64,000 bases of DNA from Hemileia vastatrix (lineage: Eukaryota > Basidiomycota > Pucciniomycetes > Pucciniales > Zaghouaniaceae): contig JASXTE010000011.1 of NCBI GenBank assembly GCA_030280995.1, positions 21,261,817 to 21,325,816 of the forward strand, written 5' to 3'. Below are positions 1 to 64,000 of this stretch, in pieces (position 1 is the first letter of the stretch; the number at the start of each line of letters is the position of its first letter). The position numbers were made by a program, and so were the translations under genes. The notes below the pieces were generated by a model. That model was given only the letters and a program-made list of their open reading frames with translations, ran no database searches and was not told where the DNA came from.

Positions 1-3000
1 AACATTTCTCCCCACTCACTCTCCAAACTTCTATTATACACCAAAACCAAACAACCTTGTTTCAAGCAATTCCTGAGTCTATGAGCCAACCTCTTTTCCC
101 AGTATCTGAGTGATTGAATTCTTTTCTTCATCATTCTAGAGTATGCCTTCTCTTGACAATCCTCTCTAAATTCCAACAGTTGCATCCTGGCACAGAGCAA
201 ATCTTCTATTGAGCATATATCATCCCAAGAAAATCCAAGATAAGTGAAACCTTCCAAATCCGCTGGTAGAACAGCTTTCTGCCCAAAAGTTAACTCATAC
301 TGAGAATAGCCAATTGTCCTTTTCACAGTGACCCTATCAACAAATAACACCAAGGGTAAATAATGCTTCCACTTTTCAGCAATATCTCCACACATCTTCA
401 CCAAAGGATTTTTGATAACTTGATGGCTCTTTCAGCCATGACTTCAGCTTCCGGATAATAAGCTGTAGCCACTCTAACTTTAGAACCAATACTTTCCACA
501 GCTTCTTTAAATTAAGCTCCAAACTCTGGCCCACCGTCAACAATCAGCAACTTCATTAACCCATATCTAAACACCTGTTCCTTCTTCAAAAATTCTGCAA
601 CATTTTTGGAAGTCAAATTAAACAGAGGCACTTCCTCAACCCAACCAGACAAATAATCCCTGGCAACAATCACGTATTTATACCTGCCCTCTTTGATATG
701 GACAACATCCAGACTGACTCTTCAAAACACAGGTGATTCACCAGTAGCACAGCCAACCTCTTTAGGTTTCAAGTGACTTCTTATTTTAAATTCTTCACAA
801 GATTGAACCCAACCCTGTACATCCAACTTCATACCTGGCAACCAAAATCTATCTGCTACTCTTCTATAAGTCTCCCCAATCCCTCTATGACCAAGGTCTT
901 CATGCAGAGACTTAAACACCAACTCTTGACCCTTCTTATGAGTCACCACTACTTGAGGATTTAGATGTCTCCTCCTCATTAACCTTTATCCTGACACATA
1001 TAAAGCAGGAATCTTCTTCTTGATTGCCACCCAAGTATCATCATCACAACTATCTGGCCTCTCCAAGGTTAACAGATATTCAACCATAGTAAAAAAACCC
1101 AATCTGACCTTAGGTCTCATCTTCAATATCCAACAAAAAACATCCAAGGGTACAACCCTGTCATCAAAATCACCAGTGTACACATGAGACACTTGATCAG
1201 CCCAACTAAGACACCAATCCCTAAACTTTGGTACATAATTTCTATTCCACTGAATCTTAAGAGAATCACGTTCACTATCAAAAATTCCATTTTCTAAATT
1301 TGAGCCATACCAAACAACAGCCCCATCTTTATCAACAAAGACATCCTGATCACCAGAAACAAGATCAGATCCAGCCAGTTTAACCTCTTGAGGGAGGAGA
1401 GAACAATCTTACAGTTTAGCCTCATGGGGGGGGTGAGAAAAATCTTCAGCACCCTTTGTGCTGGCCCTAACCACTGGGAAATCTTCATAAAATTCTTCAG
1501 AATCAGAAACTTCATCTGTGGGTAGTCTCCTTGATAATCAATAAGGCATTTTAAAAGTTTTTCAAGGTTTGTGTACCAGGTCAAAAAAAAAAATTCTGAA
1601 TAAATGCCACCCACCTAATCATAGGAGCATTTGGAAGACTGGGTGTGTTGATCATTTGAACCAGAGATTTACTATCCACCTGCAGCTCAAAATTCTGCCC
1701 TCACAAAACAGTTTTCAGCTTCTTCAAAATATTTGCTACACCACACAATTCCAACTTAGGTTGAGAATATCTATATTCCACCTCATTAACTACCACAGAC
1801 TCATACCTTACTTGCCTGACCCTCCCAGTTTAATCTTCCTGAGACAAAACAGCACCAGAAGCAATATAACTTATATTAACTGCCAGATAAAATTTTCCAG
1901 CTTCCACACCATAGTGCAACTTTTAAAGAATAATATCTTCACCCACCACCTTTTTCAAATTCTAAGAAGCCTCTTTACACTATTCAGTCCATAGCCACTC
2001 TGCATTTTTCCAGGTCAGCCTCCTTAAAGGTGAATCCAGCAAAGAAAAATCTTTAATAAAAATTCTGACATACACACAAACCCCCCGAAATCCCCTGACT
2101 TCAGTATTATTTTTAGGCCTTGGCCATGACTGAATTTAATTAACCTTTTTTTGTCATAATACTTCCCTCTTTACATACCACAAGACCCAAATATTCAAGA
2201 GCAGGAACACAAAAACAAAACTTTAACCCAGAAACGGTCAAACCAGCCTCTTCAATCATAAACAATACTCACTCTAGAGTGATTGAATATTCCCAATCAA
2301 ACCTCCTTATACCTGGGTTCTCCTTAAGCACCTCATTCCCATAATCAGTGGATGTTACTTTGATACTACCATCATCAATAACAATGTGAGAATGAGTAGG
2401 AAACTCATACTGTAAAATAACAGACATTTGTGCTTGATATACTGCTACAGAATTAGTTTATCCTTGAGGAAACCTAGTGAACTGAAAACTTCCCAAAGGA
2501 GTCTCAAAAGTTGTAAGTGGCCGTGAATCCATGTGAAATTCCCTTTCATCATAACCACACATAATAACACCCAAACCATAACACACCCTTCAAGAAAAAT
2601 CTTTCACAAGTCCTCTGCACTTGGCGGCATAACAGCATCCTTGATAGTGACTCTATTCAAGGATCTAAGAACATGCACCACACTCTACTTCCCATTCTGC
2701 TTCTTTACACAGAGAACTGGACTTGAGTAACTAGATGTTGATTGTTTGTATTAACCATTCCTAACTCTTTCCCTAAAAATCTCTACAAAATCATCCCTGA
2801 TAGCAGCTGGAATTGGAATAGATTTGATTTGCCAAGGTTCATGACAAACCACAGGAATCAAGTAAGTTTCCCCATAAGAGCGTTGCAACACACCCCTTTC
2901 TTCTTCAACAAATGCAACTTCTTTCTCCCTCAGCACAATAACATGCAGCAACAACTAATTTTTCTCATCAGAAAACCACCCATCAGGACCAAAATTAATA

Positions 3001-4010
3001 ACTTTAAACCTTTCCAAAGTAACTCTAGCAGTATCCAAAAAATCACTAGGATTCTTCACCAGAGGAGTACAGTACATATCCCTTACAAAGGGGGTCTCTT
3101 CAATGGAGGATTCTAACCTTCAGGCATAGGCTCATTGACAGTCCTAATCTTCTGTGCTACCTTCTTATACGTTGCAGCTCCACCTTCCACTTGAGTGATA
3201 TTCAGGACATCTTCACCACTTGACCTGGAACAAAAACCAAGGGTTTCCCCATTGCTCAAATGTGTGACCAAGGTAATGTTTTTGAAAGGTGTAGAAGAAA
3301 ACCTAGCTGTGCACAATTGGGAGAACTTACTTTTATTTGTAAATCTCATCACTCCAAAACTTTTCTGCACTTCCACATCTTCATCCTCACTTCGTTCTTC
3401 TAAATCTTCAAATATTGATTCATCTGCTGAATCACATATTATAAAATTGTGCAGTTTATCCACATGCTGGAGGCCCAAAAATTGACCTTGATGATCTTCA
3501 CAGAAATAATTCTTGTCTTCTTTCTTGATTAACTTAAGATTTTTTTCTTGATTTTCTTCAGTTATCTTGAAATTTTTGTTTTCTTTTCTTGAGTTTTCTT
3601 CTATCCTACAAAAATAACCAAGCGTTTCCCCAATTCTCACAGACATAGTCAAGTTAATGTTTTTGAAAGGTGTAGAATAAACCTTAATGGTGCACAATTG
3701 GGAGGACTTACTTTTTGACCCATATATCACCACTCCACAGCTTTTCAGCATATCTTTCAATAAAGACATATAACCAATCTTCTTATTTAAACTTGAATTA
3801 AAAATAATTGAGAATTTTGAGATAGAATAGATAATTGATAAAAATCTTGAAGAATACTTTCAGAGAAGAGAAACATTAAAAAGAGAAAGTTGAAAATTAA
3901 CTTAGTATATCTCCAAGGGAGCTGACCTACTGCAACCTGGGATTTCCTCAATAGAAGAAGAAGTTGTAGCACTAGTGCAATCAGCCCTCATCACTCTAAA
4001 AAAGACAGAA
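1..4010 (-). pseudogene. pol: Gypsy-A pol: spacer, RT, RNase H and integrase, degraded
   Basis: The order on the minus strand is: a spacer domain (3769-3113, with one copy of the HQ(D/G)QFLGLQH unit that is present three times in B); reverse transcriptase (about 3110-2100, recognisable WQIK(S/P)IPIPAAIR and SSYSSPV blocks); RNase H (about 2050-1500); and integrase (1192 to 1, with the HxxxxLGHRG...SCEE zinc segment). Stops and frameshifts occur throughout, so no full enzyme can be made. Collinearity with B extends to the last base of the window. Confidence 0.75.
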
Positions 4011-4089
4011 TCCCACTAGAGCCTGAGACACACTCCAAAAAACCAGAGGCAGTACCCACATCTCTTCTTCTCCTAAAACAATCTGTGCA

Positions 4090-6390
4090 CTGTCACATTG
4101 AAGAAAAACCAGGCCTGGTCTCCCAAAAATTCCCTTCAGGGGATGATAACCTCATGTCAAGTCTCCTTTCATATTCACCAGTCAATTCCAAAAATCTTCC
4201 AAATCAAATTGATAGCCAGTTATTTCTTGAAAATCTGTCAAGAATGGCCCACCCAAAACATCTTTTACTGCTCCTTTGGAAATATAAAAATGAACCTTCC
4301 CTCAGGCTCCACCAACATCTAACTTCACAAACTCAGATGTTCCAGCCAATTCAGTGAAATGGCCACCAATCCCTCTCAAATTTCCACCAATACCTGTTTT
4401 GATGGAGAGCCCTAGATGAGTTTCCTCAAACAAAGAAATAAGGTTAATCTGAGAACCTGAATCAAAAAATTCCCTAGCCTCCCTGCCATTTAGAGTGACA
4501 TTGACATAACCCAGAGGTGCAGACAAGTGAGTTTCTAACCCCTCTCCAAATTTTTCAGCAGAATCACAAATGTATTCTACCTCCCCAGAAAAAACCCTTC
4601 TCCTGGTCAACAAATTTTTCTGCTTATCAGAAAATCCAGGACTGATAGCATACATCTCCCCATAAGTAAGGGAAACCTGACCCTGACTCATCCTTTCTAG
4701 GACAGAGTCCATAACATTAACTTGGCCAGAAACCACTGGCCTCTCAAAGTGAGCTCTTTGCTTCACTACCTTGGTCCTAGAAGATTCTTGAGGACCAGAA
4801 TCACCACCAGATTTACCATCAACAGGAATAAAACCAGATCCCTGACCAGAACCTCTAACTCAAGTGGGCTTTGGCAATGAAGCCAAAGGGAAAACTTCCT
4901 AAGAGTCAGAATCAACATCCATAAGCATCAGCTTAGTATTCATGTCCAATGCTCTAAAACTAGGGGGGCCCACATCTGCCATACCCTTCTGAATTTTATA
5001 CAGCTCCTCTTTGCTGTATTTCTTCCTAGCTGCACTCAGCCTAGTATCCACCTTTGAAGCTTTAGGCTTTGGTTGGGCCTGAGAGCTGCTCTTAGGCCTT
5101 CCTACCTTTCCTGCTTCCACATCATAAACACCAGCCAAGCATTCCCCACTTGACTTTCCACCACAAGAATACAACTCCAAACCACCAAAGGAAGATGTAA
5201 ATGAGGCTCTATTAGCCTCCATGCCCTTTCCCTTTCCATCATCTCCACCTTTACAAGAAGAAGAAACCTCATTAGGCAACTCTTCAAACCTTGGCCTTCT
5301 TGAGTTGACATTATGTCTCCTCTTCACCAAGACCACAGAAGCCTGACCATCATTAGGCTTCACAAAAGAATCATGAGGGAACTTGAAAACTTTCCCATAA
5401 ATTTCTATCTTCCCTTCAGACACATCCCTATTCAGTGCCCAAAAATCATTGGACTTGTGGCCCTTTGTGCTGCAATATGAGTAGACCCAAGTATCACTCC
5501 TACCAACCCTCCTTTCAAAATCTCTAGGGTGAGAAGGAGCCTTATTGGCCTTCTGAGCCTCCTGAACAAAAATATGTAGCTGTTTTGTCATATCAGGTAA
5601 CTGTTCCACTACAAGATTAACCTCTATAGGCTTCTCAGGAGCCTTACCCTTTTTCACATTTTCCTTCTTCCTAGATTCCTCCACATCTCCACAAAAGCTT
5701 CATTGACCTTGCTAACATACTTGGTGCTAGATTCTTGGCAAGAATATACTGCCAAAAGTTTCAGATGACCCTCCACAAACTTATTCACCACTGAAAGAGC
5801 AGGAAACTTCTGATTCACATTAGGATGAATCTTCATTTAATCCTTCCTTTACAACTCCTTCAGCATATCAATCTTTACATTCCTAGCCTGAGCAGACCAG
5901 AAAATTTCTCTAGCAGAGTCAGTACTCTCCAAAATCTGCATATCCACCAAATAATCCACAACTGGCTTCAACTGGGCTAGAAACTTCCTATAAGTATGGA
6001 GGTTGTCCACACCTCTATAAGATTGCTATTCACTTACAATTATATTGAGATCCACCATAAAGTACCTGGTTCCCCACCTGTCTTCCATCTTCAGACAAAA
6101 ATTTTTCCAATCCTTTCTCCTATAACCCTCCATAGCAGCCACTTCTTTCACCAGATCCCTGTCACCAACATAGAAGATGTCTTGCTTCACCATATTCTAG
6201 TGAGAAGCACCATCCACATTCCCAGCAGCCTCAAAAAGCTTCGGAAAAAACTTCACATCCTCCCCCATAAAAATAGGTCCTTCCAGGACTTGAACCTGAC
6301 AGAAGGCCTAACAGAAGCAGGAGGATTACAATCCTCAGCAGGACCAATGGTGCCACTACCACCACTAGAGAAAGAGGGTCCAGAAGCCAT
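4090..6390 (-). pseudogene. gag: Gypsy-A gag-protease, degraded
   Basis: The frame starts MASG near 6390, as in Gypsy-B, but is broken repeatedly before about 5830. The C-terminal half (5684-4899) is open: a lysine-rich stretch, a damaged zinc knuckle where the first and last Cys of CX2CX4HX4C are Tyr and Phe, then a Ser/Gly/Lys-rich linker. The aspartic protease segment (4766-4302) has the active-site motif FFDSGSQINLIS. In family terms gag forms the particle and the protease matures it; this copy cannot do so. Similarity to B runs through to about 4090. Confidence 0.75.
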
Positions 6391-6476
6391 GGTCCAATAG
6401 ATTTCAGAAAACCAATCTCCAGCCAAAGAAGAGAGTGAAAAAGTAACAGAAAGTCCAAAAAGCTAACAAATCCTCA

Positions 6477-6493
6477 CCCCACATTGGGCACCA
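6477..6493 (-). promoter_or_regulatory. Primer-binding site of Gypsy-A
   Basis: Four bases (TTTC) after the LTR end, the minus strand reads TGGTGCCCAATGTGGGG. This resembles the tRNA-Lys1,2 type primer-binding site (TGGCGCCCAACGTGGGG), with two C-to-T changes. The primer assignment rests on animal retrovirus knowledge; the rust tRNA was not checked. Confidence 0.6.
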
Positions 6494-6497
6494 GAAA

Positions 6498-7533
6498 TGT
6501 AGACAATCCTATAGTACTAGCTATAGGCCTTGAAAAATGGAGTTGGAGTAAAACTGGAGAGAAAAACCCCTGTCCCTTTGAGAAATATCAGGTGAGATTT
6601 ATTTTCTACTGAAAATTAGAGACTGTTACAATACCCATTCCAAAATGCTTCTTGACTGCTTTACAAGTCAAGAAAGTAGCCTAGATTGACCACAGACCAA
6701 AGAGAACCTGAAATGCAGAAAGATCCACACCAGGAAAACAAAACACTGCACTTGTTGCACAGAAAACAGAAATAATACTTGATGAAGGCTGCAAAGCTAC
6801 ACCAGAGAGACCAGTTGTCAAAGTTGAATTAAATGAAGAACTAACCTTGTAGCGAAAATAGCCAATTGTGGCCAAAAAACAGTGAAAACTGAGTGAGAAA
6901 CAATGATATAATTACCAGATGGTTGTATGATAATTAAGGTTGCCCCAAACTGTTTTATTCAGTATGTACACACAGACCACCACCTAAAAAATCCATGCAC
7001 AGCAACTAATTTGGCACTCTAAAACCCTCTAGAAACACTCCCAAGCCTTCTATAACCCAGGCAAGTGGCCCACCTAGAGGCGGCCAGACCTCCCTGAAGC
7101 CAGAAAACCACCAAAAATACTTAGAAAAATCCACCACAACTAATAAAACCCTTAAAACACAAAATAAATCTATGAAAACATTGAGACATAAACTATAGAG
7201 CCAAATTATCTCTACTTAATTGTACTAAGAACTTAACCCTAAGACTTAAGGTTACCCTGTAAAACACAAAAAATAAAATTAAACAGCTATCTTTAAGAAA
7301 AGAAAAGTGAGTAAATGACCTCTTAAAAATTAGAATATGAAAAATATCAACAAGACATCATATATAGAGACAAACCAGGGCTATCCAATAGTAGTACCCA
7401 CATACCTATAGTCACAATATTCACTGATTAAAAAACCAAAATACACCTAATTATTCAACCAATGTCAATTAAGACATACAAAAACAGCGCCAAAAAGACC
7501 AACAAAGGCCTCTTCCAATGTTGGAAGACCACA
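6498..7533 (-). repeat. 5' LTR of Gypsy-A
   Basis: This 1036-bp LTR begins TGTGGTCTTCCAAC and ends GGATTGTCTACA when read on the minus strand, giving the usual TG...CA ends. It is homologous to the LTRs at 21600-22515 plus 29711-29972, 40789-41840, 46548-47610 and 49538-50622. Near its 3' end it carries the CCTATAG-N6-CTATAGG inverted repeat found in the whole family. Open frames inside it are LTR sequence, not genes. Confidence 0.85.
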
Positions 7534-7814
7534 CAATTTCAATCCTTCTTGGCAACACCTTTTTTGCACTCCTGCTTTCTGAGACATTTGCTGCGTTACT
7601 GCGAGATATGTACCACAATGCTTATCATCAGGTTGGATATGATTGAATAGAAAAAAGATGTAAAATTTTCTCAAAACAATATACAAAATTAAAAAGTATA
7701 AAAATATGTGATATTTAGATAGTATATGTAACACAATGAGTATGTCATGTTAAAAATAAATATAGAAGAACTAAGAATATGAAAAAACTATGTACTTTTA
7801 CACCCATCCTTTCT
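7534..7814 (-). repeat. Copia 3' LTR (clipped) and polypurine tract
   Basis: The purine run AGAAAGGATGGG (7814-7803, minus strand) immediately precedes TGTAAAAGTACATAG, the LTR start. About 155 bp from 7802 down to about 7640 match the 5' LTR at 42761-42606 well; the remainder to 7534 is more diverged. The LTR is about 269 bp instead of 406 bp because the Gypsy-A LTR begins at 7533. Confidence 0.75.
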
Positions 7815-7829
7815 GTCAACTGTATCCAA

Positions 7830-9400
7830 CAGGCCAATTTTCTTGTTAAATTTAATAAATTTTTCTTTTCTTAGTGATTTCCTAAATTTGTCTGCAACCA
7901 TATCAGTGGTGGGAATGTATCTAAGATCAAATTTGCCATTATTGATTTGCTCTCCAATCTAATGAAATTGAATTTCAATCTTTTTTGTTCTTGTGTGGAG
8001 GACAGATTTTTTACAGAGTGTAATACCACCTTGATTATCTAAGAAAAGTACTGAAGACGTCTTTTGATCATATCCAAGATCAATGATTAAGATTTGCATC
8101 CAAATTGCTTCCTGACTTGCATCAACAGTAGCTTTACTTTAAGCTTCAGAAGTACTGAGGTCAAATGTTGGTTTCTTTTTGCAACACCAACTCACAGCTG
8201 TCCCACTTGTAGTAAATACATATCCTTTTGTCAAACAATGTGTCACTTGACATCCTGCCCAGTTGGAATCAGCAAAACCATCAGGTAGAAAATGGCTAAG
8301 ATTTCCATTGTTTGAGAAAATATAAAAGCCTTTGAAATTCAATTAAACATTAATTGTGCCCTTTAAATAGTGTGAAACTCTCTTGAACCCAGTCCAATGT
8401 TTAATTCCTGGTGCATTAAGAAATTGAGCTAGTTGACTATTGACAATGGCAATATCAGGCTGAGTTCCTTGAGTGATATATTTCAGTTTTCCAGAAGCCT
8501 GTCAATAATTACTGTTTAACTTAAAGAATTCTTCAATTTCATCTTCTTTTTCTTTTTCTAGCTGAGTGTTCATGATCATAGGTGTTGAGATCGGCTTACA
8601 GTTATTCATTTCATAAGATTGAAGCAGATCATTAATTTATTGATCTTGAAAAAGTCATATAGTTTTTTCTTCTCAATATCTGGTAACTCACATCCCTAAA
8701 ATAAACTTTGCATCACCCAAATCATCCATTTCAAAATGTGTTTTGATTGCTTCCTTGAACCGTGAGATGTCTATTTCAAAAATGGAAAGATCATCAATGT
8801 GGAAATGAATGTAACATGGATTGAGTTTGCTTAAATGAATGAATGAGAAAGGATCTGCTGAGGATTCATAATTATTTATTGAGTAGAAAAAGTTTAAAAA
8901 TTCATTGTACCAACAGCCAGATGCATGTTTCAGACCATAGAGTGAGCATTTAAGTAAAAGCACAGGGTTATTGAAATCTTCAGGTTTATTCATGCCAAGG
9001 GGAGAATTCATAAATGCTTCTTCTTCTGGTTTACCATGAAGCAAAGCTCCTTTGAAATCCATCTGAGTGAATTCCCAATATTCACTATTTTCTCAACTGA
9101 TTAAGACATGAAGTGTTGTCAAATTTCCAGTGGGTGCAAAATTTTCAAATTAAATAATTCCTGCCTTTTGAGAGCAACCTCTCACACACAACTTTGCCTT
9201 GTATTTGCTGACATTACCATCAGCATCTCATTTGATTTTGAAGACCCAAACTGAACCAATGGTGGAACTATTGTCAGGTTTTTCCATAATTTCCCATACT
9301 TTTTCTTCCTCTACCATTTTTAATTCTTTATCTATAGCATCAAACCAACTTTCAACATAAGATTGATTAATCTCTTCAAAGTAAGTGAGAGGATCAGAAA
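7830..9400 (-). pseudogene. pol: Copia reverse transcriptase and RNase H
   Basis: The best open piece (9062-8688) is the RT core: MDFKGALLHGKPEEE, a KCSLYGLK block and the catalytic HIDD box (YVDD in most Copia elements), ending in DDLGDAKFILGM. Downstream, with stops and frameshifts, come the RNase H blocks FADSNWAGCQ, the DLSTSEA helix, LDNQGGITLCKKS and the C-terminal primer-grip-like end. The order integrase, RT, RNase H is what defines Ty1/Copia. In-frame stops occur before and after the RT core. Confidence 0.85.
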
Positions 9401-9779
9401 ATACTGAGTTTGATGTAAATTCATTCTCAGAGTGCTAAGATAAAGCCATAATATTACATAGGTATTCATCAATTAGAGCATCTGAATCAAGTACATGACA
9501 AATTCATGTTCTTGGTCCCTCTATGATATTATTGCTGTCAATATTTGAATCAATATTCTTATCAGCTTTATCAGGGGCTAACTTATATTCCCAAAATCTT
9601 GTCAATTTTGATGTTGTATTTTTATTGGAGAGATTCTGCGAGTTTTAACTGACATCTATGTCTTGTTCAACTGGATTTGATGTGATTTACTCTGTATCAC
9701 AAATATTGTCAGGTATATCTGAGAATTTGGAATCCTTGGTGAAAATTTCAACCAATTCAAGGTTTTTATGATTTTAAGC

Positions 9780-10650
9780 ACTTAAAGGAATGGTTGATTT
9801 ATCAATTATCACACTATGTGAGTATAATATTTTCATCTTATTAAGTCTTAACAATTGTTATGATGTAGTGTGTTCTGAATATCCAAGAAAACAACACTTG
9901 ATAGAATTGGCTGTGAATTTTCCTTTTCTTAGACTTTTATTGAAGAATAAATATGCTGTGAAACTAAATGTTTGCATGAGTAAAATATTAGGCTTTTTCT
10001 TGAATCTTTTCTCAAATGGAGTCATGAAGTCAATAGATGCACATGGTAAAAAATTCTCTATGTAAATGGAAGTATTCACCGCTTCTCCCCAATACTCCAC
10101 TGGCATATTTTCATGAAAGAGAAGAGATTTTTCCATTTCTGTAGTGATAAAATTGCCTTGTTCCACAATTGGGTTTTGTTGAGGTGTACATGGCAAAGAC
10201 TTAATTATCTTAAAGCCTTCTTTAGAACTCAAATCCAAGATATTTTTATTAATAAACTTGGTTCCATTATCACAAACTAAGTGTGCAACTTTTTGTAAAA
10301 AAACATTTTTAATTTGAATTTTAAATTTCTGAAACACATAAAAAGTATCTGATTTGTTGCTAATAAAATATTCAAATTGATATGATGTAAATGAATCAGT
10401 GATCTTGAAATAATAATGAGATCCACCTTCAGATGATGGTGTAATTAATTCACTCAAATCAAAGTGTATGTACTCACGAAATTGTGTTCCTCATGGTAAA
10501 GTTCCAGGAAATGGATGATTATGATGTTTGGCATTGACACAGGGCTCACAAAAACTAAGATCTACAACAAATTTGAAACCCAAAATTTTTTCTAATTTAT
10601 TGAGGTAGATTTTATTTGAGTGCCCTAATCTGTGTCAAGGAGAAGCCTTT
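9780..10650 (-). pseudogene. pol: Copia integrase with pre-integrase zinc domain
   Basis: The minus strand encodes the HRLGH...CEPC zinc-binding segment (about 10640-10540), preceded by a stop, then an open core from 10457 to 9858. The catalytic triad is visible as HFDLSE (D), VCDNGTKFI (D) and QQNPIVEQGN (E; most Copia integrases have NGIVERRN). A conserved C-terminal block, CCFLGYSEHTTS, follows. One stop lies between the zinc segment and the core. The element is clearly Copia; activity is unlikely. Confidence 0.85.
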
Positions 10651-11239
10651 GGTATAAAGCCAATGAACAAATCAGTAATTTGCGACTTATTCAGTTAAAT
10701 TAGCCAGTTATACCTGTAAGTAGGAAGGACTTGTTTAAGATACATTTCAATAAATATAAAGTAAGTACAGTGATAAGAAATGACCTTTGGTATAAAGCCA
10801 ATGAAAAAATCAGTAATGCACAACTTATTCAGTTAAATGAGCCAGTTATACATAATAATCAAGATCAGAGTAACAACAATTTAGTCTATTTGAATTCATT
10901 AAAAAGGGAAGAAAATACACACCTGTAAGTAGGAAGGACTCGCTTCAGATAAAAAGCAAAGAAAGACAACACCTTTTAACCCAGTGAGTCTGACAAATTA
11001 CAGAGGTAAAATAGGAGTGAGATTACATGATAGTAGAGGCAGGGATACTTAAATTGAGGTAAGCACGACTAAAGCACAAAATTATCTATTATAAAGTATG
11101 AGAACATCTCATTACTAATGCATGACAATATAGTACTTCAGGAGGTGGTAAAGTCTCAGGCATATGTAATCTAGCTGACAAAGAAAGAAAGAAGTGTAAC
11201 AAATATAGAAAGAGGAAAAAAGAAACTAAAAAGAGATTA
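10640..11239. repeat. Extra ~600 bp inside the Copia pre-integrase region, with a direct duplication
   Basis: Between the two halves of the Copia HxRLGH region lies about 600 bp that is not part of the polyprotein. It contains a 69-bp segment at 10644-10712 repeated at 10785-10853, and a CTGTAAGTAGGAAGGACT segment at 10712 repeated at 10923. Degenerate copies of the pre-integrase sequence lie on both sides (about 10620-10650 and about 11250-11280), as if the target had been duplicated. No coding potential is evident. Confidence 0.4.
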
Positions 11240-11344
11240 CTATTCTGACAATCTGAAGTGCCAAAGCAGTTTTGAGTTAGATGATAAGAAAGAATTGAAA
11301 GAAAAATTGAAAGACTCACAAAAATTTTCATTAAGAACAACAAG
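11240..11344 (-). pseudogene. pol: Copia pre-integrase fragment left of D1
   Basis: The minus strand from 11344 is open for 34 codons and contains LLWHFRLS, the start of the Copia pre-integrase zinc domain, before a TAG at 11240. It continues the protease-side frame that stops at 20809, with one shared AAG. It therefore marks the exact target site of D1. Confidence 0.65.
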
Positions 11345-11394
11345 CACCACGGGAAATCTGGGGGTGAACTGCTAGCAGTTCCCTCTATTTGAAA
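11345..11394 (+). repeat. D1 left terminal inverted repeat
   Basis: It begins CACCACGGGAAATCT and includes the 16-bp perfect palindrome GAACTGCTAGCAGTTC. It is the reverse complement of 20759-20808 with about five mismatches. Confidence 0.8.
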
Positions 11395-12587
11395 CTATCA
11401 GGAATTTGCCAGGAAACTGTTGGAAAACCATCCTGAAACTGTCAGAAAGATGTTTTTAAATCTGATGAAAAAACATTGAAAAAATAAACTGTCACAGATT
11501 GAATCCAGAACAATCCCTCCTTGAGCAGAGCTTAAGAACCACATTGAACATCAGTTAATCTCAGGTTTGTCAAAAGGTTGAACAACATCACTTAGCATAC
11601 CTTAATATTCAAATATTAAACTTGAATATATGTTGCGTGTATGATATAGATGCATATGCATTTGAATTTGCATGGTGGATACTTATTGCATGCTAAAAAT
11701 TGATGTGAAATGCCTATCCAAAGTGTATGCATAATGACTATGAAGAATAAATATGCATAAAAAATATGCATAAAAATATGAATATTGAATATGCATAAAA
11801 ATATGCATATTGAATATGCAAAAAAAAGGTGCATATATGTATATGAATAAAATATATTAATATGCATATAAATCTGTATAATGAATATGCATATGAATAT
11901 GCATAAGTATGCATAATGATTGAAAAATGCAAAACAAATGATGCTTAACGAGTATATTTTATGCATAAATAGAAATATGCAATATGAATTCATATTGCAT
12001 ACAGATAACACTGGCAAACCATTTTGACCAAAACTTATACTAAATTTTCTTTCTGGAATAAAGGTGTGAGGGAAGGAAGAAAAACAGTCCGACGTTAGAA
12101 AAATGCTACATGCACTCATTTTGTAGCAGAGCAAATGAGAAGTGCTGAATTATCGTTGGTGCCCATAATTTAGTACAATATCATAATTTTATTTAATTGT
12201 TTTCAATATTGAAAAGACTTTAGGTCGGTTGGTATGGATCTAGCTGTGCCAGGGTCTAATCTAATTATTTTAACAATTTCTTAATAATTAATGGGTTTTA
12301 ATACAAAAACAGGTTGTATTTTTTGTGGGATATTGGATATGATAAGGTCTTTTGTAAAAAAACTTATATTGTTTAAGAATATTCCTGAATCAGATGTGGG
12401 ATAATCACTTCAAAAAATTGTAGTACTGTGGGCAATAAAATATATGCACAAGCAGTAAAGAAAGGACCAAGTGAACCCTTTTTGTGCAGTGGGAATCATT
12501 AGAGTGGAATTGTGGATGAAAAATATAATTCATTATTACCATTTTATTTAATCAAAAAATTTATAATATTAAAAAGAACTATTGATT
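11395..12587. repeat. D1 left interior with ATGCAT-rich block
   Basis: No gene is seen. From about 11640 to 11990 the palindromic hexamer ATGCAT occurs about a dozen times, often as TATGCATA, and this generates a spurious minus-strand frame rich in His, Tyr and Ile. Clustered short subterminal motifs are typical of CACTA elements, where they bind transposase, but that role here is inference. The rest to 12587 is plain AT-rich sequence. Confidence 0.5.
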
Positions 12588-15500
12588 AATTGGTATTTGA
12601 CCTTTGTGCCTCACTCATATTTATCATTTGATTGATTTTTGTCACCATTATGTTATTAATATTATAAGTATAGCAAAAACTCGTGTGCCCAACGCATACC
12701 GGGTGATGTTACACCTTTTATAATATTATTAAATAAAGGTAAAAAAATATGAAAATGATTTGTTTTAAAAAAAATAAATTGATATCCAAAAGCAATATGA
12801 GGGATAAAAAGGTAAAATTAAAGGGATCAAATATGAAATAAAAAATTATAGTAAAATTCCTGCCAGCAAGAGCAAGTAGACATGATGGGGTGAACGCCCA
12901 CCAGTGGCACTAAACTTGGAATATAATTTCTTTTTTGTAAAAATAAAAAAAAATCCACTTGAGCTTTACCAAAACTTCAGGATGACAATTTTGCTGTATC
13001 AAACAACTTCTAGTGCAATTATTGAAGAAAAATTCATTTTCATTGCAATAGAGAGAATTGATCACATCAGACTGCATGTGACCAAAAGTGTCCAGCACAA
13101 GTTCGGCCAAACTTGTGCTGGACACTTTTATGATGGAGAGTAGCTAGGGTGGAATTTTTTTTCAGTTCATCTGGTATTTCTTATGAACATGTCCACTGGT
13201 ATTTGATCTTTGTGCCTCACTCATATTTATCATTTGATTGATTTTTTGTCACCATTATGTTATTAATATTATAAGTATAGCAAAAACTCGTGTGCCCAAC
13301 GCATACCGGGTGATGTTACACCTTTTATAATATTATTAAATAAAGGTAAAAAAATATGAAAATGATTTGTTTTAAAAAAAATAAATTGATATCCAAAAGC
13401 AATATGAGGGATAAAAAGGTAAAATTAAAGGGATCAAATATGAAATAAAAAATTATAGTAAAATTCCTGCCAGCAAGAGCAAGTAGACATGATGGGGTGA
13501 ACGCCCACCAGTGGCACTAAACTTGGAATATAATTTCTTTTTTGTAAAAATAAAAAAAAATCCACTTGAGCTTTACCAAAACTTCAGGATGACAATTTTG
13601 CCGTATCAAACAACTTCTAGTGCAATTATTGAAGAAAAATTCATTTTCATTGCAATAGAGAGAATTGATCACATCAGACTGCATGTGACCAAAAGTGTCC
13701 AGCACAAGTTCGGCCAAACTTGTGCTGGACACTTCTATGATGGAGAGTGGCTTGGGTGGAATTTTTCTTCAGTTCCTTCATATTGTATTTCTCATAAAAA
13801 TGTCTACTGGTATTTTATCAGTCTGTATCATTCATATTTATCATCAAATTAATATTTTATCACTAATATATTATTAATTTTATTAGTATAGCAAAAACCT
13901 GTGTGCCAAATGCATACCAGGTGAACTTATACCTTCAATAATTTTTTAATAAAGACGTAAATAAATATTGAAATGATTAGTTTTACAAAAATTCAATAGA
14001 AATTTAAAAGTAAAAAGAGGAATAAAACAGTAAAATAAAAGTCAAAGAGTTCAAATATGAAAAAAATACTAGTAAAATTCTTGCTATCAAGAGCCAGTAG
14101 AGGTGTTAAAGCAAATGGGAGCCATCAGGGCTTAATTTTAATAAGTGACCTTCTCTTTAAAGATAAAAAATTATACACCTGATATTGGACAGAAAAGCAG
14201 GTGGATGATTCAGCTAAACCAAACTACTTCTAGTGAAATTTGATAATAAAACATTTTGTTGCCATACAGAGAATTGATCCCATCTGGCTGCACATGACCA
14301 AAAGTGTCCAGCACAAGTTTAGCCAAACTTGTGCTGGACACTTCTATGATGGAGAGTGGATGGGGTAAAATTATATTGAGTTCATCTAGTATTTCTTACA
14401 AAAATGTCTACTGGTATTTTATCTATGTACCTCACTCATAAATATCATTTGATTAATTTTTGGTCACCATAATATTTTTAATTTTATAAGTATAAAAAAA
14501 ACTCATGTGCCAAATGCATACCAGGTAATGTTACACCATTTATAGTATTATTAAACAAATGTATAAAAATATGAAAATAATTTATTTTAAAAATTATTAA
14601 TTGATATCCAAAAGAAATATGAGGAATAAAAAATTAAGTTAAAGGGATCAAATATGAAAAAATAAATCCAAGTATTATTCCTAATATCAAAGTCCAGTAG
14701 AGATGTTGAAGCAAATGAGAGCCATCAGGGATGAATTGTACTAAATTGACTGTTTTTTAAAGATAAAAATATGTGTACCTGTGGTTTGCATGAACTCTAG
14801 GTGGACAATTCAGCTATATCAAACTAAATCTATTGAATTTTCTTATCAAATGATTTTTTTCATTGCCATAGAGAGAATTGATACCATCTGACTACACCTT
14901 ACCAAAAGTGTCCAGCACAAGTTCTGCCAAACTTGTGCTGGACACTTTTATGATGGAGAGTAGCTAGGGTGCAGGTTAAAATATTTTTCACCTGAGGTTT
15001 GGAAAAACTTAAAGTGGATAATTCAACCATACCAAACTACTTCTAATGTAATTATTTAGCATTTTTTTAATTTCATTTCCACAAAGAGAATTGATCCCAT
15101 CTGACTGCACCTGAACAAAAGTGTCCAGCACAAGTTTGGCCAAACTTGTGCTGGAAACTTTTATGATGGACAGTAGCTAAGAGTAGCTGGGTGGAAGTGT
15201 TCCTCAGTACATCAGTTTTTTGTTTTTCACATTTCTATTGGTTTTTTATCTTTTTTTGTCATTCATATTTATCTTATAATTAATTTTTTTTCACCATATA
15301 TATTATTAATGTTTCTAGTATAGAAAAAACCTGCATGCCAAATGCAAAATTGGTGATGTTACACCTTTAATAATATTATTATATAAAGTTAAAAAAATAT
15401 GAATATGTTTAGTTTTTAAAAAAATAAATTGATATACAAAATTAAAAAGAGTAATAGAAAAAAAATAAAATAAATGGGATCAAATACAAAATAAAAAATA

Positions 15501-18500
15501 CAAGTAAAAATTTTACTATCAAGAGCCAGAAGTGGTGTTGGGACAGTTGGGGACCCCTAGGTCAAGACTCGGTCTAAACTTCCTTTTATGTATAGCTAAA
15601 AAATTTTGAACTGAGGTTTGGACAGACTTCCAGGGGACAATTTTTCAATATTAAACATTCTTTACTTCAATAATTTAGTGAAATATCATTTTCATTGCCA
15701 TTGAGAGAATTTATCTCATATGACTTCATGCAACCAAAAGTGTCCAGCACAAGTTCGGCCAAACTTGTGCTGGACACTTTTATAATTGAGAGTAGGCATA
15801 CAGCAAATCTTCTTAAACTCAAAAGGGATTTCTTATAAATATTTCAATTGGTATTTGATCTTTCAGTGTCATTTAAATTTACCATTTGATTAATTTTTTG
15901 TCATCATTATATTATTAATGTTATTACTATAGTAATAACTTGTGTGAAAAATTCATACCAGGTGGTGTTCCACCTCTAATCATATATTATTAAATAAAGG
16001 TATAAGAGTATAAAAAATTTCTTATTTTAGAAATTAAAAATTGATATCCAAAGTAATATGAGCAATAAAAAAGTAAAATAAAAGGGATCAAATAATAAAA
16101 AAAAGCTAATGAAAATTCCCACAATCAATAACAAGTAGGGGTGTTAGATCAAATGTGCACCACCAGGGCTAAACTTGGACTATATTTTCATTTTTGTTAA
16201 GCCAAAGAAAGTGTCCTGATGAGTTTTGAAAAATCATCAGGAGGACATTTTGGCAATATCAAACTACTTATTGTGCAATGATTGAGCAAAATGTCATTTT
16301 CATTTCCATAGAGTAAATTTATCCCATCTGACTGCATGCAACCAAAAGTTTCCAGCACAAGTTTGGCCGAACTTATGCTGGACACTTTTATGATGGTGAT
16401 TATCTAGGGTGCAGGTCTTCTTCAGTTCATCAGGTATTCCTTATAAACAAATCCACTTGTATATGATCTTTCTGTGTCATTCATATTTATCATTTGATTC
16501 ATTGTTTTTCACCATTATACTATTAATGGTATTAGTATTGAAAAAACTTTTAAGCCAAATGCATACTGGAAGATGCTACATCTTTCATAATCTTATTAAA
16601 TAAAAGTAAAAAAAATATGAAAAGTATTAGTTTTACAATAAATAAATTGATATTTGAAAGCAAAAAGAGGAATAAAAAAGTAAAATAAAAGTGATTAAAT
16701 ATGAAATTAAACATTCAAATAAAATATCTGCCATCAAAGATAATTTGAGTTTTCAGACCAAATTTGCACCACCAGTTCTAGATTTGGAATTTTTTTTTCT
16801 TTTTTTTAAAATTCATAAAAGTGTCCACCCGAGGTTTTCCAAAAAATCAGGAGGATAGTCTAGCAGTATAAAGCTACTTCTTGTGAAATGATTGAGCAAA
16901 AATTCATTTTAACTTCCATTGAGTAAATTTATCCCATCTGACTGCATGAAACCAAAATTTTCCAGCACAAGCTCAGCTGAAATTGTGCTGGACACTTTTA
17001 TGATGGAGAGTAGCTAGGGTGCAAGTCTCCTTCAGTTAATCTTATATTCATTTTAAAAATGTCAATGGGTATTTGATCTTTCTGTGTCATCCATATTTAT
17101 TATTTGATTATTTTTTAGTCACCATTATATTATTAATGTTTTTAGTATAGCAAAAACATGTGTAATGAATAAAAACTGGGTGATTTTACAATTTTAATAA
17201 TGTAATATAATAAATGTAAAAAAATTTGAAAGTTATCAGTTTTACCAAAATAAAATTGATATTTAAAAGCTAAAGGATAAATAAGAGGGTAAGATTGAAA
17301 TTAAAGAGATCAAACATGAAATAAAGATATTAAGTATAATTTCTGCTATCATGAGCCAGTAGAGGCTTCAGAAAAAATGGGCACCATCATAGATTAACAT
17401 GGATCAAATTTACTTTTTACCAATGGAAAAAATTGTCTACCTTAGGTTTGGACAAACTTCCAGGGGACAATTTGTCCATATAAAACTACTTTCAGTGCAA
17501 TGATGGAGTGATAATTCAGTCTCATTTCCATAAAAAGAATTTATTGCTTCTGACGGCATGCAACCAAAAGTGTCCAGCACAAGTTTAGCCAAACTTGTGC
17601 TGGACACTTTTATCATGAAGAGTAGCCAGGGTGCACGTCATTTTAAATCATCTGAAATTTCTTATAAACATTTCCACTGTTATTAAATCTTTGTGCCTCA
17701 CTAATATTTATCAATTGATTAATTTTTTGTCACCATTATATTATTAATATTATCAGTATAGCGAAAATTGTGTGCCAAATGAATACTGGTTTATTTTACA
17801 CCTTTTATAATATTATTAAATAAAGGTAAAAAAATATGAAAATGATTTATTTTACAAAAAATAAACTTCTATCCAAAAGTAATATGAGAGGAATAAAGTA
17901 AAATAAAAGAAATCAAAGATGAAAATTAAAATCCAAGTTAAATTCCTGCCACAAACAGAAAAAAGAGATGATGAATCAAATTAGCACAATCAGGGCTAAA
18001 CTTACACTAATTTTCTTTTTTGTAAAAATAAAAAAAAATCCACTTGAGCTTTACCAAAACTTCAGCATGAAAATTTTTCCATATCAAACTACTTCTAGTG
18101 TAATTTTATATCAAAAATTTATCTTCATTTCAATAGAGAGAATATCTCCCATCTGACTGCACCTGACCATAAGTGTCCAGAACAAGTTCGGCCGAACTTG
18201 TGCTGGACACTTTTATGATGGAGAGTAGCTAGGGTAGAATTTTTCTTCAGTTCATCTAGTATTTCTTACAAACATGTCTACTGGTATTTTATATTTGTTC
18301 CTCACTCATCAATATCATTTGATTAATTTTTGGTTGCCATTATATTATTAAATTTATAAGTATAGAAAAAACTCATGTGCCAAATGCATACCAGGTGATG
18401 TTATGCCATTTATAATATTATTAAATAAATGTATGAAAATATGAAAATAGTTCATTTTAAAAATTATTAATTGATATCCAAAAGCAATATTAGGAATAAA

Positions 18501-20030
18501 AAATTAAGTTAAAGGGATCAAATATGAAAAAAGAAATCCAAGTAATATTCCTACTATCAAAGGCCAGTAGAGGTGTTGAAGCGAATGAGAGCCATCAGGG
18601 ATAAATTGTACTAAATTGACTTTTTTTTATAGATGAAAAATTGTGCACCTGTGGTTTGGATGAAATCTAGGTAGAAAATTTGTCTATGTAAAACTACTTC
18701 TAGTGAAGTTTTTTATCAAATAATTTTTTTCATTGCCATAGTGAGAATTGATCTCATATGACTGCAACTGACCAGAAGTGTCCAGCACAAGTTTGGCCGA
18801 ACTTGTACTGGACACTTTTTTGATGGTGAGTATCTAGGGTGCAGCTCTTCTTCAGTGCAACTGGTATTTTTTTAAAACATATCCACTGGTATTTGATCTT
18901 TCTGTATTATTAATATTTTATCATTTGATCAAGTTTTTGTTACCAGTATATTATTATTTTTATTAGTATAGCAAAAAAACATGTGCTGAATGCTTACAGG
19001 GTGATGTTAAACCTTTAATAATTTTATTAAATACAGGTAAAAAATTATGAAAATGATTTGTTTTACATAAAATTAATTGATATCTAAAAGAAAAAAAGGG
19101 ATAAAAAGAAATAGGTTGAATAATAGGGATTTTATATGAAATTCAAAATTCAAGCTAAATGCCTACTTTCAAGGCTCAGAAGAGGTGTTGGATAAAATGG
19201 GCATCATCAGGAATAAAATTGTACTTAATTTGATTTTTTTAAAAACTAAATGAAGTTTTCAACTGATTTTTTTCCAATATTTAGTTGGACACTTTGTCTA
19301 TATCAAATAACTTCTAGTACCATGATTCACCAAATTAAATCCTCATTTCCATATGCAGAATTGATCCCATATGGCTGGACCAGGCCAAAGGTGTCAACCA
19401 CAAGTTTGAGAATACTTCTGGTGGACACTTTTATGATGGACAGTAGTAGGGTGCAAGTCTTCTTTAGTTAATCTAGTACTCCTCATAAACATTTCCAACT
19501 TATTTTTGGCCAAAATTCAGGTGGAAAGTTTGTCCATATAAGATTACTTCTAATGCCATGATTGACTAAAAATTGATTCTCATTTCCATATAAAGAGTTG
19601 ATCCCATATGACTGGATCTGGAAAAAGTGTCACCACAATTTTTGATAAACTTAAGTTTGAAAATTTTATGATGGAAAGTAATTGCAAGTCTTCTTTATTT
19701 CATCAAGTAATCCTCATAAAAATTACCACCTGTATTTTGGCCAAACTTCAGGTGGAAACTTTGGCCATATTAAATTATTTCTAGTTCCATGTTGATAAAA
19801 AACTGATACTTATTGCCATATATAGATATTAAACCCATCAGACTGTGCCTTTCCAAAAGTGTCTACCTGAATTATGTCTACACCTCAGTTGGACACTTTT
19901 ATGATGCAGAGTAGCTAGGGCAAAAGTATTCTTCAGTTAATTTGGTATTCATAATAAATTTATCCTCCTGAAGTTTAGCCTAACTTCAGGTAGACAATTT
20001 TGGAAAGCACCAGTTAGTCACTATCCATCA
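12588..20030 (+). repeat. ~607-bp tandem satellite array with a 46-bp palindrome in each unit
   Basis: Units share a fixed order: GTATTTGATCTTT, a run of AT-rich blocks, ATCCCATCTGACTGCA, then an inverted repeat with 20-bp arms AAAAGTGTCCAGCACAAGTT around a 6-bp loop (CGGCCA, TAGCCA, TGGCCA, CTGCCA or CGGCCG), then TATGATGGAGAG. Palindromes start at 13084, 13691, 14300, 14904, 15117, 15736, 16344, 16954, 17566, 18169 and 18774: spacing 603-619 bp except one 213-bp step. Degenerate ones follow near 19386, 19620, 19855 and 20030 at shorter spacing. The units at 12588-13195 and 13196-13800 are nearly identical, a recent duplication; the others are much more diverged. Confidence 0.85.
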
Positions 20031-20035
20031 AAAAA

Positions 20036-20230
20036 GTGTTCACCAAAATTTTGGCTAAACTTGTGGTGGACCCCTTTGATCAGCCACAGTCAGATGAGAT
20101 CAACTCTTTAGATGGAAATAAGGATTATGTTTTGGTCAATCATGGAAATAGAAGTAGTGTGATGTGGCCAAATTATCCCCTGAAGGTCAGACAAACCTCA
20201 CAAGGACAATTTTTAGCAGGGAGTAACTGA
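20036..20230 (-). repeat. Inverted terminal unit of the satellite
   Basis: After the last degenerate palindrome the sequence reads as the reverse complement of a unit: the CATCTGACTG block, the start-of-arm sequences and the AACTTCAGG/GGACAATTT blocks appear on the minus strand. The array thus ends in a head-to-head junction centred near 20055. A 64-codon frame over this stretch is not a gene. From 20231 to 20758 I see nothing recognisable. Confidence 0.6.
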
Positions 20231-20758
20231 GAAAAATCCATTTATCAGAAGGAAAATCTTTTATTGGATAGATGCCAAGGTTTCATACTTGTGTATTATG
20301 GTCAGTATTAATTTTGAAAGTGTCTGTCCAAGCAATTTCATTGCCCATCATGACACATTATGTTTTAAATGTTTCAAACTGCGTGATACAGTATTAAAGT
20401 GTCACATAGTATAATTAAGTTCTATTAAGTGCCCTCCTATGATGCCTAAATTTATAATTTAATATCTTACATAATAATTTTTTTTATATAAATTCATCAA
20501 TATTTTATTTTATTATCAAATTTAATAGAGCAAGTATCCTGAATTATTATATATGCATAAGCTTAGGTTAGATTAATTTGTGCTCAATTCGTGCCCAACA
20601 GAGGACTAAAATCAAGTTCTGGAGGATCAACTTGTGCATAATTTGGAATCAGTTGATATTCTGCCTATAATCAATCTGAGAATAAATGTACTTCCAATAC
20701 AATTTTGTATATTTTTATAAAGTGAGAATAACCCTGGAATAATAAGAGACACTCTGGA

Positions 20759-20808
20759 TTTCAAATAGAGAGGATTGCTAGCAGTTCAACCCTAGATTTC
20801 CCGTGGTG
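20759..20808 (-). repeat. D1 right terminal inverted repeat
   Basis: It ends AGATTTCCCGTGGTG and mirrors 11345-11394. The internal palindrome is kept except in the segment after CTAGCA. AAG follows directly. Confidence 0.8.
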
Positions 20809-21599
20809 AAGTCCTTCAAATGGATCCCAATGTCCATCAAGTATAGTTTCTCCATCTTTAGAAATAGATACTTTCCAATCAGGACTAGTTGATTCATGGC
20901 AGCCAAGCTTGATGAATGGACCAATACTAATGAGATGCTGATTTATTTGAGGAACATGGAGACAGTTTGTGAGAGTAATGACTTCTCTAGGAGTAACAAA
21001 TTTAACATAAATGGAACCATGACTATTTCCCAAGTTTTATTGGCTTTTGGAATGGACAAAATTTTTTGAACTGTCAGTCATGTATAAACATATGGATTGT
21101 TTCTCTACTATCAAAAAAAAATGAGATTTCCAAAACCATGATTATTTGAACAGGTCTTAAAATTTTTAGTAAGGCCATAACTGAAATTTGCATGAACTTC
21201 TGATTCATTTGCTGAAATATTTTGAGAAACAGCACATGATTTCTTATTTTTTGGGTGAAGCTGAAAACAATTTTCTTCAGTGTGTGTAGTTTCTGGATTA
21301 TGTTTTCCATTTCCAAAAATTGGAAATTTGGGCTTATCAGAGTTTTTAGTGGTGGTAGTGAGGGTTGAATTTTCAGTAGCATCAGATTCCACTTTGATGG
21401 TAAGCCAAGCAAGTTTCAAGAGAAGATTATGAACAGAAAGTTTTTAAAGAGAAACTTCTGAGAAATAAAGAATAAGTGCTTTGTGAGTCTGATATGATTT
21501 GGTGTGCTTCATGTTTTCCTTCAACAGAAACTCCTAATGCCCCAAGCTCATTATTTTGAGTCCTTAATTCATTAATAAAACTTTTAAGGCCTTTATTGT
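20809..21599 (-). pseudogene. gag: Copia gag C-terminus and protease
   Basis: Read on the minus strand: gag C-terminal residues (21599-21427, INELRTQNNELGALGVS), a degenerate zinc-knuckle region (21419-21111) with NGKHNPETTHTEENCFQLHP, typical of rust Copia gag, then the protease with a decayed active site (FFDSRETIHMFIHD, where DSGAxxHM is usual) and the post-protease block ending in FEGL at the D1 junction. Frameshifts near 21430 and 21110 break it. The N-terminal gag part lies beyond Gypsy-B at 41841-42218. Confidence 0.7.
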
Positions 21600-22515
21600 T
21601 GTGGTCTTCCAACATTGGCAGGGGCCTTTGTTGTGTGATTTGGCGCTGTTTGTGCATGTCTTAATTGACATCTGTTGAAGAATTGGGTATTTTTCTGGTT
21701 TTATTCCGTGGATATTGGGTCTGCAGGTATGTGGGTACTACCATTGGATAGCCCCGGTTTTTCTCTATATTTCATGTCCTTCAGACATTTTTCATATTCT
21801 AAGTTTTAAGGGGTCATTTCCTCATTTTTCATTTAAAAAGATAGCTGTTTAATTTTGTTTTTTGTGTTTTACGGGCTAACCTTAAGTCTTAGGGTTAAGT
21901 ACTTAGTACCATTGGATAGGACTAATTTAGCTCTATATTTCATGTCTCAATGCTGTTATAGTGAAATTCCGTGTTTTAAAGGTTTTAGTAGTTGTAGATA
22001 ATTTTTCTAAGTAGATTAGGTGTTTTTATTGGTTTTCTGGCTTCAGGGAGGCCTGGCCGCTTCAGGCGGCGCCTCCGTAGCTAATTTTTCTAAGTAGATT
22101 AGGTGTTTTTATTGGTTTTCTGGCTTCAGGGAGGCCGGGCCTCTTCAGGTGGCGCCTCCGACGTCGGGTGGCCCGCCCGCCTCTGTTTTAGAAGGTTGGG
22201 GAGCGCTTCTGAAGGGTTTTTATTCAATTTGGCGGGTACAGGCGCCAAATTTGTGGGTGTGCATGGGCTCTTAGATAGTGGTCTGTGTGTACATAGTGAA
22301 TAAGACAGTTTTGGGCAACCTTAATTATCATACAACCATCTGGAGGTGATATCATTGTTCCTCACTCAGTTTTCACTGTTTTTGGCCACAATTGGCTGTT
22401 TTTGTTGCAAGGTTAGTTCTTCATTTAACTCAACATTGGCAACTGTTTTCTCTGTTATAGTCTTGCAAGCTATTGCAAGTATCATTGCTCTCTCTGGTGT
22501 GGATTTGCAGCCTAC
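21600..22515 (+). repeat. 5' LTR of Gypsy-B, first part
   Basis: It starts TGTGGTCTTCCAACATTGG and continues to the D2 insertion after GCAGCCTAC. An 83-bp direct duplication (21994-22076 and 22077-22159) around the GC-rich GGCGCCTCC segment is missing from the 3' LTR, so it arose after integration or was lost from the partner. Confidence 0.85.
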
Positions 22516-22868
22516 CACAGGGGGAAAAAAAGGAGGACTGGTAGGGGAGTCATTTTTTTGAATTTTGGACTAACCTTGTTGTAACCTGGTTATAATTCTG
22601 GGTAGGCTTAAACTCATCTTTTTTACAAATTTTTGATGCTATATACAGGTCTGATGCATGATAAAAGTAAAGAAGTTTATCTCATTTCTTTAAAATAGAC
22701 CATTATTAATTTTTTCAATTTCATTTCTTAATATATGCTCTGATAATTTTTTTTATTAATTTATATCAAATTTTCGGCCACTTTAAAGTATATTTTTTTG
22801 ACTATTATAGACTTCTTAAGTTCCAAAAAATATTTATATTTGTTCAACTCTTTTTTTTACACATATTA

Positions 22869-24545
22869 GGGGGTGTCAGTTCTGGCAAATCCACACTTAA
22901 CTTAAGTGCGGATTTCAAACCAAATCAGCATTACAAATCAGCACTTAAATTTTGCAAAAAAGTCACTTATTTCAAAAAAGGGTGTCAGTTATGAACTCAA
23001 ATCAGCACTTTTTTCCCGTTTTTTTTCACAACCACATTTTGGCCACAAAACATCCCTTCCTTTCTTACCCCATCCCTGTCACATGTGACACACTGACCTT
23101 CCTCCCTACCTACCCATCAATCCTTGGCACACACTCCTTCCTGACATTTTCAATATTTTGACCAGGCATGTTTACATTCTTTTTTACTTATTTCTTCTAC
23201 TTCTGAATCTTTTTTCTATGGGTGTCAGTTCTGACCTCAAATCAGCACTTTTTTCGTGATTTTTTTTTTCAAAACCACATGTTGGCCACATCATCCCTTT
23301 CTTTCCCATACCATTTTGTACTCTCCAAATGTCCTCTTTGTGTACTTCATTCACTTGGGTTGGTATTTTGGTTTGTTGCATATTCATTTTTTTTGGAATT
23401 TATGGTGAAAATTTTTTTCTGGATGGCTCATTGGTTTTCTTTCACCAGCTCAACATGAAATCGCATATTTTCTGAAATTGCATATTTTGTCAGTGATTTT
23501 TTTTTTCATTCATCCCTCATATCCTTTTCCTATTCTTCTCCAACATCCCTCAAACAATTTGGTTTCATTCATTTTGTCATCTCATCTCTCCATGTAAGTC
23601 ACTTTATTCTTTTTTTTGATTTTTTGATTACTAATTATAATTTTTTTTGTTTTTTTCTGTTTGTTTTATTTTTTTTATCTAAATTTTTTTGTAAGTGGTT
23701 ATTTTGGATTTCAATGGTATAATTAACCTTTTTTTTCTCTCCCTCTTTACTTTCTTTTTTAGCTCCATCACCCTACTCTTCATCCCTCCTTGGCATGGTC
23801 ATTATCCCCCCTTTCCCTTATTTCACTTTTTTTTGGCTCCATTTCATTGAAACACATACATTGCACATTCTTTATGCATTTCACTTACTCCATATTCAAT
23901 TTCCCCACAATTCCAACATCAATCTTTCTCACTCTATTTTTCCTACTTTTCAATCAAGGTAAGTTTCATCTCCTTTTTTTCATGCCTATATGTTATCTCA
24001 TTCCTTTTATGAAAATTTCATACTTAAATATATGTATGACTCTTATCTGGATAACAGTGAACTTATAAAACTCCTTTTGATCTCAACTTCATTACCACTT
24101 TTCAAGTTTTTGTAAAATTTTGAAAATCAGACTCAGAATTAGGGTTAGGTTTATTCAAATATAATGTACTTTTTACTGAAGATTCTCCTGAAGGCTACCT
24201 TTCATTTCCCACAAACAGATTTGAATTTGATTCAGTGGTTGCTGAGATATTGACTGTTAAAGTTGAGCCTTTTTTTTCCCAATTTAAATTTTTATTTCAT
24301 TTTTTTATGTAACAAATTAGGGTTAGGTTTATTTAAATCACATGTCCTTTAACTGAAGATTCTACTAAAGCATATCTTTCATTTCCCACAAACAGGTTTG
24401 AATTAGGTTCAGTGGTTGCTGAGATTTTGACCTTTGAAGTTGAGCCTTTTTTCCAAATTTCACTTGTCTTATTTCACATTTTTATATTGCATATTTAGAG
24501 GATAAGGATTCTGAAACTCTTATATGATTATTATCTAGGAATTTC
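22869..24545. repeat. D3 left arm: terminal repeat, direct duplications, no clear gene
   Basis: The start motif GGTGTCAGTTNTG recurs at 22981 and 23221 with about 65 bp of following similarity (CTCAAATCAGCACTTTTTT...TTGGCCA). Two copies of a ~135-bp segment start at 24138 and 24316 (ATTAGGGTTAGGTTTATT ... GTTGAGCCTTTTTT). Adjacent AAGTGCGGATTT inverted motifs could fold. Pyrimidine-rich frames between 23500 and 24100 show no recognisable protein. Confidence 0.45.
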
Positions 24546-25184
24546 AATTATATAGGCATATATTCGTTGCTCAAGAATATCACTAAAGATCAAAAAGATG
24601 AAGATTTTCGCTTATGGGACACTCTACCTTCCTTTAACTCTTTTCTTGCTCTTCGACTCAAAAAGCACTGTAATAAAGCATTTGAAAAAAATCATGAACT
24701 TGCAACCAAATTTGGAATACCGAATTGGTGTGACTCCTAATGGGAAGATATCAGCCACGAATATCTTTTATTTTCTAATGTTATTATCACTCATTCTGGA
24801 TTTCACAATAAAATTCACACCGATACCAAGGACAACAATTTTCTTACTTTTGGTATATTCTCATATATCAAACCGATTACTGGCCAACCAATACAATCTC
24901 CAGCTAAAATCAAATTACATGGTTTATATTTTCCAGACCACTGGTGCATCATTGATTTTGGTTTGGGAAATGGTATCATCGAAACTATTTGGAATTCTTC
25001 TAAGGATAATCATCAAACAACCAAAGCTCCTCCTGGTTTGGAATCCTGTCAAGATTTAACACATTTTGGTTGCTCATTTCAAATCAGTCATAAGTTGATT
25101 CAAAGAATCAATAAGGTAATGAAAGAAGGTAAAGTTAATCGATTTAAAAAAACTTTATTTAGATCCAAAAAGTATGGGGATTAG
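24546..25184 (+). pseudogene. TET/JBP-like 2OG-Fe(II) oxygenase, nearly open, in D3
   Basis: The frame runs from about 24546 to TAG at 25184 with a single in-frame TAA (after NWCDS; the E copy has a Gln-type codon region there). It contains EYLLFSNVIITHSGFHNK, the iron ligand motif H-T-D, FLTFGIFSYI, HGLYFPDHWCIIDF, a distal NHQTT histidine and THFGCSFQIS. This order matches the fungal TET/JBP-like oxygenases known to expand with transposons, which oxidise 5-methylcytosine or thymine in characterised relatives. The N-terminal exon is not seen; a TATCTAG acceptor-like site precedes the frame at about 24537. The assignment rests on motif resemblance. Confidence 0.6.
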
Positions 25185-25239
25185 AGTTGTCATCGAAAAT
25201 TTTATATTTTTTCGTAAATTTTTAATAAATATTTTTTAT

Positions 25240-25640
25240 GTATCAATTTCCTCAACTAAAGTAATGGTCCCACGACCTTGTGTTGTATAAATGGTAATCA
25301 TGATAACATTTATTTGTTTCATGGGGTTCCTCTAGCCTATACCTGTGGAAAGTCCCAAACTTTTGTTTCTAGATTTGATCTGCATTTTGGCTTAAGGGAT
25401 TGTCATTACTTTAAACTAGGGAAATTGATATATATTAGATATTTTTTTAATAATTTACGTAATTATATTAAATTTAGATGAATTCCACCACTTACTTCAA
25501 TAAAATGCAGGGGGGGGTATTGCCAAATTTTCAAATCTGACATGTGAAATTGATGACTTAGAAAAATTTTGGTGATATCCACCCCTTGCTTCAATAAAAT
25601 GCAGGGGAGAGTATTGCCAATTTTTTAAAACAGATATAGA
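25240..25640. repeat. TET 3' flank and ~93-bp minisatellite (two units)
   Basis: The stretch 25240-25480 matches 57880-58100 in reverse orientation, so both TET genes keep the same downstream flank. Two units of TTGCTTCAATAAAATGCAGGGG...GTATTGCC follow, with G-runs at 25511 and 25603. Five related units lie beside the E copy. Confidence 0.65.
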
Positions 25641-25679
25641 ATTTTTTTTGACTTGTAAATATTTTGGTGAAAATTTTTG

Positions 25680-26320
25680 ACCAGAATGTGAAAGTAATTG
25701 TTTCCACCTTGAGCAGGTTTCTGGCTCAAAGGAATAGCAGTACCATCAACAAAACCAATACATCCTGGGAAGCCCTCTGCTTGCATAACCTGAAATGATT
25801 CAAGTCGCTCTTCTTTTGTTGGCCAGGTGAGAAGTTGAGATTACAAGGAGTTGATGGCAGTGATACATTGTTTGGTATAAGTGTTAACTGAACCATACCC
25901 TAAATCAAAGACATTTTCTAAACGTTTCAAAGCGGCTCCATTACCATTTGAACCCAAATGACATAGTGTGATGGCCAATTGAATTGAAGGATGTTGTTGT
26001 TCTTTTTGAGAATTATTGTGAAATATGGGATGATCCTGAATAAGCTCAAGCCATTTAAGGAAAAATTCCTGAGAAGTCCTGAACAGCTCTCTAAAACTGG
26101 GTGTAGATAGTTTAAGAAGTGTTTGGATGGTGTACTTGGGGGTATGAAGTACTTAAGGCTTTTTGGGAAGAAGGTAACGTTTCGTGGACATTTTTGATAA
26201 AAAGACAAAATCTTCTTCAAGATCAGAATCAGAATCGCAATCAGAGTCCAAGAGCAGTTCAAGAGCCATGAAAGTCATTGCTTTATGTAATTTATCACGA
26301 TTTGAAAGTGAGGAAGGCAT
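25680..26320 (-). pseudogene. HARBI1-like transposase, N-terminal two thirds (D3)
   Basis: The minus-strand frame starts at an ATG at 26320 (MPSSLSNRDKL) and stays in register to about 25680 with two TAA stops. It has an acidic DSDCDSDSDLEED stretch, the helical WLELIQDHPIFHNN and LAITLCHLGSNGNGAAL blocks of PIF/Harbinger transposases, and the first catalytic Asp in GCIGFVDGTAIPLSQKPA. The second Asp and the Glu are absent: the frame runs into the minisatellite. This is a DDE nuclease in intact relatives; here it is truncated. Confidence 0.8.
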
Positions 26321-26610
26321 AACTCTTATATGATATGATATGAAGATGTAAGTGATGTACGATGTTTTTAGTTATGAAGTGTTATGCTGCGGAGTGCTGC
26401 GTATGAATGGGATGATGCTGACAAATCAGTGAAATGGGACTTGATGGTGAAATCAGCACTTTTGGTTGAGAAAGTGTGGATTTGAGTGAAATAAGTGACT
26501 TATTTCATTTTGAAATCCACCAGTATTGGGGCTAGTGTGTTTTGGAAATCCGCACTTATTTAAGTGCGGATTTGTAAGTGCGGATTTTCCAGAACTGACA
26601 CCCCCTATTA

Positions 26611-29600
26611 TCTGGTTCAAATTTCCATACTATATGTACTTCAATCCACTTTCACATAATGAAATATTGAAATATGTAGAAAATGAAAAATAATTAGTAC
26701 AAAGTAAAAATTATTGCTCAAATTTAATGAAAAAAAAATTATTTTTCATCTAAATTTTATATCCATTATTCATGAATAATGAAAGAAAATATTGGCCAGA
26801 TTCCATAGGCATATTAAATTTTTTTTTTAAATTTATGTCATTTTTAATATAAATTTTTAACAAGAGTGGATGATTTCTTTCCCATTCTTTGAGGCCCATT
26901 TTATATTTTTTGACCTCAGGTAGATTAATCAAAGAAAATCTACCCCCCTTAGTTATAAAATCTTTCTCCACTCACTCTTTGTGCTCCACTAATAATAAAA
27001 ACAAAAAAACCTTGAAAGCATTCATTGTATCCTACTTTGTACTCTTATATACACTCCATTCTATATGTTTAACTATCATCCCCCAGTGTGTCCTCTCCCA
27101 GTTGCATAAATCCCATACATTTTTTTTTTTGCAAAGATCACACTTCCCCAATTTTTCACTGTCTTGAATTCCCCGTTCTACCCCCCAAATCCTATTTTTT
27201 CTGCTTGAATTACCCCCCACTTCTTTACAATCCCTCATTTACCCCTGCAAAGATCTTTTTTTTCACCCTCAGGATCCCTATTGCACCTCTACATTTTACG
27301 TTTTTCTCTACTGGCCTTTCCCAGCTTTCCCCCCATAAATCCTGCTTGTCACCAAGTTACACTCTTACACCCCCACATTTTCTGGTAAAAGTTCTTTAGA
27401 AACTCTTTTTTTCATTTTGCCTGATGTCTTATACCACCCCTCTAAAGTATTTTGTACTTACTCATTTAAAGTTTCAAGTCACGTGCATCAAAGTGTCGCA
27501 GAATCACTTAGCTGCACGTGATCTCAGTTTTTTTCCTCCCCTTCACTCAAAAAATTGATTCTGGGCCTTGAAAACACAAGTCACGTGCAGGAAAGTGTCA
27601 CAGCGACACTTCCTTGCACGTGACCTCAGTATTTTCATTGCACTTTTTTCTTCTCTTTAACTCAGTGCATTAGAAAACTGAATCACATATAATTTAATGT
27701 TTCTAAAGACCTTTTTTTAATGAAACTGGGGGGATATAAGGGACTGTGTAAGACAGAAGATTGAAGGGAAAAATATTGGGTGGATCAAGGGGCTAGTATA
27801 GAAAATGAGTAATTTCAGAGGATGAAAAAGACAATGAGTATAGTTATAAATAAATTTAAAAGGAGGGCTTGTAGGGAAAAAAAAGAAAATTGATAGAGAA
27901 GGAGGGGGTCCAGAAGGTAAAAAAATTTGTGTAAGTAGAAGAGATTTAACACCCCGTTGAGTAACTCAAGTGCCAGCAGGGGGGCACCTGCAGGGGCAAA
28001 AGAGGGGATTAAAAAGGGAAAAAAGGAGGATACAGAGGAGCTGTTACAGGAATTTTAAAAGTGATTTCTTCCTCCGCATATTTAATTTAAACTGTAAAGA
28101 CATTATATAGAAAATTTAATTTAAGACTACCCAATACAATGGTTCATTTTTTTTAAAAAAAATTCTGCCTTAAAGATAAAGTATTTTCCCGGTATATGTA
28201 TTTTGGCAAGACTATCATTTAATAAAAAATTTTCTAAGCTTACTGAATGTTTAAAAAACATTTTTGAATTCACCTTATATAATTCTTCACCTCATATTCC
28301 ATTTTTTCATCCACCAAAAAAAATAAATAAATAGAGGTGATGAATTATCACCACAAAATTGTTAAAAAAACTTAACTAATGTAAATATTTTATTGGAACA
28401 AACAAAATGTGATGCATCAACTACATCAAGATGCCTTAATTTATGATTTATGCAGAAGTAATAGTAGAACTTGTGAATTCTGATAAGCAAAAATTTCTGA
28501 GTTAGGTAAAAATAATTTGAAAAGGAGAAAAAAGGAAAAAATAATATAAAATAAATTTGGTGAAAAATTAGTGAACACCATATCTAGCACTTCAAACCAT
28601 GGGAAAAAATTTTAATAAATCAATTTTTTACAATTAAATCCTCAAAATCACTTGTTACACTAACTTTAAACAAGATATTGGTATCAAAAGCATGTCACAT
28701 ACTGAAGTTTATTAACGAATTAAAAATGCAAGATGAGAAAAACAGAAAAACCAAAATTCATAGAAAACAAAGAAAAATTGAAAGTGAAAAATTGCTAATG
28801 AGTCTATTACTTTATAAAAATCTTTTTAAAATATTCCATTAAATTTAAAGAATTTAATGTGGTATGATATTGTAGTTTTTTTCACTTTTATTTTTCAGAA
28901 TAATTTGCAAAAAAAAAAACTTTTCTGAATCATCAAGGGGATAAGTATGTTTATTCTTCTCATTTTTCAAAAATTAACAACTAATATGATTTTTTTTCTA
29001 AAAAAATGTCATTTCAGGTCACAAATATTTTTTTTTACAAAATTTGATGTATGATAGATATAAAATCATGAATAAAAAGCTGTAGTTATTTTTTTGTAAA
29101 AAATGTTTATTGGAGATATAACATCTTTCTTTTTTTTCCTACCTTTTTAATAGAAGACATAGCAGTTGAATCATTGCACCAGATAATTAAATATATATTT
29201 ATAAATTAAAAATTCATGAGCAGAACTATAATATTCTTTTACAGCTCCTCATGTGCAAAATAAGTAGATAATAAATATTCTATATAAAATTTAATAAATT
29301 TTTATCATAAATTCATTTTTAATAAAGATGATCAATAAATACTAAAAATGAAATTTGCATCAAAGTTTAATATGTCCTTTACATCTATATTAAATATTTA
29401 TAGTGTGTCCATGAAATAAGTTCAGTATGAATATAATTTGATTATTTTATATGGATATTTATATAACTATATTATGTCTCTATTAAGATATGCAAGATTC
29501 ATCAACATTGAAAAAAGAATTAATTTATTTTCTTCCTTCTTGAGGTCATGATTTCAAGGAACAAAAAGAGGGAGGAAGTAGAAATAAATTTTCAAAATAT

Positions 29601-29660
29601 TTACTTGAAATTTTTTCACTCATACCCACCCCTACAAGATTACTCCAAAGATTACTCCAG
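26611..29660. other. D2 interior right of D3: AT-rich, no gene recognised
   Basis: About 3 kb with no recognisable protein. A pyrimidine-rich stretch (26950-27420) gives spurious frames. The notable items are the two CACGTG hairpins (27478-27624) and a G-rich GGGGGGCACCTGCAGGGG patch near 27977. From 28080 to 29500 there is only AT-rich sequence. Confidence 0.4.
27478..27624. repeat. Two tandem hairpins bounded by CACGTG boxes
   Basis: 27478-27523 and 27580-27624 each read GTCACGTGCA...AGTGTC, a short spacer, then the near inverted copy ending GCACGTGA(T/C)C. The second has 20-bp arms with two mismatches. CACGTG is the classic bHLH (E-box) palindrome; use here is speculative. Confidence 0.55.
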
Positions 29661-29710
29661 AAGACCTGAAAAACAACTTGATTGCAAGTCCTCATTTTTT
29701 TCCCCCTGTG

Positions 29711-29972
29711 TACATCAAGTATCTTTGCTTTCTCTGGTATGGACATTGGTCAACATTTCAGTTCTTTGGTCTGTTAGTCTGTCTGGGGACTAATTTCTTG
29801 TCTCATCAAGAAGTCAAGTCTGTTGAAAAAGGGGCTTTAGCAAACAGGAACCAACTTACTTTAGCAAGTAAATCTCACTCTATTTTTCTACAGGGACAGG
29901 GGATTTCCTCTCTGGTTTTTTCTCCAACTCCCTTGGTCAAGGCCTATAGCTAGTACTATAGGATTGTCTACA
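29711..29972 (+). repeat. 5' LTR of Gypsy-B, last part
   Basis: It continues the LTR from the D2 duplication TAC through CCTATAGCTAGTACTATAGG to GGATTGTCTACA at 29972. It matches 41599-41840 apart from an extra CAACATTTCAGTTCTTTGG stretch that is also in the solo LTR at 46548-47610. Confidence 0.85.
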
Positions 29973-29976
29973 TTTC

Positions 29977-29993
29977 TGGCGTTCAACGTAGGG
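29977..29993 (+). promoter_or_regulatory. Primer-binding site of Gypsy-B
   Basis: TGGCGTTCAACGTAGGG begins four bases after the LTR end, in the same position as in Gypsy-A. The two copies differ from the tRNA-Lys1,2 type site only by transitions. Confidence 0.6.
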
Positions 29994-30064
29994 TTAGAAC
30001 TTGATAGTTCTTTGGAATCTCTGTTTTCTTTGGTTGACTCTTTTTGGTGTTTTGGACTGGAATA

Positions 30065-32329
30065 ATGGCTTCTGGATCTGCTATTCCTATAGTGACTGTC
30101 AGTGGGGGGGATGGTTCTCCTGCTGTGATGGTTAGGGAGTGTGTTAGGATTAAAACTTGGGATGGTACCAAGTTTAATGGGAAAGATGTGAAGTGGTTTC
30201 TGGAGAAGTATGAAACTGCTGCTGGTGTGGATGGTGCTTCTTACCTGAACATGGTGAAGCAGATTATTTTCTTCATTGGTGATAGGTCAGTGGAGAAGGT
30301 GATTGTGGCCATGTCTGGCTACAAGAAGAGGGATTGGAAATTGTTGTTTAGGGAGATGGTGGATAGATGGGGTGTCAGGTTCACTATGGTGGATCTGAAC
30401 AAGGTTGTCAGTGAATGGTAATCTTATGGTGGTGTTGGTAACTTGCATAGTTACAGGAAGTTTCTGCTACAGTTTGATCCTGTGTTGGAATATTTGGTAG
30501 AAGTGGAGGAGCTGGCACATGAAAATGCTGCCAAGGATGTTTTTTGGTCTGCCCTGGCTAGAGATGTCAGGATGGATGTGTTGAAGGAGCTGTCAAGGAA
30601 GGACTTGATGAAGACTATTTCTAATGGGGACCAGAAGTTACCTACCTTGGACAAGGTGAAGGAGGCTGTGCAGGCCCATTTGAAGTTATTGGCTGTGGAC
30701 ACCTATCAGGAGGGGTGTGCCAAGTATGTCAGCAAAGTCAGTGAGGCTTTGGCTGAAGAGGAAGTTATGGAGAAGAAGGAGGAGAAAAATTTGGTGCAGG
30801 TTCCCAAACAGGAGAGGGACCCAATGGTGGAGCAATTGGCTGATCTGACAAAACAGCTGCACATTTTTATCCAGGAGGCCAAGAAGGTTAATAAGGCATC
30901 TTCTCAGCCAAGAGATTTTGAAAGGAGGGCTGGTAGGAGTGATCCTTAGGTTTGCTCTTATTGCAGTATGAGGTGGCACAGGTCCAATGATTGTTGGGCA
31001 CTGAACAGAGATGTGTCCGAAGGAAAAGTGGAGCTTTATGGCAGGGTTTTCAAGTTCCCTGACTGTTCATTTGTGAAGCCCAGTGAGGGGCAGGCTCCTG
31101 TTGATTTGGTCAGGAGAAGGGGTGGTCTCAATCAAAGGAGGCAAAGTTTTGAGGAGATTACTGATCAGGGGAAGTCTTCTGGTAAGGAAGATGATGATGT
31201 CAAGGGAAAGGGGAAGGATGTCAATTTTTCTACTTCCTTTGGTGGTTTAGAGATGTATTCTTGTGGTGGACAGTCAAGTGGTGAATGCTTGGCTGGTGTT
31301 TATGATGTGGAAGCAGGAAAGGTGGGAAGGCCTAAGAGAAGTTCTCAGGCCCAACCAAAGCCTAAGGTTTCAAAGGTGGATCCTAAGCTGAGTGCAGCTA
31401 GAAAGAAGTACAGCAAAGAGGAGCTGTACAAGATGCAGAAGGGTATGGCTGACATGGGCCCCCCTAGTTTTGGTGCACTGGACATGAATGGTGAGCCAAT
31501 TCCCATGGATGTTGATTCTGACTCTGAGGAGGATGTATCTTTGGCTATATTGCCAGAGTCTGCTGGAGTTAGAGGGTCTGGTGAGGGATCTGGTTTGGTT
31601 CCTGTTAATGGTAAATCTGTTGGTGGTGCTGGTCCTCAAGAATCTTCTAGGACCAAGGTGGTAAAGCCAAGGGCTCACTTTGAGAGGCCAGTAGTTTCTG
31701 GTCAAGTTAATGTTATGGACTCTGTCATGGAAAGGATGAATCAGGGTCAGGTTTCCCTATCTTATGGGAAGTTGTATGCTATCAGTCCAGGGTTGGCTGA
31801 TAGACAAAAAAAGTTGTTGACCAGGAGAAGAGTTTCTTCTGGGGAGGTGGAATAAATCTGTGATTCTGTGGAAAATTTTGGTGAGGGGTTGGAAACTCAT
31901 TTTTCTGCTGGTCTGGGATATGTCAATGTCACTCTGAATGGCAGGGAGGCAAGGGCATTGGTGGATTCAGGTTCTCAGATAAACCTGATTTCTTTGTTTG
32001 AGGCAACTCATTTGGGCCTCTCCATCAAAACTGGTATTGGTGGGAATTTGAGAGGGATTGGTAGTCATGTCACTGAATTGGTTGGAACTTCAGAGTTTGT
32101 GAAGTTAGATGTTGGCGGAGCCTCAGGGAAGGTTCATTTTTACATTGCTAAAGGTAATTTAAAAGCAGTTTTAGGCGGGCCATTCTTGATGGATTTTCAG
32201 GCAAGAATTGTTTATCAATTTGTTTTGGGAATCAGCTTGGAGTTGACTGGTGAAGACAAAAGTAGGCTTCACATGAGGCTATCATCCCCCGGAGAGGATG
32301 GTTGGGAGACAGGCCTGGTTTATCTTTAA
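30065..32329 (+). pseudogene. gag: Gypsy-B gag-protease, one frame with three stops
   Basis: A single reading frame of about 755 codons starts MASGS at 30065 and is interrupted only by stops at 30419, 30947 and 31853. The domains are: gag capsid-like region (residues 1-270), zinc knuckle CSYCSMRWHRSNDC fitting CX2CX4HX4C (about residue 297), a Ser/Lys-rich linker, and a retropepsin-type protease with ALVDSGSQINLIS near 31960. It encodes the particle protein and maturation protease. The ATG shared with Gypsy-A supports the start. Because only three point changes break it, this copy decayed less than A. Confidence 0.8.
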
Positions 32330-32435
32330 TGTGCCAGTGCATGGATTGTTACACGAGAAGGAAAGAATTTGGTGCCACCTCTGGTTTTCTGGAGTGTGGC
32401 TCAGGCTGTATTGAGAGTCTGTCTTTTTTAGAGCA

Positions 32436-33660
32436 ATGAGGGATGATCAGCCTAGTGCTACAACCTCTCCCCAAGATGAGGAAATCCCAGTTTGTAGTAG
32501 TTCAGCTCCCTTGGAGATATACCAAGTGGATTTTCAAACTTCTCTTTTTAATGTTTCTCTTCTCTGCAAGTATTCTTCAAGATTTTTATCATGTCTCTGT
32601 TCTCTCTCAAGATTCTCAATTATTTTTAATTCAAGATCAAGGAAGAAGATTGGTTATATATCTTTATTGAAAGATATGGGGAAAAGTTTTGGAGTGGTGA
32701 GATTGGGGCATAAAAGTAAGTCCTCCCAATTTTGCACCGCTAGGGTTTCTTCTACACCTGTCAAAAACATTACCTTGGCCACACATGTGAGCATTGGGGA
32801 AACCCCTGGTTATTTATGTAGGACAGAAGAAAACTCAAGAAAAGAAGATAAAAATTTCAAGAAATTTCAAGAAAATCAGGAAAAAAATCTGAAGATAATG
32901 AATAAAGAAGATCATCAAGATCAATTTTTGGGCCTCCAGCATTAGGTTAAACTGCAGAAAATAATGAAGAAAGAAGGTCATCAAGATCTATTTTTGGGCC
33001 TCCAGCATGAGGTTAAACTGCAGAAAATTACAAAGAAAGAAGGTCATCAAGATCAATTTTTAGGCCTCCAGCATGAGGATAAACTGCACAATTTTAAAAG
33101 AGTTGATTCTGAAGATGAATCAATATTTGAAGATTTGGAAGACGGAAGTGAAGATGAAGATTTGGTATAGGGGAAAAGTTTTGGAGTGGTGAGATTGAGG
33201 TCCAAAAGTAAGTCCTCTCAATTGTGCACCGCTAGAGTTTCTTCTACACTTTTAAAAACATTACCTTGGCCACAAATGTTAGAAATGGGGAAACCCTTGG
33301 TTTTTGTTCCAGGTCTGGTGGTGAAGATTTCCTGAAGATCCCTCAAGTTGAAGTTGGAGCGGCAAAGTATAAGAAGGTAGCGCAGAAGATTAGGCATGTT
33401 AATGAGCCTATGCCTGTGGGTTTGAATCCGCCCTTGGAGAGACCTCCTTTGTCAAGAGATCAGTACTGTACTCCTTTGGTGAAGAATCCTCCAGAAATTG
33501 TAGAGACGGCTAGGGTGACTGTGGAAAGGTTGAAAGTTGTTAATTTTGGTCCTGATGGGTGGTTATCTGAAGAAGAAAAGAAGTTGTTGTTGCACTTTAT
33601 TGTGTTAAAGAAAAATCTGTGGCTTTTGTTGAGGAGAAAAGGGGTGTGTTGAAGCACTCA
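32436..33660 (+). pseudogene. Gypsy-B spacer domain between protease and RT, with internal repeats
   Basis: The frame opens MRDDQPSATTSPQ at 32436 and belongs to the pol frame. It holds two copies about 0.5 kb apart of a ~140-bp segment (32678 and 33170) encoding KSFGVVRL...CTARVSSTP...GET, and between them three ~63-bp units encoding HQDQFLGLQHEVKLQK. Gypsy-A has one such unit. A frameshift near 33170-33266 moves the frame and a second restores it by 33684. The function is unknown; it is not a standard pol domain. Confidence 0.6.
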
Positions 33661-33683
33661 TATGGGGAACCTTACTGATTCCT

Positions 33684-36660
33684 GTGGTTTGTCATGAGCC
33701 TTGGCAAATCAAACCTATTCCGATTCCAGCTGCTATCAGAGAGGATTTTGTGGAGATTGTTAGGGTAATAGTCAGGACTGGGTTATACGAACAATTGAAA
33801 TCCAGTTACTCAAGTCCGGTTTTCTGTGTAAAGAAGCAGAATGGAAAGTTGAGGGTGGTTCATGATCTTAGAGCCTTGAATAGAGTCAATATAAAGGACG
33901 CTGGTATGCCACCAAGTGCGGAGGATTTTGTTGAAGCTTTTTCTGGAAGGGTGTGTTATGGTTTGGGTAATATTATGGGTGGTTATGATGAGAGGGAACT
34001 TCAAACAGATTCAAGGCCTCTCACAACTTTTGAGACTCATTTAGGAAGATTTCAGCTCACTAAGTTGCCTCAGGGAACAACTAATTCAGTGGTGGTATAT
34101 CAAGCACCGATGGCTTGGATTTCGCAGGATGAGGTTCCTACTCATTCTGGTGTTTTTATTGATGATGGTGGAATTAAAGGGCCATCCACTGATTATGATA
34201 ATGAGGTGTTAGCAGAGAACCCTGACATAAGGAGGTTTGTTTGTGAATATGCAATAACTCTAGAGAGAGTGTTGTTTAGGATTGAAGAGGCTGGTTTGAC
34301 CATTTCAGGGTCAAAATTCTGTTGTTGTGTTCCTGCTTTGATAATTCTGGGTCATGTGGTATGTAAAGAGTGAAGGATTATGGCAAAGAAGACGATTAAT
34401 AAAATTCAGTCAAGGCCAAGGCCTAAAAATACCACTGAAGTCAGGGGATTTTTGGTTGTATTTGTATATGTCAGGATTTTTATTAAGGATTTTTCTTTGT
34501 TGGATTCACCTTTAAGGAGGTTGACCAGGAAAGATGCAGAATGGGAATGGACTGAAGAGTGTGAAGAGGCTTTTCAGAAGTTGAAAACGGTTGTTGGTGA
34601 AGATATTGTTCTTCATAAGTTGGATTATGGTGTTGGTGCTGGAAAAATTTATCTGGCAGTGGACTCAAGCTATATTGCTGATGGTGCTGTTTTGTCTCAG
34701 GAGGATAAGACTGGGAGGGTCAGGCCAGTAAGATATGAGTCTGTGGTGTTTAATGAGGTGTAATCTAGGTATTCTCAACCTAAATTGGAATTGTGTGGTG
34801 TAGCATAAATTTTAAAGAAGCTACACACTGTTTTGTGGGGGCAGCATTTTGAGCTGCAGGTGGATGCAAAATCTTTGGTTCAGATGATCAATACTCCTAG
34901 TCTTCCAAATGCTCCAATGACTAGGTGGGTGGCATTTATTCAAAAATTTTCTTTTGACCTGATACACAAACCAGGAAAAACTTTTACAATGCCTGATGGA
35001 TTATCAGGGAGGCCACCTACAGATGAAGATTCTTAGGCTGAATAGTTTGATGAAGATGTTACGGTGGTTAGGGCCAGCACTGAGGGTGCTGAAGATTTTT
35101 CTCACCTCCCTCAAGAGGCTAAACTGGCTTGATCTGATCTTGATTCTGGTGAGCGGGATGTCTTTTTTGATGAAGATGGAGTTGTTGTTTGGGACAGCTC
35201 AAAATTGAAAAAAGGTGTTTTTGTTAGTGAAATGGATTCTCACAAGGTTCAGTGGAAAGAGAAGGAGGTGCCAAAATTTAAGGATTGGTGTCCTGGTTGG
35301 GCTGGTCAATTGGCTCATGTTCACACTTGTGATTTTGATGATAGATTTGTACCCTTGGATGTTGTTTTGTTGGATTTTGAAGACAAGACCTGGGGTCAGT
35401 CTGGGTTTTATTTTATTTTGGTGGAATACCTGTTGACCTTGGAGAGGCCAGATAATTGTGATGATGATACTTGGTTGGAAATTAAGAAGAAGATTTCTTG
35501 ATTTTATGTGTCAGGAAGAAGGTTGAGGGGGAGGAGACATCCTAATCCTCAAGTTGTGGTGACTCAGAAGAAGAGTCAAGAAGTTGTGTTGAAGTCTTTG
35601 CATGAAGACCTTGGTCATAGAGGCTTTGGGGAGACTTATAGAAGAGTAGCAGACAGATTTTGGTGGCCAGGTATGAAGTTGGCTGTGCAGGGTTGGGTTC
35701 AATCTTGTGAAGAATGTCAAAGAAGAAGTCACTTGAAACCTAAAGAGGTTGTCCCTGCTACTGGTGAAACAACTGTTTTTGGAAGAGTCAGTCTGGATGC
35801 TGTCCATTTTAAAGAGGGAAGGTATAAATACTTAATTATTGTCATGGATGATTTGTCTGGTTGGGTTGAGGCAGTGCCTCTGGTAAATTTGACTGCCAAG
35901 AATGTGGCAGAGTTTTTGAAAAAGGAGTGGATCTATAGGTATGGGTTGATGAAGTTGGTGACTGTTGATGGTGGGCCAGAGTTTGGTGCCAAATTTAAAG
36001 AAGCTGTGGCTAGTGTTGGCTCTAAAGTTAGAGTGGCTACACCTTATTATACTGAAGCTGAAGGCATGGTTGAAAGAGGCCATCAAGTTATCAAGAATGC
36101 TTTGTTAAAGATGTATGGGGATAGTGCTGAAAAGTGGAGGCATTATTTACCCTTGGTGTTATTTGCTGATAGGGTCACTGTGAAGAAGACAACTGGTTAT
36201 TCTCCTTACTAGTTAATGTTTGGTCAAAAGCTGTTCTACCAGTGGAGTTGGAAGCTGTCTCTTATCTTGGAATTGATTGGGATGATGTGCACTCAACGGA
36301 AGAATTTCTCTGTTCCAAGATGCAACAGTTGGAATGTAGAGAGGAATGTCAAGAGAAGGCATACTCTAGAATGATGAAGATTAGGAATCAATCAGTCAGG
36401 TACTGGGACAAGAAGTTGGCTCATAGACTCAGTAATCCCTTGAAACCTGGTTTTTAGGTTTTGGTGTATAATAGAAGTTTGGAGAGTCAGTGGGGAAAAA
36501 TGTTTGCTGACAGATGGAATGGACCTTACAGAGTCTGATCTCAGGCGTCTGGAGGTTCTTATGTTTTGGAAGAGTTGCATGGTGCAGTCTTGAAAAAGAG
36601 AGTGGCTGCAGACCAGGTGAATAGGTTCTATCCCAGAGGGACTAGGCATGAAGAAGATTG
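33684..36660 (+). pseudogene. pol: Gypsy-B reverse transcriptase, RNase H and integrase
   Basis: RT: SSYSSPVFCVKKQNGKLRVV, LPQG and the catalytic box VFIDDGG (33684-34373), then the connection and RNase H (34380-35036, with LAVDSSYIADGAVLSQ). Integrase: HEDLGHRGFGETYRR...SCEECQRR zinc finger, catalytic SLDAVHF, TVDGGPEF and EGMVERGHQ (35508-36212), then the C-terminal RWNGPYRV block to about 36660. The main frame is kept with stops at 34371, 34761, 35034, 35499 and 36210 and a shift after 36240. The RT, RNase H, integrase order defines Ty3/Gypsy. Confidence 0.85.
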
Positions 36661-36744
36661 ACTCGGCAATGAGGATAAATTATGGAAAGTTCTTTAAATT
36701 TTGGATTTTGGCGTTGCAGAGCAACTTTTGTGTTGGAAACTTTT

Positions 36745-37110
36745 GTTAGAGGGTACCCATTGGTGGGGCCTCTAGTTTTTCCTTGGCAAGTGTGGGGGTA
36801 ACTGATGGGCTGGCTGCTCTGTAGAACAGTTACCCCAGATTGTCTGTTTCCATCCCTTTCTCTTTATTTGGTTGAACCCTAGTAGTTGTTTCTTTTCACA
36901 GGTTTTAGTCCTCTATGACTTTAAACTGGAAATTCATTTGGTTTTCAAGTGCTTGACTCTTCACTCTTATTGGTTTTAGTTTATTGTGTTGGATGTTGTG
37001 TTTTTGTTAGAAGGTACCCAGGGGGGGGGGCTTCTAGATTTTTTTTTGGCAAGTGTGGGGGAAACTGATGAGCTGGCTGCTCTGTAGAACAGTTACCCCA
37101 GAATGTCTTT
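36745..37110 (+). repeat. Two copies of a GGTACCC...GGGGTAACTG hairpin block
   Basis: A ~100-bp block at 36745-36844 recurs at 37009-37110, and a third copy lies at 39783-39895. Each ends in an inverted repeat: 36795-36836, 37057-37099 and 39844-39884. Two AGTC-N6-GACT palindromes follow the blocks (36907-36920 and 37172-37185). The zone lies just downstream of pol on the sense strand and downstream of the antisense genes. Confidence 0.65.
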
Positions 37111-37923
37111 CTCAAGTCTTTTGTTTTTTCCTAGTTAAATTCTAGTTCTGTTGTTTATTATTCAGGTTTCAAGTCCACTATGACTTTAAATTGGTTTGGG
37201 ATTGGCTTCTTTATCTATGGTTCTTTCAGATTGGTGGTGGATCACTGTTGGTCTTCCATCATTTTTACTTATTGGAGGGATCCCACCCAGTGATCATTCC
37301 TATGGACCGGACTTTCTCTTATTGGACCATCTATGGAGCCGGACTGTCTTTGATTTTGTACTTATGTTTTTGCTAGATAGTAGTTTCAGATTACTTTCTT
37401 TTTTCTCTTTTTTTCTTTTAAGTTTTTTATGGGGGTTGTTAAAATTATAAAATTAAAAAAATAGGGTGTTACCACATCAGGGTCACCTGGATGTGGGCAA
37501 GCATTGGTGGGGAAAGGCTCATCAATTGGCCGGCCAATGCTATTTTATCATTTTAGTTTATTTTATTTTTATTTTCATTAATTTCATTTTTTATTTTTTT
37601 ATTCTCATTATCACCCTAAATTTATGTTTCTTATTTATAATTTTTAAAATATTTCATGGTGTATCCACATCAAGGTGCACTTGGATGTGGGCAAGGTATA
37701 AGGGGATCAGCTCATCAATTGTCTGGGGGATACCATTTGTATTATTTTTTATCTTTAATTTTATTTCATTTTTTTAATTTTATTTTATTTATCAATTTTT
37801 AATTTTAGCATATTAGTAGATATAAGAAAAAAAATATATATATATAATGTATATTAGAATTTAAAGTTATTAATTTTTTTTATTATTTATTTATTATTAT
37901 GTTTCTAATCTTTTTGCAGGAGC
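37111..37923. repeat. AT-rich 3' zone with a ~193-bp direct repeat
   Basis: The segment GTGT(T/A)(A/T)CCACATCA(G/A)GGT...GGATGTGGGCAAG appears at 37466 and 37659. Between and after the copies is T-rich sequence. The matching place in Gypsy-C carries the giant TTTTTA microsatellite. Frames over 37191-37777 show no known protein. Confidence 0.5.
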
Positions 37924-39470
37924 TCATTGTCTGGATGATGAAGCTTCTGGAGGCTGGTCCGGATTATGATGTCGTTTTTGTTTTTTGTTGGGGTTGTGGG
38001 AAGCACTGTGTTCTTTGAAGTGCATCCTGCTGGAGAGATTATATGGATTGTAATGGGAAGGAATTGGATTAGAGGGAAGTTCAGAGGAGGAAGAAGAAGA
38101 GGCAGGAATGGAGTGCTGGAAGGTGTGCTTAATGATCCTAGACATCTTCCAGTGGTCGTCCAACAGGCGCTTTCTCAGGGATTTTTCAAAGTCATTCAAA
38201 GGTCCATGGAGGGCAAAGACTTTTAGCATGTTTGAAGACATGGCTCTGAGGTGTTGTTTCATGTCGCCATAATCCAGGGTCAAAGGAGTTTCTAGAGGTT
38301 GGCCAACTCCAATAGTAGATTCAGGAGGAGGGATTCCAACTAGACAAGAAGAATTGGATCAGTAATTATTTTTGTTGAAGATATTGGATGAATTAATGTG
38401 GTACTTACAGATTGGAAGCTCATCAAATTTGTAAGAAGCCGGAATTTGGACTTCTGAAGATTTTGGAATGGTCATAGTAGGTGGATCAATCAGGGAAAGA
38501 TATGGATTCTCCTGGTCTTCCTCTGAAAGGTTTTGAGAAGGTGAACTAGGAGTCTGATTTTCCTGGGGCCTAGCTGGAGCAGCAGGTCTGTTGTTGCTGT
38601 TGTTAATATTTCTGCTTGATTCAGTTGGATGAGGTGCTGGTGATGGAGTACCAGGGTTGTTATACAATGGAGCAGGAGAGGGTGATTTGGAAGCAGATTG
38701 ATCTCTTCTGGATGGAGCTTTTGAGGGAATAGAACTGTCAGAAGAATAGTTGGCTGACAGAGGAGAGGTGTAGTTTTGTTGTCTTAACTGGGGACAAAGT
38801 TGTTGCTTTGGTGCAGTGTTGGGTGCTCTGGTTTCTTCCTGGGGTCCTCTGGCAGGTCTCCTAGAATTTTGGAGAATTTTGGAGTTTTTGGACCTTTGAA
38901 GGGTTGGCTGCATTGCTCTGGGAGCATTGGGAGTTAATTGCATGGAGTTGTTTTCGTTGATTGGATGAATTTGGCTGTTTTTTGGTTGTTTTTGGAGGTT
39001 TTGAGCCTGATTTTCACTGTCTAGTGAGGTGGGCGGGCAGACTGACATTGGCCGGGCCGCCTGGACGCAGTCTAGAATCCTAGGAGCTAATTCAGCATAG
39101 ATAAAAGCTGTTTCTTGGGAAGCTAAGGCTGGTCTTTTGGGAAGAGCTCTGGAAGCTGAGTTCCTGGATCTTCTGGACGGTGCTGAGGATACAGAGGAAG
39201 AGTATGGACCAAGCTCTGGGGATCTGGTAGGGGATCTGGAGAGGTATTTATGAAAAGGTGAAGGAGGAGGAATAGGGTAGTTGTCATCTCTGTCACATTT
39301 CTTCTTTTTGGAGTAGCAAGAATCACAAGCCCTGTTGTAGAATTTGGCTTCAGGAGTTGGAAGAGTGAATGTGCAAGGTCTGCACATGTGGATGCACTGT
39401 TTGCAGGCATAGTCCTTGGGAGCAGTGAAGCAAGGAAGAGTAGAGGGGTCAACATCAGAGGATCCAGCAA
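37924..39470 (-). CDS. Antisense gene 2 of Gypsy-B: cysteine-cluster protein, one intron
   Basis: Exon 1 runs from about 39470 to 38409, an intron (38408-38340, donor GTAAGT, acceptor TCTAG) is removed, and exon 2 ends at the stop at 37924; joining preserves the frame. The protein is about 490 residues. Its N-terminal cluster is CX2CX3CX2CX15CX2CX6C with a basic YSKKKK loop, reminiscent of a permuted fungal Zn2Cys6 domain. A long Ser/Pro/Gln/Asn-rich middle follows, then a conserved LTLDYGDMKQHLR...LLDDHWKMSRIIK domain and a basic KKQKRHH stretch. It is antisense to pol. The start codon is unclear: the ATG used by the Gypsy-C copy is ATC here. A zinc-binding, DNA-binding role is inference. 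Confidence 0.65.
38340..38408 (-). other. Intron of antisense gene 2 (Gypsy-B)
   Basis: A 69-bp intron with GTAAGT donor and TCTAG acceptor on the minus strand. Splicing joins exon phases exactly and gives the same protein junction (GIPPPES) as the Gypsy-C copy (GTPPPTA). It cannot be spliced from the sense genomic RNA. Confidence 0.7.
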
Positions 39471-39623
39471 TTATCTTTGGTGAGAAAAGATGATGGAAAG
39501 AGATAAGAAGGATATTTTTGTCAGTGATGGGTAGATGATGAAGTGAAGGTGGAAGTTCAGCAGCTTGGCTGTAGGTGTGTTCTGTATGAAATTGGCTGCG
39601 TCTATTTTATGCAAAACTCTGTA

Positions 39624-40029
39624 AGTCCTCCAAGACTTTAAACTGGCTGGTTTCAAGATTAGTCTGTCAAGAATTTAAAATGAACACTGTGTTAGTCCCC
39701 CAAGACTTTAAACTGAGGATTGTTTGATGATGTAGTCCCCTAAGACTATAAACTGAGGAATGATTTTTGCTGTTGGAGAAGTTTGAAAGATTGGCAGAAG
39801 GTATCCACAGGGGGAGCCTCTGAATTTAGCAAAGGCAAGTTTGGGGGTAATTGATGGGCTGGCAGCTCTATTCACAATTACCCCAGAATGTTAGTTTTTT
39901 TCTCTGTGTCTTAATATGGTTGATCTCTGTTTCTGGGTTTATGATTTAGGTTTTTGAGTCCCCCAAGACTTTAAACTGAGGGGTTTTGAGTCCCCCAAGA
40001 CTATAAAATGAGGATGGTCCCCCAAGACT
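39624..40029. promoter_or_regulatory. Cluster of AGTC-N6-GACT palindromes between the antisense genes (Gypsy-B)
   Basis: Sites with both arms intact: 39624-39637 (loop CTCCAA), 39694-39707 (CCCCAA), 39734-39747 (CCCTAA), 39957-39970 and 39989-40002 (CCCCAA). One has a single arm change (40016-40029, GGTC) and one is more degenerate (39661-39674). Each is followed by TWTAAAMTGAGG or close. They lie upstream of antisense gene 2 and downstream of antisense gene 1, a natural place for promoter elements. A binding protein is not known; the element's own cysteine-cluster protein is a candidate. Confidence 0.55.
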
Positions 40030-40099
40030 TAAAACTGAGGGTTGTTTTGTGGTTACATCCTATAGAGGGTGTGGTCAATTTTTCTTTTCTGAATCAAAC

Positions 40100-40740
40100 T
40101 CAAGTACTAGTGGAATTACAGAGGGAATCCAGAGATGAAAGGAAGTGTTCAGAGTTAGCCTTGAACTGGTGAATGAGGTGTCTTCTGTTCTCAATGTCCT
40201 GTGGATCTCTAGCAGGAGTGGATTGGAAGTAGTTTAGAAGAAGGTGTTTCTGTTGAGATGTGTGTTGTTGAAACTCAGCCTTAATTTCAGGCAAGTGGTT
40301 TGGTGCTGGTGGTTCAATGGATCCTAAATTGTTATCATCACTGTCAGAAGATGGAGGAACTGAGAAGTCATCAGTTTTATAAAGTGGAAAGAAGGAATGG
40401 AAGTTTTTACCATTAGATGGACTAGGGATGGCTGAACTTGTTGTTTTAGTGGTTTTGGAACTCTTCTGGGAAGGGTGTAGCTTTTTGATTAATCTGGGAA
40501 TCAAGATGGATTGCCTAGATCTTTTTGTTCTGGTAGAAGATGGACCAGGTTGAGGTGGAGGTGAAGCTGTTGCGCAAGATAATGGACCAGGTCTGTAGCA
40601 GGACTTCTTTCTAGACTGGAAGACATCCCAGGACGTTCTTTATGGATGGACAGGAGGTGTGATGGTGCAGATTAGATTATTGTCAATGCAGTATTGGCAA
40701 GGACCCTTTCAGAGGCAGATTTGAGAAGAAGGTTGAACAT
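40100..40740 (-). pseudogene. Antisense gene 1 of Gypsy-B: cysteine-cluster protein
   Basis: It aligns end to end with 50671-51306. Exon 1 begins at the ATG at 40740 (MFNLLLKSA); a 1-bp deletion near 40705, a stop and the loss of two zinc-ligand Cys (CDAC reads WDVF) disable it. An intron at 40410-40360 (51 bp, GTAAAA...CTCAG) sits exactly where Gypsy-C has a 49-bp intron. Being a multiple of three it stays open if unspliced. Exon 2 encodes a DSDD acidic patch, FQQHTSQQKHLLLNYFQSTP and a C-terminal helix-rich part, ending at 40100. Confidence 0.6.
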
Positions 40741-40778
40741 GGTGGTTTGATGAAGAAAGAATGTGGATATTCTTAATT

Positions 40779-40788
40779 TGAGGGAGGA
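40779..40788 (+). promoter_or_regulatory. Polypurine tract of Gypsy-B
   Basis: TGAGGGAGGA directly precedes the 3' LTR. The same GGGAGGGAGGA run precedes the Gypsy-C 3' LTR on the minus strand at 50623, which proves that the antisense-gene module is internal to both elements. Confidence 0.7.
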
Positions 40789-41840
40789 CGTGGTCTTCCA
40801 ACATTGTCAGGGGCCTTTGTTATGTGATTTGGCACTGTTTGTGCATGTCTTAATTGACATCTGTTGAGGAGTTGGATATTTTTCTGGTTTTATTCCGAGG
40901 ATATTGGGTCTGTGGGTATGTGGGTACTACCATTGGATACCCCCGGTTTTTCTCTATATTTCATGTCTTGTAGCCATTTTTCATATTCTAAGTTTTAAGG
41001 GGTCATTTCCTCATTTTTCATTTAAAAAGATAGCTGTTTAATTTTGTTTTTTGTGTTTTACGGGCTAACCTTAAGTCTTAGGGTTAAGTACTTAGTACCA
41101 TTGGATAGGGCTAATTTAGCTCTATATTTCATGTCCCAATGCTTTTATAGTGAAATTCTGTGTTTTAAAGGTTTTAGTATTTGTAGCTAATTTTTCTAAG
41201 TAGATTAGGTGTTTTTATTGGTTTTCTGGCTTCAGGCAGCGCCTCCGACGTTGGGTGGCCCGCCCGCCTCTGTTTTAGAAGGTTGGGGAGTGCTTCTGGA
41301 GGGTTTTTATTCAATTTGGCAGGTACAGGTGCCAAATTTGTGGGTGTGCATGGGCTCTTAGATAGTGGTCTGGGTGTACATAGTGAATAAGACAGTTTGG
41401 GGCAACCTTAATTATCACACAACCATACAGAGGTGATATCATTGTTCCTCACTCAGTTTTCACTGTTTTTGGCCACAATTGGCTGTGTTTGTTGCAAGGT
41501 TAGTTCTTCATTTAACTTAACTTTGGCAACTGTTTTCTCTGTTATAGTCTTGCAAGCTATAGCAAGTATCATTGCTGTCTCTGGTGTGGATTTGCAGCCT
41601 ACATCAAGTATCTTTGCTTTCTCTGGTGTGGACATTGGTCTGTTAGTCTGTCTGGGGAATTCTTTCTTGGCTCATCAAGCAGTCAAGTCTGTTGGAAAAG
41701 GGGCTTTAGCAAACAGGAACCAACTTACTTTAGCAAGTAAATCTCACTCTATTTTTCTAAAGGGACAGGGGATTTTCTTTCTGGTTTTTTCTCCAACTCC
41801 CTTGGTCAAGGCCTATAGCTAGTACTATAGGATTGTCTAA
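40789..41840 (+). repeat. 3' LTR of Gypsy-B
   Basis: It starts CGTGGTCTTCCAAC (first T changed to C) and ends GGATTGTCTAA; the last bases differ from TCTACA in the 5' LTR. It is followed by ATCGT, pairing with ATTGT before the 5' LTR. It lacks the 83-bp duplication and a short segment present in the 5' LTR. Confidence 0.85.
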
Positions 41841-42218
41841 ATCGTGAAATTTAATGTCATGATAGCAAGAGAAGATTGAAGCTCTATTGGAAGCATTGTA
41901 GGTGGAATATTGAGAACATAGTTTAAATCAAATTTTCCATGGCTTCTCCATGTAATCATCTTTGAAAAATGCAGCTAAATATCCAGAATCAATTTTATAA
42001 ATAAAAATTTTGGCTGCTCTATTTATTCTTGTTTGAAATTCATTGATAATGGTTTGAGATGCAGTTTTGAAAGGTGGTCTTTCTTTCCCTAAGACTAATC
42101 ATTTAAGTTTATGATGTGTGAGATGGGAAATAATTCTTATGCACCATTTGTGAAATTTTTCAGAGGAAAGGATGAAAATATTTTGAGAGGAATTGTTGGA
42201 GTTATTTGTACTTTCCAT
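41841..42218 (-). pseudogene. gag: Copia gag N-terminus
   Basis: The ATG at 42218 opens MESTNNSNNSSQNIFILSSEKFHKWCIRIISHLTH, the usual start of a Copia gag (UBN2-type) with the K(W)xxI core. Stops follow (after HHKLK and MEKPWKI). The frame ends at the Gypsy-B flank and resumes on the far side at 21599. Confidence 0.7.
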
Positions 42219-42355
42219 TTTTTTAGGTTTAGGTTATGTGGTATACACTGAGGATTATGATTATGAGTTTCAAGGGGCTTGTGATTGGATATAAAATGTA
42301 TTTTTTGATGTAATTCAATATTGGCTTGGACTCATAAACTGAAAGACTCCAAAAA

Positions 42356-42761
42356 TGTTAAGTACCCTTTATAAATATAATAAAAGTTTTATCAATAAAT
42401 GCTCCAACCTCTCAAGTAAAGTGATCTCTTCCAACAAATACCTAAAGTAATAAGATAAAAGATACAACATTAAAATATGTAATTAATGAAATTAAAACAT
42501 ATCCAATCTATATAGGTAAAAACAACTTGATGAGTGAAATCGTCAGATATGAGGAAAAAGGAATACATAACATCTCTATATATAATAAAAAACATTCTCA
42601 TCATAGAGTTGGATATTATTGAATAGCACAATTATGTAGAATGTTCTCAAAAAAATAGACAAAAATAAAAAGTAGAAAAATGCATGACATGTAGATAGTA
42701 CGTGTAACACAATGAGTATGTCATGTCAAAAAAGAATATAGAAGAACTATGTACTTTTACA
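42356..42761 (-). repeat. Copia 5' LTR
   Basis: On the minus strand it runs from TGTAAAAGTACATAG (42761) to GTACTTAACA (42356), 406 bp with TG...CA ends. The leader (42355-42219) begins TTTTTGGAGTCTTTCAG, where TGGAGTC may be the primer site. TAAAA follows at 42762 as a possible target-duplication half; its partner was lost with the 3' LTR end. Confidence 0.7.
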
Positions 42762-43200
42762 TAAAATTCTCCACTTATTTAATTATTTTGAGGACACAAT
42801 TGTGAGTCAAAAAAACCTCCAATAATTATTAGTTGTAAGATATGAATTTTATTTTTTAATATATGTAATTAATTAACTAATTAACTAAATTATAACTTTA
42901 GTTTATTACTTATAAATATAATATAAATTTTTAATTAATTAATTATTAATTTTTAAACATTGGATTCATAAAAATGTGCCAATTTTTTTATAGAAACTAA
43001 AACATCATCTATGTATTTAAATGTATATACAATATATATAATTATAAAATTAATATAACACTTATTTTAGTCATATTGTTATATAAATTTATTTTTAAAA
43101 ATAATATTAATTTGTATATATTTTTTACATACATTTTGTCTCTCATATATGTCCAAGTAACTTAACATAAGATTTACTGGACCCTTGGAATAGCCATGCT
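42762..43200. other. AT-rich spacer, nothing recognised
   Basis: Very AT-rich sequence with AATTAATTAACTAATTAACTAA-like runs around 42865-42960. No coding or repeat boundary is seen. Confidence 0.4.
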
Positions 43201-45120
43201 GACATTACCTCACACTAAAAAAAATAAAAAAATGTTAAGATTTTTCTTTTTATACTTTTTTGAAAAAGTAGAAAGGTTAGAGATTTATTACCAGGTATCC
43301 ATACATCATTCTCAGATGATTTATTTTTATATCTCAATAAATATTCATTACCTTTTTCAGAAGTGATAAATTTATCACTGATAATATTATCAATTTCTGC
43401 AGTTTCTGTGACTTCCTGAGGTTCTTTCTTAGGTCTTCTTTTTCCTTTAGGAAATAAGTCACTGTTGGAAGTATAAGGTTAAAGCAGGGAAATAAGAAAA
43501 GATGATGTTTTCTATCATATGGAGAATACAATACTACTTCTACAGCATTATCACCAACCATTCTTATAACAAGAAATGGTGAGACAAAAGGATCTTTTAA
43601 TTTGTTATTTCCCTTTAAATTGAAGTGGACTGTAGATATCAGTACTTCATCACCCTTTTTAAATGTGTATTCTTTATGGTATTTATCCCATCTTTTATTC
43701 TAATATTCAAATGACTTCTCAATGCAGCTTTGATCATGTTTTATGTATTTTTTTTGATTTTCATAAAAGATTTTACACCAGGATCGAGTTCCAACTTTGG
43801 TAATTTAATATTGAAAATTTTATCAGGAGTTTTTGGAACATAAACTAGCCAGAGCTCAAACAGTTCTCTTTCAGTAATAGAGTGTACAGTGCTATTATAA
43901 GCAACCTCAATACCTGGTAATATAGTAACCCAGCCATGAGTAAATCTGTCATTGTCTTTATATTCTAATACAAAGGCACAATCCCTTCTAACCATATCTT
44001 ACAGAGTTTAAATCATTCTTTCTTCTAGACCATCAGTTTGGGGATGGTGAGCAGTATATAGTTTCAACTCACAGCCACATATATCCATCAAAGACATCCA
44101 AAATTCAGATGTAAGTTTTGGGTCTATGTCAGAGATAATGTCTTTTGGAAATCCAACAATATTAAACATGTATGACCTCCATAAGAAAGCTAAATCTTTG
44201 GTGGATACATCCTTATGGGTGGGAATAAATTTTCAAATTTTTGTGAATCTATTCACTATTAACCAACAAGAATTGTAACTGTCTTTACCAGCTACAGGAA
44301 GAAAAGTGAGAAATTCCAGATTAATGATTTTCCATGGAGAATCAGGTGCTTCAATATGGTTCAATAATCCTTCTCTTTTACCTCTTAATATTTTAGATAT
44401 TTGGCAAGAATCACAAGATTCAAAAAATAATTTTGTGTCTTCAGACATATTAGCCCACCATGCAGTGTTTTTTATCCCAACCATAGTTTTATCTAGATCA
44501 AAATGACATGCTAATATGTCATCATGAAAAAGTTTTAAGATAGTTTCTTTCATTGAAGAAGGAATTATAATGACATTAGTAAGTTTTCTCCTGTAATAAA
44601 TATAGCCATCATCAATGGAAAACTTTCCTTTATTCAAAGCATTTTGGTACTTTGGAGTCAGAGTTTTAATTAATGCTTAAATTGAAGCATTCTTTGGATA
44701 ATTTAAGATTGTAACTAATTTACTCAAATCAGAATCTTATTCATATGAGTCCAGAATTAATTCCAATAAATCTTCTTCCATTTCAACAATATATATACCA
44801 TGTATATGAATTGTATCATCTTCAGGTACACAAGAAGGATTGGAGTCATCATTTGGAAGGGGTAATCTAGACAGCATCTCCACATTGGAATCAATATTGG
44901 CATCCCTGTGAATGATTTTCATCCTACCCCTGTATTCTTGGAGAGCTATTTGCTATCTAAAAATATTTCTGTTTGGTGTTTTTAGGTTTAAGAGAAATTT
45001 CACTGCACTACGATCAGTTACCAATTCAAATTTTTGGTCATCTTAGAGCATCTACCTCTGTGTTGATAAATTGGTTTGGTATGCATATTTTACTGCATTT
45101 TGATGTGAAACTTAACCCTC
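43200..45120 (-). pseudogene. pol: Gypsy-G: RNase H to integrase and chromodomain-like tail
   Basis: From 45120 downward: end of RNase H (FELVTDRSAVKFLL...KIIHRDANIDSNVEMLSRLPLP), then the integrase zinc finger HFDLDKT...CDSCQISK (44637-44233), the core with IISDIDPKLTSEFW and HPQTDGLEERMI, the GWVTILPGIEVAYNSTVHS block (43995-43741), and after stops a chromodomain-like tail EIDNII...EYLLRYKNKSSENDVW (about 43420-43230). The first catalytic position reads NLEFLT (Glu where Asp is standard). RT and everything upstream are missing: element H begins at about 45131. It is a different family from A, B and C. Confidence 0.75.
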
Positions 45121-45399
45121 TTTTAATTAAAGGCCTCTATTAGCTAGTGAATTCAGCATGTACTGTAGCCTGTCAACGAAAGTTACTGAGCTCTTTTTCA
45201 GCTCATTTGGTAATTCAATATTTTGCCTGCCAATTCTTATCACTCCATCTTGTAGCTGCTGAAAACTTTGACACATCACTAATAATTGTAGCAAAACATT
45301 TTCATATCATAATTCACAACTATTACTACACAACCCTTCTATCTACCCATTTTCCTCATTTCACACCTTGTCCTAAAACTCCTATATTAATCTAACCTG

Positions 45400-46445
45400 A
45401 TGAACTCGTCCAAAGCTAAGAAAAATCAATCCCTTGATTGGAACCACCAAGAAGAAGAGAAGTTAGCTATCTCCTGGATTCACATCAGCAAGCAACCAGA
45501 ATTTGCAACTTACAAATCTTGTGAAACATTTTATAAGAAAATTGAAGCACATTTCAAACAATTAAGCTCTGTGCACTACTGGGACTATCATCAAATCTGA
45601 ATAAGGCCAGTTTCAAGTTATAAAGATATTTTTAAATTATTTTAAACTTAATTTTTTAATAATATAGATGGCAGGCTCTCAAGACGGAAACACTTAAGTT
45701 CAGCTCTATCTACTACTCAATTGAAAGGAATTCTCCCAGTAGAACCTCACCAAGTGACTGGTTACAAACTGCTTTATCTCTTTATCAAGACCAAACAAAG
45801 TCAGCTATTAAATGTCTTCCCACTTGGGAGAGGTTAAAGTTTGCTCCAAAGTGGCAAATAGAACCAACCAAGGTCCCAAATAGTGAAATGGTCAATTTGA
45901 GTGGCAATGAAAGCAATGGGAATGAAAACTTTATTAGTGACTGACCAACACTTTCTCCAGCCTCTAGTGGATTTATGGTCTGTCCAATTGTGATAAAATC
46001 TGCAAAGAAAAGGTTCCTTACTGAAGGAATGGAAGAAGATCAATCCTTACTCACATCCCACTTCAATGACCTTTCCAAAAAATGTGTAACTGCCATAAGT
46101 GACAGAAATAGGCTAACCAAGTCAAGAAACAAACTAACAAGAGAGAATCTTCTATTAAAGAATGATAAAATAAAGATTGAAGAAGAAAGACTAGAAATTG
46201 AGAAAAGAAACCTAGCTATTGAAGAAAAAAATCTAGATATTAAAGTAAGACAACTGCAACTTTCAGAAAAAAATTGTAGCATAAATGAGGAGAAGTCTGT
46301 CAATGAAATGATGGCTAATGATCATAAAGTTTTACACTCAAAAGAAAAAGATTGTGAGATGGAAGATGATTTACTTATTTTACAAAGTATGAAATCAGAG
46401 TTAAAAAATAGATGGGTTAGTAATGATAATTTTACCTTTAAATAA
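45400..46445 (+). pseudogene. NAM/Myb-like DNA-binding coiled-coil protein (Harbinger partner)
   Basis: Exon 1 opens MNSSKAKKNQSLDWNHQEEEKLAISWI, a trihelix/Myb-type start, through KSCETFYKKIEAHFKQL. A stop (CATCAAATCTGA, where Arg is expected) precedes a likely intron ending AATATAG at about 45667. Exon 2 encodes RWQALKTE...SDWLQTALSLYQDQ...LPTWERLKFAPKW, typical of NAM-associated proteins. After a further stop comes a strongly charged coiled coil (IKIEEERLEIEKRNLAIEEK) ending at 46445. In Harbinger systems the Myb-like protein delivers the transposase to the element ends. This copy has two nonsense codons. Confidence 0.65.
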
Positions 46446-46547
46446 AATGAAATAAATGTGTGTTTTTAGAAAAATATTTTGTCAGTATAAGAAATATATC
46501 TCAAATTAATGGTGCACATAAAAATAGAAGAAAAAAATATTATATTT

Positions 46548-47610
46548 TGTAGTCTTCCAATATTGGCAGAGCCCTTTGTTGGTTTATTTGGTGTTGTTTT
46601 GATATGCCTTAAATGGCATTGTTTAATATTTAGGTGTTTTTCTGGAATTACTCAGCAAATATTGGGACTACCGAGATTTTGATACTACCATTGGATAGCC
46701 CCAGTTTTTCTCTATATTTAATGTCTTATGACATTTTTCATAGTCTAAGCATTTAGGGGATAATTTCTCATTTTTCATTTAAAAAGATTGATGTTTAATT
46801 TTGTTTTTTTGTGTTTTATGGGCTAACCTTAAGTCTTAGGGTTAAGTTCTTAGTACCATTGGAATGAGCTGAATTTTATCCACATTTCATGTCACAATGT
46901 TGTTATAGCTTAATTACGTGTTTTAAAGGTTTTAGTAGTTGAAGTATATTTTTTTAAGTAGTTTGGGTATTTTTGGTGGTTCTTGGTGGTTTTCTGACTT
47001 CAGGGAGGTCAGGCCGCCTCAGTGCTAGAGGGCTAGGAAGCGTTTCTAGGGAGGTTTTATGCAACTTGGCGGCCAAGAATGCCAATTTTTTTGGTGTGAA
47101 TGGGCTCTTAGTAAGTGGTCTGTGTGTATATAGTGAATAAGAAATTTTGGGGCAATTTAATCATCATAAAACCATCCAGAGGTGATATCCTTATTCCTCA
47201 CTCAGTTTTCACTGTTTTTTGGCCACAATTGGCTGTGTTTGTTGCAAAGTGAGTTCTTGATTTAACTTAACTTGTCAACTGGTTTCTCTGGTATAGTCTT
47301 GCAAGCTATATCAAGTATTATTGCTGTTTCTGGTGTGGATTTGCAACCTACATCAACTATCATTGCTTTCTCTGGTGTGGACATTGGTCTGCATTTCAGT
47401 TCTTTGGTTTGGTAGTCTGTCTGGAGACTACTTTTATGGCTGATAAAGCAGTCAAGTGTGTTGAAAAAGGGGCTTTAGCAAAAAGGAACCAACTTACTTT
47501 AGCAGGTAAATCTCACTCTATTTTTCTAAAGGGACAGGGGTTTTTCTCTCCAGTTTTACTCCAACTCCCTTGGTCAAGGCCTATAGCTAGCACTATAGGA
47601 TTGTCTAAAA
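46548..47610 (+). repeat. Solo LTR of the Gypsy A/B/C family
   Basis: It starts TGTAGTCTTCCAATATTGG and ends CTATAGGATTGTCTAAAA, with flanks TATTT (46543-46547) and CATTT (47611-47615), a likely 5-bp duplication with one transition. No internal sequence adjoins, so it is the product of LTR-LTR recombination inside element H. Confidence 0.75.
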
Positions 47611-47636
47611 CATTTCAAAAGAAATTAATTTATATC

Positions 47637-48955
47637 ATATAGTCTACTCAAAAACCAAGAAGGCTACTAGTATAAAAGAGGAAATGGATATTATATTGCA
47701 AGATGAGAAAAGATGTGAACAAAAATGGGTGTTTTGAAGAGTGTTTTTATATTCAAATCAGAGTCTGGTGGGGTATAAAGACATGACTAAGCTTTCTGCT
47801 TCTTCTGGAATTGTTGTTGGCTGTAAATAATTTGTGGTGTTAGCTTGAGCCAAGAGTAAAGAATCAGAGATAATGAAACTTTAAAACAATAATAATAAAT
47901 AAATAAGAAAAGGATGTGTATGTAATTTATCAAAAGAGTGTTATTTTTAGGTGATATTATAAATCAAGAGATAAGATTGAGCTGATTTAATTTAATAATT
48001 ATTATTTAGATGAAATAATATATTTTTTTTGCTTATATTTAAATAGTTGCACGTAAAAAAATATAAAAATACTTACCAAACCATAAAAATAAATTATTTA
48101 ATGTCTTATAGTCTACTCAAAAGGCATTAAGGTGACTATTATAAAAGGGGAAATGAATATTATATTGCAAGATGAGAAAAGATGTGAGCAAAAATGGGCA
48201 TTTGGGAGAGTTTTTTTATATTTAAATCAGGGTCTGGTGGGATGAAAAGACATGACCAAGCTTTCCCCTTCTTCTGGAATTTTTGTTGGCTGTAAAAAAT
48301 AAATGAGGTGTTAGCTTGAAGCCAGATTAAGAAATAGGAGGTAAGAGAGAAATAAAAATAAAGTAGCCAAATTAAAAAAAATAAGAGAGTGAAAATAAAA
48401 ATTTAAGTAGCAAAATTGAAAAAATAAGAGAGTAAAAAACTAAAGGAGCAAAATTAAAAAAAAAGAGAGAAAGAAAAAAAATATTTGCCTTGAGGGAAGA
48501 TTGACTATTTGCACATCCTCCTGGACAAGTATGAACTGGAAATAGTCAATGGTTGGATAGAAAAAATACCTTATTCAGGAGTGAAGTATTTTCTCTATAC
48601 ATCCATAGGCTGTTTCTGGATTTTCCTTGTCCATGAGGATGGGAATAACATATTTTTGGGGTGTATCCCACTAGCAGGAAAAATCTGTTATTCCCATCCT
48701 CTTTTAAATTTTCATTATCTCCTATTCTTTGCTCTTGGCTTAAGATAACACCACAAATTATTTACAGCCAACAAAAATTCCAGAGCGAAGAGAAAGATTG
48801 GACATCTCTTTCTACCCCACCAGTCCCTGATTTGAATATAAAAACACTCTTACAAACTCCCTTTTTTGCTCAGATCTTTTCTCATCTTGCAATATAATAT
48901 TCATTTCCCTTTTTATACTAGTAGCCTTATTGCCTTTTGAGTAGACTATATGACA
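47637..48955. repeat. Element with ~220-bp inverted repeats starting ATAGTCTACTCAAAA
   Basis: Two direct copies (47637-47870 and 48106-48325) and one inverted copy (48738-48953) of a segment with TATTGCAAGATGAGAAAAGATGTG and TTCTTCTGGAATT blocks. 48106-48953 is a foldback unit with an inner inverted repeat (GAGGATGGGAATAACA at 48635 against TGTTATTCCCATCCTC at 48687). No transposase is seen; a 79-codon frame inside is not credible. Purine-rich repeats lie at 48350-48480. Confidence 0.55.
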
Positions 48956-49250
48956 CTAACTATTTTCTTGCTAAAGTTATGTTTCTTTTATCTCTATTAT
49001 TTTATATGTTCTATATCTATATTCATGGTATTAACTTTTATGTGCACCATAAATTTATCACTTACATTCCTTTTTTTTTACTTCAGATATCCAAACTCCC
49101 TCTAGATGCTCAGTTATGTGCTTTATGGTCCTCTTGAAGCCGGAAGTGTATACTTGAATTATGTAAGTCTTGATTATGGCGGATGTAGTTTGATAATGTA
49201 TAGGAGAGTATTGGATCATTCTGGTTGGTAATTATTTGACTTCTGATAGA

Positions 49251-49537
49251 CTAATTTGAAATGTAAGGATCATTTTCTGACTTAGAATCAACCACCATGT
49301 TGTGAAGAATGACACAACATTTCATCACATATTTTACAGAATTAATATCCCATAGATGACAAGGTTAGGTGATTATTCCCCAACTGGCTTGCAATATGCC
49401 AAAAGCACAATCAATATCTTTTTGTGCAGCCTCTTGATGCTTAGCAAAGTATCTACTTGAAGCTTCTTGCGGGTGAGGAATATTTTTGACCAAAGATGAC
49501 CAGGAAGGATATATTCCATCAGCAAGATAATAGGTGT
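49251..49537 (-). pseudogene. HARBI1-like transposase C-terminus (element H)
   Basis: From the Gypsy-C junction the minus strand reads TYYLADGIYPSWSSLVKNI, with the second catalytic Asp region, HPQEASSRYFAKHQEAAQKDIDCAFGILQASW, then after one TAA the conserved VKYVMKCCVILHNMVV end and a stop at 49251. The last catalytic position reads D (KDIDCAFG) where relatives have E (ERAFG). The N-terminal half is not found beyond Gypsy-C in this window. Confidence 0.8.
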
Positions 49538-50622
49538 TGTAGAAAATCCTATAGTGCTAGCTACAGGCCTTGAGCAAGGGAGTTGGATTAAAACTGGGGA
49601 GAAAAACCCCATTCTCTTTAGAAAAATAAAGTGAGATTTACCTGCTACAGTAAATTGGTTCACGTTTGCTAAATCCCCTTTTTCAAAACACTTGACTGCT
49701 TTATCAGCCATGAAAGAAGTCTCCAGACAGACTACCAAACCAAAGAAATAAAATGTTGACCAATTTCCACACCAGAGAAAGCAATGATACTTGATGTAGG
49801 TTGCAAATCCACACCAGAAACAGCAATAATACTTGATATAGCTTGCAAGACTATACCAGAGAAACCATTTTCCAAGTTAAGTTAAATGAAGAACTCACTT
49901 TGCAAAAAACACAGCCAATTGTGGCCAAAAAACAGTGAAAACTGGGTGAGGAACAAGTATATCACCTCCGGATAGTTTTATGATAATTAAAGTTGCCTCA
50001 AACTGTCTTATTCACTATGTACACACAAAACACTAATTAAGAGCCCATGCACACCAACTAATTTGGTGTTCTTGACCGCTAAATTGCATAAAACCTCCCT
50101 AGAAATGCTTCCCAGCCCTCTAGCACTGAGGCGGGAAGTCTGCCCGCCTGAGGTGGCCTGACCACCCTGAAGTCAGAAAACCACCATAAACCACCAAGAA
50201 TACCCAAACTACTTAGAAAAATCTACTGCAACTACTAAAGCCTTTAAAACACGTAATTAAGCTATAACAACAGTGTGACATGAAATGTAGAGAAAATTTA
50301 GCTCATTCCAATGCTACTAAGCACTTAACCCTAAGGCTTAAGGTTAGCCCATAAAACATGAAAAACAAAATTAAACAGCAATCTTTTTAAATTAAAAATG
50401 AAAAATTATCCCCTTAATACTTAGAATAAGAAAAATTCCATATATACATAAAATATAGAGAAAAACTGGGTCTATCCAATGGTAGTAATCACATCCCCAT
50501 AGTCTGAATATTTTCTGAGTAATTCGAGAAAAACACCTAATTATTAGACAATGCCATTTAAGGCATATCAAAACAACATAAAATAAACCAACCAAGGGGT
50601 CCACCAATGTTGGAAGACCACA
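49538..50622 (-). repeat. 3' LTR of Gypsy-C
   Basis: 1085 bp; starts TGTGGTCTTCCAACATTGG at 50622 and ends GGATTTTCTACA at 49538. The terminal hairpin is CCTGTAG-CTAGCA-CTATAGG, one arm base changed. Confidence 0.85.
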
Positions 50623-50670
50623 TCCTCCCTCCAATAAAGAATTTCCACATTCTCCTTTATCGCAACTACC

Positions 50671-51306
50671 ATGTTCAGCTTTCTTTCCAAATCTGCTACT
50701 GACATGGGCCCCTGCCAATATTGCATTGAAAACAATCTCATCTGTACCATCACACCACCAGCTCATCCCCACAAAACCTCCTGTGATGCCTGTCACTCTA
50801 GGAAGAAGACTTGTTTAAGACATGGTCCATTGTCCTCTGAAAAATATTCTCCTTCTCCACAATCTGATTCACCTTCTACCAGCACCAAAAGATCCAGACC
50901 ATCTATCCTGATCCCCAGACTGGTCCACAAATTACACCCTTCAAAAAATAGTGCCGACCCTACTACTACCACTAGCTCTACCATCCCTGGTTCTTCTTAT
51001 GGTAAGCCCAAAACCTCTTCATACTGAAATTCAATCTGAAAAATTTCCAGTTCATTTCCCTCCTGACAGTGATGATGACAATGTGGGAACCATCAAAGCA
51101 CCCCCACCTAAACAATTGCTCACCTTCAAGGACAAATTTCAACAACATTCTTCTCAACAGAAGCATCTAATACTAAAATACTTCCAATCCACTCCTGCTA
51201 GGAACCCACAGGATCTTGAAAAAGGAAGAACCTCATACACCAGTTCAAAGCCAATGCTGAACATTTTGTTACATCTCTTGATCCTATTCTTCCTCTTGAC
51301 TCTTGA
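50671..51306 (+). CDS. Antisense gene 1 of Gypsy-C: cysteine-cluster protein, one intron
   Basis: It starts MFSFLSKSATDMGP at 50671. The N-terminal cluster is CX2CX6CX13CX2CX6C (CQYC...CDACHSRKKTC): two CX2CX6C halves as in fungal Zn2Cys6 activators but with the basic half second. A basic Ser/Pro-rich stretch follows (TKRSRPSILIPRLVHKLHPS). The intron 51002-51050 (49 bp, GTAAGC...TTCCAG) restores the frame into FPPDSDDDNVG and FQQHSSQQKHLILKYFQSTPARNPQD. One frameshift near 51230 precedes the normal end at 51306. Transcription is opposite to the retrotransposon. A nuclear regulator is a reasonable guess; a nucleic-acid chaperone is another. Confidence 0.65.
51002..51050 (+). other. Intron of antisense gene 1 (Gypsy-C)
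   Basis: 49 bp, GTAAGC donor and TTTCCAG acceptor, phase 1. Gypsy-B has a 51-bp intron of unrelated sequence at the same codon. The length difference would shift the frame if the segment were coding. Confidence 0.7.
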
Positions 51307-51399
51307 TTAATCTCTTGACTTAGAAATAAAAAAATAATTCTTGACACTCCAGACTTCCCAAATGTAGCCAATCATCATAAAAAAAGTTCCTCAGTTTAC

Positions 51400-51754
51400 A
51401 GTCTTGGGGGACTAATCCTCAGTTTTAAGTCTTGGGGAACTAACAGCCCTTATTTTATAGTCTTGGGTGACTCAAAAAAACCCTCAGTTTATAGTCTTGA
51501 GGGACTCAAAATCTAAATCAAAAAGACAGAACCAGAGATCAAAACATTTAAGACCCAAAGAAACAAACTATCATTATGGGGTAACTTCTCAACAGAGCAG
51601 CTAGCTCATCAGCTACCCTCACACTTGCCTTAATAAAATTCAGAGACTCCCCCTTGGATGCCCTCTGCAAGAATCACACCAACTCCCATTATCAGTTTAT
51701 AGTCCTGAAGGACTCAACAATTTAAACATCTTCAATTTATAGTCTTGACAGACT
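51400..51754. promoter_or_regulatory. Cluster of AGTC-N6-GACT palindromes between the antisense genes (Gypsy-C)
   Basis: Intact sites: 51400-51413 (loop TTGGGG), 51459-51472 (TTGGGT), 51493-51506 (TTGAGG), 51701-51714 (CTGAAG) and 51741-51754 (TTGACA). 51428-51441 has one arm base changed (AACT). Upstream of most is CAGTTTAWA. A degenerate copy of the GGGGTAACTG hairpin lies among them (about 51577-51620). They sit 150-510 bp upstream of antisense gene 2, as in Gypsy-B. Confidence 0.55.
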
Positions 51755-51907
51755 GAAACACATTTTTCATAGCAAAGGGGGAGCCACCTCCATGCACAAC
51801 GCTCCACAACCAACCTGCTGAATTTCCACTGTTTCTTCACCATCTACACATCACTGATAGCTTTTTCATTCATCTTTTTTCTCTTTTTTATTGATCCTTC
51901 ACATATC

Positions 51908-53487
51908 ATGACTAGATCACCAGATTTTAACCCATTGGACCTTTCCTTCTTCACTGCTTCAAAGGACTATGCTTGTAAACAGTGCATCCACATGTGCAGA
52001 CCTTTCACATTCACTCTTCCCACTCCCCAGGCCAAATTTTATAACAGGGCATGTGATTCCTGAAATTATAAACAAAAATGTGACAGAGATCCAAACTATC
52101 CAATAAATCCACCTTCACCTTCACAAAAATATATTTCCAGATATCCTACCAGGTCACCAGAACTTGCACCTGCTTCTTCTTCTTCATCTTCTGCTCCTTC
52201 CAGAAGATCATGCTGTTCTATTCCCAAAACACTTTCTAAAAGACCTGCTTTATCTTCTCAAGAATCTGCTTTTATCACAGCAAATTTGTCAAAAATGGCT
52301 TTAAAATCAGCTCTTAGGCTGCTAGACCATGTCCAGGCGGCCCTCCCAATTACAGACAGCCCGCCCGCCTTGCCAGAAAGCAAAAATCAGGCCCAAAACT
52401 CCCAAATTCAGCCAGATAACAGCCAAATTCTTCCATCAAACACCAACAACTCTACACCAAAACCTCCTAATTCTCCCAGAGCAATGTATACCACCACCAT
52501 TACTTCATCTGTCAACACCAGAAATTCCAACATCTCTATAAGGCCTGCAAGAGGACCCACTGAAAACACCAAAGCAGCTAACACTCTCCATAAACAAAAA
52601 ACTCCTGTTACTTCAAGAAGAAATAACTTCACCTCTCCTCTGGCTGCCAATTATTCCTCTGATAGTTCTTTTTCTTCTAGATCTTCATCCAGCAGATCAA
52701 AATCAGCTACCAGGTCACCTTCTCCTGGTCTTTCCTTCAACCAGCCTGGCACTCCTCTGCCAGAATCTAACAAAACCTGCTCCAAGCAATAATATAAACA
52801 ACAACAACAACAACAGCCCTGCTGCTGCAAATAGGTCACAGAAACCTCCTTCTTCTCCTTCATCTTCTCAACACAATTTAGAGGATGACCACAAAAATCC
52901 ATTCCTCCATTTGGTGGACCCTACTACCACATCTATTCAAAGTTCTTCAGCCATCCAGATTCCAGCTGCATACAAATTTGAAGATCTTCCTATTTTTAAG
53001 TACCAAAATAAAATAACAAAAATCCAATTTCTTCAACAGAGAATAATTATTGGTCCAATTCTTCTGTTTAGTTGGAACCCCACCTCCTACAGCTGAATCT
53101 AGAATTGGCCAAACCCTAGAAACTACTTTGACGCTAGATTATGCTGATATGAAGCAACACCTTAGAATGATGTGTTCTAACATTCTCAAGGTCTTTGCTC
53201 TCCATGGTCTGTTGAATGATTTTGAGAAGAATCTGAGAAAAGAACTCCTTGATGACCACTGGAAGATGTCTTGAATTATCAAGCACACCTTCCAGAACTC
53301 CATTCCTGCTTCTTCCTCTTCTTCCCAGAGTTTACCTTCTTACCTGGTACCTGACCACTATAACCGGTATACTCTCTCCAGCCGCCTGCACTACAAAGAA
53401 CACAGTTTTTCTTCTAATCCAATCAAGAAACAAAAACTCCAACCCCATCTGGACCCACCACCGAAGGCTTCTTCATCCCGTCATTAA
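51908..53487 (+). pseudogene. Antisense gene 2 of Gypsy-C, with lesions
   Basis: It starts MTRSPDFNPLDLSFFTASKD at 51908, followed by CKQCIHMCRPFTF: the fourth Cys of the cluster is Phe, and the CDSC motif is cut by a TGA. The Ser/Pro-rich middle runs to about 52790 with a frameshift near 52786. The intron acceptor (TTTAG at 53071) is kept but the donor G is T (TTAAGT near 52997). Exon 2 encodes LTLDYADMKQHLRMMCSNILKVFALHG, a TGA in place of an Arg codon at 53273, and ends at 53487. It is homologous to 39470-37924 throughout. Confidence 0.65.
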
Positions 53488-53550
53488 ATAAAAGAATTAA
53501 AAATTCACTAAATAGAAAAAGATAATAACATCTAACAGATATATAAGAAA

Positions 53551-54198
53551 TTTGTTTTATTTTTATTTTTATTTTTATTTTTATTTTTATTTTTATTTTT
53601 ATTTTTATTTTTTTTTTTATTTTTATTTTTATTTTTATTTTTATTTTTATTTTTATTTTTATTTTTATTTTTATTTTTATTTTTATTTTTATTTTTATTT
53701 TTATTTTTATTTTTATTTTTATTTTTATTTTTATTTTTATTTTTATTTTTATTTTTATTTTTATTTTTATTTTTATTTTTATTTTTATTTTTATTTTTAT
53801 TTTTATTTTTATTTTTATTTTTATTTTTATTTTTATTTTTATTTTTATTTTTATTTTTATTTTTATTTTTATTTTTATTTTTATTTTTATTTTTATTTTT
53901 ATTTTTATTTTTATTTTTATTTTTATTTTTATTTTTATTTTTATTTTTATTTTTATTTTTATTTTTATTTTTATTTTTATTTTTATTTTTATTTTTATTT
54001 TTATTTTTATTTTTATTTTTATTTTTATTTTTATTTTTATTTTTATTTTTATTTTTATTTTTATTTTTATTTTTATTTTTATTTTTATTTTTATTTTTAT
54101 TTTTATTTTTATTTTTATTTTTATTTTTATTTTTATTTTTATTTTTATTTTTATTTTTATTTTTATTTTTATTTTTATTATTATTTTTATTTTTATTT
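53551..54198 (+). repeat. (TTTTTA)n microsatellite, about 645 bp
   Basis: Around 107 uninterrupted-looking hexamer units with one T-run interruption near 53610 and an ATTATT near 54177. The 235-codon Phe-Tyr frame across it is an artefact of the repeat. Its place corresponds to the T-rich zone 37550-37900 in Gypsy-B. Confidence 0.9.
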
Positions 54199-55289
54199 AA
54201 AATTATCAGGAGCTCAGCTAAAGGCTCAAATCTCTAAAGCAACACAATGGGGTTTTTAAGAATGATAGTTTTGGAAGTGCAAATGAGGGGTCTTCAAAGT
54301 GCAGTAAAAAAAAGACTCTCCATGCAGACTTTATTAGGGGAAGTATGGATATACAAGCTGTGGCAAGTAAAGAATATAGGGAAAGGTGTACTGGATCATG
54401 GGATAAGAGTTTATGGTATGTACTTATGAAAGTTATGGTTAGCGCTAGATGCATAATACAGAGTTAGAAATCAGCAATAAAGGATGGTATGAAAATCACA
54501 CTTAGATAAGAGAAATGCCTTTTGGGAAAATCTGTGTTGGCCCAAAGAGATGAAAAACACATCAAAGAAAGAAGGTAGTGGTAGTAAGACAAATAGGTTG
54601 TGTGTAAGACTCAAAGAAGGGTTGAGAAAGTAAGATCCAAAATAGGGAAGTCATTCAATTCACGTGGATGGTTTCACTATTAGTAGGGACTCATGTGGTG
54701 AGAATGTGTTATACAATAGGTATGAAGGAAGTACAGTACCTATTATTAAGTCAGGAATGTCAAGAAAATTAGGGTATGTACAGGAAAGTGGATTATCAGG
54801 CTCTAATAGTTGTTTTTTTCTAGATGTTTCAGGTGCTATTAGAACCAAGACTTATGCTAAAAAATTTACATAGCTTATTGAGATACATTGTTACCATTTG
54901 ATATTTTGTATTAGTGCTAAACTTGTGTAGAAAAGCCAGTAGGGCAAGGAAACATAGGAAAGGGGTGCTGAACATACAAATTTATATTAGAGCACTCACT
55001 TTTAAAAGTGAAAAAAAGAGAAAAAAATAAAGTAGATATTTTTGATATAGATATATTTTATTTTTTGTACATAATAGGTGTGCATACCAGAAGTAGTGCT
55101 GTAGAGTTAGTTTTTGCTACAGTAAGGATAGTATTAGATAGAGCGCTTCAAGAGGTAATGACTGAGAATAGATCTAGCTAACAGATTGATTACTTATATT
55201 AAAATACATCTCCCCTTTTTCTTTTAAAGATCTCTACAAACTTATCCTACTTTCTTCTCCAATAAATTTAGATAACCAAACTTATAATA
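54199..55289. other. Unassigned stretch
   Basis: About 1.1 kb of moderately AT-rich sequence with no protein, LTR or inverted repeat that I recognise. A 69-codon plus-strand frame (54664-54873) resembles nothing I know. It may be the remainder of Gypsy-C, of H, or another decayed element. Confidence 0.35.
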
Positions 55290-55410
55290 GGGGGTATCAA
55301 TGTTCAGGGATCCGCAATTGAATTAATTGCAGATAAAAATCCATATACCCCAATTATCTTCCGCAATTATTTTTGCTAATAATTGGGTTATTAGACACTT
55401 TACATGTCAA

Positions 55411-55672
55411 TCACCGCGCAATACGGGGGGCGGACTTGTTAGCAAGTCCGCAACCTTGGACTCAAATTCACCACAGATTGAACACACATTGAGCTATTGA
55501 CAAAGGAACCATACAATCAGGGATGAACACCACTCAGCATAACAGTTTTTGTGGGTCTTCAAGTAGAGTTCAGTATGAGTTCAGTATGAGTTCAGTCTGA
55601 GTTCCATCTGAGTTCAGTCTGAGTTCAGGTTGGGGACTTGCTAGCAAGTCCACCCCCTATATTGCGTAGTGA
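55411..55672. repeat. Small foldback element (MITE-like)
   Basis: Left arm 55411-55450 and right arm 55634-55672 are inverted copies (TCAC..CGCAATA...GGGGG(C/T)GGACTTG), and each contains the palindrome GGACTTG(C/T)TAGCAAGTCC. Between them, 55567-55629 has six tandem copies of GAGTTCAGT(A/C)T-like units. It has no coding potential. Confidence 0.55.
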
Positions 55673-55917
55673 ATGTTCACCTCTTATCTGATATTTTTCT
55701 ACTCAATTTTTTATAATCACATCTTGGACAAATTTCTATCATAGCCACATGTTGCACAGCTTTCTGCCATAGCCACATCTTGGACTACTCTCTGGATATG
55801 CCTTCTACCTTGCTGCGCACTCCCATTCTCATCCCATCCTGTTCATTATATCCACTCAGAATTTCTCCCCATTAAATCTATTTGATTGTGCTCCTTTTCA
55901 TCTTTAAATATCTTAAC

Positions 55918-57268
55918 ATGCCTTGTCATAATAGATATTCTCAAAGGCAGCCATCACCAAGTTTTTCTTCAAATCCCACTACTCCCTCTTTCCCCTGCTC
56001 TGCTGAGAAATCTAAATTAATTCAACTAAAAAAAGATGATCATCTCATTCTTATTGACTGGCTGAAAACTAAATCTAACTATGATTCTTGTTTGGTACTG
56101 ATTACGTGACTAAAGTAGGACGGCCCCCCGCATCAAAAGTTAATGGTTATCTTCTAATGGCCAACAAATTATGGAATAAGACTAAGGGAAGGATAGATCT
56201 TTTACCAAAAAAGATGCCTGAGCACTTCAAGCATTATCAAGCCAAATACAAGAAGGCAAAGAATCTTTTATCTTCTACTGGTTTTGGTATTACTGACCTT
56301 GATATCAGAAAGGGCATCAAATCCATAGACAATAAACTTGATTCTTCATGTCCTTACTTTAAAGGGATGGATGCTATTTTTAGAGAGAAAGCTGATGTTA
56401 ATCCTGCAAACATGTTGGAAGGAGAAGATCCTATCTCAAAACATGATGTCAAAAAAAATCTTTTCCCATCCTTTTCCTCCACTCAAGCCTCCCCTGTTTC
56501 AAATTCAACGAATCTAGATATCCTTTCCACAGATCCTTATGGTGATATAAACCAACACAATCTAACTCAGGTATGTTTTTTTTCTTCTATCTTACCAATT
56601 ATTTTTTTATTTAATTATCTTTTCTTATTTCTAAAAAGGATGACAAACAAACCCAGGACCCATAATCATCTGAGTCTGAAGCTAGCAACAATGATGAGGA
56701 CATTAATGTACCAACTACATCCAACAAAAAGAAAAGGGATTCAACTAGTCTAAATATCCACTCCCAAAGAAGACTAAAAATTGATACTTCATCACAAACC
56801 CCTTTTTCTTCTATGGAAATTTTTTTGGAGAAACGTGATGCTGGTAAGTGATACCATACCTCTTAATACTTTACTCTTCTTTTCTTCTAATTTATGTTAA
56901 TATTTCTTATCACTCTAGAAAAAGTTGAGACCACTAAAGAGACTCTAAACTTTGAAAAGAAAAAATACAAGCTCTCTTTAAGGATGGATGACAGAGCACA
57001 TGATTTGGAAGAGAGGAAGTACAAGCTCACTTTACAGAAAGATGATCAGGCCCAAGACTTGGAGGAGAAGAAGGTTGAGTTAGCTCTAAGTATTGAAAAA
57101 TCAAAAAAAGAGGAAAAAATGCTTGAGCATCAAAACTTAATGGAACAGATGAATTATAAGCATCATCTCAAAGAAAATTCTAAAAAGAATGATTTCTTGA
57201 TAGAATGTGTTAAAGCCAATAAAACTGTTGATGAAATTGAACGTTTGATGAAATTTTTTGATAAATAG
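55918..57268 (+). pseudogene. Myb/SANT-like coiled-coil protein with two introns (element E)
   Basis: It starts MPCHNRYSQRQPSPSF at 55918; the KDDHLILIDWLK helix is Myb-like. A frameshift near 56090 leads into VGRPPASKVNGYLLMANKLWNKT...FKHYQAKYKKAKNLLSSTGFGIT...CPYFKGMDAIF, a core widespread in rust transposon proteins. Introns: 56571-56638 (GTATGT...AAAAAG) and 56844-56918 (GTAAGT...CTCTAG). Exon 2 has one TAA. The last exon (56919-57268) is a charged coiled coil (DDRAHDLEERKYKLTLQKDDQAQDLEEKK). It is probably the DNA-binding partner of a Harbinger transposase. One frameshift and one stop suggest it is no longer functional. Confidence 0.65.
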
Positions 57269-57427
57269 TTTTTTTTATTTCCTTCACACGTCAACTGTTC
57301 ATATTTAATTTTACATAAAATTTTACAAAAATTTCCTGTATTTCTGTACTCTATCCATCTTTAGTTAACTTTTTGTATTTTAATTTTTAAAAATTCTTTT
57401 TTAAATAAAATTTTCAAGTCTCATTTG

Positions 57428-57870
57428 AAAATTTTCTGATCCCCCCCTTCCTTTTTTTGAAGTAAGGGTTGGTTATCACCAAAATTCTTTCAAGTTAAGA
57501 ATTTTGAATGTCTTATGAAAATTTGGCAAATCTCCCCCCCGCTTGTAGTTAGGGACAGTTATCACAAAAATTTCAAGACAAATTTTTCAAATCTGATATG
57601 AAAATTTTGTAATAACCCCCCTGCATCTTATTCAAGTATGGGTCGGGTATCACCAAAATTTTTATAAATCACCAAAATATTTACAAGTCAAAAATTTTAC
57701 ATGTTACTTTTGAAAATTTTGCAATACCCCTCTTACATTTTATTGAAGCATGGGGTTGGTATCACATAAATTTTTACATGTCTTCAATTTTGAATGTCAT
57801 ATTTGAAAATTAGGCAATACCCCCCCCCCCCTGCATTTTATTGAAGTAAGGGGTGGGAGTCATCAAAATT
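57428..57870 (-). repeat. ~93-bp minisatellite beside the TET gene (five units)
   Basis: Units carry GCAATACCCCCCTGCATTTT, ATTGAAGTAAGGGGTGGGTATCACC and AAAATTT blocks; C-runs start near 57441, 57534, 57616, 57727 and 57820. D3 has two units in the same position relative to its TET gene. Confidence 0.7.
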
Positions 57871-58157
57871 TAATATAATTACATAAATTAATATATAAAC
57901 AACTAATATATATCAATTCCCCTAGTTTTAAAGTAAGGAAAATTCATCTAGCCAAAATGCAGATCAAATCTAGAAACAAAAGTTTGGTACTTTCCACAGG
58001 TACAGGCTAGAGGAACCCCATGAAACAAATAAATTTTTTCATAATTACCATTCATACAACAAAAGGTTGTTGGCCCATTACTTTAGTTGAGGAAATTGAA
58101 ATATAAGAGATATTTATTAAAAATTTATGAAAAAATATTAAATTTTTGATGATACCA

Positions 58158-59250
58158 CTAATCCCCATACTTTTTGGATCTAGATAAAGTTTTTTTAAAT
58201 ACATTAACTTTACCTTCTTTTTTTACCATGTTGATTCTTTGAATCAATTTTTGAATAATTTGGAAATGATATCCATAATGAGTTAACTCTTGACAAGATT
58301 CCAAACCAGGTGGAGCTTTGGTTGTTTGGTGATGATCCTGAGAAGAGTTTCAAATTGTTTCTATCACACCATTTCCTAACCAAAATCAATGATACACTTG
58401 TGTTCTAGAAAATATAAAGCATGTACTTTGATTTTATCTGGAGATGGTAATGGTTGTCCAGTTATCAGATTTATATATGAGAATATTCCAAAAGTAAGAA
58501 AATTGGTGTCATTCCTATTGATAAGAATCTTATTGTGGAATCCTGAATGAGTAATAATAACATTTGAAAACAAAAGATATTTTTTGCTAATTTCTTCCTG
58601 TTTGGTGTTACACCAATTTGGTATTCCAACTTTTGTAGCAACTTCATGATTATTTTTCAATGCTTTATTGCAGAGTTTCTTAAGACAAAGAGCAAGAAAA
58701 GTATTAAAAGATGGTAAGGTGTCCCATAAGCGAAAATCTTCATCTATTTTGTCTTTATATAATTTTCTAAGTAAAGAATAGATGCCAATGGAAATAAAAT
58801 GAATGACATAATTTTAAGAATGAAAATTTGTTATTAGACATACCAAGAGAATAGCCATTAAAAAATCCTGGTCTCCAACCAAATCAAATTATAATACCAC
58901 CCAACAAACTCATATTCCTTATTGGTAAGCAAGCCAAAGCCATTTGATATAGAGTTATGAAAAGATTGGATAGCTGATTAAAAGATTCATCTTTTGAAGC
59001 ATTAAAAGAATTATTTTCATAAATAAATTGAGGTTTAAAAGAATTACTGGTAACAGCTTTGATTTCATCATCTCCTGATTCAGTTAAGAATTTTAAATCT
59101 TCTGATAACTCTTTTGGATAAGATTTTTTTGATCCACTCTAGTTTTATAGTACTCTTTATTTGATATATGGCCAAAAAAGCAATTCAAATGAATTTTCTT
59201 TTTTAATTTTCTTTTATTCTGCTGACTTCTATCATCATTATTTTTTTTTG
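58158..59250 (-). pseudogene. TET/JBP-like oxygenase, broken (element E)
   Basis: From about 59250 downward: an N-terminal part with LTESGDDEIKAV, FNQLSNLFITLYQMALACLP and a stop before FGWRPGFFNG, a likely intron starting GTATGT at about 58845, then FISIGIYSLL and the oxygenase core WDTLPSFNTFLAL...YLLFSNVIITHSGFHNK. The iron ligands H-x-D of the D3 copy are replaced (LIN at that place), and a frameshift after CIIDFG precedes the HQTTKAPPGLESCQ tail, which ends at 58158. It is a catalytically dead, broken relative of 24546-25184. Confidence 0.6.
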
Positions 59251-59260
59251 ATATTTTGTA

Positions 59261-60074
59261 TGATGATTGAAATGAAGTGTCACAGGCCACGTGACACTCG
59301 AGGAAAAAGCAGCTCAATAAATAAATAAAACAGAGGTTTAAATCCATACTACTCAAACCGCAGAAAGCGATTCTACATAGCAACGGCAACTTCCCTTTAG
59401 GTACTCACTATTCAACTGCACTAATCTAAACTTTAAATCTAAATTAGTCAATTTCTCAAAAGTGTGTTTAGTCTTTTCTTTGATAAGCAACGCACAGAGC
59501 AATAGTCAATGCAATATTCCGCTAAAAGTTTTATTAAGTATCTGTGGGTTATTAAAAGGGGTAGTGAGCATGGACGGGATAGTTAGTGGAGGATTAAGGG
59601 GTTAAAGGATGTTAGTGAGGAGGGTCCAGGTGTAACAGGTGTAATTTTGGTGGTCTGTGGTGTGTGGAATGATAAATGGGTATGAGGTCAATGCAAGGAG
59701 GAGTAATGGATATGAAAGGGGTTAGATTTTAGTTCAATGTTTCTTTAGAATTAAATTATAAAACATATTTATAGTTAATAGTGGTAAAACTTCAAGTTAA
59801 ATCATTATTGTTGTATATTTCCTTATTTTTCTCAATAATCATTTCTAAACCTAAATCTTTGATCATTGAGTTTACAACCCTTTGTGAGATCCTAAGAATA
59901 TTAGTATTACCTTAAATTATATTAAGATTCTTATCGAACATATCTCAAAGTATTAGCTCTTCCTTCTAATCATTTTTGAATTTCTTCCTTGAACATTCCC
60001 TCTGTGCTTCGAAAAAGTTTCTAAACTACTCCCTTCATCTCACTTTCAGGAACACCCTCTACCTTGTGCGTAGG
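59261..60074. other. Unassigned stretch between element E and Gypsy-F
   Basis: It opens with the palindrome GTGTCACAGGCCACGTGACAC (59278-59298). The rest could hold the LTR or gag remnants of F, but I recognise no gag, primer site or LTR ends. Confidence 0.35.
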
Positions 60075-62415
60075 TTGTCAAGTGACAGTATAATTTAATT
60101 CTCTGTAGTTCTCAGATGAACATATTCATCATGTTCAACAGGTTCTAAATTTCCTTCGAGATCACGGTCTCTATGCCAAGCACAATAAATGCGAATTCCA
60201 TCTTAAATCTATCAATTTTTTGGGATTTACGTTGTCCACTGATGGTTTAGTTATGGAAGACAAAAAAGTCCAAAAAGTCCTGGAATGGCCTGAGCCCAAA
60301 ACCGTTAAATCCCTCCAAGGATTTTTGGGTTTTTCCAATTTCTATAGAAGATTTATTAAAGATTATTCTAAAACTATTTCCAATATTACTTCCCTTCTTA
60401 GAAAAGATATTCCTTTTGTATTTACTTCTATAGCAAAAAAGGAATTCGAAGCATTGAAGACTGCGTTCACCACAGCTCCAATTCTTTGACATATTGATCC
60501 TTCTGCTTCGACAATAGTTGAGAAAGACGCTAGCGATTACGCTATTGCAGGGGTCATTTCTCAATTAAATCCTGAAACAAATTGTTTCATCCTGTTGCTT
60601 TTGAGTCACGCAAACTCATTGCGGGAGAATTAAATTATGAAATTCATGACAAAGAGCTTTTAGCTATTATTCATTGTCTTAAAAAATGGAGCTCTTTTCT
60701 TCTCAGCCTAGATAGTCCTTTTCAAATTCTAACAGACCATAATCCTTTGAAATACTTTATGTATTCCAAAGTGTTGACCAGGCGTCAAGCCAGGTGGGCT
60801 GAATTTTTGTCTGAATTTCCTTTTTCTATTTCCTATCGCCCAGGTAAGAACTGCATTGTCCCAGATATCCTGTCATGTTGGGATGACATTTACCCCCAGC
60901 AAATGTGAAATCAATTTTCAACAAATCAATGTTAACAACTCATCAACTCAATTCAATGACAATTCAATCTTTTCAAAATCCACTATCCAACATCCTCGAA
61001 GCTCAGTCAAAGGAAAATTATTGTTTAGGGTTGAAAGACAAAATACTCTCGAAGCAAGGGGCCAAAAGATTTAGTATTGAATCAGGTCTATTAGTCTTCA
61101 AAGTTAGAGTAGTCATACCCGACAACAATGAAATAAAATTATGGATTTTAAATAGTCGACATGATTCTCCATTAGCTGGCCATTTTGGGGTTGATAAAAC
61201 CTACCAGTTAATAGAGAGGGATTTCTTCTGGCCAGGATTGACCAGAGAAATCAAGGCCTATATAAGATCTTGTTACGAATGTAATAGGAATAAGGCTCCC
61301 CATCACCAGAAGCATGGGTTGCTTTAACCACTTCCTATTCCCTCTAAACCTTGGGAATCTTTATCAATGGATTTTATTTCTCAACTTCTCTTTCTAATAA
61401 CTTTGATGCTATATTAGTAATAGTAGATAGATTTTAAAAAATGTCTATTTTCATTAAAACCACTACTACTGCTACAGCAGAAGATTTGTCATTATTGTTT
61501 CTAGAATATGTATTTTCCAAACATGGCTTACCTAATGATATTATTTCAGATAGAGGCTCATTGTTTGTATCCACATTCCGGACTCAACTGTGTTGACAAC
61601 TCAATATCACAAGGAATCTCTCCACGGCCTATCATCCTGAAACGGATGGCCAAGCAGAAAGGGTCAACCTAATCCTCGAACAATACCTTTGAATGTATTT
61701 CAGTTACCAACAAGAGAATTGGACCACATGGTTACCATTGGCCGAATTTTCTTATAATAACTTGACTCATTATTTGACATGACAATCTCCCTTCAAAACT
61801 TTTTATGGAAGACATCCTCAATTCAACTCAATTCATTTAGGAACTATTCATCCTGCGGAATATTATCTTTGAACCATATCACGACTCCAAGAAGAACTTA
61901 AATCAAACTTGGAACTAGCGATTAGAAGGTACAAGGAACAGGGCGACAAACATTTACAATCTGCTCCTTCCTTTAAACCAGGCAACAAAGTATGGCTCAA
62001 TGCACGAAACATTCAAACAACTCGACCATCAAAGAAACTAGCCGAAAGGCGCTTGGGACCATTTAAAATTGACTCCAAAGTCTCTAAAACTGCATTTTGA
62101 CTCAAGCTACCTCCTAAATGGAAGGCTATTCACCCTGTTTTTCACATATCTCTCCTGGAACTGGCTTGAGAAACATACCCGGGCAGGAACCAACCTCCTC
62201 TGGAACCGGTCAAAGTAGAAGACCATCTAGAGTGGGAAGTAAGCCGTATCCTTTATTCAAGAATGCGCAAGGGGGAACTTTAATACTTTGTGGAATGGGA
62301 AGGCTTCCTTGATGACTCAGACAAAACATCCTGGGAACCAGCCATCAATCTTTCTAACACCCCTGAACTCCTAAAATCTTTTCATCTTAAATATCCTTTA
62401 AAACCAAAACCTTAA
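60075..62415 (+). pseudogene. pol: Gypsy-F: RT end, RNase H, integrase and chromodomain
   Basis: RT remnants begin near 60075 with a decayed catalytic box, then HNKCEFHLKSINFLGF and LQGFLGFSNFYRRFI. RNase [48 protein letters not shown] and [13 protein letters not shown] (to 60907). Integrase: HFGVDKTYQLI...SCYECNRNK, SMDFISQL, DIISDRGSLF and [11 protein letters not shown]. It ends with a chromodomain, EWEVSRILYSRMRKGEL...YFVEWEGFLDDSDKTSWEP (62230-62360, one TAA), so this is a chromovirus. The chromodomain guides integration to particular chromatin in the family. Several stops; gag and protease are missing. Confidence 0.85.
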
Positions 62416-62605
62416 AACTCTCTTTTATTTTTTCTCTTCTCTTTTTTTATTTTCTTTCTCTTTTCTTTCTTTTCTTAAAAATCTAAAACTTCTTTACTTC
62501 TAAAAAAATCCTTATTTTTGTTTTCTTTTTTTTTCTTCTTTCTTCTTTCTTCTTTTCAAAAAAATTTTTTCAACCTTCTTTAAAATAAAATAAATAAATA
62601 AATAA

Positions 62606-62636
<31 letters not shown>

Positions 62637-63290
62637 TAAAAATAAATTAAATTAAATTAAATTAAAGTTTAAAATTATATAAAGAGTTAAAATTCATCAA
62701 AATAAAAGCCTTAAATCAATAATTCCTTTAAATTTTTCCTTTCTTCTCCTTTTCAATTTTTTATGTACATTCTTTTTCTTATATTCTTTTTTCTTTGAAC
62801 TATCAAAATTTTTCACGAACTCAACATGACCATCTTTCTCAAACTTCACTTCAACCTTTAAATCTCTCTGTTAAACTTCTTTGAACAAATTACTTCTTTC
62901 TTTCAAATTCTTTTTTCAAAATTATTTTTTCTCTTTCTTTTCAAATAACCAAAATTCCTCAAAAAAAAAACTTCAATAAATAAAATTTCACGAATAACAA
63001 ATTTTCTCTTACTAAATTTTCATTTCAAAATTGTTTCAATCAACTATATTTTTTTTTCTTTCTTCTTCTTCTTATTTAAAATTTTCTTTCTTTTCAAAAC
63101 TTAAAACTAAAATTTTCTCAGTTAAATATTTTTTCTTTTCTTTTTTCAAAATTGTAAAACAAAAAACTTCATTCAAATATTTTTTCTTCTTTCTTCTTCT
63201 TTTCAAAAATCTTATAAATTATATAATAAAAATTCAGTTAAAACAACAAAATAAAATAAATAAATAAATATACAAAGTGCTTTCTACTTT
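62416..63290. other. Pyrimidine-rich, low-complexity stretch
   Basis: Long TTTCTTTTCTT runs and AAATAAA/AAATT simple repeats (62584-62665). It may be the decayed 3' end or LTR of Gypsy-F. No gene is seen; the 63031-63267 frame is Phe/Lys low complexity. Confidence 0.4.
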
Positions 63291-64000
63291 TCTTTTCTCC
63301 CTTTCCATTTTAAATTTTCTCCTGTATTTTCTCCCAAACCAATTTCTTCATTTTTTCTAAAACCACCCTTGTTTCCTTCCTGCATTTCTCAAATACCTCC
63401 TCCTCTCCTACCAGTACCACTTCACCAATCTCCAGTAATTTTTCAGCCACATCAAAGGAGGCAGCATCAATAATCTTGTCAACCTCACCACTTAGATCTT
63501 CAATGAATTGAGCTTGTCAACCATACCTGGTCATGAGTTTCCTCATTGTCCTCCCTTGAGTCAATTACTGGTAAATTTTCTTTGAGTGGCAACGATGACG
63601 TCACTTCCGCAATAGGAGCTTCCGTGATGACATCTGAATTCTAAAAAACATATGGTCATCAGTAACAAAATTTTGAAATAAAACAAAAAAGACTTACGTC
63701 AAAAACCGGGTCAGCCTCCAAAAATAGTTTTGATGTGACCTCCACTGTCACTTCCTTCTCCTCTTCGTCATCTTTGATGACCATCCGCCACTTCTTTGGC
63801 ATCTGCCTCGAGATATGGACTTCATCTTCATCTTCCTCAATCAATTCATCCACCTCCTCTTCCATCCCTCGTTTTTTACCTGTGGCTTGGGTTACCCAGG
63901 TTGCCACGGTATCCTCAACCTCCTCCTCAACTCCTTCCAACTGATCCTCCCCAACTGACACGTCCCATATATCTTCCACCACCTCTTTGGTCTTTGGTAT
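63290..64000 (-). CDS. Acidic protein of unknown function, running off the right edge
   Basis: The minus-strand frame from the edge to about 63698 encodes a strongly acidic sequence (VEEEVEDTVATWV, VDELIEEDEDEVH, DDEEEKEVTVEV) ending VFDV. A GTAAGT donor at 63698 and a TTTTTTAG acceptor near 63643 would splice to NSDVITEAPIAEVTSSLPL. After a probable frameshift near 63515 the text resembles IIDAASFDVAEKLLEIGEVVLVGEEEVFEKC down to about 63300. The 5' end is outside the window. It may be a retroelement-associated gag-like protein of rust fungi; I do not recognise a domain. Confidence 0.4.

What the first reader, a model, noticed from the sequence alone, without database searches (positions are those of the whole stretch)
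37924..40740. A Gypsy retrotransposon family with two spliced antisense genes between pol and the 3' LTR
Gypsy-B has two minus-strand genes in its ~4.1-kb 3' region, and Gypsy-C (50671-53487) has the same pair in the same antisense orientation, directly abutting the same purine tract and LTR. Both proteins start with a cysteine cluster (CX2CX6CX13CX2CX6C in gene 1; CX2CX3CX2CX15CX2CX6C in gene 2) with a basic loop, like a permuted Zn2Cys6 domain. Antisense introns survive because the sense genomic RNA is the reverse-transcription template and cannot splice them. Antisense ORFs in this position are known in some plant elements (for example Grande in maize); a zinc-cluster pair with introns in a fungal element looks undescribed to me.
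Basis: partly seen in the sequence, partly recalled or inferred. Interest (0 to 1): 0.92.

Follow-up and report, generated by a model that had tools for sequence, protein, structure and literature searches.

The report
Retrotransposon with two backward zinc-cluster genes
A very abundant jumping element in a fungal genome carries, on its opposite strand, two related genes for small zinc-cluster, probably DNA-binding proteins that look spliced and have been kept by selection, so the element seems to bring its own regulators.

Summary
Between pol and the 3' LTR of this Ty3/Gypsy family lie two genes on the opposite strand (B: 37924-40740; C: 50671-53487). The module belongs to the family: 19 of 20 pol-selected B-like copies have it at the expected place, 7 of 7 C-like copies examined have gypsy pol beyond it, and lineage A has it. 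The frames are real genes: 5.4 stops per 1000 codons against 28-71 in the other five frames; dN/dS between lineages 0.29-0.40, like pol (0.19-0.40). Each gene has one phase-1 intron with conserved GT/AG; in the LTR-side gene the exon frames shift between copies, as splicing predicts. The two Cys domains match each other (hhalign E 3e-5), so the pair looks like a duplication; their halves are in swapped order relative to Gal4-type Zn2Cys6. A 16-bp motif recurs 5-11 times between the genes. Both window copies are broken. Antisense genes here are known in plant Retand/Grande and fungal Boty; an intron-bearing zinc-cluster pair did not appear in my search listings. The regulatory function is inferred.

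The parts
21601..22515 (+). element B, 5' LTR, left part (split by nested insertion 22516-29710)
   Evidence: 95% and 92% identical to the 3' LTR in two pieces
29711..29976 (+). element B, 5' LTR, right part
   Evidence: 88% identical to 41600-41842
29977..36640 (+). element B gag-pol region, frame broken; RVT_1 at 33684-34373, Integrase_H2C2 and rve at 35508-36212
   Evidence: Pfam
36741..36929 (+). repeat unit u1 with dyad GGGGTAACTG..CAGTTACCCC
37001..37194 (+). repeat unit u2, same dyad with one mismatch
37924..38339 (-). B pol-side gene, exon 2 with stop codon (predicted helical hairpin)
   Evidence: open in B; conserved in lineages A and C
38340..38408 (-). B pol-side gene, intron, 69 bp, phase 1, GTAAGT...TCTAG
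   Evidence: GT in 20 of 21, AG in 21 of 21 aligned rows
38409..39471 (-). B pol-side gene, exon 1: Cys cluster CX2CX3CX2CX15CX2CX6C and S/P-rich linker; the start codon position reads ATT in B
39630..40037 (+). array of CCAAGACTWTAAACTG motifs between the two genes, single orientation
39796..39978 (+). repeat unit u3 between the genes, dyad GGGGTAATTG..CAATTACCCC in B
40100..40359 (-). B LTR-side gene, exon 2 with stop codon (predicted C-terminal helices)
40360..40410 (-). B LTR-side gene, intron, 51 bp, phase 1
   Evidence: GT in 16 of 17, AG in 17 of 17 rows with letters; length changes not in threes between copies
40411..40740 (-). B LTR-side gene, exon 1: Cys cluster CX2CX6CX12CX2CX6C in other copies (frameshift and stop in B)
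40780..40788 (+). purine tract GAGGGAGGA before the 3' LTR
   Evidence: sequence
40789..41841 (+). element B 3' LTR
49535..50622 (-). element C 3' LTR
50671..51001 (+). C LTR-side gene, exon 1 with intact Cys cluster; Pfam Zn_clus 22.7 bits (cut-off 21)
51051..51310 (+). C LTR-side gene, exon 2 (frame broken)
   Evidence: compared with L057
51392..51748 (-). motif array of C
51908..52995 (+). C pol-side gene, exon 1 (stop in the Cys cluster, frame broken)
53072..53487 (+). C pol-side gene, exon 2 (one stop)
1..7537 (-). element A, 5' LTR and gag-pol; its antisense module lies left of the window (G000:C34:21256200-21261816, locus L029)

Best explanation
A Ty3/Gypsy family, spread in at least three lineages (A, B, C) of a fungal genome, has a fixed accessory module between pol and the 3' LTR: two tandem, paralogous genes on the minus strand, each with one phase-1 intron, coding for proteins with an N-terminal six/seven-cysteine cluster (halves of a Zn2Cys6 cluster in swapped order), a low-complexity S/P-rich linker and a C-terminal helical region. 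Shown: presence in the three lineages, conserved frames and splice-site sequences, purifying selection, similarity of the two Cys domains. Inferred: they are transcribed antisense from a promoter in or next to the 3' LTR (LTR-side gene) and from the motif-rich interval between the genes (pol-side gene), are spliced, enter the nucleus and bind DNA as regulators of the element, acting on the 16-bp motif array and/or the GGGGTAACTG dyads. The introns survive transposition because the genomic (sense) RNA carries them in reverse complement and cannot splice them.
For: Family membership. Selection: dN/dS over the four exons A-B 0.399, A-C 0.325, B-C 0.293, against 0.98-1.79 in four control frames and 0.40-0.51 in the mirror sense frame, which has 40.8 stops per 1000 codons against 5.4 in the gene frame; RT and integrase 0.19-0.40 between lineages. 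Among B-like copies, polymorphisms shared by two or more copies lean to codon position 3 (53/57/90) while singletons do not (200/160/176), Fisher P 0.0025. Introns. Cys domains; paralogy: hhalign E 3e-5, probability 73%, plus equal intron phase (worked out from the coordinates). Motif array: 5-11 sites, all in one orientation, in 26 of 29 copies counted; the three others have lost the interval. Analogue: Retand antisense ORFs with TRP28 in 97% of clusters, suggested to bind DNA (PMC11963269, abstract and passages).
Against: No transcript, splicing, nuclear or DNA-binding data. dN/dS by single exon ranges from 0.16 to 0.71 (the LTR-side exon 2, A-B, is the weakest at 0.71). Only one half of each cluster matches Zn_clus alone; B's 415-aa pol-side frame scores 10.8 bits, and of three B-like LTR-side frames two score 16.3 and 11.9 and one does not match, all under the cut-off of 21. 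AlphaFold2 is poor over the Cys domain (pLDDT under 50) and Foldseek has no meaningful match for the C-terminal hairpin (best E 4). The C-terminal regions of the two genes show no detectable homology (hhalign probability 0.1%). The 16-bp motif and the dyad are not linked to the proteins by any test.
Confidence: 0.6

Rival explanations
1. The module's main product is antisense RNA (silencing or interference with the sense genomic RNA); the proteins are secondary.
For: Antisense RNA has been proposed as a role for such regions in plant elements (PMC7264820, passages).
Against: Codon-level constraint in the gene frame, the stop deficit and retained cysteines in lineages A, B, C; RNA-only function does not predict these.
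Confidence: 0.1
2. The proteins act in the particle or at integration (chaperone, targeting, nuclear import) rather than in transcription.
For: Cys clusters with basic loops can bind nucleic acid in general; no target is known here (inference).
Against: The arrangement resembles halves of the fungal DNA-binding Zn2Cys6 cluster; a separate antisense transcription unit is an unusual way to make a particle protein (inference).
Confidence: 0.2
3. The module is an independent mobile element or a captured host gene pair that hitchhikes and is not part of the element's biology.
For: The window's C copy has no pol beside it; a microsatellite lies at the module's edge in A and C.
Against: 19 of 20 pol-selected copies and 7 of 7 C-like copies examined carry module and pol together; selection about as strong as on pol. 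An ancient capture from the host as origin is not excluded.
Confidence: 0.07
4. Host-domesticated source genes keep the reading frame and the copies merely descend from them.
For: No search here could separate single-copy host relatives from the many element copies.
Against: Selection is seen between three element lineages that also diverge in pol and LTR; three protein searches found no relative, though I do not know how many fungal proteins that set holds.
Confidence: 0.05

Closest known systems
Plant Retand-lineage elements (Grande, RIRE2, Retand) with antisense aORFs (PMC11963269, PMC7264820)
   Same: Ty3/Gypsy; long pol-3'LTR region; antisense coding conserved over the family; tandem repeats in the same region; suspected DNA-binding product (abstracts and passages)
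   Different: Their antisense proteins carry TRP28 or other domains, not a cysteine cluster; Pfam gave no TRP28 here; a word search for 'intron' in both papers gave 0 hits; plants, not fungi
Boty of Botrytis cinerea with antisense gene brtn (Zhao et al. 2011; known to me only through PMC7264820 and PMC8365987)
   Same: Fungal LTR element with an antisense gene between pol and 3' LTR
   Different: One gene named; the passages I saw state neither a zinc cluster nor introns; the original paper was not read, so the comparison is incomplete
HTLV-1 HBZ (antisense, 3' LTR-initiated, spliced; PMC1459196 and PMC3185765, search listing only)
   Same: Works like: antisense gene read from the 3' LTR side, spliced, coding for a regulator
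   Different: bZIP protein in a mammalian retrovirus; one gene; no homology claimed
Gal4-type Zn2Cys6 cluster (Pfam PF00172)
   Same: Two CX2CX6C half-sites with a basic loop; C's LTR-side exon-1 frame scores 22.7 bits over a cut-off of 21
   Different: Half-sites in swapped order; no Fungal_trans match in the frames scanned

Membership tests
Ty3/Gypsy LTR retrotransposon | LTRs at both ends | tested here: met
   B: split 5' LTR and 3' LTR
Ty3/Gypsy LTR retrotransposon | RT before integrase | tested here: met
   RVT_1 at 33684-34373 (29.0 bits, just under its cut-off 29.6), then Integrase_H2C2 and rve at 35508-36212 over their cut-offs
[quoted passage not shown]
   (copies examined, not a census)
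Retand lineage proper | TRP28 (PF04195) in the antisense protein | tested here: not met
   no such match for five frames at E up to 10
Zn2Cys6 (PF00172) | six cysteines as two CX2CX6C half-sites | tested here: met
   LTR-side gene: each cysteine retained in 12-18 of 18 rows with letters; pol-side: 16-22 of 22; the pol-side gene has a seventh
Zn2Cys6 (PF00172) | canonical order, basic half first | tested here: not met
   LTR-side first half matches profile 17-35; pol-side second half matches 1-16
Zn2Cys6 (PF00172) | zinc and DNA binding | not testable with these tools
   model confidence under 50 over the cluster
Spliced antisense genes | intron removed in vivo | not testable with these tools
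   sequence evidence only: conserved GT/AG and frame offsets
Boty/brtn antisense gene | homology to the brtn protein | not tested
   brtn sequence not at hand

The most novel reading that the evidence does not exclude
The element carries a self-contained two-protein regulatory circuit: duplicated zinc-cluster proteins, diverged in their C-termini, act as an opposing or heterodimeric pair on the 5-11 motif sites between their own genes and on the dyads beyond pol, setting the element's own copy-number-dependent activity; antisense placement lets a retroelement keep real introns.
Probability: 0.2. Interest if true: 0.88.

Novelty: new variant of a known kind. Interest (0 to 1): 0.72.

Why it matters
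Retroelements normally cannot keep introns in genes read in the direction of their own genomic RNA. Here two genes with what look like introns have been carried through long retrotransposition under selection, a natural test of the idea that antisense placement protects introns. If the proteins regulate the element, they offer a concrete handle on how Gypsy elements came to fill a very large fungal genome, and a further case, beside plant Retand and HTLV HBZ, of antisense accessory proteins in LTR elements that are known or suspected to act on DNA.

Tried and rejected
Homologues: three searches of the 5.8-billion-protein set gave nothing at E up to 0.01 or 0.1; the first drew 7995 candidates, probably through low-complexity words. 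PDB sequence search: one match taken as chance (E 0.2) for one profile and none for the other. Foldseek with the pol-side exon 2 model: best E 4. Gene-gene homology in the C-terminal regions: not detected. Rfam over 36500-42000: one sub-threshold miRNA match (E 0.047), taken as chance. RNA folding of the repeat units: u1 and u2 fold no better than shuffles (z +0.7, +0.4); u3 somewhat (z about -2 on either strand), so I do not claim an RNA structure. The mirror sense frame was considered as the coding one (dN/dS 0.40-0.51) and rejected on its stops. One search had wrong frame anchors for two exons and is superseded. Rows dropped before counts: copy L012 from the alignments because of an insert (module 4.06 kb); four copies (L011, L019, L021, L023) are partial; L054 (1450 N of 3229) was not used for motif counts; for the pol test of C-like copies I passed over L053 and L056 (module cut short) and L054.

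Full report
What is there. The window is G000:C34:21261817-21325816 of a 748-Mb genome without name. Fungal_trans domains, 24 matches of which 13 lie on contigs of at least 17 Mb, say fungus. Three related Gypsy elements lie in the window: A (minus strand, cut by the window start), B (plus, 21601-41842 with a nested insertion in its 5' LTR) and the 3' end of C (minus). RT and integrase domains are recognised in B in the Gypsy order, RT just under its Pfam cut-off.

The module. In B, 37924-40740, and in C, 50671-53487, two genes run against pol. Each has exon 1 with a cysteine cluster and a low-complexity S/P-rich stretch, a short intron, and exon 2. Both window copies are broken in different places, so the evidence has to come from other copies.

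Part of the element or passenger? I fetched the 20 best module hits after B itself, of 40 listed, with 10 kb each: 19 of 20 have pol upstream in line, 16 of 20 match on into the 3' LTR (one of these, L012, only just, at the end of its stretch), and in four the match breaks off between the genes or inside the LTR-side gene. Because those copies were chosen by the module, I also took 20 of the 40 listed pol hits (B itself and two copies already seen left out; 17 not looked at) and looked only at the place where the module should be: 19 of 20 have it. The exception runs on to B-37835 and is then followed by pieces of another gypsy pol, at 72-75% identity. For lineage C, 7 of 7 module copies looked at, of 39 listed besides C, have gypsy pol on the far side at 84-88% identity to B. 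Lineage A has the module too, about 75% identical to B's, with a (TTTTA)n array between pol and module. The first look counted 2179-2979 candidates for three short DNA queries inside the module; only 40 of each were scored, so these are not copy numbers.

Are they genes? Over the four exons and 22 aligned rows (A, B, C and 19 copies, some partial) the gene frame has 75 stops in 13,947 codons (5.4 per 1000); the five other frames have 27.6 to 71.0 per 1000. Nei-Gojobori dN/dS over the four exons is 0.399 (A-B), 0.325 (A-C) and 0.293 (B-C); for these pairs four of the five other frames give 0.98-1.79, and the mirror sense frame 0.40-0.51, which its stops rule out as coding. By single exon the ratio ranges from 0.16 to 0.71, weakest for the LTR-side exon 2 between A and B. 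Differences by codon position, B-C: 175/672, 123/674, 282/674. RT and integrase between lineages give 0.19-0.40, so the antisense genes are held about as tightly as pol. Within the B group the mean ratio is 0.58 over 171 pairs, as expected for selected lineages plus neutral decay after insertion (B against two B-like copies in pol: 0.38-0.81), and singletons show no codon-position bias of the coding kind. Copies are related by descent, so the P values are only indicative.

Introns. The pol-side intron has GT in 20 of 21 rows (C has TT) and AG in 21 of 21; the LTR-side intron has GT in 16 of 17 rows with letters and AG in 17 of 17. In B and several copies the LTR-side frame runs open through the intron (four over all 253 codons), but in five other copies, and in C, the two exons lie in different frames because the intron changed length by other than threes. 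That is what a spliced intron predicts. Both introns are phase 1 and separate the linker from the C-terminal helices (coordinates).

The proteins. The LTR-side exon-1 frame of C passes the Pfam cut-off for Zn_clus (22.7 against 21 bits), its best stretch being the first half, which matches the profile's second half; three B-like copies stay under the cut-off (16.3 bits, 11.9 bits, no match). Cut apart, the first half of C's LTR-side cluster matches profile 17-35 (17.9 bits) and the second half of B's pol-side cluster matches profile 1-16 (20.0 bits, E 7.5e-4), while the other half of each gives no Zn_clus match. The basic loop is therefore in the second half-site. The two clusters match each other (hhalign E 3e-5, probability 73%, 37% identity over 41 columns), the C-terminal regions do not. 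AlphaFold2 gives two helices for each C-terminal region at moderate confidence and nothing usable for the cluster.

Cis elements. CCAAGACTWTAAACTG occurs 18 times in the window at up to three mismatches against 2.1 expected, 13 of these between the two genes of B and C. Of 29 module copies counted at up to two mismatches, 26 have 5-11 sites and the three that have lost the interval between the genes have 0-1; all are in one orientation. A dyad GGGGTAACTG..CAGTTACCCC recurs (78 units scanned, at least one a chance match): 27 have this form exactly and 12 the matched change GGGGTAATTG..CAATTACCCC, which in B, L009 and L026 is the unit between the genes; A's unit there has the first form. I take these as candidate target sites; no test links them to the proteins.

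How it probably works. An antisense promoter at the 3' LTR gives the LTR-side mRNA and the motif-rich interval gives the pol-side mRNA; both are spliced and make small nuclear proteins that regulate the element. Every step after 'conserved genes with intron-like interruptions' is inference.

Known or new. [quoted passage not shown] PMC11963269, abstract and passages), reviewed with Grande and the fungal Boty gene brtn in PMC7264820 (passages and section 5). HTLV-1 makes a spliced antisense transcript from its 3' LTR (PMC1459196, listing only). My searches for an antisense zinc-cluster or intron-bearing pair in a fungal element showed none in the titles and abstract starts listed; several lists were capped (20 of 73, 12 of 307, 15 of 40). 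A search for a permuted Zn2Cys6 showed 8 of 158 papers, none of the eight with the word permuted. The library lacks most subscription papers; the Boty paper I did not read. A 2025 survey of rust transposons does not contain the words antisense or zinc (PMC12210899, word search). So: a new variant of a known kind.

Noticed in passing
22516-29710: A 7.2-kb insertion in B's 5' LTR with terminal inverted repeats starting CACAGGGGGAAAAAAA and a 3-bp duplication TAC; looks like a CACTA-type DNA transposon (type recalled, not searched).
   Followed up: partly
12588-20003: Tandem array with a period near 606 bp, copies roughly 70-82% alike, about 12 units by length.
   Followed up: no
46548-47612: LTR of the same family on the plus strand, 88% identical to C's LTR; no internal region was seen next to it, so probably a solo LTR.
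   Followed up: no
53551-54198: About 108 copies of TTTTTA (by length) behind C's module; A and four of the seven other C-like loci have T-rich arrays at the same place, while in B the opposite strand is T-rich there.
   Followed up: partly
module alignment, B and copies L009-L028 without L012: Singleton changes are nearly as often C:G to A:T transversions (239) as C:G to T:A transitions (253), an odd spectrum for decaying repeats in a fungus.
   Followed up: no
24541-25670 and 57669-58800: Inverted pair of 1.1-kb repeats at 84% identity, one inside the nested insertion.
   Followed up: no
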